DNA of 64,000 bases. It comes from Protonemura montana. Taxonomy: Eukaryota; Arthropoda; Insecta; Plecoptera; Nemouridae. This document shows positions 1 through 64,000 of the stretch, piece after piece. The position numbers and the translations under genes were made by a program. Position 1 is the first letter of the stretch, and each line of letters begins with the position of its first letter. The notes under the pieces were generated by a model. It saw only the letters and a program-made list of their open reading frames with translations. It ran no database searches and was not told the DNA's origin. The stretch spans positions 29,347,633 to 29,411,632 of the forward strand of contig OX387602.1 of NCBI GenBank assembly GCA_947568835.1. The letters run 5' to 3'.

Positions 1-2
1 CG

Positions 3-3000
3 GTGAAAGACGAGGACTCTGTGAATGACGAGGACTCGGTGAAAGACGAAACGAGCTCGAAGTCATCGACCGCCACGTTGATGCCCAGCGACGAGTCAGA
101 CCTCGAATCGTACGCCACTGCGGAGTCCGAGATGCAGGACATGGCCACGAAAACGCTGCGTGAAGAACTGCAGTTTGCCGAGCAGGTCAAGACATACAAC
201 GTTCTCAGGAACCTGGTCGACAGGCAAACTATGGACGAGCTCCACGAGAAGATGTGGCATCAATTTCGCAAGGCGACAGACAAGCCCGGCGACAAGTGCA
301 GCGAGAGAACCACACCTCAGGTCTACCAGACTGCAAACCGTGCGCCTTGCTCCTTTGCAAAGCCGTTTGTGCTCACGGAGTTACCAATCGAAAACAACGT
401 GGAAGTCGTTGAAGACGAATTGAAGAGCGGCATCGTCAGTTTTGCGCCGCGGTGCAAGGACTGGGTTAAGGAGAAGCCCTTGCTGTTTAGGGAGAACTCT
501 AAGATCCCACCTGATCCGTTCACGTTCTCGCTGGACTTTTACGATGAGAGCGTGCATCCGCTGAGCACACTGATGGACTTTAGCTACGTCGCTGTTGTCT
601 TCTTCGACTTCAGGTTTTGTGCCACAGGGCTGCGGCCTTATCAACGCACGTCCAGCTTGATACCGCTGGCAAAGCGGGCGGGTATTCCCACTCGTGTGAT
701 TCTCACGGAGCACACGGCTCACATCGAACGTATGCAGATCATCCGGCGCAAGGAGATGTTAGCGTATTCAGCTGCGCAAGTGGCCAAGTTTGTGGGACCG
801 ACAATATTCTCGCTGCCTGGTCTCTGGGATGACATCCTTCCGACGAGGTCTGCGCTCGGACTGTTTTACACGCGCAACGATGGACCAGTTGCTGCCATCG
901 ACGATTTTGCAGATGGATACTACAAAGAGGTTAATGTTTATCACTATTTTTTAAATTAATTTATTAAGTCTAGGAATTCCTATGATGGGAGCAGCAAAGC
1001 TTACAGACCATTGCTAGGTATTGTAATAAAAATTATCATTATTATAATTATTAAAAATAAATGATATTGAAATTAATAATTTTTATTATTATTTTATTTT
1101 ATTTATTTGTGACGTGCATTGTTGCATTTAGTTTTTGCTTTGTATTATTCCACAAAGCACGGAAGGGTCATCTATGGCTGTGATGATTAAATAATAGTTT
1201 CACAGCCGGAATGCGCTGAATGCTATGCACTACCATGAAAACTCCAGCTTATCCAGAAGAGTAAAGATTCTTAAGATTTCAAAAAACAGTTGGGTAGACA
1301 AACACTAGAGAAAATGTTAGAATTATATGTAGATATAAACTAGATATTGTGTTGTCCCCACGTTCAGCAAAAAGACAAAATATACAAATTACAAATGTTA
1401 ATGGATGGTCAAACTAAAATCTGTCTCTGCTGACAAGCAGACCCCATCTAGGTCAGGTTGTAAGCTATCACTTAAGACACCGCTGATTACTGCCGACAGT
1501 GCTTTCGAGACCTCGGCCCTCGCACGGAACTACAGTGCGTCTACTCCAACTTCCTGTTCGTGACCCCATCTGGCCGGAAACTGGCTGCTTCGGTCCAGAT
1601 TGACTTCTTTCACCGCCTGCTGCCGTCCAAGTCAACGATCAACGACCCGCAAGGTCATTTGCAGGAATTGCCTTGGCTTACGGTCAGACAGAGAAAACTC
1701 AAACCAGAGGACATCTACTACGATCCGACATCCATGTTTAGAGATGCTCTGCTTCCATGGTACATTATGATTTCAATACAAATCTATCTTTGATAATATT
1801 TCTATCTCTTATCTATTCTTGTTTTGGTGCTCCCCAGCATTCTACTGCAGTACCTATCTAAAATATAATAATATCCTTATCTTTTTACATAAATTCTAAA
1901 TTTACTCAATGCTTAACAAATTTGAAAATTGCAGTCAAAAGCAATATTAAGAAGATGATGAAACCTATTATTTGTTAGCATTCTGGGGCATGCTGTTTTT
2001 TTTATATTATCACTTCATTTTATAAAAGGATTACTACAAATTTGACACCAATTTTGTAGCATGTTTTTTGTCTTGTTTAAGCCTCATTCCAAATTTTTTT
2101 TTTCTCCTGTCCCACCTTGACAAATCCAACTGCTCTTGTAATTCAGCATGACTGACAGGTTTACAGCTATTTCACTTATCCCAACCTGTCTCGATAACTC
2201 CCGACCTACAACCAGTCAGCTAACCAATAGCTTCCCAGGTGAGTTAAGACTGTTCCAGGCTAACCAAAACTACACTGTTCCAGGTACTACGACTTCTTTG
2301 ATGTGATATACGCTCGTCGTCTACGAGCCATGAGCTGCATGGTGCAGCGATCTCATCCCGACAATGTCGCATTCCTCAAGGCAAAGCTTTTCAAGGAGAT
2401 GATGGATTTCCGTCACCGTCTGTTGATGCCCCGACCTCTGTTAGGACGACCGGTTTCAATCGCAGGTGGAAAGCTGACCGCTAACTGTGTTTTACATATC
2501 ATACTTATAAATATTGTTTTTCAAAACTTTTTCTGTCATATTTTTCCTGTTAAATTCTCGAGTAGGGGCTAAAGAGATTTCTCTTTCAATGGAAGTCTGC
2601 AATATCTCATTCGTGAGATACAACTGGAGAGTTGTATAGTAACAGCCATGAAGCAGCAAGTTCAATGTTCACAATCTGCCTATGGCTGTGGGGTTCAATA
2701 TGGGTGCATAAGAAATGTTCTTGGGGAGACAGATGTCAATTCACCTAACACATAGGCAAAATGATGTCAATTGTCTCCAGCCAGGAAAGCAGATGAATCG
2801 CTGATATCCTCTGAACCATAAAAAAAATCTCAAATTTGTTATCGACGCTATAAGCTACCCAAAATTTGTGATTCTTTGAAACCTATTTCTGTGACTAGCC
2901 GTCTGTCTAAGTGTCCAATGCCCGTGTTAGAGACGCGGACCCCGCCGCCGCTGTCGACCAAATTGGAGGAGCAGATAGCCTTCGTGACCAGCATGATGCT

Positions 3001-5175
3001 GAGCTACTTCCACTTGGCGTCCAAAGCAAGCCACATCATGGAATGCACCTACAGCGCAGATGAATCAGCTGACGGCAAGAGTCGACCTCAGAGACGTGAG
3101 TTGAAATCCAGGAATCAAAGTTGAATTTTTTTTTTTTTTTGTGTTGTGTTTTCACAGTAAAAGGTGCATTGGTAAGATCTGACTTCATGTCGTTCTTGAT
3201 GTGCCTCCGTCATGGTGCAGCATTTTGGCCACAAAGTGATGTCAGACCCAAATTTGATCTAATTTATTTGCAAAACAAAACAAAAATCTTGAAATCACAA
3301 ATTTTATCAGCAAATTCTCACACAACTGCTACCTTACCTATAATGCTGTTAATGCTGTTATGCTGAATAGTGCTATTCAGTATTTTGTTTGTGGTGTAAG
3401 GTGTTTCAATTTCTAGTTTTCGTTCTTTTAACTTTTTGGCCTTTGTTCTTGTTAAAGTTGCACTGATATTAAACTCTGCTGAACAAATGTGCCTACAGCA
3501 TCGACCATTAAATAATTATGACAAAATAAAAATACTTACTACCAAGTATTACCAGTATTATTTAAGAGAAATTAAGAATAAAACTGTCTCAAATGCAAGT
3601 AATCTGCTAAAAATAAGTACAACAAAAGGGCATATTGAATTAGCCTCTTGGTGACCATCGTTTTATTTGCCTAATGAGTAATGATGAATTAACTGATAAA
3701 ATCTACAAAATTAGATGCTTTTGTTAATAAATAGTGGTAATTCCATCTGACACTGTTTTTTTGCATTATGGCCTAGAAACTGGTCTAATTACTGTGATTG
3801 TCACTTTCCTGAATCTGTTTGCTGAGCGACAACGCCTTGCCGTTCCCTCTAACATCTTCTATGTATTCGACAAACAGCGGCTTGCCGAAATGAAGCGAGC
3901 TTCATGAGCCCCAGTTTCACGATGGGCCCCGTGAACATCAACTACAGCATGGTCGGGCTGGACTCATACCGGCCGTTCGGTGCCGCCATCTACTCGACTA
4001 CGACCTACTTGATGCACTCGTGCGACCCCAACGTGTTCGCCCTGTCCACCTGCGGCGACGTTGGCGTGTGGGCTGCCATGCGCCACATCAAGAAAGGCGA
4101 GAAGGTAAGCGGCCTAACCTGGCTTGCGTGAGACGTTTCAAACCAGTTCAGGTGGGCCAAGGCTTACAGTACTTTCAATACCGCCAAAAGTTTTCTCCAA
4201 TGAAGTATTTAATAAGTAACCAATAAAATGTTTTGAGAAGAACTATAAAAAAAAAGTGAAGAACCATTTCCACCAAAAATCTCACTCTCACTTTTTCACT
4301 GCTAGATGTGTTTAATGGTTGCAGCTAGAGGACAAATGAAACACTTCGCTTTGAAAGGAATTATTTTTTTATTAACAACCGCCTCTTTGGCATTAGCATG
4401 AAAAGTGATCAGTCAATTAAATGGTATTTGATGTTTCGTTGTCCCGGGCTGTGTGCAGCTGACGATGTCGTATGGACCGCTCTGCTCGAAGATGAATTGC
4501 TTCGATCGCAGACTACAGCTGTGCAAGGCGTTTGGCTTTCGCTGTATCTGCGTTGCGTGCGAAGAGTGCATCCAGCCTGTAAACACCACGTTGCCACGCC
4601 CCGAGCTCCTCTGTTTGTTCTGCGGCACGGAGCTAGGAATCAACAGGGCCAAGGTATTGACGCTAGTCTAATGGCAAAGAAATGGTACCTCGGTTTCGGC
4701 CAGAGGGTTAGATGACTTCAGGAGCCTTTTGTGTTAACTTCTCAACTTTAGTCTTGGTTAGTCTTGTTTTAAAGTTTTTAAGTATTTTTGACTGGGTGGC
4801 TCTACATTATTTAAAAGCAGACAAAATGATAAGCCCCAAAATTGGAATATGTTAACTGTTCCCTACATTGTGAGTATTTTTCAACGTTTGCAGCGCCAAA
4901 ATCCACGCACGTTGATTTGCCCCAAGTGCAAAAAACGTAACGTCGCCAACAAATCTATGCGACGCATGGGCGAGATCCGTGGTTACATTGAACTTGTGCG
5001 AATGACGCTCTATGGTCGGCCTTACCGCTCCTACGACTACTTACCGCAGCTCGCGAAGTACTCTGCCTTTATGCGCGATCACGTGCAGCGACCTTGCCAG
5101 CTGACGCTTGCCATGGAGGAAGTGATAAAGATGGCTCTGATTCAGCGCATCGGGAACTTCCACTTTGTTGAATGA
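3..5175 (+). CDS. SMYD4-like SET-domain protein (5' partial)
   Basis: Seven exons join in matching phase: 3-929, 1500-1759, 2284-2465, 2931-3095, 3878-4104, 4459-4653 and 4894-5175 (746 codons including TGA). The first exon is open at the window edge, so the true start lies outside. The SET core is in exons 5-6: GAAIYSTTTYL, then MHSCDPNV, then an aromatic-rich SYGP stretch and the post-SET cysteines CICVACEEC; exon 7 adds CPKC. Family knowledge: SMYD proteins are SAM-dependent lysine methyltransferases, and SMYD4 is the long member (about 800 aa), which fits this length. I see no clear MYND zinc finger in the visible part. The canonical NHSC motif reads MHSC here, so catalytic activity is doubtful. 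The donor at 929/930 (gttaat) is weak but gives an open, phase-matched join. Substrate unknown. Confidence 0.72.
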
Positions 5176-6660
5176 AGGGCACTCGTTGGTTTTGTTGATT
5201 CCCTTGTTTCAAGAGCATGCTCAGTGCTTAAATTCTACTTAATGTTTTGGTTTAATAGGCAAACAATTTAACTTTAAATTTAATTTAGTATAATTTATCA
5301 TAGTATAGTTACTGTCTTACCAAAGAAGAATTCTTCAAATAGCCACTTTGTTAAATACAACTAAATTTCTGTTTTCATTTCTATATTGGATTTGTTTCTG
5401 GGATAATGACTCCATTCTGAGCTAGCATCATCAAAACAGCGCTGCTTAACACAGGTTGAATGGATTGTTAACGGAGCTTTCTCAATTAAGCTCAGTGCCT
5501 ACTTTTTGACCCATTCAGCACACAAAACTTGCAATTGTCATTGAATTTATATACTCATTTAGCTGAGCTGGAAATTAATTTTCATCCATCTGAAATATGC
5601 AAGTTTTTGTAAAGCTTCAATATTTTTGAAATTTCAATTCCACTAAACATACGATGGACCTCAGTGCTCAGCGACCAACACTGGGTATAAACGTGGCCAG
5701 TTGCAGCAGATGAAGAGATGTACCTCTACAATGTTTCGGCTGCTGTCTTGTTCACCTGTTACAAATGGCCGATAGGTTTTTACTTGGATGTACTCGACGA
5801 CTGATAGATTCGGATAGGTGTACCTGATGACTGGTAAATATCTCACCTATCTCACCTGAACAAGCAAGAAGCCATATGCTTTACTCCACTCTTACCTTTT
5901 TGTAATATCTGAGTGCTATATTTATTCCAGCTTGTCATGTATTTCATTCCGATTTGCTACAATTTTCGGTACTTGCATTAAGCTAATTTATTTTCAAACT
6001 GGTATTTTAGTTCTGGCTTATAAATGGTTTGTTTCCGCAAACTTTTTTCCTGGGTCGTGCCTAATTTGAGAGATGTTGTTGTATGGTCACTTAAAATTAC
6101 TTAATTTAGAACTTCAACAGAAGGAAGTTTTTATGTGTATTTAGTTTTGGTTTATTTAGCTTTTAGTTTAAGATAGTTTTTAGTTTTATCCTGAAAGTAT
6201 TCTGTAAAATAAAATGAATACGAAAAAAATGGCATGAATGAGCTGTAGCTATGGATTGAAACCTCACAAACAATCTAGTTGTGATTTTTCAGGATCCCTA
6301 TTCACTCCTGCGCAATTCTGAGTAGTTCAGAATTCCAATTTCAAACCATTGCAATCCCGCAAAATTAGTATTCACAAACTCTTTGTCAATGTCCATGAAT
6401 GGCGATTCATGGACATTGACACAGACATTATCTCTTTGCGAATGGAGAGACCTACAGAAACTGATAGTGCTACGGTCCCTTGGAAAACCAGAGCCGAGCA
6501 CATTCAAAGATACCATAACATTTTCGATGATAGGTAATCTTTTGTAGGTAATCAATTGAATTGTTCATGTTAAGCTACTTGTGAGACATGGCTTCATTTA
6601 CCTACAATTACTTCTAACCTACCGTTAAGCCAGTATCTCCTGCTAAGTATAGACAAACGA
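5176..6660. other. 3' flank of the SET gene, no gene seen
   Basis: AT-rich non-coding DNA. A possible polyadenylation signal AATAAA lies at 6208-6213, about 1 kb after the stop. Short open frames at 6298-6555 and 6349-6537 come from an inverted repeat and are not convincing genes. Confidence 0.5.
6384..6421. repeat. Perfect 17-bp-arm hairpin
   Basis: Arm TGTCAATGTCCATGAAT, loop GGCG, then the exact reverse complement ending at 6421. The flanks on both sides also share a CTCTTTG word. It could be the core of a foldback element or a structured RNA; no longer terminal repeats were found. Confidence 0.75.
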
Positions 6661-6690
6661 TCTGATAGCCCCATCGCTACCGTCGTTCAC

Positions 6691-6794
6691 GACTGGGTGG
6701 GGGGATTAGATGCACGCCCGGCCGACGCTTTGAGGGTGACAGGTCACTCGTCCGAAAGCGACGAGTCCGGCGAGTCCGCGGTTCGAGCCCAGTC
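6691..6794 (+). other. tRNA-like / SINE-head remnant
   Basis: A pol III B-box match GGTTCGAGCCC lies at 6780-6790. GACTGGG (6691-6697) can pair with CCCAGTC (6788-6794), and an internal hairpin ACTCGTC/GACGAGT lies between them. The spacing (about 104 nt) and the poor T-stem argue against a functional tRNA. A degenerate tRNA-derived SINE head or chance are the alternatives. Confidence 0.25.
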
Positions 6795-6799
6795 AGCTA

Positions 6800-9450
6800 C
6801 CAAATCGAGGGAAAGGCTGCGTCAGCCACCACGTCGGTAACACCATCCAGTTGAAAATGAAGAGAGAAGACACAATGTAAGCATTTCAAAAAAAAATCAT
6901 GGTTTACTTCGAACGATCTGTGGATCCTCTTATATGTAAGGGAGTGTGTGATGGCCTTCGATGACTGTCTTTGTGATGATAGCACTTTTTCCTCGTGATG
7001 GTCACGGCCAATCGGGCAGAAATCAGGTCAAATAATTTGAACCTGTCTAATAGGTTGTTGTCGCGGGTCTGTTGAAAACATTGGACAATTCAATGTGTCT
7101 TTGATTAGTTTGAATTTCAAGTTCGAATAATTTCTCACGTTTACAATTATCTTTGTGTAATTTTCTTGCAGAAGATTTTAATAGACATAGCCATAGGAAC
7201 GCATGGCACTTGTGAATAGATAATTTCTCATATCAAATCTACCGCATAAAGTCGGCAAAAATTGCAGGAAGGCTCATTATGCAACTGGCAATAGTGCGAC
7301 AGGCGTACAGAAACAACTAGCCAAACCCCAACTTAAAGATGAAGTGGCATGACTACTTCGTGACAATTGCTATAACGTGGTTTGAGAGGTACTTGTCCTC
7401 TTCAATTATGTAAGACGAGATTGTTGGCGGATCAGATCGTTCAATGGATGTTTGCTATTTTAGCTGAACTTTTGGCAACAACATATTAGGTTTTCAGATA
7501 GATAGGGCAATGCACCGTTAGCGAATGTAATTCGCCGCGACACTCTGTTGCACAACATGCTGCAATCTGGGGCGTCGCATGTGTCTCGAGGAATGCCGCA
7601 AGCATGCACGGAAACGGTGTGCGAATGAAACTGAAAGTGAACAGAGTGCCTGCGATCCGCACGTTTGATTTGGAGAGTTATCTTATCTGTAATCAGGACA
7701 TAGCGTGTGCTCTGCAGCGCGTGGTGATTACGCCGCATCGCGCAATGAATCGACATTCAATCGCGAGACGAGGTTGGCAAAAAGCGTGCTGTTTACTAAA
7801 AATATCGTTGCCGCCAACAACAACATATAGGAACCCATAATCTTCATTTATTCTCACGAAAAGTCACTATAAATTTTTCTTCCTAGATTAAAAAAAAATC
7901 CGAAGGGAATGCTCGCATACCGCTAATGGAACAATACTCTTTAGTTGAACTGAGAAGCACCCCAGGTCCTGGTTTGAAAGGGGTGAATGGCGGGTTTAAT
8001 TTCTAAAATCAGACGTTTGCGACTTGGGTTTCCCATGATTATCCACGGGTAAAAGATCATCATATTGCCATATAAACTGTAGCTATAGTACGATAGTACT
8101 AGTACATTGCCTCGAGCGATAGTGACGCTTATGCTGAATCAAACTGCGGAATGATAGATTCACAAGGACAGTATTACTCGATATTTTTTCAAAGTCATGG
8201 CCAAGCAAGTACCACTTCTCCACCCCGCCCCCCCCCCCCTTATCTTCCACTAAACGTCCATCGTGTGTATGCCTTCAATTAATTAATTAGTTAATTAATA
8301 CCAAACGTTACCACAGGGTTTCACAGTGTTTCACAATGTTACAGTTTGCTCTTTCCTGACTTAAAAGGCGCATTATTTCAAGTGCACAGATTGTAGGAGC
8401 GTGGCATTTTGCCCGTGGATGATTCCAATGCCAAGACTTAGATAAGAGCCGCTATAAGATCAAGATAATGTAATAACTTGCAATGTATTAGACAACAACA
8501 ATATATTATGTCACGACTTGCATCTCCTCGTACTGACAGGTGTACCGCACGGAGAACAGATTATCACGCAATACACGGCCAGTGCGGAAATTGACCCGTG
8601 ATGTCAGTGGCGAGGTCAATTTCTAGCACTTCATACAGCTCAAATTTGATATTCAGAGTAATTGCTCATGCAATTGGTTGGGCGTAGCGAACGTGGCTTA
8701 AGCATAACGCTGCTAGTGTAGTGCGTTCTATGGTCGTAAAATTTACAAGAGAAGTTAAGCATAATTTGTTCATCACTACTAAAATTGAACAGAAAATATT
8801 TGGTCTACCCGAGCTATGAACTTAGCTACGCACTTACTAAATTTGGGTTCTCCTCTCAAATCTCTAACTCAAATCAAGTTTTTCCTGCAGATTTTCTTGT
8901 TCTTCCACCTTTTCTCATAACGAGCAAAGAGTTATCAGAAACTCGTGTAACATTCAACGCAGGTCAGAGAAAAATCATCAATCATTGTCGTTATTTTTTT
9001 ACCTGTCGAATGGTAATCTCACGACGGATCCAATGCAGTATTACTTCACCTGCTTTCATTAAATGCACCACACGGCTGACCACAACAAGGATCTGGATTC
9101 AGGTAGCTGCGGCGTTGGTCATGCCATGTTTGGTCATGTTTTGGCAATATTTCTGCCCCTCGAAAATACTGATTAGGGTTTAAATCTGTTCAGGGTAAGC
9201 ACATTCATCCGAGAATTCATTATAGCATCACAAAGCTTGTAAACGTAAACGTGTAAGCGTGAATAAACATCCCTTGTCCCGCGATTATTTTTACAACATT
9301 GACGACGTATCCGTGGTATTACACAAAAGTGGTAAGCACGTTCGTCATTCCGATTGCATCTCCCGAGCATAATAACTTGTGGTGAGATGCAGATTAATTC
9401 ACTTGTTTGCTCGCCACTTAATTGTATCGAGTTGGAACTAGTAAACAAGC
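6800..9450. other. Intergenic DNA, no recognised gene
   Basis: Several short open frames occur (for example 8785-9183) but none has a recognisable domain, codon bias or splice context. There is a poly-C run around 8226-8239 and a short AATT-rich simple repeat at about 8277-8300. Confidence 0.5.
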
Positions 9451-9461
9451 CCGGAGGCGCG

Positions 9462-9566
9462 TATTTAAATGAAACGGTTGCCCAGCTTCGCGCCATTCGT
9501 GCACGACTCCTCTCGGGATCCGCGTTGAGGCTGTGCTTGTCGACGACTTCTGTGTAAAGGAAGCTG
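9462..9566 (+). promoter_or_regulatory. Candidate promoter and non-coding first exon of the sugar transporter
   Basis: TATTTAAA at 9462-9469 is TATA-like. It is followed by a GC-richer stretch ending in a strong donor, AAGCTG|GTAAGT, at 9566/9567. A matching acceptor (TTTCAG) ends at 10762, 19 bases before the transporter ATG. This is inference from signals only; no transcript evidence is available. Confidence 0.35.
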
Positions 9567-10061
9567 GTAAGTCGGGGAGTGCTCAAGACTCAAGGATAGA
9601 AACCCAAGAAGTTGAGAGTGCTTGAGGAGTGAAGTCTTGGTACGTGTTAACTATCCAGACGCCGGTGGAGGATCGTGTGTGCCAGTGCTACATTATAGAG
9701 GTGCACGTCCCTATGGCGTTAGCAGAATTTCACACAGGTAGCTCGACGACACCTAGTGCCGGATACACCAGGCTGAGTTTAAGCTCAATCTCCATTTATT
9801 TCGGGGGTAAATTTGTCCCTGAAATCTGAAAACACTGTCTGTAAATGGCGGGATAAATTTAAACCCTCCTTTGTGGATGTGACCCCTGATAAAGTGAGCA
9901 ATGCGATGATGTGCGACAAAGCGTTTCGAACGATTTGCATTTCGTATCTGGAAGGGGATGTTAACTGGAATGGGAAAAGTGGGAGATGCGCTAAAGCAAT
10001 TTGGTTGAAGATTTTCTAGAAGATGTGATGAAATTGAAAAAATCATCCGATCTTAAGATAT

Positions 10062-10326
10062 ATCGATGGTGATGTGGCAGAACCTCACATCTCCAAAATA
10101 TAAATTCTTCAGGAGATACATAAAAGTGTGTTAACAATTAAGTAATGAAACGTTATTAGTGAAACTCACATGTGTTAAAGTAAAAAAAAATCCCAGGATA
10201 ATATCCTAATCAAAATTAAAAACTATAAAATTATAATTTAAATTCAATGGAGATGTGAGGATTCACCACATATTAAATAAAATCTAAGGGAGATGTGAGG
10301 TTTTGCAAGCCACTATTGATGTCGAT
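10062..10326. mobile_element. MITE-like element with imperfect terminal inverted repeats
   Basis: The left end (ATCGA, then GTGGC and AACCTCACATCTCC, 10062-10094) is the imperfect reverse complement of the right end (GGAGATGTGAGG to TCGAT, 10289-10326). An extra direct copy of GGAGATGTGAGG lies at 10249-10260. The interior is AT-rich and non-coding. The superfamily is not identifiable. Confidence 0.5.
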
Positions 10327-10781
10327 TCATTCTTAAATTACAAATGCTTGTCTTTGCCGGGACTGGGTATCGTTGCCCCCCGAATGCGGCATGGCAAAGT
10401 GTTGTTAAAATATTAACTAACGTGGCACATTTCACGTTTCCTTGAAATTCTAAATTACGGGCGGCTCGTTGGACCTGTTTGCTAAACCTTGTCACCTGCA
10501 GCGGGTGGTGACGTATACATGATCTCGATGTACCTGTAAACAACAAAATTTGCACCAAAGTTCAAGAAGCTATTCGTATTACGCCTTGTGACTGCATCTT
10601 CCAGCGGTTGCCGTAGCAGGAAACAGGTGCCAAAATTCAGTGATTAACTAAGAAAAATGCCCAGCCTACCAGGATGGTCTACAAATGATAATTGGTCACA
10701 ATAGTCCAACCCCAAGTCCAGTGAGGTGCCTGAAGTTGACCCTACGCCGGCAACTGTTTCAGCCCCGAGCTGCTGGCGCTG

Positions 10782-13700
10782 ATGGCGACCGTCGCCGACG
10801 ACGCGCAGCCGGAGGTGCCTGCCAAGCCGACTTCCGGCGCCGCCGCCGCTGAGAAGGACGGCTACAAGGTCAACGAAGAGACTTCTTGGAGGGGCGTCTT
10901 CAACCAGGTGGGTACACGACGACCGCATTGCGCTGCTGTCTCAATTACTAGTAATTCATCTGGTGGCTACAGAAAATTACAGCGATATCGAATATCTCCC
11001 TTCTGGGAATAAGCTATCGGGGCGATGAACATGCGAAAAACATTCAGAACCTTCACGTTTAAAACGCATTCAGCAAACTTTGGAAATCTTCGCTTGCCAA
11101 AATGTTCACTACTGAAATTATAAAATTGCTTCTCTTTTTTTTTGCGTTTGCCTTGTAGTTTTAATGCGGCCCATAAAACATAGGACCCGTTGGGTGTATC
11201 ATTATGACAATCACCGAACGCGCCTAAGTAACCAACTAATTACTTAATTACTATGCAACTAATTTCGTGAAGTCTTATCAACCGTACGCAAGATTGCATG
11301 GCAATTGATAGGTTGCCACCACTTGCATACTAGAGAAAGTGTGAGAAGTAATAAAGATTTTGATTGTATAACACACCACAATGTAAGATACCAGTTGTAA
11401 GGGCGTGGTTTGAATTGGTAGGGGCTGATGGCTGGAGCGATATTCCTGTTGACCTGCGGAAGTGGCTTCCCCATGGGCTTCTCGGCAACTTTCCTACCCA
11501 GGCTGCAGGCCGAAGACTCGGACATACCTACCTCCATCGAGATGGGCTCCTGGATCGGTGAGTACCTTCCCGACACGGAAAGGAGGAAAAATTGCGTTCC
11601 CTGTCTTTGATATTGGTTGACTGCCATGTTTTCATGGCCATGAGGTCATGGATTACTCATGAGTAATCATCATGGCGTGTGGCACTTGTTTAATGCCATT
11701 TATAAGCAATCAGGATGAAGATTTGATGTTACTAACCTAGCAGAATAGGGACGAGGGGAAATCCCAAGGAAAAATTACTCTTCTGTAAAAATACACAAAA
11801 GTGTGTTGCTAGAATCAACTGGAACAAAATATGTCCAACCCATGTGCGACAACTGAAGTGGAAAAGGGAGTGTAGTTGTTGCATCAAAACAGGAGTGTGT
11901 GGTGAAGATTCCTGGTCACCCATCCAATACTTGAGATTCAGAGCAACGTTGCTTAACGTTGGACAGATGTGTGGACTATTCTTCCCCTTAGGACAACGTC
12001 AGTTATTGCGAGTCCACTGAGCCAATTTCCACCACATTGATTGATTTGTGGTGTTTAACGACGCACTGTTTTGACATCTAGCCATGCGGCACTGGTCTAA
12101 TATCGTCGGTGAATGAGTGGATGATTATGAGGATGAACCTAACCTAGCCTAGAATAGAAGGGAAAACCCGGTGCCGGCACGTAGCCTACTCCTGTCGCAG
12201 AGCACCAGGGGACCACCGGCTTAACGTCCCTTCCAAAGGACGGTACAACGCGAACAGCAGGATTCCTCCACAATTCCATGCTATAGAGAGGTTGATAAGC
12301 AAGGCGAATGAAGTTTTTGTACTAACTTTCACCCCTGCAACCTCTCTCCAGAACAGAACTGGTTATGTGTATGATGGTCACCCATCCAATACCTAACTTA
12401 GCGCAGTGTTGCTTAACTCCGGTGATAAGCCGAGAACCGGTGTTTCCAACACGCCAAACCGTTCGGTATGTCCATCACAGTCCATGTCCCTGTTTACAGC
12501 AAGCATTCACTCGGCTGGCACTCCCTTCGGCACGCTGCTCAGTGGTTACGTAGCCGACCGCTGGGGGCGCCGACAGTGCATGCGCGTGTGCGTGCCCTTC
12601 CTCACTGCCGCCTGGCTCGTGATGGCCTTCGCGCAGTCGCATTGGGCTATCCTGGTAGCACGTCTCATGGGCGGGTTCGCCGTCGGGCTGGGATGCGTGC
12701 CCACGCAGGTACGCACGTCTATAGGTGCCATTGGATAGTCACCCCTTGCCCATTGGATGTCCCTATTGTGGCGATCTTCTGACTTTCGACGATCTTTTTG
12801 GTGTCAAAGTTGAGGATGAAGTATTTGACGTCTGATAGTAGAAGAGAAAAACAGGATAAAATGAAAATGCATCCCATTTTGCGTAAAGTCTGCAGTAAGA
12901 GGTCTCGATCATATAAAGATCTATATGTACCCTATGAAGCAAGTTGTACTGGCTATCAGTGAAATTGCCAGGATTCTGGTTTTGTCAGGACTTTAAAACT
13001 CCATGTGTGCATAGATGATTTGACGCTGACGCCTGCCACCAGGTGGTGCTGGGCGAGGTGTCTTCCCCGCGCCTGCGCGGTTTCCTTTCTGGGTTCAACG
13101 TGGTCAGTTACTCGTTCGGCATCCTCGTGGTCTACGGTCTGGGCGCCGCATTTCCGTGGCGCACGGTCGCACTCCTGGCGATCATCCTGCCCCTGGCGAG
13201 CTTTGTCGCCACCTCGCTGCTGCCCGAGAGCCCCGTCTGGCTTGCACGTCACGACCGTATGGACGACGCGCGAACCGCGCTCTTCTGGTTCCGTGGTGGA
13301 CCGCTGCCCAAGGTAGGCGAACGACGATTTCCTAGGCAGCCACAACTAGGGCTCCAGGACCCCAATAACATAGCAGTCGATGCACTTTATCCATTGGTAA
13401 ACTGGCATAAAAAGTTCGGTCACTTAGAGGCGCCATCATAATTTTACAAACACTCATCTTGCAGGCTCAGCTGGAGTTCGAGGAGCTTAAGTCTCGCGTC
13501 GACGCCGAGACTGCCAGCTCGACGACGGCCGCCGGTCCTCCGGAGTCGACCGCGTGCTGGCCGACCTTCACGAAATCCGAAGTTCTCAAGCCGTTCTCCA
13601 TCGTGATCGCGTTCCAGCTCCTACAGATCGTGTCCGGCACGTTCCTCGTCATATTCTACGCCGTCGATATCCTCCGCCAGGCCAGCGGCGAGGGCTTCGA

Positions 13701-14277
13701 CAGCTTCCTGGCCGCCGTGCTCACCGGCGCCATCCGCTGCATCTTCACCATCGTCACGTGCGTGCTGTTGTACTATGTGCGTCGCCGCCAGTTGGCTCTC
13801 ATCTCGGGGTTCGGTTCGGGTCTGGCGGCCATCGCTCTCGGCACGGTCTTCTTCCTGAAGACTTTGGAGACGGCGTACTTGGAGCCTGAGCTGGAGAGTA
13901 CGCTGATCCTAACGTTCTTGATCGTCTACATCGCTCTCAACACGTGCGGCTTCTTCGTGCTGCCGGGAATTTGCATCGCCGAATTGCTGCCTGCTAAAGT
14001 ACGCGGCCTCGCAGGGGGCTACGTCTTCACCGCGTTCAACATTTGTATGTTCCTGGCGGCCAAGTGCTTCCCTTACGTCAACGCTTGTCTCGGGGCGCAC
14101 GGAGTATTCTGGATGTTCGGCATCTCCTCGCTGTTGGGCAGCTGCTTTGTGTTCCTGTTCCTGCCCGAGACGCGGGGACGGACGCTGAACGAGATCGAGG
14201 ACTACTTCAAGCAGCCGAACGTCATGTGGGTGACGAGGGAGCGCGACGTGAAGGAAAAGGGGGGCGTTTTAGCGTGA
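10782..14277 (+). CDS. Tret1: Facilitated trehalose/sugar transporter, Tret1-like (MFS)
   Basis: Five exons with matching phases: 10782-10907, 11422-11557, 12500-12708, 13043-13312, 13465-14277, about 517 aa, normal for the family. The N-terminus is cytosolic and Ala/Glu-rich; the first membrane segment begins at MAGAIFLLTCGSG. Sugar-porter signatures are present: DRWGRR after TM2, PESPVWL between TM6 and the central loop, and PETRGRTLNEIEDYF after TM12. Family knowledge: plasma-membrane facilitative transport of trehalose or hexoses, with large insect expansions, so exact substrate and orthology are uncertain. The ATG at 10782 was chosen because it opens the exon that joins in phase to the TM1 exon. 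A 5S-type SINE ends 33 bp before exon 3. Confidence 0.9.
11900..11975 (-). mobile_element. Old, diverged 5S-derived SINE head
   Basis: On the minus strand this reads as a degraded 5S-like block: the reverse complement of GGTCACCCATCCAATAC (11914-11930) and of a GTTGCTTAACG word (about 11948-11958). It lies in intron 2 of the transporter, next to a younger SINE. Boundaries are approximate. Confidence 0.5.
12045..12466 (-). mobile_element. 5S-rRNA-headed SINE (SINE3-like), near full length
   Basis: Minus-strand copy of the family best seen at 51069-51520. The head (12466 down to about 12370) matches 5S rRNA around the A box and the C box (reverse complement of TCACCCATCCAATACC). The body contains a GTACCGTCC word and the tail ends in a TAAACACCACAAA-type 3' end at 12045. 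It sits in intron 2, 33 bp before the acceptor of exon 3. Confidence 0.8.
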
Positions 14278-14820
14278 CAACTCTGACGTCAGACTGCGAG
14301 GTCTGAGATTCGCGAACAGTATTAGCGTTTGGTGTGGCATGCTCACGCCAAGGGCGCTTTTTCAGGGCGTGTATTTTGTTTTTGGGATGCATGACAGCAC
14401 TCCCAATCAGTCAGGGAGGCTTGTCCTGAAACTCTGTGTAAGTTAAGGTTTGAAAAACTGCTGATCGTAAACTTCCAACGTCCGCGAACATCGTTGGCTA
14501 ATGAAAAAAATATTTATGATTTCAAACTCTTATTGAGGCCTAAAAATTGTACCAAGTCTTAAGAGTACAATTGGCTAATTTGTTGAGAGAATGCTGCAAT
14601 AAACCGAAAATTATGCCGTTTGTTAGTGTTTTCTATCACATTTTTTTAATTTCAGTCGTAGTCACGTTTTGGTCCTGTTTTTTCACAAAAATGTCAAGGG
14701 TATTTTATCGTAAAAGGACGCGAATAACCTCTCAAAAATAACAGCGACGGAAACGGAAATACTGGGGACGAAAATAACCGGGGAAAGAGGGTTGTAGATT
14801 ACCTTTGCTTGATTGGTGAA
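14278..14820. other. 3' flank of the transporter
   Basis: Non-coding. A likely polyadenylation signal AATAAA lies at 14598-14603. A palindromic CTGACGTCAG lies just after the stop codon. No gene seen. Confidence 0.5.
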
Positions 14821-15082
14821 TTTGTTGCGTTTAACCATGGTTCAAAGATGCTCTGTTTTGACAACTGGCCCTGTGGCACTGGCTACGTGGCATCGGTAAA
14901 TTAACTAAAAATTATGAGGATGATGATGAACCTAATCTAGTCTTGAAGGTAGGAGGGGAAACCCGGTGCCGGCATGCAGTCTACTCCTGTCAAAGAGCAC
15001 CAATGGGAGCACAGGTTCAACGTCCATTCCAAAGGACAGTACAACGCGAACAACAGGATTCCTCTAAAAATCCATGCTGTTG
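14821..15082 (-). mobile_element. 5'-truncated 5S-type SINE (body and tail only)
   Basis: Reverse-complement copy of the SINE body and tail (GGGGAAACCCGGTGCCGGCA block, GTACAACGCGAACA block, GTTTAAC tail). The 5S head is missing, as expected for incomplete reverse transcription. Confidence 0.7.
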
Positions 15083-15360
15083 TGGTAAGGATTACTATGG
15101 AAAAAAATTCAGACAATAAAAATTAATTAAAAAACGCAAAAAAATAGATTAATTTTGACAAATACTATATTTAGCACGAGTAACATATCTCTGGGAAAGG
15201 TACAAACAGCCTACATTTTAAATAAATAGAAAAAAAATCACATTATAACCAAATGTGTATTCATCAAAAATATATATATATAACATAAAAATAACTTCAT
15301 TTTTCTAGAAGATATGCACACATAGGTAGATTTTGAGACAAATAGACCCCTCCTCCCCTA

Positions 15361-16258
15361 ATATCATAGCATAGGTAATATCTCGAGTAATGCCTGGACT
15401 GTTTTGGGTACACCAGCCTACGTTTAGACTTGTAATTCTGATTGTTATAAGTATGCAGAACCTTGTTCAATTTGCCAATTTCCCACCAAGTCTAGTTTAC
15501 TTTACTTTCCAACTAAAGTCTGATTTTAAACTGTGCTAGTGCGACGCCGCAAGAATCCATTCCACTGGTGAGTTATTTTTATAATATGATATAGCTATAC
15601 TTGTAAAATCTCAGTTCTAGATTCAGTGATTATCAGAAACTACCTTTAAACATCTTTTCATTTATTTACTGAAGTGTCATTTACAGAACTTATCACATGT
15701 TCCAATTTTTCATCAACTATGTTTCTAAATAAAATCCATTTATAAATTCAACGTAACGTTTGTAGTTCAGTTTAAAAATCGGAATAGGGCACCGAAGTAG
15801 CAGCGCGCGAAGCAGTTTCGTGGGGCGAGACCACTGGCGAGACTGGACCAGTGGACTGGACTGGCTTATGGCGGAATACACAGGGGTCAACTTTACACAG
15901 TTGTATCTACCTTAAAACATGTCTGAGAATCAAACAAAGACCACCACACGCTTCATCAATCTTATTTTAGTGTTTTGCGCCAGAGTTTTTGAACCTAGGA
16001 CCTAAATGATTAAAAATAAATCGCTTTTCGTCGGGGAACTACATTTTTGACGTTGCCGATTGTGCGGAGGGAGAAGATGTGTCAAACTGGCATACATACG
16101 CCAGTCTGACAAGTGTGAAACATCTCCTGTAACAACCCAGAATTATGGCTATTTTACTTTCAACTATTTTTGAATTCTTCAAAGAGGAACCTAACTTAGT
16201 TGACAGTGGCAGAAATTCTACCACCAGAAATCACGTAGATAGCTGCGATCTGTGCGTT
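15361..16258 (+). repeat. Left arm of the large inverted repeat
   Basis: Reverse complement of 20967-21966, with scattered substitutions. Ends at the TGTGCGTT word in exon 1 of the nuclease gene. Lacks the roughly 107-bp insertion found in the right arm. Confidence 0.85.
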
Positions 16259-17925
16259 AAAGGTGTAATGCACACCATAACTGGTGTAGTGCAAGCCAGC
16301 ATGACGAAGAAGAGCTACAACGTACAAGTAAGTTGGGTTAAGTTTGAATTTAGTCTACTTTAAGCATTCCAAAGCTTTAATCCTGTTGCGCTACTTAACT
16401 GGGTTTAATATTTGCTTTCCAGATTAAAGTAGAGAATAACAGGGTAGTAACTGCCTTGTGCGAGTGCCCAAGAGGTCAATTGCAGTGCCACCACATGGCT
16501 GCTGTGTTACTGTGCTCCCTTGAGAAGTTCTCTAAAACAGATGTACCATGCACATGGAGTAAACCAAGGAAATCTGCCACAACTTCCACCACTACCACAG
16601 AATCTCTCTGGCCGCAAGCTGAGGGTCGCTTAGGATTCAGCCTCGGGGATTCAGCCAGATTTAGCCAACCGAGAGCCAACTGATGAAGATTTTGACTGGC
16701 TACGAGTGCAGTTCGAAGCACTTGATCCAACATTGGGAGTGGTCTGGTTATTGTCTCCTGAACCAATGCCAGGTTAGGTGTTAACTGTTAATACAATTTG
16801 ATATCTACTGAATTAGATTAGGTAATATACAATTTTATAATATTGGTACTTAGATGTCAATCCCCACACGATGGAGTCCCTGCTGTCAGCGTTTGGCCCC
16901 AACAACTCCCAAGAAGAATTTATCCAATCCCTGAAGATCAACTGGGTTGATATTGTTAATTTGGCATCTGCCACAATTGGCCAGCGAAGCAATCCGTTGT
17001 GGTCTCTTCATCGGCTACAAAGACTGACATGCAGCAATTTTGGGAAGGTTTTAAGTGCTGTATAAAAAGGAACAAGTATGTTTAATGCTGACATATTTAT
17101 TATGTTTCTTTCAATGTGGCTATGAGTTTAATACAGGTTAGGAGAAACAGCCAATCACCTGTGTGACTTAAATAATTTACTCAGAGCTATAGATTGTTAC
17201 ATAGAGTTAGACTACAGCCAAACTATACATTAAACTAAAAAAACTTGTGCTGAAGTATAAATAAAGAAAATCTGTTTCAGTTACTGCCCATCATTGTTTA
17301 AAACCTTGTTAGGAGGTTATAGCCACAATTGTGCTGGAGCAGCCACCAATTGGGGCAACTTCCATGAGGACCAGGCATTGGTGATGTATGCTGGTGGCAG
17401 CCAGGTGGAAGTTACTCCTACTGGGATCTGGATTTCCGAAGATGGAATGCTTGGTGGGTCACCAGACGGACTCGTTGGTGAGGCTCGCGTTTTTGTATTG
17501 GCTAAGCGGTTTTTGATGGAAAAGCTATCCTAGTGTTATCCCAGTAATAAGTGTTCTTAGCTGTGTCGCAACTTACACCTTCCCTTCAAATTTCAACAGG
17601 TGACGATGGCCTGGCGGAAGCCAAATGCCCCTACAGCCATCGAGATAGCACAATCGAAGAGGCTATAGCCAACGACAAGAAATTTTACTTGGCCAAAACC
17701 GATTCTGGATATGCACTGAAGAGGGATCATGTGTATTTCGACCAAATTCAGGGCCAACTCTTCGTGACTAAAAGAGCTTGGTGTGATATGGTTGTTTGGA
17801 CCACCAAGGAAACGGTTATCACCGAACACATTTTTGTTTCAGATGAATGGAGGGGAACAAATGTGCCAAAGCTAAGGGAGTTTTTTATATCCTATATACT
17901 GCCAAAGATCCTGCATTCAGCCTAG
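16145..17925 (+). pseudogene. SWIM / YqaJ-type nuclease of the transposon (broken)
   Basis: Exons: 16145-16327, 16423-16772, 16854-17075, 17281-17477, 17600-17925. Exon 2 carries a SWIM zinc motif, CECPRGQLQCHH (CxC...CxH). Exons 4-5 carry the YqaJ-like exonuclease core: GGSPDGLV (metal-binding Asp), LAEAKCP (ExK) and YFDQIQGQL. Such nucleases are co-encoded by some eukaryotic DNA transposons; the role in transposition is not settled. Breaks: the frame changes inside exon 2 (a stop at 16681-16683 precedes the next conserved frame), and another indel near 17055-17062 puts a stop after LSAV. The gene ends 8 bp from the stop of the convergent transposase. Confidence 0.8.
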
Positions 17926-17933
17926 TTGATCGT

Positions 17934-20339
17934 TCATGAGCGTAGGTTGTTGAAGATAGGTTGTTGGAAAAGGGTAAGTGCAGCGCATACTTGGAAAATT
18001 GTCGATGCGCTGGAACGATTCCAGTGTGAAATGCAATCGAGGATGCGATACATTTTGACACGTTGAATTGCCCGTTCAACATGGATTCTGGCTCGTGCAA
18101 TACTTAATGTCTGTTGCACTTCCCCCGGGGTGAACTGAGATCTTCGTAAAAATGGGGGAATGTTGAGGGTGACGCCCGGTGGTATAATGTCAAACAGGAC
18201 AAAACTCTTGTCTGCCATTACCATGTCGCCAGGAACCATATGGTTCAAGACTTGGCAATGCTTGACAAGGGCTTTATCCGACGTACTTCCCGGGTAGAGA
18301 GAACTACAATATGTTACAAATCCATTCGGTGCCACACCAATAACGCTTTAAAGGTGTTGCGGGACTTGTAGTTACTATATGTAATATTTTGATGAGCCAT
18401 GTTCTTTGGCTTCTCTATTAGAACCTCAGTGGCATCCAAAATTATTCGACAAGAATTAAATTTCTTAAATTCTTCGGGCAGACTAGGAATGTTTTTTTGC
18501 CGCGAAGGAACTTTCTTCATCATTTTCTTCACCAGCAACAAATAAAGAGCATCTAGTATAGTTAAAAAGATGTTGCATATTGTTCGTTCCGACTTTCGAG
18601 AGAAACGTTCGTCGCTGTCCATTCTGCCCCTTTAATTTTAAAACGTCCCAAAAATGCCGCCATTGTTTGGAAATGTTTTGCACTGGGGAATCCTGCAATG
18701 AAGGAAACAGAAAATGAAAGCTTGTTTATATCGCTGTATTTACTAGGTATATAAAATGAACACGGAAGACTTTGTCATAATGTATAAAAGTAACTAGACG
18801 GTTGTAGCAGTTGTAGACTTGACACGTGTACACATGACCAGTTCTGTTCGGGAGAGAGGTTGGTGGGATGAAATTTAAGCAACACTGCGCTGAGTCAGGT
18901 ATTGGATGGGCGACCATCATACACATGACCAGTTCTGTTCGGGAGAGAGGTTGGAGGGATGAAATTTAAGCAACACTGCGCTGAGTCAGGTATTGGATGG
19001 GCGACCATCATACACATGACCAGTTCTGTTCGGGAGAGAGGTTGGTGGGATGAAATTTAAGCAACACTGCGCTGAGTCAGGTATTGGATGGGTGACCATC
19101 ATACACATGACCAGTTCTGTTCGAGAGAGAGGTTGGAGGGATGAAAGTTAGTACAGCAACTTTGCTCGCCATGCTTATCAACCTCTCGACGGATTTGTGG
19201 AGGAATCCTGCTGTTCGAGTTGTACCGTCCTTCGGAAGGGACGTTAAGCCGGTGGTCCCCTTGGTGCTTTTCGACAGCCGTAGGCTACGTGCCGGTACCG
19301 GGTTTCCTTTCCTCCTTTCTAGGCTAGGTTAGGTTAGGCTAGATTTATCAACTTCTACTTATTCACCGACGCCATTAGACCAGTGCCACATGGCCAGATG
19401 TCAAAACAGTCCGTCGTTAAACACCACAAATTTAATTTTTAATAAATCACTGGTTATTATCAAATCAATGAACTATGTTTGTATTAATTGCATTATAGCA
19501 TAATCACTGATTGTAAAAAAACTCCTGTTAAAATAAAAAATAAATAATTGAAATTAATTAAATTTTTTTTTTTTTTACTAGGTAGTAGTTCCTACAATTA
19601 ACTTTGAGCGGAGTATGAGCCCTGTCCTGCAGAAGAGAGTTGATTTCAGTCTTGTATTCTTTAAAATGCTTGTCGTTCGTGATGAATGATTAAGGGTTTC
19701 AACAACCAGGAAGAAAACTGTGCGTTAAAAGCTAAGTAAAAAATAACTTCAAAGTGATCAATTACACCTGCCTGTGTACATCCTGATTGCTTCATCGGTT
19801 TTATCCAAGAGTGAAAACGATATCTGACCTTGCGAACCATCTAGGTCCACGACTCGTTTCTCGAGATGAGCATACTTCTTTGAAAGTTCAGAATATTTTT
19901 TTTGTAAAATGTCGTAGCGAACATCCGACGTTTCACGTTTTCTCTTTGCTTTTTCAGGCGATTCTAGTCTGTCAAATGTCGTCAAATTCCATGAGAAGCG
20001 GGACAGGGCCAGCTGGCTTTCCATACGGAAAATGCCAGCTGCATATCCGTGTACTAGAGACCAACGTAAATTGTTCTCGTCTAAATGAGAAGATGAGAAA
20101 ATATTAGACACCTCACATATTTTGTTTTCAACAAAATGCAGGTTAGGTTCACCTAGTCAAGTTTCCACCTCCCTCGCGCTATAAACAACGCGCCGAAATT
20201 AGCTGCTGAAGAATCAAACTATTTACCTGATAAGCTGAATCCATTTCTTCGATAGTTTCTCATTTTGGGGAAATCGGTAAAAACTATAAGACGAGTTCTT
20301 GCTTGAATTCGTGCAGTCGGGCACGCAACAGAACCCCAT
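17934..20339 (-). pseudogene. THAP-domain DDE transposase (DDE_Tnp_4 type, broken)
   Basis: Exons on the minus strand: 20339-20227, 20080-19768, 18692-17934. The N-terminus is a C2CH THAP finger: MGFCCVPDC, a conserved W, then RICSWHF across the first phase-2 splice. A coiled coil follows (ILQKKYSELSKKYAHLEKR). The catalytic domain has IILDATEV (first Asp), MADKSF (second Asp; the common G is S) and ARIHVERAI (Glu). Damage: a frame change after the THAP domain, another near the start of exon 3, and a one-base shift near 18347 between the first Asp region and APNGFVTYCS. It would bind transposon ends and cut DNA if intact. A SINE array sits in intron 2. Confidence 0.85.
18830..19430 (+). mobile_element. 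5S-type SINE with internal 91-bp tandem amplification
   Basis: A unit starting ACACATGACCAGTTCTG recurs at 18830, 18921, 19012 and 19103, exactly 91 bp apart. Each of the first three units includes the 5S-derived AAGCAACACTGCGCTGAGTC block. The last unit runs on into the ordinary SINE body and the tail ending in ACACCACAAA at 19430. Nested in intron 2 of the transposase. Confidence 0.85.
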
Positions 20340-20768
20340 CTTGGATTTACTGTCACTGAGACTTGCGATGGCGGTAGCCAGCGGTAGCGGTCTTTGGCGG
20401 TAGCAGAGTGGATCCGAATCAAAGATCCGAATGTTTCCGATTAGCTTCCGACCTCCGCGAGCCCAGAATTCAAAGATTATGGCATGTAATTGCATGCAAG
20501 CAGTCGTGCCGCTGTAGTTCAACTGTGAAGATCAACGAATTCACACTATAAACACAAATCTAAATAAAATCGAGTGGTGCCAAGTCTAACAGCTCTTAAC
20601 TCAAGACAGGAATCCAAAACTACTATCAAAACCGACTTGCGGCCGATATTTACAGTGAAGCGATTTTACTTGCTTAGCGGTAAGTGGAAGTAGGGTTAGG
20701 GTTTTTGACCTACTTAATGGGGTACCCCTGTCTTATTCTTTTCCCGACTGATTTTATCCACCTACAAA

Positions 20769-20856
20769 CCGAACGGTTTGGCTTGTTGGAAACACCGGTT
20801 ATCCTTAGATCACAGAAGTTAAGCAACACTGCGCTGAGTCAGGTATTAGATGGGTG
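20769..20856 (+). mobile_element. Isolated 5S-derived SINE head
   Basis: Starts CCGAACGGTTTGGC and contains GAAGTTAAGCAACACTGCGC, then GTATTAGATGGGTG. It is cut off exactly where a CAGGGGCGCCGACTCGG sequence begins at 20857, which looks like the end of another DNA element. Confidence 0.75.
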
Positions 20857-20966
20857 CAGGGGCGCCGACTCGGTGGGTGCTGGGGTGCCAGAGCACCCCT
20901 CGAAAAAATCCGAGGGGACCCCTCGAATTTTTGGTTATATTTTTAACTTTTTAGATTTTTTCATTG
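20857..20966. mobile_element. Possible terminal piece of another DNA transposon
   Basis: CAGGGGCGCCGACTCGG resembles hAT-like termini, and a palindrome CGAGGGGACCCCTCG follows. No matching opposite terminus was found in the window. It abuts the right arm of the large inverted repeat. Confidence 0.35.
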
Positions 20967-21966
20967 AACGCACAGATCGCAGCTATCTACGTGATTGCTG
21001 GTGGTAGAATTTATGCCTCTGTCAACTAAGTTAGGTTCCTCTTTGAAGAATTCAAAAATAGTTAAAAGTAAAATAGCCATAATTCTGGGTTGTGACAGGA
21101 GATATTATACTCATATTTATTCTTCATCTTTATCAAGATGTTCCTTTGTTATCTTAACCTGTATCAATAGCTTGATAGCTAAATAAATATATATTCATTC
21201 TTCATTCATTCATGTTTCACACTTGTCAGACTGGCGTATATATGCCAGTTTGACACATCTTCTCCCTCCGCACAATCGGCAACGTCAAAAATGTAGTTCC
21301 CCGACGAAAAGCGATTTATTTTTAATCATTTAGATCCTAGGTTCAAAAACTCTGGCGCAAAACACTAAAATAAGATTGATGAAGCGTGTGGTGGTCTTTT
21401 TTTGATTCTCAGACATGTTTTAAGGTAGATACAACTGTGTAAAGTTGACCCCTGTGTATTCCGCCATAAGCCAGTCCAGTCCACTGGTCCAGTCTCGCCA
21501 GTGGTCTCGCCCCCCGAAACTGCTTCGCGTGCTGCTACTTCGGTGCCCTATTCCGATTTTTAAACTGAACTACAAACGTTACGTTGAATTTATAAATGGA
21601 TTTTATTTAGAAACATAGTTGATGAAAAATTGGAACACGTGATAAGTTCTGTAAATGACACTTCAGTAAATAAATGAAAAGATGTTTAAAGGTAGTTTCT
21701 GATAATCACTGAATTTAGAACTGAGATTTTACAAGTATATATCATATTATAAAAATAACTCACCAGTGGAATGGATTCTTGCGGCGTCGCACTAGCACAG
21801 TTTAAAATCAGACTTTAGTTGGAAAGCAAAGTAAACTAGACTTGGTGGGAAATTGGCAAATTGAACAAGGTTCTGCGTACTTATAACAATCAGAATTACA
21901 AGTCTAAACGTAGGCTGGTGTACCCAAAACAGTCCAGGCATTACTCTAGATATTACCTATGATTAT
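20967..21966 (-). repeat. Right arm of the large inverted repeat
   Basis: Inverted counterpart of 15361-16258, including the nuclease promoter region and first ATG (minus strand, near 21081). It carries an extra insertion at about 21104-21210 ending in ATTC-type repeats, which looks like a short 3' end of a non-LTR retroelement. Confidence 0.85.
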
Positions 21967-22562
21967 ATACCTATATAAAAAAAATCAATTACTTACAAAA
22001 CAAACAAAATTAACTTATACTGAAAGCTATTTCTGGGGTTATGTCATTCTGTGACAACTAGACCCATCATAGACTTTCAGATTTACATTTAAAATTATTA
22101 TACTTCTCGTGCATATATTCATCATATAAGAAAAATTATAAACAGAAAATCAAGTCAAAGTAAATGAAACGTTACTTGCAAACATTTAAAAAAATACCTA
22201 CATGTGTGTTTTTAACCTAAAAACACTAGTGGCTAGTATTTTTGGCCTTAAAAGTTTCTAGAAGCTAGGGTCCAAATTTTTTTAGAGTATATTGGTATCT
22301 CTTAATTGCAATTGTTCTTTATTTCTTATTATATCAGGAACGTCAGATAGGTTTACAAAAACTGTTCCTATTGAACAGTTCTCGTAAGAATCTGTAAAAT
22401 GGTAGTTTTTTAGAAGTGCCCGTGAGGCGTGGTAAAAATAGGCAATTCCAAAAATCCAAATAGTGGTGGGAAAACTTGAGCTTCAATCATTTCGTATATT
22501 TTAGAGCTCCTCCTGGTTGGGCAATATTAAAAAAATTGCCTACGGCTACAAATGTGGTCACT
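21967..22562. other. Upstream flank of the p53 locus
   Basis: AT-rich, no coding exon recognised. The repeated p53 module begins near 22563 with a CCTTCCCGTATGAATTTG block. Confidence 0.45.
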
Positions 22563-22882
22563 AAACTATCCTTCCCGTATGAATTTGATGTTTGACCCAC
22601 CTTGGTATTTTCAAATTTAACATCCTTGCATACACCCACTGCCTGCTGTGTACTGGCAAGACTGGAATATGAAGGAGGGTATGAAAATAGTTTCTTTATC
22701 AGTGTCACTTGCATTGCATTTAACCTCAGGACCAAAGTTCTTGTTGTTAGTAGACTTTTAATGGCATGGATTAACGCATTGTGGATTGGCGGAGGAGGTA
22801 AGCTGGTCTTTTGACAGGAGTAGTCTATTTGCAAGAACGGGTGACGTATTCAATAATCATAATGGTTTAAACATTTTTGCAG

Positions 22883-23426
22883 TCAACCCAAAACGAGACT
22901 TTGCTAATGTTTTCCCACTTCAAGAGGATGAAGCACGATGACGATGATGAACAGCCAGATAGGAAGAACATTGGAGGAATGTCTCTTCCTACTTTCACAG
23001 AGAGCAATCAAGAGACACTGGAATTATTAAGGTAGGTACCTTAATTTGGAACTTTGCATAGGTTCTGAAATATTTTGTTTAAAATGATTCAGTCAAGTCC
23101 ATTGCATCAGTCCATTGAATTGCTGTACGTATGCATAGATCATGTCTTGAAATAGGAATGAGTGAGCAAAGTTTCAATATTTAACGTTGGCCTCGGAGCA
23201 CTGATTTCAACTGATTTAAGGTATTTAAAAACGATAAAAAAAGCTGAATCTGTTGGCCCAAAATCAGTGACCTACATGGATTGGTCAATGGGCAAGGCTA
23301 TCCTAGTATTAGTATTATCCTATATTTGCCCTGTTCCATGCAACCCAAGTAGCTAAACCGAGCCTACTTTTTGGTTGCAGCGAAGACTGTGATTATTACA
23401 CTCCCACCCAAAGCAGCCCGGAGCCG
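22883..23426 (+). CDS. p53 N-terminal module 1 (exons a and b)
   Basis: Exon a 22883-23031 and exon b 23381-23426. This is the most diverged copy: exon a is 149 nt (others 143 nt) and reads STQNETLLMF... to QETLELLR; exon b reads EDCDYYTPTQSSPEP. Splice sites are intact (gcag acceptors, gtaggt and gtaaga donors). Its upstream region has CATTTAAC where other copies have a TATA box. Exon a enters in phase 0 and exon b leaves in phase 0. It may be an alternative p53 start or an unused relic. Confidence 0.6.
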
Positions 23427-23686
23427 GTAAGAAACGATTTTATATATTCTATATATCCACTGATAGAAAACTCATCTAGATCTGTTTGTGTTTGTTTTTA
23501 TGAATTGTACATTGTCATTTTTATTTTGGATTTTATGATTACTCTGGTAATTACAAAATTACAAAAAAAAAAAAACTTGTTTGTGTATGTGTACGTATTG
23601 TTGTATTTGTAACTAGGGCTTTGCAAACGCAATTTGTGTTGCGTTGTAGATGAGCGTATCGATATTTGTGGCTGTTTAAGAATATA

Positions 23687-24102
23687 ACCGTTGAGTGTAG
23701 GTTATAGGTAGAGTTTCAACGTCAATGTTACAGTCTCTGTGTGAAAGATGGCCGCCAAACGACCACCTTACCGACAAAAATGCAGAGTACCGGAACATCA
23801 CGTTAAGTGGAGCCACTGTCGTATGAATTTTAATTTCGATATTTCTCGTAGGTTAACTCGCTTTTGAGACTTTTCATGCTTAAAAAATCTCCATCAATGT
23901 TTACCTAAACGATTGATGTACACGCAAAGATATTAAAAAGCGAGTAACCTACGAGAAATATCGAAATTAAATTTCATACGACAGTGGCTCCACTTAACGT
24001 GACATTCCGGTACTCTGCATTTTTGTTGGTATGGTAGTCATCTGTCACGCAGAGACTGTTACATTGACGTTGTTTCTCTACTTATAACCTACACTTAACG
24101 AT
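23687..24102. mobile_element. Palindromic MITE with long inverted repeats, copy 1
   Basis: Begins ACCGTTGAGTGTAGGTTAT and ends with its inverse (ATAACCTACACTTAACGAT). The arms are nearly perfect inverted repeats well over 100 bp long. It is flanked by ATA (23684-23686 and 24103-24105), a 3-bp target duplication; the empty site is visible in the other p53 modules (AAGAATATAACTGACC). Same family as 62296-62692. Confidence 0.85.
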
Positions 24103-24262
24103 ATAACTGACCAATCCTTCCCGTATGAATTTGATGTTTGACCCACCTTGGTATTTTCAAATTTAACATGCTTGCATACACCCACTGCCTGCTGTGTACT
24201 GGCAAGACTGGAATATGAAGGAGGGTATGAAAATAGTTTCTTTATCAGTGTCACTTGCATTG

Positions 24263-24270
24263 TATATAAA
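24263..24270 (+). promoter_or_regulatory. TATA box of p53 module 2
   Basis: TATATAAA, about 160 bp before exon a. The candidate downstream non-coding exon ends in a GC donor (GGAG|gcaagc) in this copy only. Confidence 0.4.
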
Positions 24271-24429
24271 CCTCAGGACCAAAGTTCTTGTTGTTAGTAG
24301 ACTTTTAATGGCATGGATTAACGCATTATGGATTGGCGGAGGAGGCAAGCTGGTCTTTTGACAGGAGTAGTCTATTTGCAAGAACGGGTGACGTATTCAA
24401 TAATCATAATCGTTTAAACATTTTTGCAG

Positions 24430-24967
24430 TCAACCCAAAACGAGACTAAGCTAAAGCTTGCTCCCAAGATGATTCACGATGACGATGATGAACAGCCAAA
24501 TTGGAAGAGAATTGGAGGAATGTCTCTTCCTACTTTCACAAAGAGCAATCAAGAGACAATTGACTCATCAAGGTAGGTACCTTAATTTGGAACTTTGCAT
24601 AGGTTCTGAAATATTTTGTTTAAAACGATTCAGTCAAGTCCATTGCATCAGTCAGTTGAATTGCTGTACGTATGCATAGATCATGTCTTAAAATAGGAAT
24701 GAGTGAGCAAAGTTACAATATTTAACGTTGGCCTCGGAGCACTGATTTCAACTGATTTAAGGTATTTAAAAACGATAAAAAAAGCTGAATCTGTTGGCCC
24801 AAAATCAGTGACCTACATGGATTGGTCAATGGGCAAGGCTATCCTAGTATTAGTATTATTCTATGTTTGCCCTGTTCCATGCAACCCAAGTAGCTAAACC
24901 GAGCCTACTTTTTGGTTGCAGCGAAGACTGTGATTATTACACTCCCGCCCAAAGCAGCCCGGAGCCG
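24430..24967 (+). CDS. p53 N-terminal module 2 (exons a and b)
   Basis: Exon a 24430-24572, exon b 24922-24967. Exon a differs from later copies: the LLMLAS segment reads KLKLAP, so the first in-frame ATG is the later one before IHDDDD, and the end reads QETIDSSR instead of QETMDLLR. Exon b is EDCDYYTPAQSSPEP. Phases 0 in and 0 out, splice sites intact. Confidence 0.6.
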
Positions 24968-25403
24968 GTAAGAAGCGTTTTTATATATTCTATATATCCA
25001 CTGATAGAAAACTCATCTAGATCTGTTTGTGTTTGTTTTTATGAATTGAACATTGTCATTTTTATTTTGGATTTTATTTTTATTCTGGAAGTTGTTGATT
25101 ACTCTGGTAATTACAGAATTACCAAAAAAAAAATTTTTGTTTGTGTATGTGTATGTATTGTTGTATTTGTAACAAGAGCTTTGCAAACGCAATTTGTGTT
25201 GCGTTGTAGATGAGCGTATCGATATTTGTGGCTGTTTAAGAATATAACTGACCAATCCTTCCCGTATGAATTTGATGTTTGACCCACCTTGGTATTTTCA
25301 AATTTAACATCCTTGCATACACCCACTGCCTGCTGTGTACTGGCAAGACTGGAATATGAAGGAGGGTATGAAAATAGTTTCTTTATCAGTGTCACTTGCA
25401 TTG

Positions 25404-25411
25404 TATATAAA
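25404..25411 (+). promoter_or_regulatory. TATA box of p53 module 3
   Basis: TATATAAA at the same place in the unit as in module 2, followed by a candidate non-coding exon with donor GGAGGAG|gtaagc. Confidence 0.4.
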
Positions 25412-25570
25412 CCTCACGACCAAAGTTCTTGTTGTTAGTAGACTTTTAATGGCATGGATTAATGCATTATGGATTGGCGGAGGAGGTAAGCTGGTCTTTT
25501 GACAGGAGTAGTCTATTTGCAAGAACGGGTGACGTATTCAATAATCATAATCGTTTAAACATTTTTGCAG

Positions 25571-26108
25571 TCAACTCAAAACGAGACTTTGCTAATGCTT
25601 GCCTCCAAGATGATTCACGATGACGATGATGAACAGCCAGATTGGCAGAGAAATGGAGGAATGTCTCTTCCTACTTTCACAGAGAGCAACCAAGAGACAA
25701 TGGACTTATTAAGGTAGGTATCTTAATTTGGAACTTTGCATAGGTTCTGAAATATTTTGTTGAAAACGATTCAGTCAAGTCCATTGCATCAGTCAGTTGA
25801 ATTGCTGTACGTATGCATAGATCATGTCTTAAAATAGGAATGAGTGAGCAAAGTTACAATATTTAACGTTGGCCTCGGAGCACTGATTTCAACTGATTTA
25901 AGGTATTTAAAAACGATAAAAAAAGCTGAATCTGTTGGCCCAAAATCAGTGACCTACATGGATTGGTCAATGGGCAAGGCTATCCTAGTATTAGTATTAT
26001 TCTATGTTTGCCCTGTTCCATGCAACCCAAGTAGCTAAACCGAGCCTACTTTTTGGTTGCAGCGAAGACTGTGATTATTACACTCCCGCCCAAAGCAGCC
26101 CGGAGCCG
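25571..26108 (+). CDS. p53 N-terminal module 3 (exons a and b)
   Basis: Exon a 25571-25713, exon b 26063-26108. Exon a reads STQNETLLMLASKM, DDDDEQPDW, then SLPTF and QETMDLLR. The ETxxxLL end and acidic content resemble a p53 transactivation segment (inference). The ATG in LLMLAS is a possible start. Exon a is identical to the module feeding the first DNA-binding domain. Confidence 0.65.
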
Positions 26109-26544
26109 GTAAGAAGCGTTTTTATATATTCTATATATCCACTGATAGAAAACTCATCTAGATCTGTTTGTGTTTGTTTTTATGAATTGAACATTGTCAT
26201 TTTTATTTTGGATTTTATTTTTATTCTGGAAGTTGTTGATTACTCTGGTAATTACAGAATTACCAAAAAAAAAATTTTTGTTTGTGTATGTGTATGTATT
26301 GTTGTATTTGTAACAAGAGCTTTGCAAACGCAATTTGTGTTGCGTTGTAGATGAGCGTATCGATATTTGTGGCTGTTTAAGAATATAACTGACCAATCCT
26401 TCCCGTATGAATTTGATGTTTGACCCACCTTGGTATTTTCAAATTTAACATGCTTGCATACACCCACTGCCTGCTGTGTACTGGCAAGACTGGAATATGA
26501 AGGAGGGTATGAAAATAGTTTCTTTATCAGTGTCACTTGCATTG

Positions 26545-26552
26545 TATATAAA
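26545..26552 (+). promoter_or_regulatory. TATA box of p53 module 4
   Basis: TATATAAA, 1141 bp after the module 3 box, in the same context. Confidence 0.4.
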
Positions 26553-26711
26553 CCTCACGACCAAAGTTCTTGTTGTTAGTAGACTTTTAATGGCATGGAT
26601 TAATGCATTATGGATTGGCGGAGGAGGTAAGCTGGTCTTTTGACAGGAGTAGTCTATTTGCAAGAACGGGTGACGTATTCAATAATCATAATCGTTTAAA
26701 CATTTTTGCAG

Positions 26712-27249
26712 TCAACTCAAAACGAGACTTTGCTAATGCTTGCCTCCAAGATGATTCACGATGACGATGATGAACAGCCAGATTGGCAGAGAAATGGAGG
26801 AATGTCTCTTCCTACTTTCACAGAGAGCAATCAAGAGACAATTGACTCATCAAGGTAGGTACCTTAATTTGGAACTTTGCATAGGTTCTGAAATATTTTG
26901 TTGAAAACGATTCAGTCAAGTCCATTGCATCAGTCAGTTGAATTGCTGTACGTATGCATAGATCATGTCTTAAAATAGGAATGAGTGAGCAAAGTTACAA
27001 TATTTAACGTTGGCCTCGGAGCACTGATTTCAACTGATTTAAGGTATTTAAAAACGATAAAAAAAGCTGAATCTGTTGGCCCAAAATCAGTGACCTACAT
27101 GGATTGGTCAATGGGCAAGGCTATCCTAGTATTAGTATTATTCTATGTTTGCCCTGTTCCATGCAACCCAAGTAGCTAAACCGAGCCTACTTTTTGGTTG
27201 CAGCGAAGACTGTGATTATTACACTCCCGCCCAAAGCAGCCCGGAGCCG
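26712..27249 (+). CDS. p53 N-terminal module 4 (exons a and b)
   Basis: Exon a 26712-26854, exon b 27204-27249. Same as module 3 except that exon a ends QETIDSSR, which removes the paired leucines. Phases 0 in and 0 out. Confidence 0.65.
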
Positions 27250-27685
27250 GTAAGAAGCGTTTTTATATATTCTATATATCCACTGATAGAAAACTCATCT
27301 AGATCTGTTTGTGTTTGTTTTTATGAATTGAACATTGTCATTTTTATTTTGGATTTTATTTTTATTCTGGAAGTTGTTGATTACTCTGGTAATTACAGAA
27401 TTACCAAAAAAAAAATTTTTGTTTGTGTATGTGTATGTATTGTTGTATTTGTAACAAGAGCTTTGCAAACGCAATTTGTGTTGCGTTGTAGATGAGCGTA
27501 TCGATATTTGTGGCTGTTTAAGAATATAACTGACCAATCCTTCCCGTATGAATTTGATGTTTGACCCACCTTGGTATTTTCAAATTTAACATCCTTGCAT
27601 ACACCCACTGCCTGCTGTGTACTGGCAAGACTGGAATATGAAGGAGGGTATGAAAATAGTTTCTTTATCAGTGTCACTTGCATTG

Positions 27686-27693
27686 TATATAAA
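27686..27693 (+). promoter_or_regulatory. TATA box of p53 module 5 (nearest to the first p53 body)
   Basis: TATATAAA about 160 bp before exon a at 27853. This is the most natural promoter for a simple single p53 transcript. No second TATA occurs before module 6, because that exon a is fused directly to the preceding C-terminal exon. Confidence 0.45.
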
Positions 27694-27852
27694 CCTCACG
27701 ACCAAAGTTCTTGTTGTTAGTAGACTTTTAATGGCATGGATTAATGCATTATGGATTGGCGGAGGAGGTAAGCTGGTCTTTTGACAGGAGTAGTCTATTT
27801 GCAAGAACGGGTGACGTATTCAATAATCATAATCGTTTAAACATTTTTGCAG

Positions 27853-30800
27853 TCAACTCAAAACGAGACTTTGCTAATGCTTGCCTCCAAGATGATTCAC
27901 GATGACGATGATGAACAGCCAGATTGGCAGAGAAATGGAGGAATGTCTCTTCCTACTTTCACAGAGAGCAACCAAGAGACAATGGACTTATTAAGGTAGG
28001 TATCTTAATTTGGAACTTTGCATAGGTTCTGAAATATTTTGTTTAAAACGATTCAGTCAAGTCCATTGCATCAGTCAGTTGAATTGCTGTACGTATGCAT
28101 AGATCATGTCTTGAAATAGGAATGAGTGAGCAAAGTTACAATATTTAACGTTGGCCTCGGAGCACTGATTTCAACTGATTTAAGGTATTTAAAAACGATA
28201 AAAAAAAGCTGAATCTGTTGGCTCAAAATCAGTGACCTACATGGATTGGTCAATGGGCAAGGCTATCCTAGTATTACTATTATCCTTTATTTGCCCTGTT
28301 CCATGCAACTCAAGTTGCTAAACCGAGCCTACTTTTTGGTTGCAGAGAAGACTGTGATTTGTACTTTCCCACCATAAGCAGCCCGGAGTTGGTAAGAAAC
28401 GATTTTATATATTCTATATATCCACTGATAGAAAACTCATCTAGATCTGTTTGTGTTTGTTTTTATGAATTGTACATTGTCATTTTTATTTTGAATTTTA
28501 TTTTTATTCTGGAAGTTGTTGATTACTCTAGTAATTACAAAATTACAAAAAAATTTTTTTTTTTTGTGTATGTGTAAGTATTGTTGTATTTGTAACAAGG
28601 GCTTTGCAAACGCAATTTGTGTTGCGTTGTAGATGAGCGTAGCGATATTTGTGGCTGGTTAAGAATATAACTGACCAATGCAAAGAGCAGAACATGCTAA
28701 AACTTTGAGGTCAATCTTTGAAAAAAATGCATAAAATTAAAATCGACTAAAAATGATCTGAAGTTCAAACTGCACTCCTTAGGGCCAAAACAGAAGGCTG
28801 TGTCGTAGTCACGTGATCTCTTTGGAACCCTAATTGACGGTTGTCAAGCAGAGGCTAAGAATTTTGTATTATGAACAGCACAAATGCACACAATTTTGTC
28901 GGAAAATTCCAAATAAAAAGGAAACAAAACCAAATACGGTCTAAAAAAACTTTGAAATAGCTTTATTTTTATGCGTTTTGCATATTACCTATGATATTAC
29001 CAAAGATTGGTACTAAAATATGAAATACTTTTGATGGGTACAACCGTTGAGTGTACACTCAACAATGTACACCCATCAAAGTTTACCTGAATTCTAAAGA
29101 TTTTCGTACATTTTGAAAAGTTTAAAAACTATTGGACCGATTTTGCTGAAAATCAAACTCGGTCTGAGTTGAGAACACAAAAATGTGTCCTGCAAATCTG
29201 GTCCAAATCAGTGCTGGCATTTGGACGCTAAAATAATTCTAGTGGCTACAGTATGGTTTATTCAATCAGCTTCATTAATACTGCACCTAAAAATTAAATG
29301 GAAACCTAGAAAAATCATGATATAATTGCTTCTAAATGTTTCTATTCAATCAGCTAGGAGACTTCTTTTGCATGTTGAATCTTTTACACTGCAAGCTCGA
29401 CTAATGTGTCTGCTGCGTGTTGTAGGATCTGACTGCAATTAGTCCGATGGAATGCAGCTACCAGATGAATGACGCATCAGATATTGCCTCGCAAGTTGTT
29501 GGCTCAGCTGACCTGGAGGCTACCTCGATGATTCCTAGCGTTGTCAGGTTCCCAGGGACTAGTCAGTTCCACCTAGACTCTGAGGGAATTAAAGAGACCA
29601 AATTTGTAAGTTCTTATAGCTTTAAATTATTGTAGGGCATAGGCCACATTTATTGGTGAATCTGAAAAATCTTGTAAAATGGTTGGGTGACGAGAAGTTT
29701 CTACTAAACTGACAGTTTGTTGTTAACGTAGCTTACCTCTGTGAATCCATGCAATTGTAATTAGGCTACCTATATTTATTTAGAATTCTTAACAATAACT
29801 GTAGTAATAACTGATCCTTTTGCAGTATTCCACTGGTTTGGAGAAGATCTTCGTAACGAGAAACACCAAGGTCCCAATGAAGTTTGTGTGTGACTGGAAT
29901 TTGGAGTTTGGTTTGATTTCTAATCCAAGTGTAAGAGCTGTGTTGCTATTCCAATCAGCCGAAATAGTGGACATCATTGAAAGCTGTCCCATTCATGTTT
30001 CGCCTGCAGACGATAGCAACCGTAGTGAGTATTTCATTTTACTTGATACTAGACCGAACAAAATGCACTTTTGTCTGCCAAATTACACTCATATTTGTGT
30101 TTTAAGACGCAGATCTTCTCGAAAAATCCCGTGCAAGCCATGTCCTACGGTGTTACGACAGCCGAGCAATTTATTGCACTGATAAAGCGTCTGGTCGTCT
30201 TAGCGTGGTGGTACCCCTGAACTCACCACAAGCTGGAGCAAACACCACAACAATCATGTATTCGTTTGGTTGTCTCAATACTTGCCTCGGGATAAAGAGA
30301 AGGCCCACTCTGATTGTTTTCACTCTGGAGGACTCGCAGTGAGTAGTAGTTTCTATCCAAATTTTTCATGTTAATTTGAAAAAAAAAATGGTTTTGAAAT
30401 ATTATATCCTGCTATTTTTAACAAAAGTAGATACTAGTTCACTAGCAGATAATAACAATGCTGAATTGAATGTTTTGCGTTATCGGGTGTTTCAAATATT
30501 GATTGAATGATTTGTTCCGAGTACAGAGGCAAGGTGTTTGGCAGAGATTTGCTGCACATCCAGGTTTCAGCTTCACCCAAGAGAGACATGAAAAACGCCG
30601 AGAAAGTTAGTGGACTCAGGCCGGCCAAGCAAGGCTTCTCTGAGAAACGGAAGGCTACACCGGCTCCTGCCAAAGACAGCTGCAAACTAGTAACATCTGA
30701 GGCCTCCGATGGTTTCAGGATGGTAGGTTGGATATTTTCTAGTTTGTTCGTGGATTTATTCCTTTTTATATGCCACGCGATATTATTTGTAGGACATTTT

Positions 30801-31389
30801 CTGTAACTCATTGTGAAAATATTACTTTCTTAGGATGGTAAAACTTTGAAATTAATGCGACCAGTAGGTTGAAATAAAAAACAAGATTGAGGAGCCTTTG
30901 AAACTATAAAGCTTTTGACAGGATAACAATGACCTGTAAACTATTATTTATCTTAACCTATTTTATTTTGATATCTAGTTGTATTAAATCATTGTTCACG
31001 CAAGTGTAATGTCACCTTATCAAGCTATTCTGCAACCTGACTAGGGCTTGCCGTTCTGTTCCCGCAAGTAATATTTTCTTGTGTCTGCTTCAGGTACCAG
31101 TACTTAATGATGCCCACTACGAACGGGTCTTGGAGTATGCACACAGTAATCTCCTGCTCCGTATTGACAAGGAGCAGCGGGAGGCAATGCCCCGGGAATA
31201 CGAGCTTTTGTCTCTCTATACAGACGACAACCAAACAAACAAACACGATACTCAAAACGAGACTTTGCTAATGCTTGCCTCCAAGATGATTCACGATGAC
31301 GATGATGAACAGCCAGATTGGCAGAGAAATGGAGGAATGTCTCTTCCTACTTTCACAGAGAGCAACCAAGAGACAATGGACTTATTAAG
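27853..31389 (+). CDS. p53: p53-family transcription factor, copy 1 (stop codon lost, runs into copy 2)
   Basis: Exons: 27853-27995 (a), 28346-28391 (b), 29426-29605, 29826-30024, 30107-30338, 30527-30722, 31094-31389. Phases match throughout. The DNA-binding domain is recognisable: YSTGLEKIFV, zinc ligands in ESCPIH and FGCLNTC, then GRLSVVVPL, RRPTLIVFTLED and VFGRDLLHIQVSASPKRD. The C-terminal exon (VPVLNDAHYERVLEYA) fits a p53 tetramerisation helix. Family role: nuclear, DNA-damage-responsive, sequence-specific activator. Oddities: relative to human p53 the R273, C275 and C277 positions read Q, S and S, and the loop before RRP is one residue shorter. The tail has no stop: ...NKHDT continues as QNETLLM, i.e. 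a sixth module a. It could be read through as a fusion. Confidence 0.88.
29029..29081. repeat. Nested palindrome, relic of the ACCGTTGAG MITE
   Basis: ACCGTTGAGTGTACACTCAAC (29043-29063) is two MITE ends joined with no interior, set inside a second inverted pair, TTTGATGGGTAC / GTACACCCATCAAA. It lies in the p53 intron before the first DNA-binding-domain exon. The same structure recurs 3394 bp later. Confidence 0.6.
29085..29225. repeat. Diverged dispersed repeat, p53 intron copy
   Basis: Shares scattered words with 46436-46655 in a SHPRH intron (ATTTTCGTA, ACCGATTTT, CTGCAAAT). Non-coding, family unknown. It is repeated at about 32479-32619 by the p53 duplication. Confidence 0.45.
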
Positions 31390-34300
31390 GTAGGTATCTT
31401 AATTTGGAACTTTGCATAGGTTCTGAAATATTTTGTTGAAAACGATTCAGTCAAGTCCATTGCATCAGTCAGTTGAATTGCTGTACGTATGCATAGATCA
31501 TGTCTTAAAATAGGAATGAGTGAGCAAAGTTACAATATTTAACGTTGGCCTCGGAGCACTGATTTCAACTGATTTAAGGTATTTAAAAACGATAAAAAAA
31601 AGCTGAATCTGTTGGCTCAAAATCAGTGACCTACATGGATTGGTCAATGGGCAAGGCTATCCTAGTATTACTATTATCCTTTATTTGCCCTGTTCCATGC
31701 AACTCAAGTTGCTAAACCGAGCCTACTTTTTGGTTGCAGAGAAGACTGTGATTTGTACTTTCCCACCATAAGCAGCCCGGAGTTGGTAAGAAACGATTTT
31801 ATATATTCTATATATCCACTGATAGAAAACTCATCTAGATCTGTTTGTGTTTGTTTTTATGAATTGTACATTGTCATTTTTATTTTGAATTTTATTTTTA
31901 TTCTGGAAGTTGTTGATTACTCTAGTAATTACAAAATTACAAAAAAATTTTTTTTTTTTGTGTATGTGTAAGTATTGTTGTATTTGTAACAAGGGCTTTG
32001 CAAACGCAATTTGTGTTGCGTTGTAGATGAGCGTAGCGATATTTGTGGCTGGTTAAGAATATAACTGACCAATGCAAAGAGCAGAACATGCTAAAACTTT
32101 GAGGTCAATCTTTGAAAAAAATGCATAAAATTAAAATCGACTAAAAATGATCTGAAGTTCAAACTGCACTCCTTAGGGCCAAAACAGAAGGCTGTGTCGT
32201 AGTCACGTGATCTCTTTGGAACCCTAATTGACGGTTGTCAAGCAGAGGCTAAGAATTTTGTATTATGAACAGCACAAATGCACACAATTTTGTCGGAAAA
32301 TTCCAAATAAAAAGGAAACAAAACCAAATACGGTCTAAAAAAACTTTGAAATAGCTTTATTTTTATGCGTTTTGCATATTACCTATGATATTACCAAAGA
32401 TTGGTACTAAAATATGAAATACTTTTGATGGGTACAACCGTTGAGTGTACACTCAACAATGTACACCCATCAAAGTTTACCTGAATTCTAAAGATTTTCG
32501 TACATTTTGAAAAGTTTAAAAACTATTGGACCGATTTTGCTGAAAATCAAACTCGGTCTGAGTTGAGAACACAAAAATGTGTCCTGCAAATCTGGTCCAA
32601 ATCAGTGCTGGCATTTGGACGCTAAAATAATTCTAGTGGCTACAGTATGGTTTATTCAATCAGCTTCATTAATACTGCACCTAAAAATTAAATGGAAACC
32701 TAGAAAAATCATGATATAATTGCTTCTAAATGTTTCTATTCAATCAGCTAGGAGACTTCTTTTGCATGTTGAATCTTTTACACTGCAAGCTCGACTAATG
32801 TGTCTGCTGCGTGTTGTAGGATCTGACTGCAATTAGTCCGATGGAATGCAGCTACCAGATGAATGACGCATCAGATATTGCCTCGCAAGTTGTTGGCTCA
32901 GCTGACCTGGAGGCTACCTCGATGATTCCTAGCGTTGTCAGGTTCCCAGGGACTAGTCAGTTCCACCTAGACTCTGAGGGAATTAAAGAGACCAAATTTG
33001 TAAGTTCTTATAGCTTTAAATTATTGTAGGGCATAGGCCACATTTATTGGTGAATCTGAAAAATCTTGTAAAATGGTTGGGTGACGAGAAGTTTCTACTA
33101 AACTGACAGTTTGTTGTTAACGTAGCTTACCTCTGTGAATCCATGCAATTGTAATTAGGCTACCTATATTTATTTAGAATTCTTAACAATAACTGTAGTA
33201 ATAACTGATCCTTTTGCAGTATTCCACTGGTTTGGAGAAGATCTTCGTAACGAGAAACACCAAGGTCCCAATGAAGTTTGTGTGTGACTGGAATTTGGAG
33301 TTTGGTTTGATTTCTAATCCAAGTGTAAGAGCTGTGTTGCTATTCCAATCAGCCGAAATAGTGGACATCATTGAAAGCTGTCCCATTCATGTTTCGCCTG
33401 CAGACGATAGCAACCGTAGTGAGTATTTCATTTTACTTGATACTAGACCGAACAAAATGCACTTTTGTCTGCCAAATTACACTCATATTTGTGTTTTAAG
33501 ACGCAGATCTTCTCGAAAAATCCCGTGCAAGCCATGTCCTACGGTGTTACGACAGCCGAGCAATTTATTGCACTGATAAAGCGTCTGGTCGTCTTAGCGT
33601 GGTGGTACCCCTGAACTCACCACAAGCTGGAGCAAACACCACAACAATCATGTATTCGTTTGGTTGTCTCAATACTTGCCTCGGGATAAAGAGAAGGCCC
33701 ACTCTGATTGTTTTCACTCTGGAGGACTCGCAGTGAGTAGTAGTTTCTATCCAAATTTTTCATGTTAATTTGAAAAAAAAAAATGGTTTTGAAATATTAT
33801 ATCCTGCTATTTTTAACAAAAGTAGATACTAGTTCACTAGCAGATAATAACAATGCTGAATTGAATGTTTTGCGTTATCGGGTGTTTCAAATATTGATTG
33901 AATGATTTGTTCCGAGTACAGAGGCAAGGTGTTTGGCAGAGATTTGCTGCACATCCAGGTTTCAGCTTCACCCAAGAGAGACATGAAAAACGCCGAGAAA
34001 GTTAGTGGACTCAGGCCGGCCAAGCAAGGCTTCTCTGAGAAACGGAAGGCTACACCGGCTCCTGCCAAAGACAGCTGCAAACTAGTAACATCTGAGGCCT
34101 CCGATGGTTTCAGGATGGTAGGTTGGATATTTTCTAGTTTGTTCGTGGATTTATTCCTTTTTATATGCCACGCGATATTATTTGTAGGACATTTTCTGTA
34201 ACTCATTGTGAAAATATTACTTTCTTAGGATGGTAAAACTTTGAAATTAATGCGACCAGTAGGTTGAAATAAAAAACAAGATTGAAGAGCCTTTGAAACT

Positions 34301-34650
34301 ATAAAGCTTTTGACAGGATAACAATGACCTGTAAACTATTATTTATCTTAACCTATTTTATTTTGATATCTAGTTGTATTAAATCATTGTTCACGCAAGT
34401 GTAATGTCACCTTATCAAGCTATTCTGCAACCTGACTAGGGCTTGCCGTTCTGTTCCCGCAAGTAATATTTTCTTGTGTCTGCTTCAGGTACCAGTACTT
34501 AATGATGCCCACTACGAACGGGTCTTGGAGTATGCACACAGTAATCTCCTGTTCCGTATTGACAAGGAGCAGCGGGAGGCAATGCCCCGGGAATACGAGC
34601 TTTTGTCTCTCTATACAGACGACAACCAAACAAACAAACACGATACTTAG
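31251..34650 (+). CDS. p53: p53-family transcription factor, copy 2 (with normal stop)
   Basis: Exons: module a within 31251-31389 (fused to the copy 1 tail), 31740-31785, 32820-32999, 33220-33418, 33501-33732, 33922-34117, 34489-34650. The tail reads ...NQTNKHDT then TAG at 34648-34650. Domains and substitutions are those of copy 1. Copy 2 has no promoter or acceptor of its own in front of module a, so it is most easily expressed as the second half of a fusion. Read from 27853 to 34650 the joined exons give 2307 nt, about 768 aa, without interruption. A collapsed or expanded assembly would also give this picture. Confidence 0.85.
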
Positions 34651-36024
34651 GCATACTGGCCTGAAGACCGAACAGCCAAAGTATTGGACATTTGTAGCTA
34701 AGAGCTCACCGATAACAAGCTTAGCTGTCAACGTCAATTATCCATGTGTCTTGAGACTGAGCACTATTTATTGAACAAACTCCACAAATCCAGTCATCTT
34801 ACAGACTGGGCAATGAATCTAGAACCTGCTTTTCTCAAGTACTGTATAATCTAGTCGTGAATGAAGAAAGAGAGGGAGCGCATTTTATCTGAGAAGAAGA
34901 ATGACTTTGCACGGGTGACTCATCTAGGATGTGAATGTTTTGGCAAGATGTATATTTTATACTATATATTTTATTGATAAGGCCCAGTGTTTACCTGAGT
35001 TAGTGAGTTTGCTTTGACAGCTAGTTTAACTAAAATAAGTTCAAGACAACCTTAGAGAAAATAATACGTATTATTTTCTCTTAGCTTGTACTACATTAGC
35101 TATTTATAGTACGTTAGTATTTATATCTGAATAGGATGAATGAACGGTTGTGTAGGCCAGTGGAAGAGTAGCAATCATTATGTATTGACATCAATTAGCT
35201 ATTATAGGTTAGTTCTTGTCATTTTTATATTTTATGCAAAATAAATGCAAACTATTATCAAGCTTTGATTTCTTTAATATTGGGGCTAGAATTTGTGCAT
35301 GGAACCATCTTTGATTTAGAATAGGTCATGGTAGGTATTTTTTCTTTTTTTTTGCTTGATGGAAATGCAGGCATCACAGTTTAAAAGTTAAGCTAGATTA
35401 TGAATCTGAAATCTCAACATGTTTTCATACCTTAGCCCTGACAAAGTAGCACAGCAAAAAAAAAGACTCTGAAGACAAGAATTTGGACCAACAGTAAAAA
35501 ATACTTTTAAGGGGTTCATGAAATTTAAGTTGTCAAATAGCTCACATCACTTCAGTATTTGAAAATATGGCATTCAATAATTGAGCTAGAATTATGCTAC
35601 AGCCCTTGTGAGTGGATCCAGCGTCTACCCATGTAGATTTTTTATATAACTGCTAGCATTCAGAATCCAAAGGATAAGACAAGTGCTACGGACTGCATTT
35701 TTCAACCAAGCATTAAGGCTAAAAAGGTAATCAAGAAGTACCGCAACTGCGTAATTTTTTTTGAAGAAAATTATGTATGCTCATTTAAGACTTGTGAAAA
35801 TATTACCTACACAGGCTCCAGTGAAGTAGCACTGTTAGCATTTAGCCCAGAATATACAATGAAATACATTTTAATAAAATACAAAAAGATCATTTAGCCA
35901 AGAATATACAATCAAATACATAATAATAAAGTACAATGAGATATATATGTGATAATACAAATCAGGATTCAACATTAGAATGTCGCAATTTTTTTCAGGT
36001 TCATACCATTCTACATATATAATT
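34651..36024. other. Convergent 3' interval between p53 and Nuf2
   Basis: 3' UTR-like AT-rich DNA. A polyadenylation signal AATAAA for p53 lies at 35240-35245. No coding exon seen. Confidence 0.6.
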
Positions 36025-39000
36025 TCAATCAAGCTTTTCTGCATCTGCAAGCTCTTGGGCAGCCTTGGCTTTCAAAGCCTGTGCCGTAGCTAGTACTTTG
36101 TTGAGTGTTATGTCAACCTTGACCATCTCTTTTTTCACCTGAAATGGATGGTAACATGAAATTAGCTGGGGAATTAATGAATATAAGACAACAACAAGCA
36201 AATTTTAGAAATTGAAATAACATATGTACACAAGTATTACCAAGAAAATTGGAGAGTAAAATTGGGAAAAAGAAGAAAATTAACAAGATTAACTTATGTA
36301 TATAAATCTTTTTGGGGGTGGAATGCATGGAAAGGGTTAGAACTATTAGAGAAGGCAAAGTTTGAAGGTAAAAATGGACATGGATTTAAATTGATGGGAC
36401 AGAAATTAGGAAAGGGATTGAGATTCTAGAAAAAGGCATTGAGAGTGGAATGGGATTTATAAATCCTTTCTCCATCCAGCAACCACCACTGGGATTTCCA
36501 CTCCAATATCGAACAATATCTGGATATCCACCTTATCTGAACAGACTAATCCCCCTTCCCCAACACTTACCAAAATAACACTGCCCAGGAAAAAAAAACT
36601 CGCCACCCTCTCTAACCATACACCTACCCAACGTTTCAGAACCATGACCATAAGAATCTCTCTAACTGTGATTGTGATTTTCTTTGGTGCGTTCCCTAGC
36701 CCCATTACTGTCGCCATCTTCCTTCCCTACACTCATCCTCCGTCTTGTGTCACACTATCTATCAACCATTGTCAGGCATGATTAAAAAAATTATGTTCAA
36801 TCAGGACGTGTAGCAAAAATGTGATTTATTTAAACAGGGTCCAGAATGCTCATGAGTTTAGTTTTTAACTCAGACTTGCAAAAATAAAAAAATTCTAATA
36901 CCAATTAACAAACAAAAAAGATTCCGATTCCATTTTAAGATTTTGAAACCAAGTTCCCAATAAAATTCAATAAAAAAAGAGGAAAAAATAAATATTCTTG
37001 TGTATCGATGAACAGGAAACATGAAGAAAATAAAGGTAAATAATTGTTTCTGAAGTATGGTATTCTGCATGATTTCTAGCCAAGGAATTCAGTATGTGAC
37101 AGTGTAACCTACACATGAATTAGACTTTAGTTCATCAATACAATCAAGTCCAAATGCAAAAGTATACTGTTCAATAATGACAATAAATGGTGTCACACAG
37201 AACTTAAGAGATGGTTAAGCCCATAACAAAGTGATTATTAGTGAAGGTCCTTCACGTCAGCTGTGGCCCTCAGCTCAGCAATTGATTCATTTTGAGTTTA
37301 ATCAAAATTCTGATTTTGATTCTCTCCATTCATAAATAAAACTCCCACTTTCATCAGTTCAAAAAAGAAAAATTGAAAAAATTCTAATATTGATCCCAAC
37401 AAATGTATCGATTATTTCTATTCTTATTCCGTCCCCTGCATTTAGAGAGCTTCTAGTTTACTTTGAATAATTAGTTGATAAGAGTGCCAAGAGGCTGTGT
37501 AATTGCTGTTGGAAGAAAAATACTTTAAATCAGGAATTTAAGATGGAAGAAATTAAAAAAAACCTAGGACCCACAGCTTGCTATCAATGTGTAAATAAAT
37601 AAACAAATAATAATTACCATTTCATCCAGGTCATTTTTCTTTTTGTTCACAAATTCCTCACACTTGTTCTTGGTATCAATCCAGTACTGTGCTTCATCTT
37701 TCTGCTCTTTAATTATTGGTGCAAGCTTTTCACGAACCGCATTCTCAGAGTTCATTTTCTCGCCAACATTGGCTAGTTCCCTAAGGATTCAAAAATTTAG
37801 AATACATAAAAAAAAAAAAAAAACTAATGGGTGCCTATGTTTTGACAGATTTCCACATGCAGAAAGGTGTTCTCGTATTTTAAATGAGGCACACCTTTAT
37901 GAGAGCGGAATTAGTGGAGAATAGACACCATTGATACTTGTCAAGTTTTCTATTGAAATATACTCTAAATCATTTGCTTGTTGAGTGTTTGATTTCTAGA
38001 TTCAACTTCACATAGAAAATAATTAAAATGGTCTTACAATTTGAGCTGCTGCACGGTTTTCTCCATCACAGCCAACCTGCTGTCTGCTTTAGCTTTTTCT
38101 GTAGTTATAGTCTCCTTCAGCTTGTTAACTATTGCTTTTTTTTTTATGTATTCATCTTGCTTCGATTTACTCTCAATACCTAGAGTTTCCAGAGTTTCCT
38201 CTTTGTTTGAAATCTGACTTTCCTTTTCACTGTGAAAAATAAAAACATTAAAATTGAACCTAGTTTTTTGTGGTTAAGGAAATTAAGAAAATAGAAAATA
38301 AACTTAAGTTGGGCACAATGTTAGGTAGCATGAGGTTGGCAGGTTGCAGAGGTTCATTCATCTAAAAATACTACCATCACCAAAATCTAAGAGGGCAAAA
38401 TTACTGACGGCCAAGAACGAGACTTAAAATTACAGAAAATACACCAAAAAGCGTAGGAGCAAAGTTTTTTACAAATTACCAGTAAAAATGGTACATCAAA
38501 AGGTCAGTTTTTTAAACAATGACTTAACTGCTTTTATTGAATCATGGTTTTTATACAATAGACGAATTTGAATCAGCAAAGGATTTGAAATGTGAATATT
38601 GTTTAGCTATTATCTAGAATTTATAGACCTAATAAATTTGACTTGTTTTCATGCTCATTTACATTTACCATGTGCCAAGAGTGTTCTTCTTTGTCTGTAT
38701 TTAAAGAAATGGAAATAAAAACTTATAAGAATTGTATGGACCTAGTAAGATTAAATAAATATCTTTTTAATGACTTACTCCAAATATTGTTTCAATTTGC
38801 GGGCATTTTCCATGTGTTTTTCCATTTTAGATTTTATTTCCATCATCTGCTCAAACGTTTGAACTTTTTTTGACAACATTTCGATTTCTTTTTCATAATT
38901 CTGAACTTCATTATTCATTTCCTTCAGTGACTCCTTCTTAGAAAGGTCCTTCCTTTCAATTTGTTCTGGATCCATTATAACCAAAATTTTCTGCGAGTTC

Positions 39001-39704
39001 AGCTCCTCCTCTAGCTGATTCACACCTTCTTTCAGGGAATTTGTTTTCAACTTCTCTGTTTGAAGTTTACTTGTCAGTTCATTTGCCTGAGAATTCATTT
39101 CATCGATAGTAGAAGTTAACTTGGCACATGAGCTTTTCTTAGCTGATAAAAACTTGTCCATTTCAGCTAATTTGCCAGCTCTTTGGGAACGGGCAAAATC
39201 TTTTCTGTTTGATTCCTGAAGGAGATTGTCTTTCTTCTCACAAAGCTCTTGCATTTGTAACTTTTTTTCTTCTATGGAATTAATTTTTGGATAAATATCT
39301 TCCATAGCCATTTGACAGAAAGATACATAGTTATCCATCACTGCAATCCCTCCATAAGTTCTCTTATATGTAGGGGATAGCAGGTCTAACATTGAAAAAT
39401 CAGTAGCATTCTGTCGCTGAAAAAATGTTCGAAGCGGAGTGAAAATCTTCATCATAGGAAGAGTATCTTTGTATGCCTCGGGGTTTTCAAACTTCTTGAA
39501 GTCCTCAGTAGACACCGAAGTGTTGATTTTCAAATAACGTAAATATTCCACATACAAAGAAACTACAAATTCTGATACCGGTTCTTTGATGTCCTTTTCT
39601 TTGATCACCATCAATTTTGGATTAATGTGTCCAAATCTGTCTTTTATATTCACAACAAGTTCCGCCAACGATAATATGCCAGGGACAGTTATTAATGAAT
39701 CCAT
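36025..39704 (-). CDS. Nuf2: Kinetochore protein Nuf2
   Basis: Four exons on the minus strand: 39704-38779, 38229-38038, 37780-37618, 36138-36025; phases 2, 2, 0; 464 aa predicted, the usual length. The N-terminal ~140 residues resemble the Nuf2 calponin-homology fold (LLSPTYKRTYGGIAVMDNYV). After that almost the whole protein is coiled coil, with the family-like block KILVIMDPEQIERK. It works in the Ndc80 complex with Ndc80, Spc24 and Spc25 at the outer kinetochore, attaching microtubules. It is convergent with p53 and divergent from SHPRH. Start: ATG at 39704 begins MDSLITVPGILSLAEL, close to the family start. Confidence 0.9.
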
Positions 39705-40412
39705 TTTAAAGTCTAATTGTCAGAATTGATCAAAAGTAGCGCAGCCAGGACCGAAGACGAACAATATCTTGGGAAAAAGTAGTTAAGTACGCACATTGAA
39801 ACCATGCAATCAAGGTTAGGATGCTATTTGTTCCCGCCGAAGTGTAATTCACACGAACACTCACGAACCATTTCGAACATTTCCGAAGAGCGGGCGCCTA
39901 AATTTCGAAATCATTGTACTACTTTGGATCAAATACCATATATATGATTTTCTAAATTACCCTCGCTCTAGATGCTACCGTTTAATTAAATTCAATTTAG
40001 ATATTGCTTACTTTGTAATATCAAACCAATGATTAATAGTAATAATTAATAATAATAATAATAATAATATAGTTATAATAATTAATAGTAAATTTAATAA
40101 ATCAGTATGTCAGAAAACTCCACTAAACTGGGGCTGTCGTAGTGTCTCTAGTCTGTGATGGTGCTGCAGTGAACAAAGCGATGCTTGAAGGGCTGGGTGT
40201 CTTTTTATTCGATCATCGAAAATGTTATGGTATCTTTGAATGTGCTAGGTATACGCTCTAGGACGATTTTAACTAGGCTGGTATCCCTGAAGTTAGTGAT
40301 ATTTGGCTGGCGGTGAAAAGAAATACGCACATTGCAGTGACAGTATTTTGATAGCAGTTGATATTGAAAGTCATTAAACTATCTAAAGCATTAAGTTAGA
40401 TCCATTTCACAG
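39705..40412. promoter_or_regulatory. Head-to-head promoter interval of Nuf2 and SHPRH
   Basis: About 0.7 kb separates the two start codons on opposite strands. It includes an AAT microsatellite near 40040-40070. No TATA box stands out for either gene. Shared regulation is inferred from spacing only. Confidence 0.5.
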
Positions 40413-43400
40413 ATGACGAAAAGGAAGAAGTCGGTGCCTCAGCATCTTAATAAGGAGGAGAGAAACGGTTTGCAATGGGAGCTTAGTATTCCAGCCGCAT
40501 ACCAAAATTTTGAGGTTGTGGAGGCTCCTGGGTTGTTAGATGCTTCTACAACATCATCGATTCCACAGGTTTCCTCCACGTTTTCACCGTACACAGGTAA
40601 GGCTGACAGTATTTAGGAAAAACCAAACTGGAGCTCCAGCTGGAATATGACTACGGGACTTAAGTACCTATTCTCGGAACGTGACCGCTACTTAACAGCG
40701 ACCCATTAACTAGGTAAAATTGTTTGTTCAGATTGCTATAACCATAGCTGTAACGTTTCGAGAATATGTAGGTTGACTTTGCATGACCAGCGTGTCATCA
40801 CATACGAGATGCTCAAATAATATTAAATCAACTTCAGTAAAAGAAATTTAAATTGAAAACTGAAAATAACTGTCCCATACATATTTTACGTATATAAGGC
40901 TTGTCTGGCAACACCGTGTGAATTTCATCTAACTTCACGGCGTTTTGCCAGCCAGCCTGATCAATCAAAATATTGTCTTTGATCTAGCCTATAGACCGAC
41001 CATCTAACACATTCCTTTTCTGGTTATCGGTTTAGTTAGGCTGGGATTGCCTTTTGAGTCTTCTTGAAACTCCATATAGGCATAGTGCTCATTCATGCGC
41101 TTTTGAGCACACAGATAGGTATATTAGGTTAATCTCTTCACTGATTTTGGTGATCGTATGTTTGAATTAAAGTTTCACCACAGTTTTGTCTCATACCAAG
41201 GTTACCATCTTGGTTGTGGATGTTCAGATTAATTTCTGCAGCAGCCTGCGTCAAGATTTAGGAACGAGGGATGTTGGTTGTCATCCCAGGAACAATATTT
41301 TTAGACGTGGCAATTGTTTTGACAACTGCAATATCTATAGGTGTACACACGGTTTAAGCATAAAGGGTATTGTGGCAAAATGCTATGTATAAGAATGCAC
41401 ACAAAACTATCCAGTATTTTTAGTCAAATCTGAAAGTTAACAACATTTGCAAAATAGGATTTTTCCAAAAATAATTTTGAGAAAAATCGCACTGAGATAA
41501 CGCAGTCTATCGAAGTTTTTCGAAGTTAAAGAAAATGTTGACTTAAGCGTTTCGATTACAGTCATGACTAGAGATAGGAAAACCATTTTTTACAAGGCAT
41601 AGTCAACACGTTCCCCTATATTGTGTGTCCAATAGCAACTCATTCTGAGCCAAGAGCCCTGTAATTATTAACCTTATATAAAAGCTTTAAAATTGCGATG
41701 TTCAACTTTTTAGTTTGTATCTGACCAGCTGACCAGCTGACCAGCTGGGGTAACATTTTTCTGTACATGTTGATTTAAATTGCGAAATTTGGTTAAAAAC
41801 GTGTGCAATTGGGTTATAATTGTTCAAAATTAAAATCTCTATCCTATTGTGACACTTTGAGGGTGATTTGAAAGCGTTTTTTTGGTGAAATATTGATAAT
41901 TGTGTTTGAAATTTCCTGCCTAGGAAAATTGGAGCCATGTCTCACAGTTCGATTTTTATTTCATTCAAAACTTGCCTTTAAATGACCTGCAGCAGTTTGG
42001 TAATACTCTTCATGCATGCCTATGAAAGTTATTGAAGAAATTGAGCACAAACGCTGTTATTTACGTTCGTTTTAAGTGAAATAGAAATAATTTTGCAAAA
42101 AGTTTGACAGATGCATTCATTTGTTTGGTTTTTTGACCACTGCAGGGTGAACGAATTCTTAAACTTATCTTTGCGGCAGTGCATTCAGGATATTCAAACG
42201 TCAATGTCAATGTCAACGTCAATGTCAAATTCTTTTCAAAATCTCTAGAACTGAAGAGAAAAAACTTGTGAAATTGGCTTATTTTGGTTCTTTATTCAGG
42301 ATTTAATCCAACTACGTCTTTTTCACGGTGATTTTAAAGAGCATTATTATAGTAAAGTATCAAAAATATTGTTGGTGTCTTGGCTAGCAAGATGAAAAAT
42401 AGCCACTTGACAAGCCCGTGGCATTCTTGTGGAGGTTATTTACACGTCAAAAAGGTTTGGAAAGTTAAACAATCTATTAACACAACTATTGGAATCTTTT
42501 GTAAACATATTTAAAGATATTTATTGTAAATAGTATACGAAAGACAAGAAATTTCTTAAAATACGACGATTTTTCTCCATCCCCAGCCTAGACAAGATCA
42601 CACAGTTGATTCCAAGCCATCAATGATATTTGTGACAAATATGTAAATCAATAACAATCCTAACTTTCTTTGCAGGTCTTTTACACATTAAATAGGGTTT
42701 TTAAACAAACAAAACACACTTGATTAGTTTTTTATTGATAATTTTGCCAAAACTAGATTTAAAGTGACATTGACAGATCAAAGATAAACATTTGACAGAT
42801 ATCTTTCATCGAATCAGGACGCCGTGGATACTTATTTTATTTTCGAGGATGCCGTGATTATTCAACAGGTATTTAAATTCAAAACGTCATTAATGACAGA
42901 GTGCAGTTTTATCAAATCTAATCCAAATAAGCAATCTAAGTTTAATACGGTTTTCTATGGAAGTGTTTAATATTGTATAGTACTTTATGGTGTTACATGG
43001 TAGTCTATGTTATTCTATGGTATTCTATGGTATTCTATGGTATTCTATGGAGTTCTATGGTATTCTATGGTATTCTATGGTATTCTATGATATTCTATGG
43101 TATTCTATGGTATTCTATGGTATTCTATAGTATTCTATGGTATTCTATGGTAAACTATGGTATTCCAAGGTATTCTATGGTATTCTATGGAGTTCTATGG
43201 TATTCTATGATATTGTTTGGTATTTTATGATTTTGTATGGTATTATATGGTATTATTTAGAGTTATATGGTATTCTATGGTATTGTTTGGTATTCTATGG
43301 TATTGTTTGGTATTCTATTATATAGTTTGGTATTCTATGGTATTTTATGGTATTTTATGGTATTGTTTGGTATTCTATGGTGTTCTATGTTATTTTATGG

Positions 43401-46400
43401 TATTCTATGGTATTCTATGGTATTCTATGGTATTCTATGGTATTCTATGGTATTCTATGGTATTCTATGGTATTCTATGGAGTTCTATGGTATTCTATGA
43501 TATTGTTTGATATTCTATGGTATTCTATGGTATTCTATGGTATTCTATCGTGTACTATGGTATTCTATGGAGTTCTATGGTACTCTATTATATTTTTTGG
43601 TATTCTATGATATTGTATGGTATTGTATGGTATTGTATGGTATTGTATGGTATTCTTTGGAGTTCTTTGGTATTCTATGATTTTGTTTGGTATTTTATGA
43701 TATTCTATTGAGTTCTATGGTATTCTTTGATATTTTTTTGTATTCTATGATATTGTATGGTATTCTATGATATTCTATTAAGTTCTATGGTATTCTATGG
43801 TATTCTATGGTATTCTATGGAGTTCCTTGGTACTCTATTGTATTTTTTGTATTCTATGATATTTTATGGTATTCTATGGTATTCTATGGTATTCTATGGT
43901 ATTCTATGGTATTCTATGATATTGTTTGGTATTCTATGGTATTCTATGGTATTCTATGATATTGTTTGGTATTCTATGGTATTCTATGGCATTCTATCGT
44001 GTACTATGGTATTCTATGGAGTTCTATGGTACTCTATTATATTTTTTGGTATTCTATGATATTGTATGGTATTGTATGGTATTGTATGGTATTCTATGGT
44101 ATTCTATGGTATTCTATGGTATTCTATGGCATTGTTTGGTATTTTATGATATTCTATTGAGTTCTATGGTATTCTATGATATTGTTTGGTATTTTATGGT
44201 ATTCTATGGTATTGTTTGGTGATCTATGGTATTCTATGATATTGTTTGGTATTCTATGGTATTCTATGGTATTCTATGGAGTTCTATGGTACTCTATTAT
44301 ATTTTTTGGTATTCTATGATATTATATGGTATTCTATGGTATTCTATGGTATTCTATGACATTGTTCGGTATTTTATGATATTCTAGTGAGTTCTAGGGT
44401 ATTCTATGATATTTTTTTTTGTATTCTATGATATTGTATGGTATTCTATGGAGTTCTATGGTATTCTATGGTATTCTATGGTATTCTTTGGAGTTCTTTG
44501 GTATTCTATGATTTTGTTTGGTATTCTTTGGTATTCTATGGAGTTCTATGGTAGTCGATGATATTATTTGGTATTCTTTGGTATTCTATGGTATTCTATG
44601 GTATTCTATGGTATTCTATGGAGTTCTTTGGTATTCTATGATATTGTTTGGTATTCTATGGTATTCTTTGGAGTTCTATGATATTCTATGAAATTCTATT
44701 GAGTTATATGGTATTCTATGGTATTCTATGGAGTTCTATGATATTCTATGGTATTCTATGGTATTGTATGGAGTTCTATGGTATTCTATGGTATTGTTAG
44801 GTATTCTATGGTGTTCTATGGTATTCTATGGTATTCTATGGTATTCTATGGTATTTTATGGAATTGTATGGTATTTAACAATATTGTTAGGTGTTGTTTG
44901 GCACTTTTGGTTGTGGCCCTATTTAAAACTTTTGGAACGGCATCTGACAAATTTCGAAAACTTTTTAAAATATGCTTCAAGTCAAGTAAAATATAAATCA
45001 AAATGCCCACTCCCTCAAAATCTTAAGGTGCCGTTAGGCATCGGGTTCTGCTAGTACCTGTAATTATTTACGTCACCCTTTACATTATTTTCTTTTTCTT
45101 CTGTGGCACATATAAATGGGGCACATATAAAAAGCGTTTCTTCTGGAAATTTCAAGTTTTCTTTTCTTGTTTCGTATATCAGTCTTGTTTCTCGTGTTTT
45201 TAGTATGAATATTTTCATTTAATTCAAACCTATTTTGATTGTCCTTCACATACATGATTACCTCTAATATATATAGGGATGGAAGAGTTAATATTGTGAA
45301 TGCTTTAAATGCATGCCTACATGTACCTCTTTTTTTTATTGATCCGAGAATTCTTATTGCCTTCTTTTGTTTGATAAATATTTTTCGTACTCCTGTTGCC
45401 ATACCCCAAACCAGTATTCCGTATTTTAGTATCGATTGTATATTAGCATGGAACATTAATTGCTGTTGTGACCCAATGCTGTTGTGACAAATTTAACTAA
45501 CAAACAACTATGACTCTCTGACTCTAGTTTCCACGCCTCTAGTAATTCACGCCACGCTCAGCCAACCTACGGACGCAACACTTTTTCGCCTGGGATCGGT
45601 TCCTATGACTGTGGTTGCTCCAGTCGAGTCGAGGAAAACAAACTGGCCTGAATACAAAGAGGTATTCTTGACTGTCAGCGCTACAAGCAAGCTGGCGTGC
45701 ATCAAACATGGTGACAGCGTTTCCCCTGTTTCCTTTGGAGATTTCGACTTGGCTGTAATACGCTGTAAGAACAACTCCTAATTGTTCCTCTTTTATGTAA
45801 TAAAAATCCAATAGACTGCAATGTTACCTCACTTTTGTTTTACACATTACAAGCAAAGTGTCGGTCACTTTCTATATCTAATTTTCCAGGTCTTCGGGAG
45901 CCATGTTTCCACTTGAAGTTGGATTCAACTGGAGATTCGAGTGCACAAATTTCTGTGTACCTTTCGGTAGCGAATGAAAACCAAACTTCAAGCAGCAAAG
46001 GTGTAATGACCGTGTTGTCTCAGTTCTTTCCAAGTGCCAAACTTTCCTTTGACACACCAGTAGGTACGTTACACCTTCCAACAGAAAATGCTTAACCAAC
46101 CCCAGCATTATTTTGCATGGCCCAGAAAAATAATTGGGGAAAATACAGCTGGCTTCAAGTTTTTGTCCATATCTTACTATCCCCTCAATTACAGTTATGA
46201 AATATTTGGTGCAACAAATGTGTAGCCCAATCTACAAACCGGAGTTAGGTCCAAGTTTCTGAAAATCTGGCCGTAAAGTTGTTACAATTTGAGTTGCTTT
46301 GTATGATGATCGAAGTGATATTTTAGGATGATAAAATGTGAATCTGATCCATTGTATAAATCAAAGCAAAACAGCCAAAATTCACTAAATGAAGTTGGGC

Positions 46401-49400
46401 ATTTTTATCTAAGAAGGGAAACAAAACACATGCGTGCTCAATAACTTTGGAACTAGTTCATTTTGGTGTATTTTGCATCTTTGCCAAGTGTTTGCCACTT
46501 TTGGGAGTACAAATCCAAAAATTTTATACAAAATATGAAAATTTTCGTAAAATTTAAATAGTTGTAAAACTGTCACCGATTTTTCTAAAAAACACATGGG
46601 GTCTAAGTTAAAAACTCGAAAATGTACTCTGCAAATTTGGTTGAAAGTGGAGGAGGTGTTTTTTAATGGGGTAAGTTAAATTGGAGACTTCTCTCGCTCA
46701 TCAACAGAGTGCTTTGATCGGTCTTGCTTTAACATCTTCACCAACTACTTTTACAGGCCGAGCTGCCGGCAGTTCCCGGCATGACATGGCGGCACTGTAC
46801 TGCGCCGTAACGCGCCACCACCTGCTCAAAGTGGTGGACGGCACGTTGCCGGCACAGCCAACCTATCTGCGTCCCAGTCTGCGCCAGTACCAGCGCGAGG
46901 CCCTGCGCTGGATGTTGGCACGCGAAGGACCAGCACAACGTAAGTCTTCTTCCGGATTTAACTTGTATTTCGTTGCTGTGGACCTAGGAGGCTGGAATCT
47001 TGATATCTTCTTTGAAGCCTGCAAACTAGCGGACACTCCCTGTGCTCTCTTAGGGTATATTAAATATTTACATCTCGGGGTGTATGCGATCGTAGCGTCA
47101 ACTGTGAACGTAGCCACCAATCAAACCAAACATGATTTCTGGAGGGATGTGTTCTTGCATTGAAGTCTAATTGATGCATCAGAAAAACCTTGTAAAAAGT
47201 TTCACAGGAAAATTAAGTCCAGTAATTTATTTTGGGCTGAGTTAGTAGGCAACTAAATATTAGGCAACCAGCAAATTATGAATATGTTTAAGCTACAGAA
47301 AGGAGTGCAGTTTCAGCTGCAGCTGGGATTTGTCGTCCGTGGTTGAACGGTCGGCGACGGCACTTTCTTGTCCTGAAGAGAAAATGCATTTTTACATTTT
47401 TTTACGAAAATAATTTTAAAAAATATAGATATATTTTTAATTTAAAGGTGTTGGATCGCCTCCATCTTCTTTTTCTGGTAGATCTAGGGAACTAAATCCT
47501 ATTTTTTATTCTTTAATTGGGGTTGGAAAAAACTGTTTCAGCAACTAAAAAATCTCATTTTGTGCAAATTTTCTGGAAAATCCATTCTAATAAAAATGTG
47601 TATAAAAACTGGATACAACTAATAAGAGAGGCTTTTCAAAATGGTTGTCTAGACTATTTGTTCATGTATAGTTTGGTAGTGTTAACAGATTGAAGAAATT
47701 TAGGATCCACAGCTGCTACGAAAACTTTGGTTTCTGGAAAACACCGGAAAACTTCAACAGGCTCTTTTACAACGTGTGTAATTATAAGACGAAATGATAT
47801 TTTTGATTTTAAAAAGTGTCAATCTGTTGCCAATAGACGGAATGCTGAAAACCTTTGCGGGCAGCAAAGCACAAGATCGAGGTTCCAGCCTCCTTACAGT
47901 GGACCTATTTTAAAGCAGCCTGACTATGATAGGTCTATTTTGCTCATTGTTAAAACAAAAAACAAAACTGGTTGCAACAAAGTAGACCTGATTGTTGCAG
48001 CTCTCTCTGCCCAGTTGAGTTCATGGACCATCCTGGAATCACCCGGATCTTCTCCCAGTTTGCCAGGACCAGATTCCCCCTCCCCCTTGTTCTTAGACCG
48101 TTTAACTGGGACACTGAGCTGGACGCTGCCCCCGCCACCCTCGATGCCCTCTGGCGGAATCCTGGCCGATGAAATGGGCCTCGGCAAGACTGTTGAAGTG
48201 CTTGCTCTCGTTCTCTCTAACCCCAGGCCAGCCAGTCATCAGCTGCTAACGTGTAACCAGCTAGACAATAAACAGTCTGCGGCAGGTAGGGACAAGAAGC
48301 AAAGCTCTCCTTGGCTGTTTTATACAAAAGGGCAAAAAAGCAGTAAACCTGATAATTTTTTTTCAACCTGATTTAGCAGAAGATGAACCAATCAGTACGA
48401 ATATCGTTCCTGTAATGGAAAAAAATGAGACTTTACAGCAGGAAGTTGGCTTGGATTTAGCCGGGTCAGAAACTGAACCACTTACAAAAGAAGCGGCGTG
48501 TGGTGATGTTAAGGATGATGATGTTGTACAGCGGCTGCTGGGTGATGATGATGGGAATCATTGCTCAGTTGGAGAAGAAACCAAAGATATTGAAGAGTTC
48601 TTTGAGCCTGAGAAGGAAGCAAAATCTACGGTTGGGAAGAGAAAAGCGAAGACTGCTGGGCGTAAACGGTGAGTGGCGTCAGTTCTGTCAATTTTTGTAC
48701 GACTAATCGTGCTTATCAAGGGGAACTTAATAGCAGTGGCGGCCAGTGGGTAGTAACTTAGGTGGTGCACAAATAAAAATATGAGTAAATTAGGTGCCGA
48801 CAAAAAGGTAAACTGCCAGGAGATGCCCCCTTCACTCAAACCTATTTGTTCTGGGTGGTGAAACTTGATAAGATAACAGATTTCCTTCCTGTATCAAGAC
48901 CTTTTATTGAAACAACTTGTGTTATTACAGCTGTTCACTATTCACTGCTGCTAAACATACACATGCCATACTACAGACATCCTGCGTGCGCACAGCCTTT
49001 ACTCTGCAACAACTGCTGGCACGTGCAAGCGCGTGTTGCCAGCCACCAGCATTCGTTGCATTATATGCTGTTAATACATTTAGTTTTGACCACCAAATTC
49101 CAATGCGATTTAGTTGGGTGTCCATTTATCCAATCAAGCTTAGGGTACACATCTATGTCAAATTGACTACATTTCATACGAAGCTTGGAACCAATTCCAG
49201 CGTCCTAGTCTCTCGAGTTTATCCAGAGTTAGCAAGGAAAACTATATTGATATTAAATTGAACACTGAATTAACGATTGAGACGCAAAAAACTCTGCGCG
49301 AATAACTAGTGGTACCTAATTGTAAGAACTAGATCCTGGGTGAAATCTAGGAGAACTGTAATCTAAAATCCTAAATTCTAGACGCCGCCAGCAAAGCTCA

Positions 49401-52400
49401 GAAGCGAGTGTTGCCGAGCCAAAACCAAAGAAAGTGAACCTCCTCCGAGAAGCGGCTAACCGGTGGTACCAGGACCAGCTGGCGTCTACTAAGAGACCAG
49501 CGGCCACTGTCGACTCCACCAAAGAGGGTGAGCTACATCCAAAGAAACAGATCAAATTGATGCTGAGCCATAATAGGGAAATCTCCTTAAGATTATCATT
49601 TAATTATTATCATTGTGTTCAAATACGTGTTTAAAATAAAATCTGACGTATTTTTTCTTTTTACATTCCGATCATAACTTTTCTATTTCTATTTGTTTTA
49701 AGAATGGCTAAAATATAAATTCTTGTGGCGGGATGAAAACGGGCCGTGACGTCAGAAATAGTGTTCTGACGTCATTTTGGGTCTCCTTTGCGTTCGCTAC
49801 TGTTTCTTGACGTTTTTTGACGTCATACTGACGTCATGTCATAAAAATGGTGACCCTCGTTTTCGTACGAGATTGAAACGCAAACATTTTAAACAGGTAT
49901 ATTTTATTCAAAATTGGATTTAGAAGAAAATAAAAAAATACGTGTTCATTATTTTCTTACAAAAAAAAATAAAAAAAGCAGTTTCAAATTTAAAGAGATT
50001 TCCCTATTGTCGACACAAAATATTCTAGGAAATAATACTTTGAAAAACCAAACTGAAAATTATAACAATTGGGCTGGAATGTATTTTGTTTGTCAATCAA
50101 TCACTTTCTATACAGTGAAAACTATGCACTTAGTTCTACTACTATTCAAGGATTAATAGCCTAAACCTAAAAATAATTCTATTAAACAACATCCTTACCA
50201 ACATCCTATTGTAATGGGAAATACCATGCATACCACTCCCCTCTATTTCCCATGATTGCAGTGCTGGCTTATTTTCCAGCTCTGACCTCTTCAAAGATGT
50301 TCAAATGTGTGTGTGGATTGCGTTCTCTGGCCGGCGTAATCCAGTGTCAAAACTGCCACACCTGGCAACACTGCAAGTGCATGGGTGTCTCACAGGGATT
50401 GCCCCCGGAATCCTACTTCTGTCCACAGTGCTGGCAACAAAAGGTTAGAACCGAAAGCAGCTCAGAAATCTGATAAGACATTTGTCTTTGTAGCATTGGT
50501 TGATAACACAACAATCTTGGAGTAGCTAACAGAACTTCTGCACGCTCTTCCTATCAAAGCTACTCTTTTACTAGCTACAATAAAAGAGAGTACCAAGAGG
50601 CTGGATATTAATTGTGGTGAAGAAATAAAGATAAAGTGAGCACAACTAACCAAAGAAAAATTAAGATTTGAACTCCTCTAAGTTCTTAAACTTGATTCTT
50701 CTTTAAAAATGACAAAGGCAAAATGCCGAAACCTCGAAATTGTCGTGATTTCTACAAATTTCTTGCCAATTTTCTTCTCCAGTAAGTAGCTCTTCCTCTA
50801 TTTTTCTTTCTTCACCGGACTCAATCGTTGCTAGCTGAATATAATTACACCGAGTTTGTTAATTTGTGTATCATCATCCATTCAGGCATTGCAACTTAAT
50901 GATGGTGATATCGGTGTCTTTTGCCAGGAAACCATTCCATCTGGAACAACACTGATCATTGCACCGTCGTCTATCTGTCGCCAATGGGAGACTGAGATCA
51001 AGAAACACGTGTCTGATCCCGAGTTCTCTCTACTTATCTACACGTGAGCTTAAATAACGTTGCATGTCCGAACGGTAGGCCGTGTTGGAAACACCGGTTC
51101 TCATGAGATCACCGAAGTTAAGCAACACTGCGCTGGGTCAGGTATTGAATGGGTGACCATCATAGACATGACCAGTTCTGTTCGGGAGAGAGGTTGGAGA
51201 GATGAAAGTTTGTACAGCAACTTCACTCGCCTTGCTTATCAACCTCTCGACAGCATGGATTTGTGGAGGAATCCGGCTGTTTGCGTTGTACCGTCCTTCA
51301 GAAGGGACGTTAAGCCGGTGGTCACCTTGTTGCTCTTCGACAAGAGTAAGCTCGTGGGTCAAGAGTAGGTGCCGTGCCGGCACCGGGTTTCCCCTCCTCC
51401 CTTCTAGGCTAGGTTAGGTTCATCATCATCCTCATTATCGTCCACCCATTCACCAACGCCATTAGACCAGTGCCGCATGGCCAGATGTCAGTAAGTGCGT
51501 CGCTAAACACCACAAATAATAATAACGTTGCATGTCGAGCCCCGTTCTTCGTTATGTAACCCTTAAATGCTTAGCGGGTGCTTAAAGGTACAAAATCCAA
51601 GTTTTTTTTTATTTTTTGACTTCTGAACGATGGTTTTGAGACTAAAAAATTTTAGTAAATGCTTATTCCGAGCGCGCCCCCATTGTTAGACCTCTCGCTC
51701 TGAATGACACATCTGACGTCATTGCTGGCGTCTGCTCGACACTATGCAAGTTCGGTTGTTTGTTTGTTTGTTTGTTTATTTTCCATTGTATACATACATG
51801 CCAAGATGTTTACATAATGTTTAATGTTATAACAGGCTTTGGAAATTGTCATTATAGTAAAATATAAAATTTCAGTAGAACTTAAACTAATCCTTAAACA
51901 TACTTTAAGACCATTTCCGGCAATACAAATACTTATTAACACAATATATACAGATACAATTTTTAAAATTTGTAAATTCATCGACATTATAAAAGCCATT
52001 GAGTATTAGGAAGTCCTTTAATAATTTTTTGAATAATTCCCTCGTTTTTATTGCTTTTAAGGTCACTGGCAGTTTGTTATATAGAATTAGGCCCATGAAT
52101 CTGGCATTTCTTCTTCCTATCTCGAGGAGACTTTTTTTCCCTCCAATCTCCTCTTTGTGATAATGACTATTTGTTCAATATGTGGGTGCTTATTAATCGT
52201 AAGCATATAACCGTGTCAAAGATGTATTTTCATAGATGAAACGAAACAAAATCATTTCCTTGTTCAAGTGCAATCACGATCGGAGATGCTATGTCGTTTG
52301 CTTTGCAGAGGCGTCCACGGTTCACAATACATGCAGCCAACGCAGCTTGCAGCGCAGACAGTTGTACTGATGACGTATGAGACTCTACGCAGGGAGCTCA

Positions 52401-55400
52401 ACTTTGCTGTCCTTGATTCTGCCGACTTGTTGCGGTAAGTTGCCGCATTTTCTTTGGCGGGAGTTTATACTTGAAATGTAAGATGATGGGAATAGATTTT
52501 TCTGTCGAGACGTCGTTTTTAAAGATATTTGAGCATGGGAGCAGTCAGTTACTCTGCTGTCTACACACTCACTCACTCGCTCGCTCAAAGAGTAGTCACT
52601 AAAGAAATGAATTGCTTTTTTTACAACCCGTTGTGTTTGGAAAAAATCAGTACTATTCACTGATCTCAAATAGCCCAGATAGTGGTTGCCATTGAGATTT
52701 TGAAGCCAAGACCGACAACTTAAAAGTCCCAGATTTTAAGTTCACTCAAAGAGCTCGGTCTATTTAAATTGTTTCATTTTTCGTTTTTGAAGTTTTTACC
52801 ACATTAATGTTTGAAATTGGTTGAAACTGGTTTCAAAAACTTTAAATTTAGCATTAAAATCATGGGATCCCTTGGATTTAACTATTACCAATGATGAATT
52901 GTCTGACTCCAATTTTTATCAGCTGGCTGGATCTTATGCTCTTCTATCCAGGTTATTTAAGATCAGTGGTATCATCGCATTTGGTCTATTTGCTATTTGC
53001 TCCACAGTTCTATTTGCTTTTGTGGTAATTATGCAAATGTGTGATACCCAAGAAAACATATTTGTTTTGAGATGCTCCAAATTAAAATATTGTTGTGCCT
53101 GGGGTTGCAGCCTGCGCCACACCAAGCGCTTTGTAGCACCCCCGAGCCCATTACTCTGCGTCGGCTGGTGGCGTCTCTGCCTCGACGAAGCTCAGATGGC
53201 ACAAAGCCGGGACAGCAGAGCGTTCTCAATGGCGCAAAGACTGCACGCAGAACATCGCTGGGCAGTCACTGGTAAGTCACACAAAGCTTGGAGATAATTC
53301 TGTCCATGCAGCAGAACGTCGCAAATATATTCTTTTAATGCGTCAATATTTGATGGATCAAGTTTGCTGTGGCTTGACTGTATACATCATATTTTGGTGT
53401 AGAAGCCATGATTTTTTAAAATAATTTGGTAAATTGTCACATGTTCGGGTGGTGCTAGACAGAGAGTTGGAGATCGCAATGAGATCATATTATCAAGATA
53501 GAGATAAAGAGTATTTGGAAATTATGGGATTGGAGTATATGTTGAGTGGTTTTCCATACGTGTTTTGGATGTAATATGCTAATTACACTTAAATTTGCTA
53601 CGTGTTTGTCAAAATATCATTTTTTGTAAAAAAAAGAGTAAAATTACAACTGATTTGAATATTCTGCTAATTGGAACAATTCCATGAAAGGCCCGTTACG
53701 TCGGTGCCCTCCTTGGTGTATTTTAGTAATGGAGGCTACATGCTGACCTAACACCAGGTCTTTAGTTTCACTCAATTCACTTCAAATTCAACACTCGATA
53801 TGGAAAGAGTGTTTCGATAGGTATCCAAACTACTTGAAATGCATTTGGTGAGAAAATAAGTATTTCAGTTTGTGGACATGCATTGATTAGTGCGCTGGTA
53901 ATTTCACCCTGCCCCTTGCGCAGGTACGCCGGTCACTAAATCGGTATCAGATCTGTGCGGCACGCTGCAATTCCTCGGTCTGCCAGCGCTGGCTAACCCA
54001 CGCGGATGGCAAGCGCTGGTTTCTGCGCCACTTGCGCTGGGAAACCACGCGCCACTCGATGCTCTGGCACCACTCATGTGGCGCACAGCCAAAGCGGACG
54101 TTGCAGACCAGGTAAGAGCTTCTGTTTGTTGCGTCGGAAGGACCTAACCTGACCCATTATAAGCTTGCCGTTAACGTGGAGCTGCTGGTTGGAGCATGGG
54201 TGAAGCACCATGGCATGCTTGTCAAATTTATGGAATATTCACATAGCATGGACATTCTTAGCTTTGGGTTGGCAGAGGTGCTCAGATCCTCAGTTAGCTT
54301 CTAGGTATTGTTTTTAACAGATCTGCTCTGATGGCAATTACTTGAATTTCTTATAAATCCTCGGCTATAAGCTCCAAGTTGTGACATTTAACGCTAGTGG
54401 TGCTTCTGTCTGTCAATCAATTGATCTATGACATGGATCTAAATATCAGTAAAACCGAGCAACATTTGTCAACGCGCTGACGCAGATGTCGATGTTTAAA
54501 CCGGGTTCTACGTTCGAACACAGATCAACATTCCGAAGCAGAGTGAGACGTTGCATTGGGTGACGTTCTCGCCGGTCGAGGAGTTTTTCTATCAGCGGCA
54601 GCAGGAAGCGGCGGAGGCAGCGTTCCTAAGTGGGCTGGATCGCGTGTGCGGTGATGAGGATGCTGATCTTGTCAAGCTGGGCTCGCTCAATCGTCACTCC
54701 ATGACGCGGGTGAGTCGTAGGAAACAATTCGAAGAACTAACCAAACCTGGAAACAGCTTCAAGTATCACCAGTGGGGTTAAAAATGAGCTGGGACACTTT
54801 GCTAACATGCTACTCCAGGCGTAGGGTCTTTCCACTACGACCGTTTGGTTCATACTTAGTCTAGAGTCTCAGCACTAATGTCAAACTGTCTTCGGGTAAA
54901 TTAGCGAGTTCCAACCGATAACTACCGATAACTACATGACCAACAAAAAACTTTTCTTGGAAATGGTTGAGAAATGTCTTTGCATCTTCGATATGAGCAG
55001 TGAAAACTTTTAATTCAAAGCGTTGTTATTATAAATACTTATACACAAGTAAGACTTATTGCTATTCTGTGCGCTTGATTCATCAGACTTTTCAGTTTTC
55101 AAAGTCACATTGAATTTTTCCCCAAAATCTTGAAATTTTTTCACGAAAGTTTCAACCCCAATTTCCTACGTTTTCTGCGTTGCCGCCTGCAGGTGCTGGC
55201 TCCGCTGTTGCGCTTGCGGCAGGCATGTACCCACCCAGGCGTCGCCCGCGGCAACAACATCTCATTCCAAGGCTCGGCACTCACCATGGAGGAACTGCTG
55301 GAGTCGCTCATCAAGAAGGCGGTGGTAGACTGTGAGGATGCTCTTCGGCTGCAGATAGCAGCACTTAACGGTGAGCACCCTCGACCAATAGTCCTTTTAA

Positions 55401-58400
55401 ACTTTTATCTTTACTAGCCTTTTTTATCTTACTTATCTTGCATGCTTAATTGCATGCATCAAGTACTAACTAAATCCAAGTCCTTTAACCTTTAGCGCTG
55501 GAGCTGAGTAATCTCTATGCCTAAAAATTAAGAGGTCCATCCATTGGAATACATAGATCAAATCCTCTTTTTTACTTCATAAATTAAATGTTCATTTTCC
55601 ACTTGATTATGTGCCTTTTCACTGCTGTGACAGGGGCAAGAACTTGAGTATCTCATTCTCTGTGTGTTTTGCTTGCAGTTGGTCTGACCAACTTCTCTGG
55701 TCTTTGTTCCGTAGCACATTCTTTGTTTTAGTGCTGTTTGTTGACTGCAAGGGGGTCTTCTATCACTTCTCAAATACCTTGAGCCTCAAAAAGCCTCGAG
55801 TATATTAATTAAAAGTGAAAGATAGTCCTCCTGCAACTTAACTTCAAGTTATTATAAATTGATCATCATTACGCCAGTCATTTGTCTTTAAAAATGATTG
55901 ACATCGCAATTGCATAGAGAAAAAAGGTATATAAATAAAAAAAAAATTATAAAATTTGGATGTTTTCCAATACCTGGGTCTAATTTTATTACCCCCAACA
56001 TCTCTTGACTGTACCGTGCCACAAACATACTGAGCTCAACTACAAGCCTGTTCTTTGATTCCAAAATCTTTCCTAAATTAACCAGAAAAAATAAGTCTAA
56101 CCCCCTGCAACACACTCCCAACACGCACTGTCAGGTGCTGCCACATCGATTCGAAGGCGATCGACTGCCTAGACTGGTGTGGACAGGTGTGGAGACTGAC
56201 GTTGCCGTGTACCTCAGGTCTGGGGGCGGTAGAAGCAATCTACGATCGTCCCGCGGCAGCTGCGTCTTTGTACCGCAAAGTCCTGGCTCTGGCCACCGAG
56301 CACGAGGGTACGCTTGTCATCGACCGACTCCAGTTGATCCACACAACGCACAACCTCGCAGATCTGCTGGAGGCTGTCGGCACCGGCACGCCCGACATCC
56401 CTCACACGCTGCGTGATCACACATTGCGCGAGGAGAGCGCGGAAATGGAGCGGCAGTACATGCGGCGGCACCACGCACAGGTCGGCTGTCAGGGCACTGG
56501 ACTCGTGTCTACTTTAACTAACCTTCGCTCTAGTTGTGCCAAAAATACTATTAAAAACTGGGCTTTTGAATGCCATGCAGAACAACTTTTTTCCTGACTT
56601 ATACTTGTGAGGGTGCTAGCCTCTTAGCCTGCTTTGCCTGTTAGGTTAGCAGTTAGGCTGATTGAAGTCTTTCTCAAACTGTCTTTCTAAACGTCAAGTG
56701 GTGGGGTCCATTGACTTAGTTTTTTTACAAATACCCGTCAAGGAGAAGGATTCCATGGCGATTTTCAGACCAATTTTTGCAGATGTTTCCTGGGCGTTCT
56801 GTTGAAAATAAAAAGCTAGAAATCAAGCATGCTGTAGACAAAGGGTTAAATCAAAGCCCTTCTTCGATTTTAAGCTCCACTTGTCAGAATAAACTCCTCA
56901 AAAATCCAATTTTCTTAACTAAGTTCAGGACAGCATGCAAAATAAACTAAACAATTTTGAACAAAATAGCAACCTTTAGAATTAAGTTTAATCTTTTTGC
57001 CTGCAACACACTTGATTTCTACTTTGCATACTTTAATGGCCAGTTTTTTTTCTGCAAAATGTTGCCAGTTTTGTAATTTTTCCCACAAACGAAGGCTTAT
57101 TCAAGGCTAATTCCAATGCTGTTGGCTACAGGTACAATCGAGTGGTACAGCTTTAGCTGAGTTGACAGCGCAGGTGTCGGACTTGGAGCTGGCGCTTTCA
57201 TCTGGCGCAGGTAGCTGGTGGCGAGGGCTGGCGCTGGCGCTAGGAGTCCGTGGGGATGGCACAGAACTCTCCTCGCGGCTGGAAGATGCGTTCGCTGACG
57301 CCAATATTGGCGGGCTGAAAGCAGCAAAGAAGGCGCAGCTTGCTCTTTGCAGTAGTGTGCACACCATGATGTAAGTCTTAGCATTGAATCTACCCATTGT
57401 CTGTGAAAAACAGTTGGAATGGAGTTGATTTACTTCTGTTTAGTTTGCCTTAAGATAAAACCATACTTGAAATGGGACAGGTACACTCAAAAACATGGGA
57501 AAAATTGTTTGGAATAGGAAAACCGACGAGCTCATGATCTATGATGTACATGATCAATTTTATATATTTGAATTGATATTAGATGGGATTTCCTTCCATG
57601 TTTGGTCATACATTTTAAGAACTATGGAGTAGAGAAGTTTGGTAGGTTTTTTTTGTGGTGGCTATTAACCTTGAGGTTCCCATATCCCTCAGAGGGGAGC
57701 TATCCCAGTGGGTGGCGGCCTGCGAGGAATCCCGTGACGTGGCTATGGCGGCGCTGGATTCCCTGCGCTCCGGAGCCGCAGACCCGGTCACTGTCGCCAC
57801 CGCCGTCGCCTGTCACATTCGCGCCGGCAACGCCCGACACGATCGCAAGCAAGGAAACAGGTGTGGAAACACTTGAGAAATAAAACCGGTTGCATCGGAG
57901 CATATGCTGCAAAGCTGCTGAAACTAGGATAGAAAAACCTTGGAAAGGGAACGGGAAATCATGTTCTTGTTAACCTGGAATGTTGTTGTTGGGCAGGTGC
58001 GTGGTTTGTCGCTGTGAGACCCAGCTCAAGGCCTACGAGAGCCTGCTCTTTACGATGAGTGCCGAACATGACAAGCATGAGCTGATTGGGGACGTCGTCA
58101 TACTGGGGCAGCTCACACAAGGTACTGCATTCTTCCTCGTTAGATGGCCAAGAAAGTTGGCTCTCTTTGCGTGCATGTGATGTATTTTCTCTTCGGAAAT
58201 GTGGTCAATGTGAGATCGTAATTATACAAATAGAGTGCCAAGTGGCTGAATATTTGTTGTGGTGAAGATGAAAAGAGAGAGGGAGGGCAACTTACTGGAG
58301 AAGACGATTGGCGCTGTGTGGTGGTCAAGATTTTCTTAGAATGACAAAGGTAGCATGTCAAAATGTCAAAATTCTCAGAATTTCCAGAGATTTATCGAGT

Positions 58401-61400
58401 AGTGCGTCAGACGACGCCAATTTTCTTCTCTGGTAAGTTGTACTCCACCTCTCTTTCCTTCTTGATCAGAATGAAGAGTGTAATCATATTAGTATCAAAT
58501 ATCCTAGCCGCTTTTCTATCTCAGATAAAGGCCTATTTGATACATTTTTCAGCTCTTAGGGAATGAGGTATTTTACTGTTATTGGTTGTCCTTGTCCTTG
58601 TTGATTGATGATTTTGTTTTGCTTACAAGGCAAAATCAGCTGGATGTTGAAACCTGTTTTTCCTAATTTCAGAGATGATTGTATTCTGAATGAATAAATA
58701 ACCTGTGTTTCCTGCACCGTTCCAGTCCACTTGCATATGTTCAGTTGCAGCATTCATTCCCATACCTCAACAGCATTCCTGGAGATCCTCCAATTTAAAG
58801 CTTCAAAAATTGGTCTCTAGCTGAGGTATGTTTTTCTTTGGATCCTTTTTTTGTTAATTTGCTAATTACAATTGTGATGGTAGATAATGAATATTATCCT
58901 TGTTCATATTTTCTCCTTACTTTGAACTTAGGCCCTAAATCCTTGTCCAGTCCACTTTTTGGTTCGTAATCCAAACTCTTACGAAGTATTCATCCAAGAG
59001 TACTACTACTACCTAACTCACTGTCTACCAAAACCCTGAAGTATTAATTTCGAGCAAGACGAAGGATTTCTAGAGGTAGACAACGACAAGCACACACTTT
59101 ACGTTGAGGTATTACCCCCCCAGGCACGTGGCAGGCCAGCGCCCACGAGATTGCACTGAAAACCCTGCTTGCGCTGGCACGCAGCCGAAGGGAAGGAGAT
59201 AAGTGGCTCGAAGCTGGAGCTACGCACCTAAAGATGCTCGACACCGCCAAGAAAGAGTTCCGGCAAGTTTCTGATTTTCATAGGCCGGATCCACATAGGA
59301 GAGCTTTACTTAACCTAAAAGTTTAAAGATGATCAGCCAATCACAGATGGTTTTCAAAGGTTGTTACCATGGTGATAATAATTTTGTGTGCGAGACAACT
59401 TCATAAACTGGCTACATTAAATGAACATGCTTGTGATTGTTTTTCAACAAAGGTGTGCCGTAAAATTAACAGTAACTCTAATATTTGTCTTATGGCTAAG
59501 TGCACATTGGGGCTAAGACTAGAGCGGCCCCGACGGTTGATATTGTAAGAGGTCGATTACATAAGTCTCGGCTGGAAAGTATTTTCTTGAACTAAGTGAA
59601 ACCGTTGAGTGTGTTGTTTAACCACGGCATGTTGTGACGTCTGATCATTGTGTGGTTGCGCAGACGGGCTCGTGCGCTGTGGACGAGCGTACGCGATGAA
59701 ATTGCAGCACGCGACGAGCTGGGCCTGTGCCGCACCAAGCTCCGCCTCCAACAGCCTGGCGAAGTGGTCGACAAGAAGACCCGTGAAGGTGAGACAGCTA
59801 TGAGTGCTACCCATATAGCAACCCTTAACGTAATTGCAAAGCCTGGCATTACGAGTCTTTGCGATTGATTCCATGTTCCACATGTTTAGCGAATGAGTTT
59901 TCTGTTCTCTACTAAATCAGGCTATAATAGGAAATAAGCTTTTTCAGTAGTGCAGCTGGCTTGGTTTGGAATGTCTACCATAACCACGTTCATCTAAAAG
60001 TGTTAATGAGACGTATTGGTGAACCTAACAAAGCCCAATACTCACATCAAAGGTCCATTAATTAACAAACAGAAAAATTGCAACAAGCATTGAGAAAAAC
60101 CAGTACCAGGTTCACAATTATACTTCATGAACTAGTTATTCCTGAAGCTGAATATAACACTCATTTATAGTGAAAGTTTTGCTAAGTTAAAGTTTTGAGT
60201 GTTGAAATCTCTTTCCTTTCGACCCCTGTCCAAACAAGCAATGCTGTGCCTGTCGATACTTGCAACTCAATAAAACCTAGGCCTCTAATGCACACCGCCT
60301 CTCTGCCTGCAGACCAGCTGGCCAGTCTTCACATCATCGAGCCATTTGACTTGTGGGCGACGCACGAACGGCTGGGGGTAGACCTAGTGGTCGCCGTCGA
60401 AGACCTGCGCAAGAAACGTGGCCAGCTCGGCTATCTGACGACGCTGCGGAAGCGAGCGGATCTCGAGACGAACCCCGACCCGTGCCCCATCTGTCAGCTG
60501 GCTGTCGGAAACAAGGTAGGTGTCATTTCATCTGCGAGGGGATGGAATTCTGTGATATATTTTATTGCCTGTAAGGTGTTTCTACAGGTGGCAATTGGTC
60601 TTGTCCTAGATTTATGAGTTGTATTCAGATATTTGATCTGTTAATGGTGTTTTGTGACGGATTGTAATAGACATGTCTGGACCTAAAACTCGTTCTGATA
60701 AACCAGTTTCTTTATCAGTATTTCCAGTTCAGCCCACTGATCTAAAATACGTAATTTTGAAAATACAAGATTACTTCTAAATTGTCTCTGTTGTTTTTTT
60801 ATGAGACTCGCTTCTATTATAGTTCTATGCCAAGCCCCCTCTAGCAGCTCTCTCTGCGGCGTGCCCATCCAGCCTTGCCAACAAACGCAGTAATGAGGTT
60901 CCTTGTTTCAGTGGAGCGTGCTGCCCTGCGGTCACGTGTACTGCCTCGACTGCCTGCTTCTGCTCGGCAACCGTGGACGTCGTAAAGTGCGGTGTGCCAT
61001 TTGCCGTGAGGAGGCACCGCTCTCTGCCGTCACGCACGTCAGCCTCACTCCACCCACTCTGGACATAGCCGCACCCAGTTTAAACGTTACCACACGCACA
61101 TTGGATATTGCCCCACCCACTTTAGACATTGCCACGCCCACTTCCGATCTCGTTCCTCCTCCTGCGCAATCTATCTCTAGCTCTGATGAACATGGGGTTA
61201 CACTAGAAACTACAACTACCCAAGCTCCCACCTTGGGTGCATCAAGTGAAGATACAGGCAGAGCAATCGAGAATCCTGTTGTGTCAAGCGAAATCAGATC
61301 TGCATTTCAAGAAACAGTGGTAGCTCAAGGTGAACCTAGTGAAGATACAAGTGCATCTGAAAAAGTGGCTTGTGACGTGAGGGAATCAACACCGGCCGAG

Positions 61401-63617
61401 ACCAAGGATGGAAAGGCAGTAGTGTCGTCACGGGTCCGTGGATCTCACAGCGCCAAGGTCGGCGCCGTGGTGCATTGTTTGCTGGGTCTACGAGCCGCTG
61501 ACGAAGCCGTGAAGGTCCTCATATTTTCAACGGTAGGCACTCTGGTTATAGGGATACGTAAAGCTGTTTTTCACTTCTGCTTGGCTGTTTACTTTGTTAA
61601 CTATGATTGCCTCCGACTCATAGAGGTCTCTCATCGTGGTGAACCCTTTCGTCCTTGCGGTGCTAAAAGTGTTTAATTATTAGTGTGTGGAAATTTTCTC
61701 AGCACAACAGAGTTTTTCATTTATGAATTTTATACCAAAATAATGAGTGAATGTTATTTTTTTTATGGGGAAGAGGAAAGTAGGAATGAAAATTATCGAC
61801 CGATGCAAACCTGCTAATTAGCGATTGATGCCGAGAATTGTTCGAGGCTTCGGCCAGTTGTCTTGTACAGGTATTGACGAAGGAACTCTGTACAACTTTT
61901 TACATCTGCAACCAGCTTTCTCAGCCGCGGTAACTTTCGTTCGTTCAAGGCGAACTGAACTAGCCAACACTTACACTCTATGCCTAGAAGATATGGAGAT
62001 TGGAACTTCTGCAACTCAATTCAGATTGTTTATGTTGCCACACCGTCCATTGGAAACCATCTATTGCAGTGGGACAAGGTGCTGGACATCCTGGAGGTGG
62101 CTTTGAGCCAGAACTCTGTCCTTTTCGAGCGTCTTAAGTCGGCCAACAAGTTCCAGAGCAGGCTCGAAGCATTCAAGGTTAGCCACTCAACCAATCGCAG
62201 TCCTTAAGTTTACGTTATCTAAAGCTGCTGTAGGATACAAAACTTAACATAGTTGGTATTCTGTAGTATTGTTCTTCGTGTTCCGTGAAGGTACCACCGT
62301 TGAGTGTAGGTTATAGGTAGAGAAACAACGTCAATGTTACAGTCTCTGCGTGAAAAATGACTACCTTACCGGCAAAAATGCAGAGTACCGGAACGTCACG
62401 TTAAGTGGAGCCACTGTCGTATGAAATTTAATTTCGATATTTCTCGTAGGTTAACTCACTTTTGAGACTTTTCATGCTCAAAAATTCTCCATCAATGTTT
62501 ACCTCAACGATTGATATACACGTAACGATATTAAAAAGCGAGTAACCTACTATAAATATCGAAATTAAATTTCATACGACAGTGGCTCCACTTAACGTGA
62601 CGTTCCGGTACTCTGCATTTTTGTCGGTAAGGTAGTAATTTTTCACGCAGAGACTGTAGCATTGAGGTTGTTCCTAACCTACACTCAACGGTACCACGGT
62701 CCTGTCTTAGCCAAAAAAATAGTATTTAGATGTGAAATCTGATTTAAATTGCAAGTGCTTGCAGTGTGCAAAGTATTTTATTACTAGGAACACCAATAAC
62801 CTCACAAAAATTACTGCCTAAACTCAAACCTTGAGGTCACCTGAGTTCCAGTCCCCATTTGGGCACCGATTTTTAAGATGTTAGTGTTCCTAATAATAAA
62901 ATATTTAGATGTTCATGTTCATCCAAGCATATTTGCAGCTGCATTACCCCACCACGTATTTTTTATTCTGACAGACTCAGGCGCGGGTGACAGCGCTGCT
63001 ACTTCCCCTGCGGTCAGGCTCGAAGGGACTCAATCTCACCGAGGCCACGCATCTCATGTTTGTGGAGCCGATACTTGAACCTGAGTTCGAGCTCCAGGCG
63101 CTTGGACGAATTCACCGTATCGGCCAGACCAGGTGCCATTCCCAGCTTAAATTGGCTTTGCTATGGCTAATGTATCGTTTATGTTTATTTCTGTTTTCTG
63201 TGTCATGGAATTGCCAGACGCCGATCAAAGATCACAATTGGTGAATCCTTGTGCCAAATATTGTTCTGACTTTTGTCAAGCAAATTTTAGCATGGCCTTT
63301 TGGCATTTTGCCCTTTGAGAGACAGTGCCAATTCTTTGAACTGGTTCTACTTGTGCTCAAGACAAATGCTTAAAGTGTTATGGGCATGTGTTCATGTGTA
63401 ACTAGCAACTATTTTCAGGGAGACGATGATCCATCGGTTCCTCGTCGAAGGCTCTTTGGAAGAACGCATCCACGCTGCCGTTCGTGCTGATACTGCCTCC
63501 TGGTACGACGACAAAGTCACTCTTGGCCAGCTTCGAAGGCTTTTGTCTGCCAGCGATGTGCCGGCTGAATCTGAGGGCAGCCAGCCTCTGGAATGCAGCG
63601 AGGTAGCGGGCCAATAA
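40413..63617 (+). CDS. Shprh: E3 ubiquitin-protein ligase SHPRH (SNF2 helicase, PHD, RING)
   Basis: 25 exons in phase: 40413-40596, 45543-45764, 45890-46063, 46757-46939, 48001-48285, 48377-48668, 49382-49527, 50262-50443, 50886-51043, 52309-52434, 53111-53271, 53924-54111, 54524-54709, 55193-55370, 56218-56480, 57132-57370, 57693-57860, 57997-58121, 59124-59262, 59664-59788, 60313-60515, 60912-61532, 62070-62177, 62975-63132, 63419-63617; 1670 aa. Order: helicase motif [14 protein letters not shown] (~306), PHD finger (~510-555), DEAQ box (~675), RING (CPIC...CGHVYC...CAIC, ~1300-1345), helicase C with [11 protein letters not shown] (~1595). Family role: nuclear ligase for PCNA polyubiquitination in damage tolerance. 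No linker-histone H15 domain is evident; an acidic/basic stretch (exons 6-7) stands there. Intron 19 has a GC donor. Confidence 0.95.
40597..42950 (+). other. SHPRH intron 1, first part
   Basis: No exon or gene recognised. Small repeats only: GACCAGCT three times around 41723-41748, and GTCAAT-type hexamers around 42198-42230. Confidence 0.5.
42952..44890 (+). repeat. 10-bp minisatellite (TGGTATTCTA)n in SHPRH intron 1
   Basis: Nearly 200 copies of TGGTATTCTA with variants (GAGTTCTATGG, GATATTGTTTGG). Variant blocks recur: GTACTCTATTATATTTTTTGG appears near 43579, 44027 and 44287, and a longer block repeats about 449 bp apart, so there is higher-order structure. The unit contains no stop in any forward frame, which explains the long open frames here. 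Confidence 0.97.
45085..45465 (-). mobile_element. Truncated non-LTR retrotransposon (RT C-terminal part)
   Basis: The minus-strand frame contains [32 protein letters not shown] and [12 protein letters not shown], typical of the region after the reverse-transcriptase palm in Jockey/CR1-like elements. It has no start of its own and is cut at both ends, so it is a dead insertion in SHPRH intron 1. Confidence 0.8.
46436..46655. repeat. Diverged dispersed repeat, SHPRH intron 3 copy
   Basis: Shares words with the p53-intron repeat at 29085-29225. Non-coding, family unknown. Confidence 0.45.
46940..48000. other. SHPRH intron 4
   Basis: About 1.06 kb, AT-rich. Open frames run into both flanking exons but show no homology or splice support as separate genes. 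Confidence 0.5.
49747..49836. promoter_or_regulatory. Cluster of four perfect CRE palindromes in SHPRH intron 7
   Basis: TGACGTCA occurs at 49747-49754, 49767-49774, 49818-49825 and 49829-49836. This is the CREB/ATF consensus. It could be an intronic enhancer, a cryptic promoter or part of an unknown repeat. Confidence 0.5.
50580..50850 (+). repeat. Dispersed repeat in SHPRH intron 8
   Basis: Similar to 58205-58480: shared AGAGTRCCAAG, TTGTGGTGAAGA, AATGACAAAGG and GCCAATTTTCTTCTC blocks in the same order. Non-coding, family unknown. Confidence 0.6.
51069..51520 (+). mobile_element. Full-length 5S-rRNA-headed SINE with 16-bp target duplication
   Basis: Flanked by the direct repeat AATAACGTTGCATGTC (51053-51068 and 51521-51536). 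The head carries 5S blocks GATCACCGAAGTTAAGCAAC and ATTGAATGGGTGACC, equivalent to the A box and C box of the internal pol III promoter. The body holds a GTACCGTCCTTC block and a TAGGCTAGGTTAGGTT block; the 3' end is AAACACCACAAATAATAAT. It begins 9 bp after the donor of SHPRH exon 9. Confidence 0.92.
51755..52190 (-). mobile_element. 3' end of a non-LTR retrotransposon
   Basis: Minus strand: [20 protein letters not shown], then [21 protein letters not shown], the usual C-terminus of LINE ORF2 proteins. It then runs into a tail of CAAA repeats at about 51756-51780. Probably the same family as the fragment at 45085-45465. Lies in SHPRH intron 9. Confidence 0.75.
58205..58480 (+). repeat. Dispersed repeat in SHPRH intron 18
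   Basis: Second copy of the 50580-50850 repeat. A related fragment may lie near 37480-37520 (AGAGTGCCAAGAGGCTG) in a Nuf2 intron. Confidence 0.6.
62296..62692. mobile_element. Palindromic MITE with long inverted repeats, copy 2
   Basis: ACCGTTGAGTGTAGGTTAT at the left and its inverse, ending ACTCAACGGT, at the right. ACC is duplicated at both flanks (62293-62295, 62693-62695). It lies in SHPRH intron 23 and is about 397 bp long. Confidence 0.88.
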
Positions 63618-64000
63618 TAGGCTTACAAGAGTGCCAGTGCTGTTTAAGATTACAACAATTTTTTTTTTCAGTTTTTTTTTTTTTTTTTGACCAAAGCCAG
63701 TAGGTCTGTTTTGTCTGCCATTCGATAGTAACCATAGAACTCACATCAGCTAAGAAATTGTTTGTACAAACCATAGCGCAATGGTTTTTGAGGTGCAATT
63801 GTGAGACATAAATTAGGCTGGCACCTTCCAGATTATGTAAGTTGGCAGAATCTCATTCTTTGAGGGCCCAGTCTGTCAAAGTTCTGGTTCAATCTTACTA
63901 GTAAGATGTTACTTTAATAACAGTCTTCTTGCACAAAAATTGTCTAGGTGATGCTCTTTAACCTAACAATTTGACCGGAGCCTCGATACGGGATCCCGTA
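63618..64000. other. 3' flank of SHPRH
   Basis: Poly-T tracts at about 63660-63690. No AATAAA was seen before the window ends, so the 3' UTR probably continues outside. No other gene. Confidence 0.5.

Follow-up and report, generated by a model that had tools for sequence, protein, structure and literature searches.

Does the p53-family gene lying on the + strand between 22.9 and 34.65 kb of the 64,000-nt window, by which we mean the whole stretch of DNA that was analysed, encode two p53 proteins in one polypeptide chain? The window corresponds to C1:29347633-29411632 in a searched genome of 258,480,905 bases in 34 contigs, and the match counts of all whole-genome searches are given as lower bounds. 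A sequence-only reading of the locus had proposed that the loss of a stop codon created an in-frame p53-p53 fusion exon. Our analysis suggests a different origin, namely a very young in-frame tandem duplication of the whole protein body in a divergent p53 paralogue.

The N-terminal coding part of the gene consists of a pair of exons, a and b, which occurs in five modules (Table 1). Exon a is 143 nt long (149 nt in module 1) and runs from phase 0 to 2, and exon b is 46 nt long and runs from phase 2 to 0. Module 5 is followed by exons c, d, e, f and g, separated by GT-AG introns, and a sixth exon a, joined to exon g, begins at 31253. The exon phases of the gene (2, 0, 0, 1, 2, 0) presumably fit those of vertebrate TP53, as in the human gene.

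Table 1 Features of the p53-family locus (positions are those of the window)
Feature	Position	Strand	Basis or remark
Module 1 (exon a 22883-23031, exon b 23381-23426)	22883-23426	+	Open over 195 nt, phase 0 to 0
Inserted repeat between modules 1 and 2	23687-24100	+	Repeat families D13, D16, I4, I8, I9
Module 2 (exon a 24430-24572, exon b 24922-24967)	24430-24967	+	N-terminal exon pair
Module 3 (exon a 25571-25713, exon b 26063-26108)	25571-26108	+	N-terminal exon pair
Module 4 (exon a 26712-26854, exon b 27204-27249)	26712-27249	+	N-terminal exon pair
Candidate 5' coding exon of module 5 (8 codons, MHYGLAEE, then gtaagc)	27744-27767	+	Found by eye; putative
Copy 1 exon a (module 5), within which the duplicated segment starts	27853-27995	+	Copy comparison, spliced model
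Copy 1 exon b	28346-28391	+	Spliced model
Copy 1 exon c	29426-29605	+	Spliced model
Copy 1 exon d, first part of the p53 DNA-binding domain	29826-30024	+	PF00870 match of the identical exon in copy 2
Copy 1 exon e, second part of the p53 DNA-binding domain (C238, C242; R248)	30107-30338	+	Spliced model, alignment
Copy 1 exon f, remainder of the DNA-binding domain, then linker	30527-30722	+	Identical copy 2 exon, spliced model
Fused exon: stopless g (31094-31252) and acceptorless a (31253-31389)	31094-31389	+	ORF, copy comparison, spliced model
ACT, 3-bp microhomology at the duplication junction	31250-31252	+	Flank comparison
Copy 2 exon b	31740-31785	+	Spliced model
Copy 2 exon c	32820-32999	+	Spliced model
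Copy 2 exon d, first part of the p53 DNA-binding domain	33220-33418	+	PF00870, E 3.3e-06 on containing ORF
Copy 2 exon e, second part of the p53 DNA-binding domain	33501-33732	+	PF00870, E 4.2e-21 on containing ORF
Copy 2 exon f	33922-34117	+	PF00870, E 7.6e-05, 23.1 bits on containing ORF, below the curated cut-off of 27
Copy 2 exon g, native TAG at 34648-34650	34489-34650	+	Copy comparison, spliced model
AATAAA, first AATAAA/ATTAAA hexamer 3' of the final stop	35240-35245	+	Hexamer scan

The protein predicted from a single-copy model matched the p53 DNA-binding domain family PF00870 at residues 106-285 (145.5 bits, cut-off 27, E 2.3e-42) and matched DNA-binding-domain structures of p53, p63 and p73 in PDB (best E 8.4e-24). 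The best 60 of the 102 PDB sequence matches were p53, p63 or p73 by name, together with one p53 fusion protein and chain 7pc6, which is labelled simply as a DNA-binding domain and which we take to be that of Alvinella pompejana treated in PMC8901663. When the tandem gene and its paralogue (see below) were aligned with the sequence of a human p53 variant that had been engineered at some positions, all four zinc ligands (C176, H179, C238 and C242) were found in the tandem gene, and R248, R249 and R280 were retained. It carries the changes R175S, R273Q and R282M and a deletion of one residue beside G245; position 120 pairs with I within a gapped stretch of the alignment. R273 contacts DNA and, like others of the altered positions, is important in human p53. 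Identity to the human sequence was 61/184 aligned positions for the tandem gene and 59/158 for the paralogue. A homologue search in a set of 5.8 billion proteins gave no match with E <= 0.001 from 1,882 candidates.

Comparison of the two copies demonstrated that a segment of 3,394 or 3,395 bp is duplicated in tandem. Its left end lies inside exon a of module 5, after TCAACT, and its right end is the last codon 5' of the exon g stop. With a slash marking the breakpoint, the left flank reads GTCAACT/CAAAACG, the right flank GATACT/TAGGC and the junction GATACT/CAAAACG. At the junction (31252/31253), KHDT runs directly into QNETLL in frame, with neither an acceptor nor a stop between them: exon g of copy 1 ends in AAA CAC GAT ACT and is followed by CAA AAC GAG ACT TTG, and copy 2 reads GAT ACT TAG. 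The exon a part of the fused exon lacks its own acceptor and its first six bases. Copy 1, hence, is devoid of a stop and of the 3' flank, and copy 2 retains none of the sequence that precedes exon a. These results agree with the sequence-only reading in that NKHDT of copy 1 continues in frame as CAA AAC GAG without an acceptor, as seen in the copy alignment, and that TAG ends exon g in copy 2. The proposed loss of the stop codon, on the other hand, was not borne out, as there was no mutation and the right breakpoint of the 3.39-kb duplication lies just 5' of the stop. Mutation of the stop to a sense codon was ruled out, since the bases past the junction are those of exon a and not of the 3' flank.

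The two copies are 99.85% alike when the indel is counted, and they differ by four substitutions (28044/31438, 28113/31507, 30891/34286 and 31157/34552 in copy 1/copy 2) and one indel in an A-run. Only one of these differences changes the protein (L to F, in exon g). At 28044 and 28113, copy 2 has the state of modules 3 and 4 and copy 1 has that of module 1, a pattern that points to probable exchange among modules or haplotypes. Besides these two swaps, two substitutions and the homopolymer change are left between the copies. As the states at both swapped sites also occur in other modules, hardly any new divergence separates the copies. An alternative is an assembly artefact, in which both haplotypes of a single p53 copy, or else a read joined wrongly, were set in tandem. 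The four substitutions and the homopolymer indel could be allelic differences; a near-exact tandem mitochondrial stretch in contig C4 is either a recent insertion or a sign of misjoins in this assembly. However, the junction links two different exons via microhomology and has no overlapping homologous ends, there is zero N in the window, and modules that are 99.5% alike, a 10-bp array and 99% inverted repeats were all resolved in the same window. The resolution of such near-identical repeats suggests a long-read assembly, for which a 6.9-kb double copy would be within reach. In a DNA search of the whole genome, one of at least nine scored matches spanned the g-a junction whole, at this locus, and none of them resembled a separate haplotig copy. 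We consider an assembly artefact improbable.

A spliced GT-AG model from exon a of module 5 to TAG contained 769 codons with a single stop at the end, giving 768 amino acids, so the earlier estimate of about 768 residues with phase kept throughout was reproduced. As four more a+b pairs lie upstream, 768 is the length of the frame from module 5 and not necessarily that of the protein. The fused exon is one open frame (ORF 31010-31393) which is entered in phase 0 and left in phase 2 like exon a, and its two splice sites are native and unchanged, the acceptor coming from g and the donor from a. Every splice site of exons a to g is present in both copies, except the exon a acceptor of copy 2. The DNA-binding domains encoded by copies 1 and 2 are the same, and the distance from the junction to the start of the second Pfam domain match is about 110 residues.

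To evaluate how readily such a frame arises, each of the 22,737 possible breakpoint pairs, with one breakpoint in exon g and the other in exon a, was enumerated. The pairs in phase numbered 7,579, and 7,383 (32.5%) were both in phase and free of stops; microhomology of at least 3 bp occurred at 5.6% of the pairs. Since the duplication is young and an open frame is expected in about one of three such events, the tandem p53 frame needs no selective or functional reason.

The sequence-only reading had also suggested two DNA-binding and two tetramerisation domains for the product. Both DNA-binding domains lie in the 768-codon frame, but exon g matched tetramerisation domains only at chance level. 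The C-terminal exon showed no match to the Pfam tetramer models or to PDB chains at E values up to 10, and when exon g was compared with segments of human p63, p53 and p73, 128 to 289 of 1,000 shuffles scored equally well or better. The boundary of exons f and g (DGFRM/VPVLNDAHYERVL) resembles the p63 domain by eye, and three sequence tests gave no support to this resemblance. Because exon g matches none of these domains above chance, a second tetramerisation domain is unproven. A crude pattern scan of the stretch downstream in the paralogue gave no convincing tetramerisation domain.

Based on these results, the following course of events is proposed. One tandem duplication of ca. 3.39 kb would have joined the last coding codon to the first shared coding exon, a structure evident in the sequence, and the 3-bp ACT microhomology may have provided the joining route. 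Transcription from an upstream module would read on through both copies, and the fused exon g-a would be spliced as an ordinary internal exon. Since copy 1 lacks a 3' flank and copy 2 lacks the region upstream of exon a, a fused mRNA is the simplest prediction. The predicted chain would consist of an acidic N-terminal segment, a DNA-binding domain and a C-terminal segment, followed by all three again, and the main product would have ca. 760 to 776 amino acids if translation starts in module 5, at the ATG of exon a or in the candidate 5' exon. We put at about evens the view that one recent duplication produced a fused gene whose main product is a single chain of two p53 units.

A real duplication could nevertheless yield an ordinary protein through alternative splicing, an internal promoter or truncation, the duplication being neutral or mildly harmful and possibly a polymorphic copy-number variant. 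The 99.85% likeness of the copies, with two of the four substitutions representing existing module states, and the open frame expected anyway from 32.5% of such events are in line with this. Besides, the phases of exon b of each module and of exon c are compatible, so that splicing of b to exon c of copy 2 keeps the frame; intronic AATAAA at 28912, 30873, 32306 and 34268 could end transcripts early; and a promoter in copy 1 could drive copy 2, whose exon a contains ATG codons. A skip from module 5 would, however, bypass six exons with intact sites (c, d, e, f, g-a and exon b of copy 2), and the nearer exon c would normally be favoured in co-transcriptional splicing. An ordinary product thus appears possible but rather doubtful. 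As for the fused gene, the tandem allele is more likely young and near neutral than adaptive.

A whole-genome search with PF00870 gave at least five matches from nine scored candidates. One match fell in each copy at the tandem locus, with equal scores (80.3 bits), and a second p53 gene was found ca. 0.86 Mb away at C1:30,241,604-30,248,208, where three PF00870 stretches were each found once. This paralogue retains R175, R248, R249 and R273, and by alignment it appears to be a less altered p53 than the tandem gene. This raises the question of whether the tandem gene is a decaying paralogue in which a duplication occurred within a degenerating array, the main p53 function being left to the gene at 30.24 Mb. 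The changes R175S, R273Q and R282M and the deletion beside G245, set against a paralogue intact at R175, R248, R249 and R273, would fit such decay, as would the repeated exon array whose modules exchange variants. On the contrary, exons a to g are open in both copies, their splice sites are present except for the exon a acceptor of copy 2, and the zinc ligands, R248 and R280 are retained. Decay of this kind seems very unlikely.

Exon a was found by a protein-level search of the genome in at least six places from eight scored candidates, all in the tandem locus. At the DNA level, stretches of 79 bp with 78% identity to exon a occur on C14 (L017, 2957-3035) and C16 (L016, 3035-3113), near short GAGGTCAGCTATGA-type repeats. 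These stretches were rejected as parts of further p53 genes, as tblastn of copy 1 against two 6-kb stretches found no convincing body exon: the C14 stretch gave the exon-a-like match and two chance-level matches (E 7.4 and 8.0), and the C16 stretch gave the exon-a-like match. They are possibly the source or debris of exon a.

In the upstream array, modules 3 and 4 are 99.5% alike. Modules 1 and 2 are more widely spaced because a repeat is inserted between them (Table 1), and kin of this repeat with inverted arms occurs at 62296-62675. The candidate 5' exon of module 5 is in frame with exon a across an 85-nt intron, and its ATG is present in modules 3-5 and absent from modules 1 and 2. A TATATAAA stretch was found by eye 58 nt 5' of the position of this ATG in modules 2-5 (24263-24270 in module 2, 27686-27693 in module 5 and the corresponding sites of modules 3 and 4), and module 1 has GCATTTAA there. 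Each a+b module may have its own promoter.

Exons a and b encode acidic sequences containing, by eye, ETMDLL and DLYF stretches. According to a passage of PMC10303687, the p53 transactivation domain was not found in insects and crustaceans, which counts against exons a and b encoding such a domain if the animal is an arthropod. Two forms alternate at the end of exon a (27984-27992 in module 5 and its counterparts in modules 1-6). Modules 2 and 4 have IDSS, and the other form is hydrophobic, being LELL in module 1 and MDLL in modules 3, 5 and 6; this difference could change activation strength. In the 22570-28665 region, modules 2 and 3 differed at 14/143 sites in exon a vs 6/936 noncoding sites (Fisher, 5.5e-9; pN 0.072 and pS 0.083 in exon a), and modules 3 and 5 at 10/46 sites in exon b vs 23/935 noncoding sites (7.8e-7; pN 0.062 and pS 0.014 in exon b), the module pairs in these tests not being independent. 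This concentration of differences in exons is missing in some pairs: exon a is identical between modules 3 and 5, and exon b has 0 or 1 differing site among modules 1-4. The exon-biased differences could reflect diversifying selection or converted tracts of divergent sequence.

Several other elements were recorded around the gene. Sequences resembling 5S rRNA and related repeats occur at 12347-12467, 51067-51187, 18829-19286 and 20769-20856; two of the set exceed the Rfam gathering score, and the related repeats share the neighbouring part, which suggests 5S-derived short interspersed elements. Inverted arms at 15370-16261 and 20964-21961 (95-99% identity) surround a DDE_Tnp_4 transposase ORF (17934-18347), and ca. 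190 copies of the 10-bp unit TATTCTATGG form a 1.9-kb array at 42971-44875. A Nuf2-family ORF lies on the - strand (38775-39719), and SNF2, SHPRH-type and RING pieces lie on the + strand (47694-61676); our guess is that these pieces form one SHPRH-like gene. Elsewhere in the assembly, the large contig C4 contains mitochondrial COX1 sequence twice (C4:5760925-5777755), the two regions being equally oriented and separated by 15.9 kb, and the mitochondrial contig C34 has 15,885 bases. In the mitochondrial contig, reading AGA as serine agrees with the invertebrate code and COX1 has an arthropod-like look, which gives a lead on the taxon rather than its identity. The first region differs from C34 at 7 of 4,338 bases and the second at 3 of 2,434 aligned bases, and this tandem sequence reflects a misassembly or else an insertion of recent date.

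p53 assembles as a dimer of dimers, in which the mixing of subunits leads to dominant-negative and cooperativity effects. On DNA, the four DNA-binding domains that a p53 tetramer contains might in principle come from just two tandem chains, and the spacer of ca. 110 residues, presumably flexible, might let both domains of a chain occupy one response element. The full reading, in which the gene provides a natural single-chain tandem p53 with repeated acidic modules, two chains take the place of four so that half of the dimer of dimers is covalent, and a less altered p53 is kept separate, is in our view a long shot. If it is true, a natural covalent p53 dimer would offer a direct test of what subunit mixing contributes. 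Even if the allele is neutral, the locus would present an in-frame whole-body duplication of a transcription factor caught at its very start, adjoining an N-terminal exon array of young, near-identical modules.

The gene resembles the p53/p63/p73 family in the zinc-ligand DNA-binding domain and in the order of acidic N-terminal exons, DNA-binding domain and short C-terminal exon. It differs from the single-unit invertebrate p53 of this family in that a single gene contains the body twice in frame, there are five N-terminal exon pairs as well as the fused exon, R175, R273 and R282 have been replaced, and no known tetramerisation domain is matched significantly by the C-terminal exon. Engineered tandem dimers of the p53 tetramerisation domain exist; they also link two p53 units covalently but are one-domain laboratory constructs. 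Loci with variable first exons such as UGT1A have tandem upstream exon sets and a shared body, and the p53 modules could likewise each splice to the shared body, although this arrangement is predicted and modules 3 and 4 are nearly identical.

Among the matches listed in a search of mostly open-access literature, covering titles and the openings of abstracts, no natural p53-p53 fusion was found. Passages of PMC8901663, PMC4155161, PMC10303687 and PMC5543598 describe no p53-p53 chain, and the word 'tandem' occurs 0 times in these four papers. As described in a passage of PMC5543598, the p53 gene was duplicated independently in insects, Ciona and elephants; these cases share the lineage-specific gain of p53 but concern duplicated genes rather than copies in one open frame. 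Nuclear receptors of the 2DBD type from flatworms, molluscs and Daphnia contain their own DNA-binding domain twice per chain, and the authors attribute their origin to a recombination event (PMC1810520, in part). According to the same portion of that paper, the 2DBD receptors occur in several phyla, were isolated as cDNA and have the DNA-binding domain alone doubled, whereas the p53 locus doubles the whole protein body, is very young and is known from genomic sequence.
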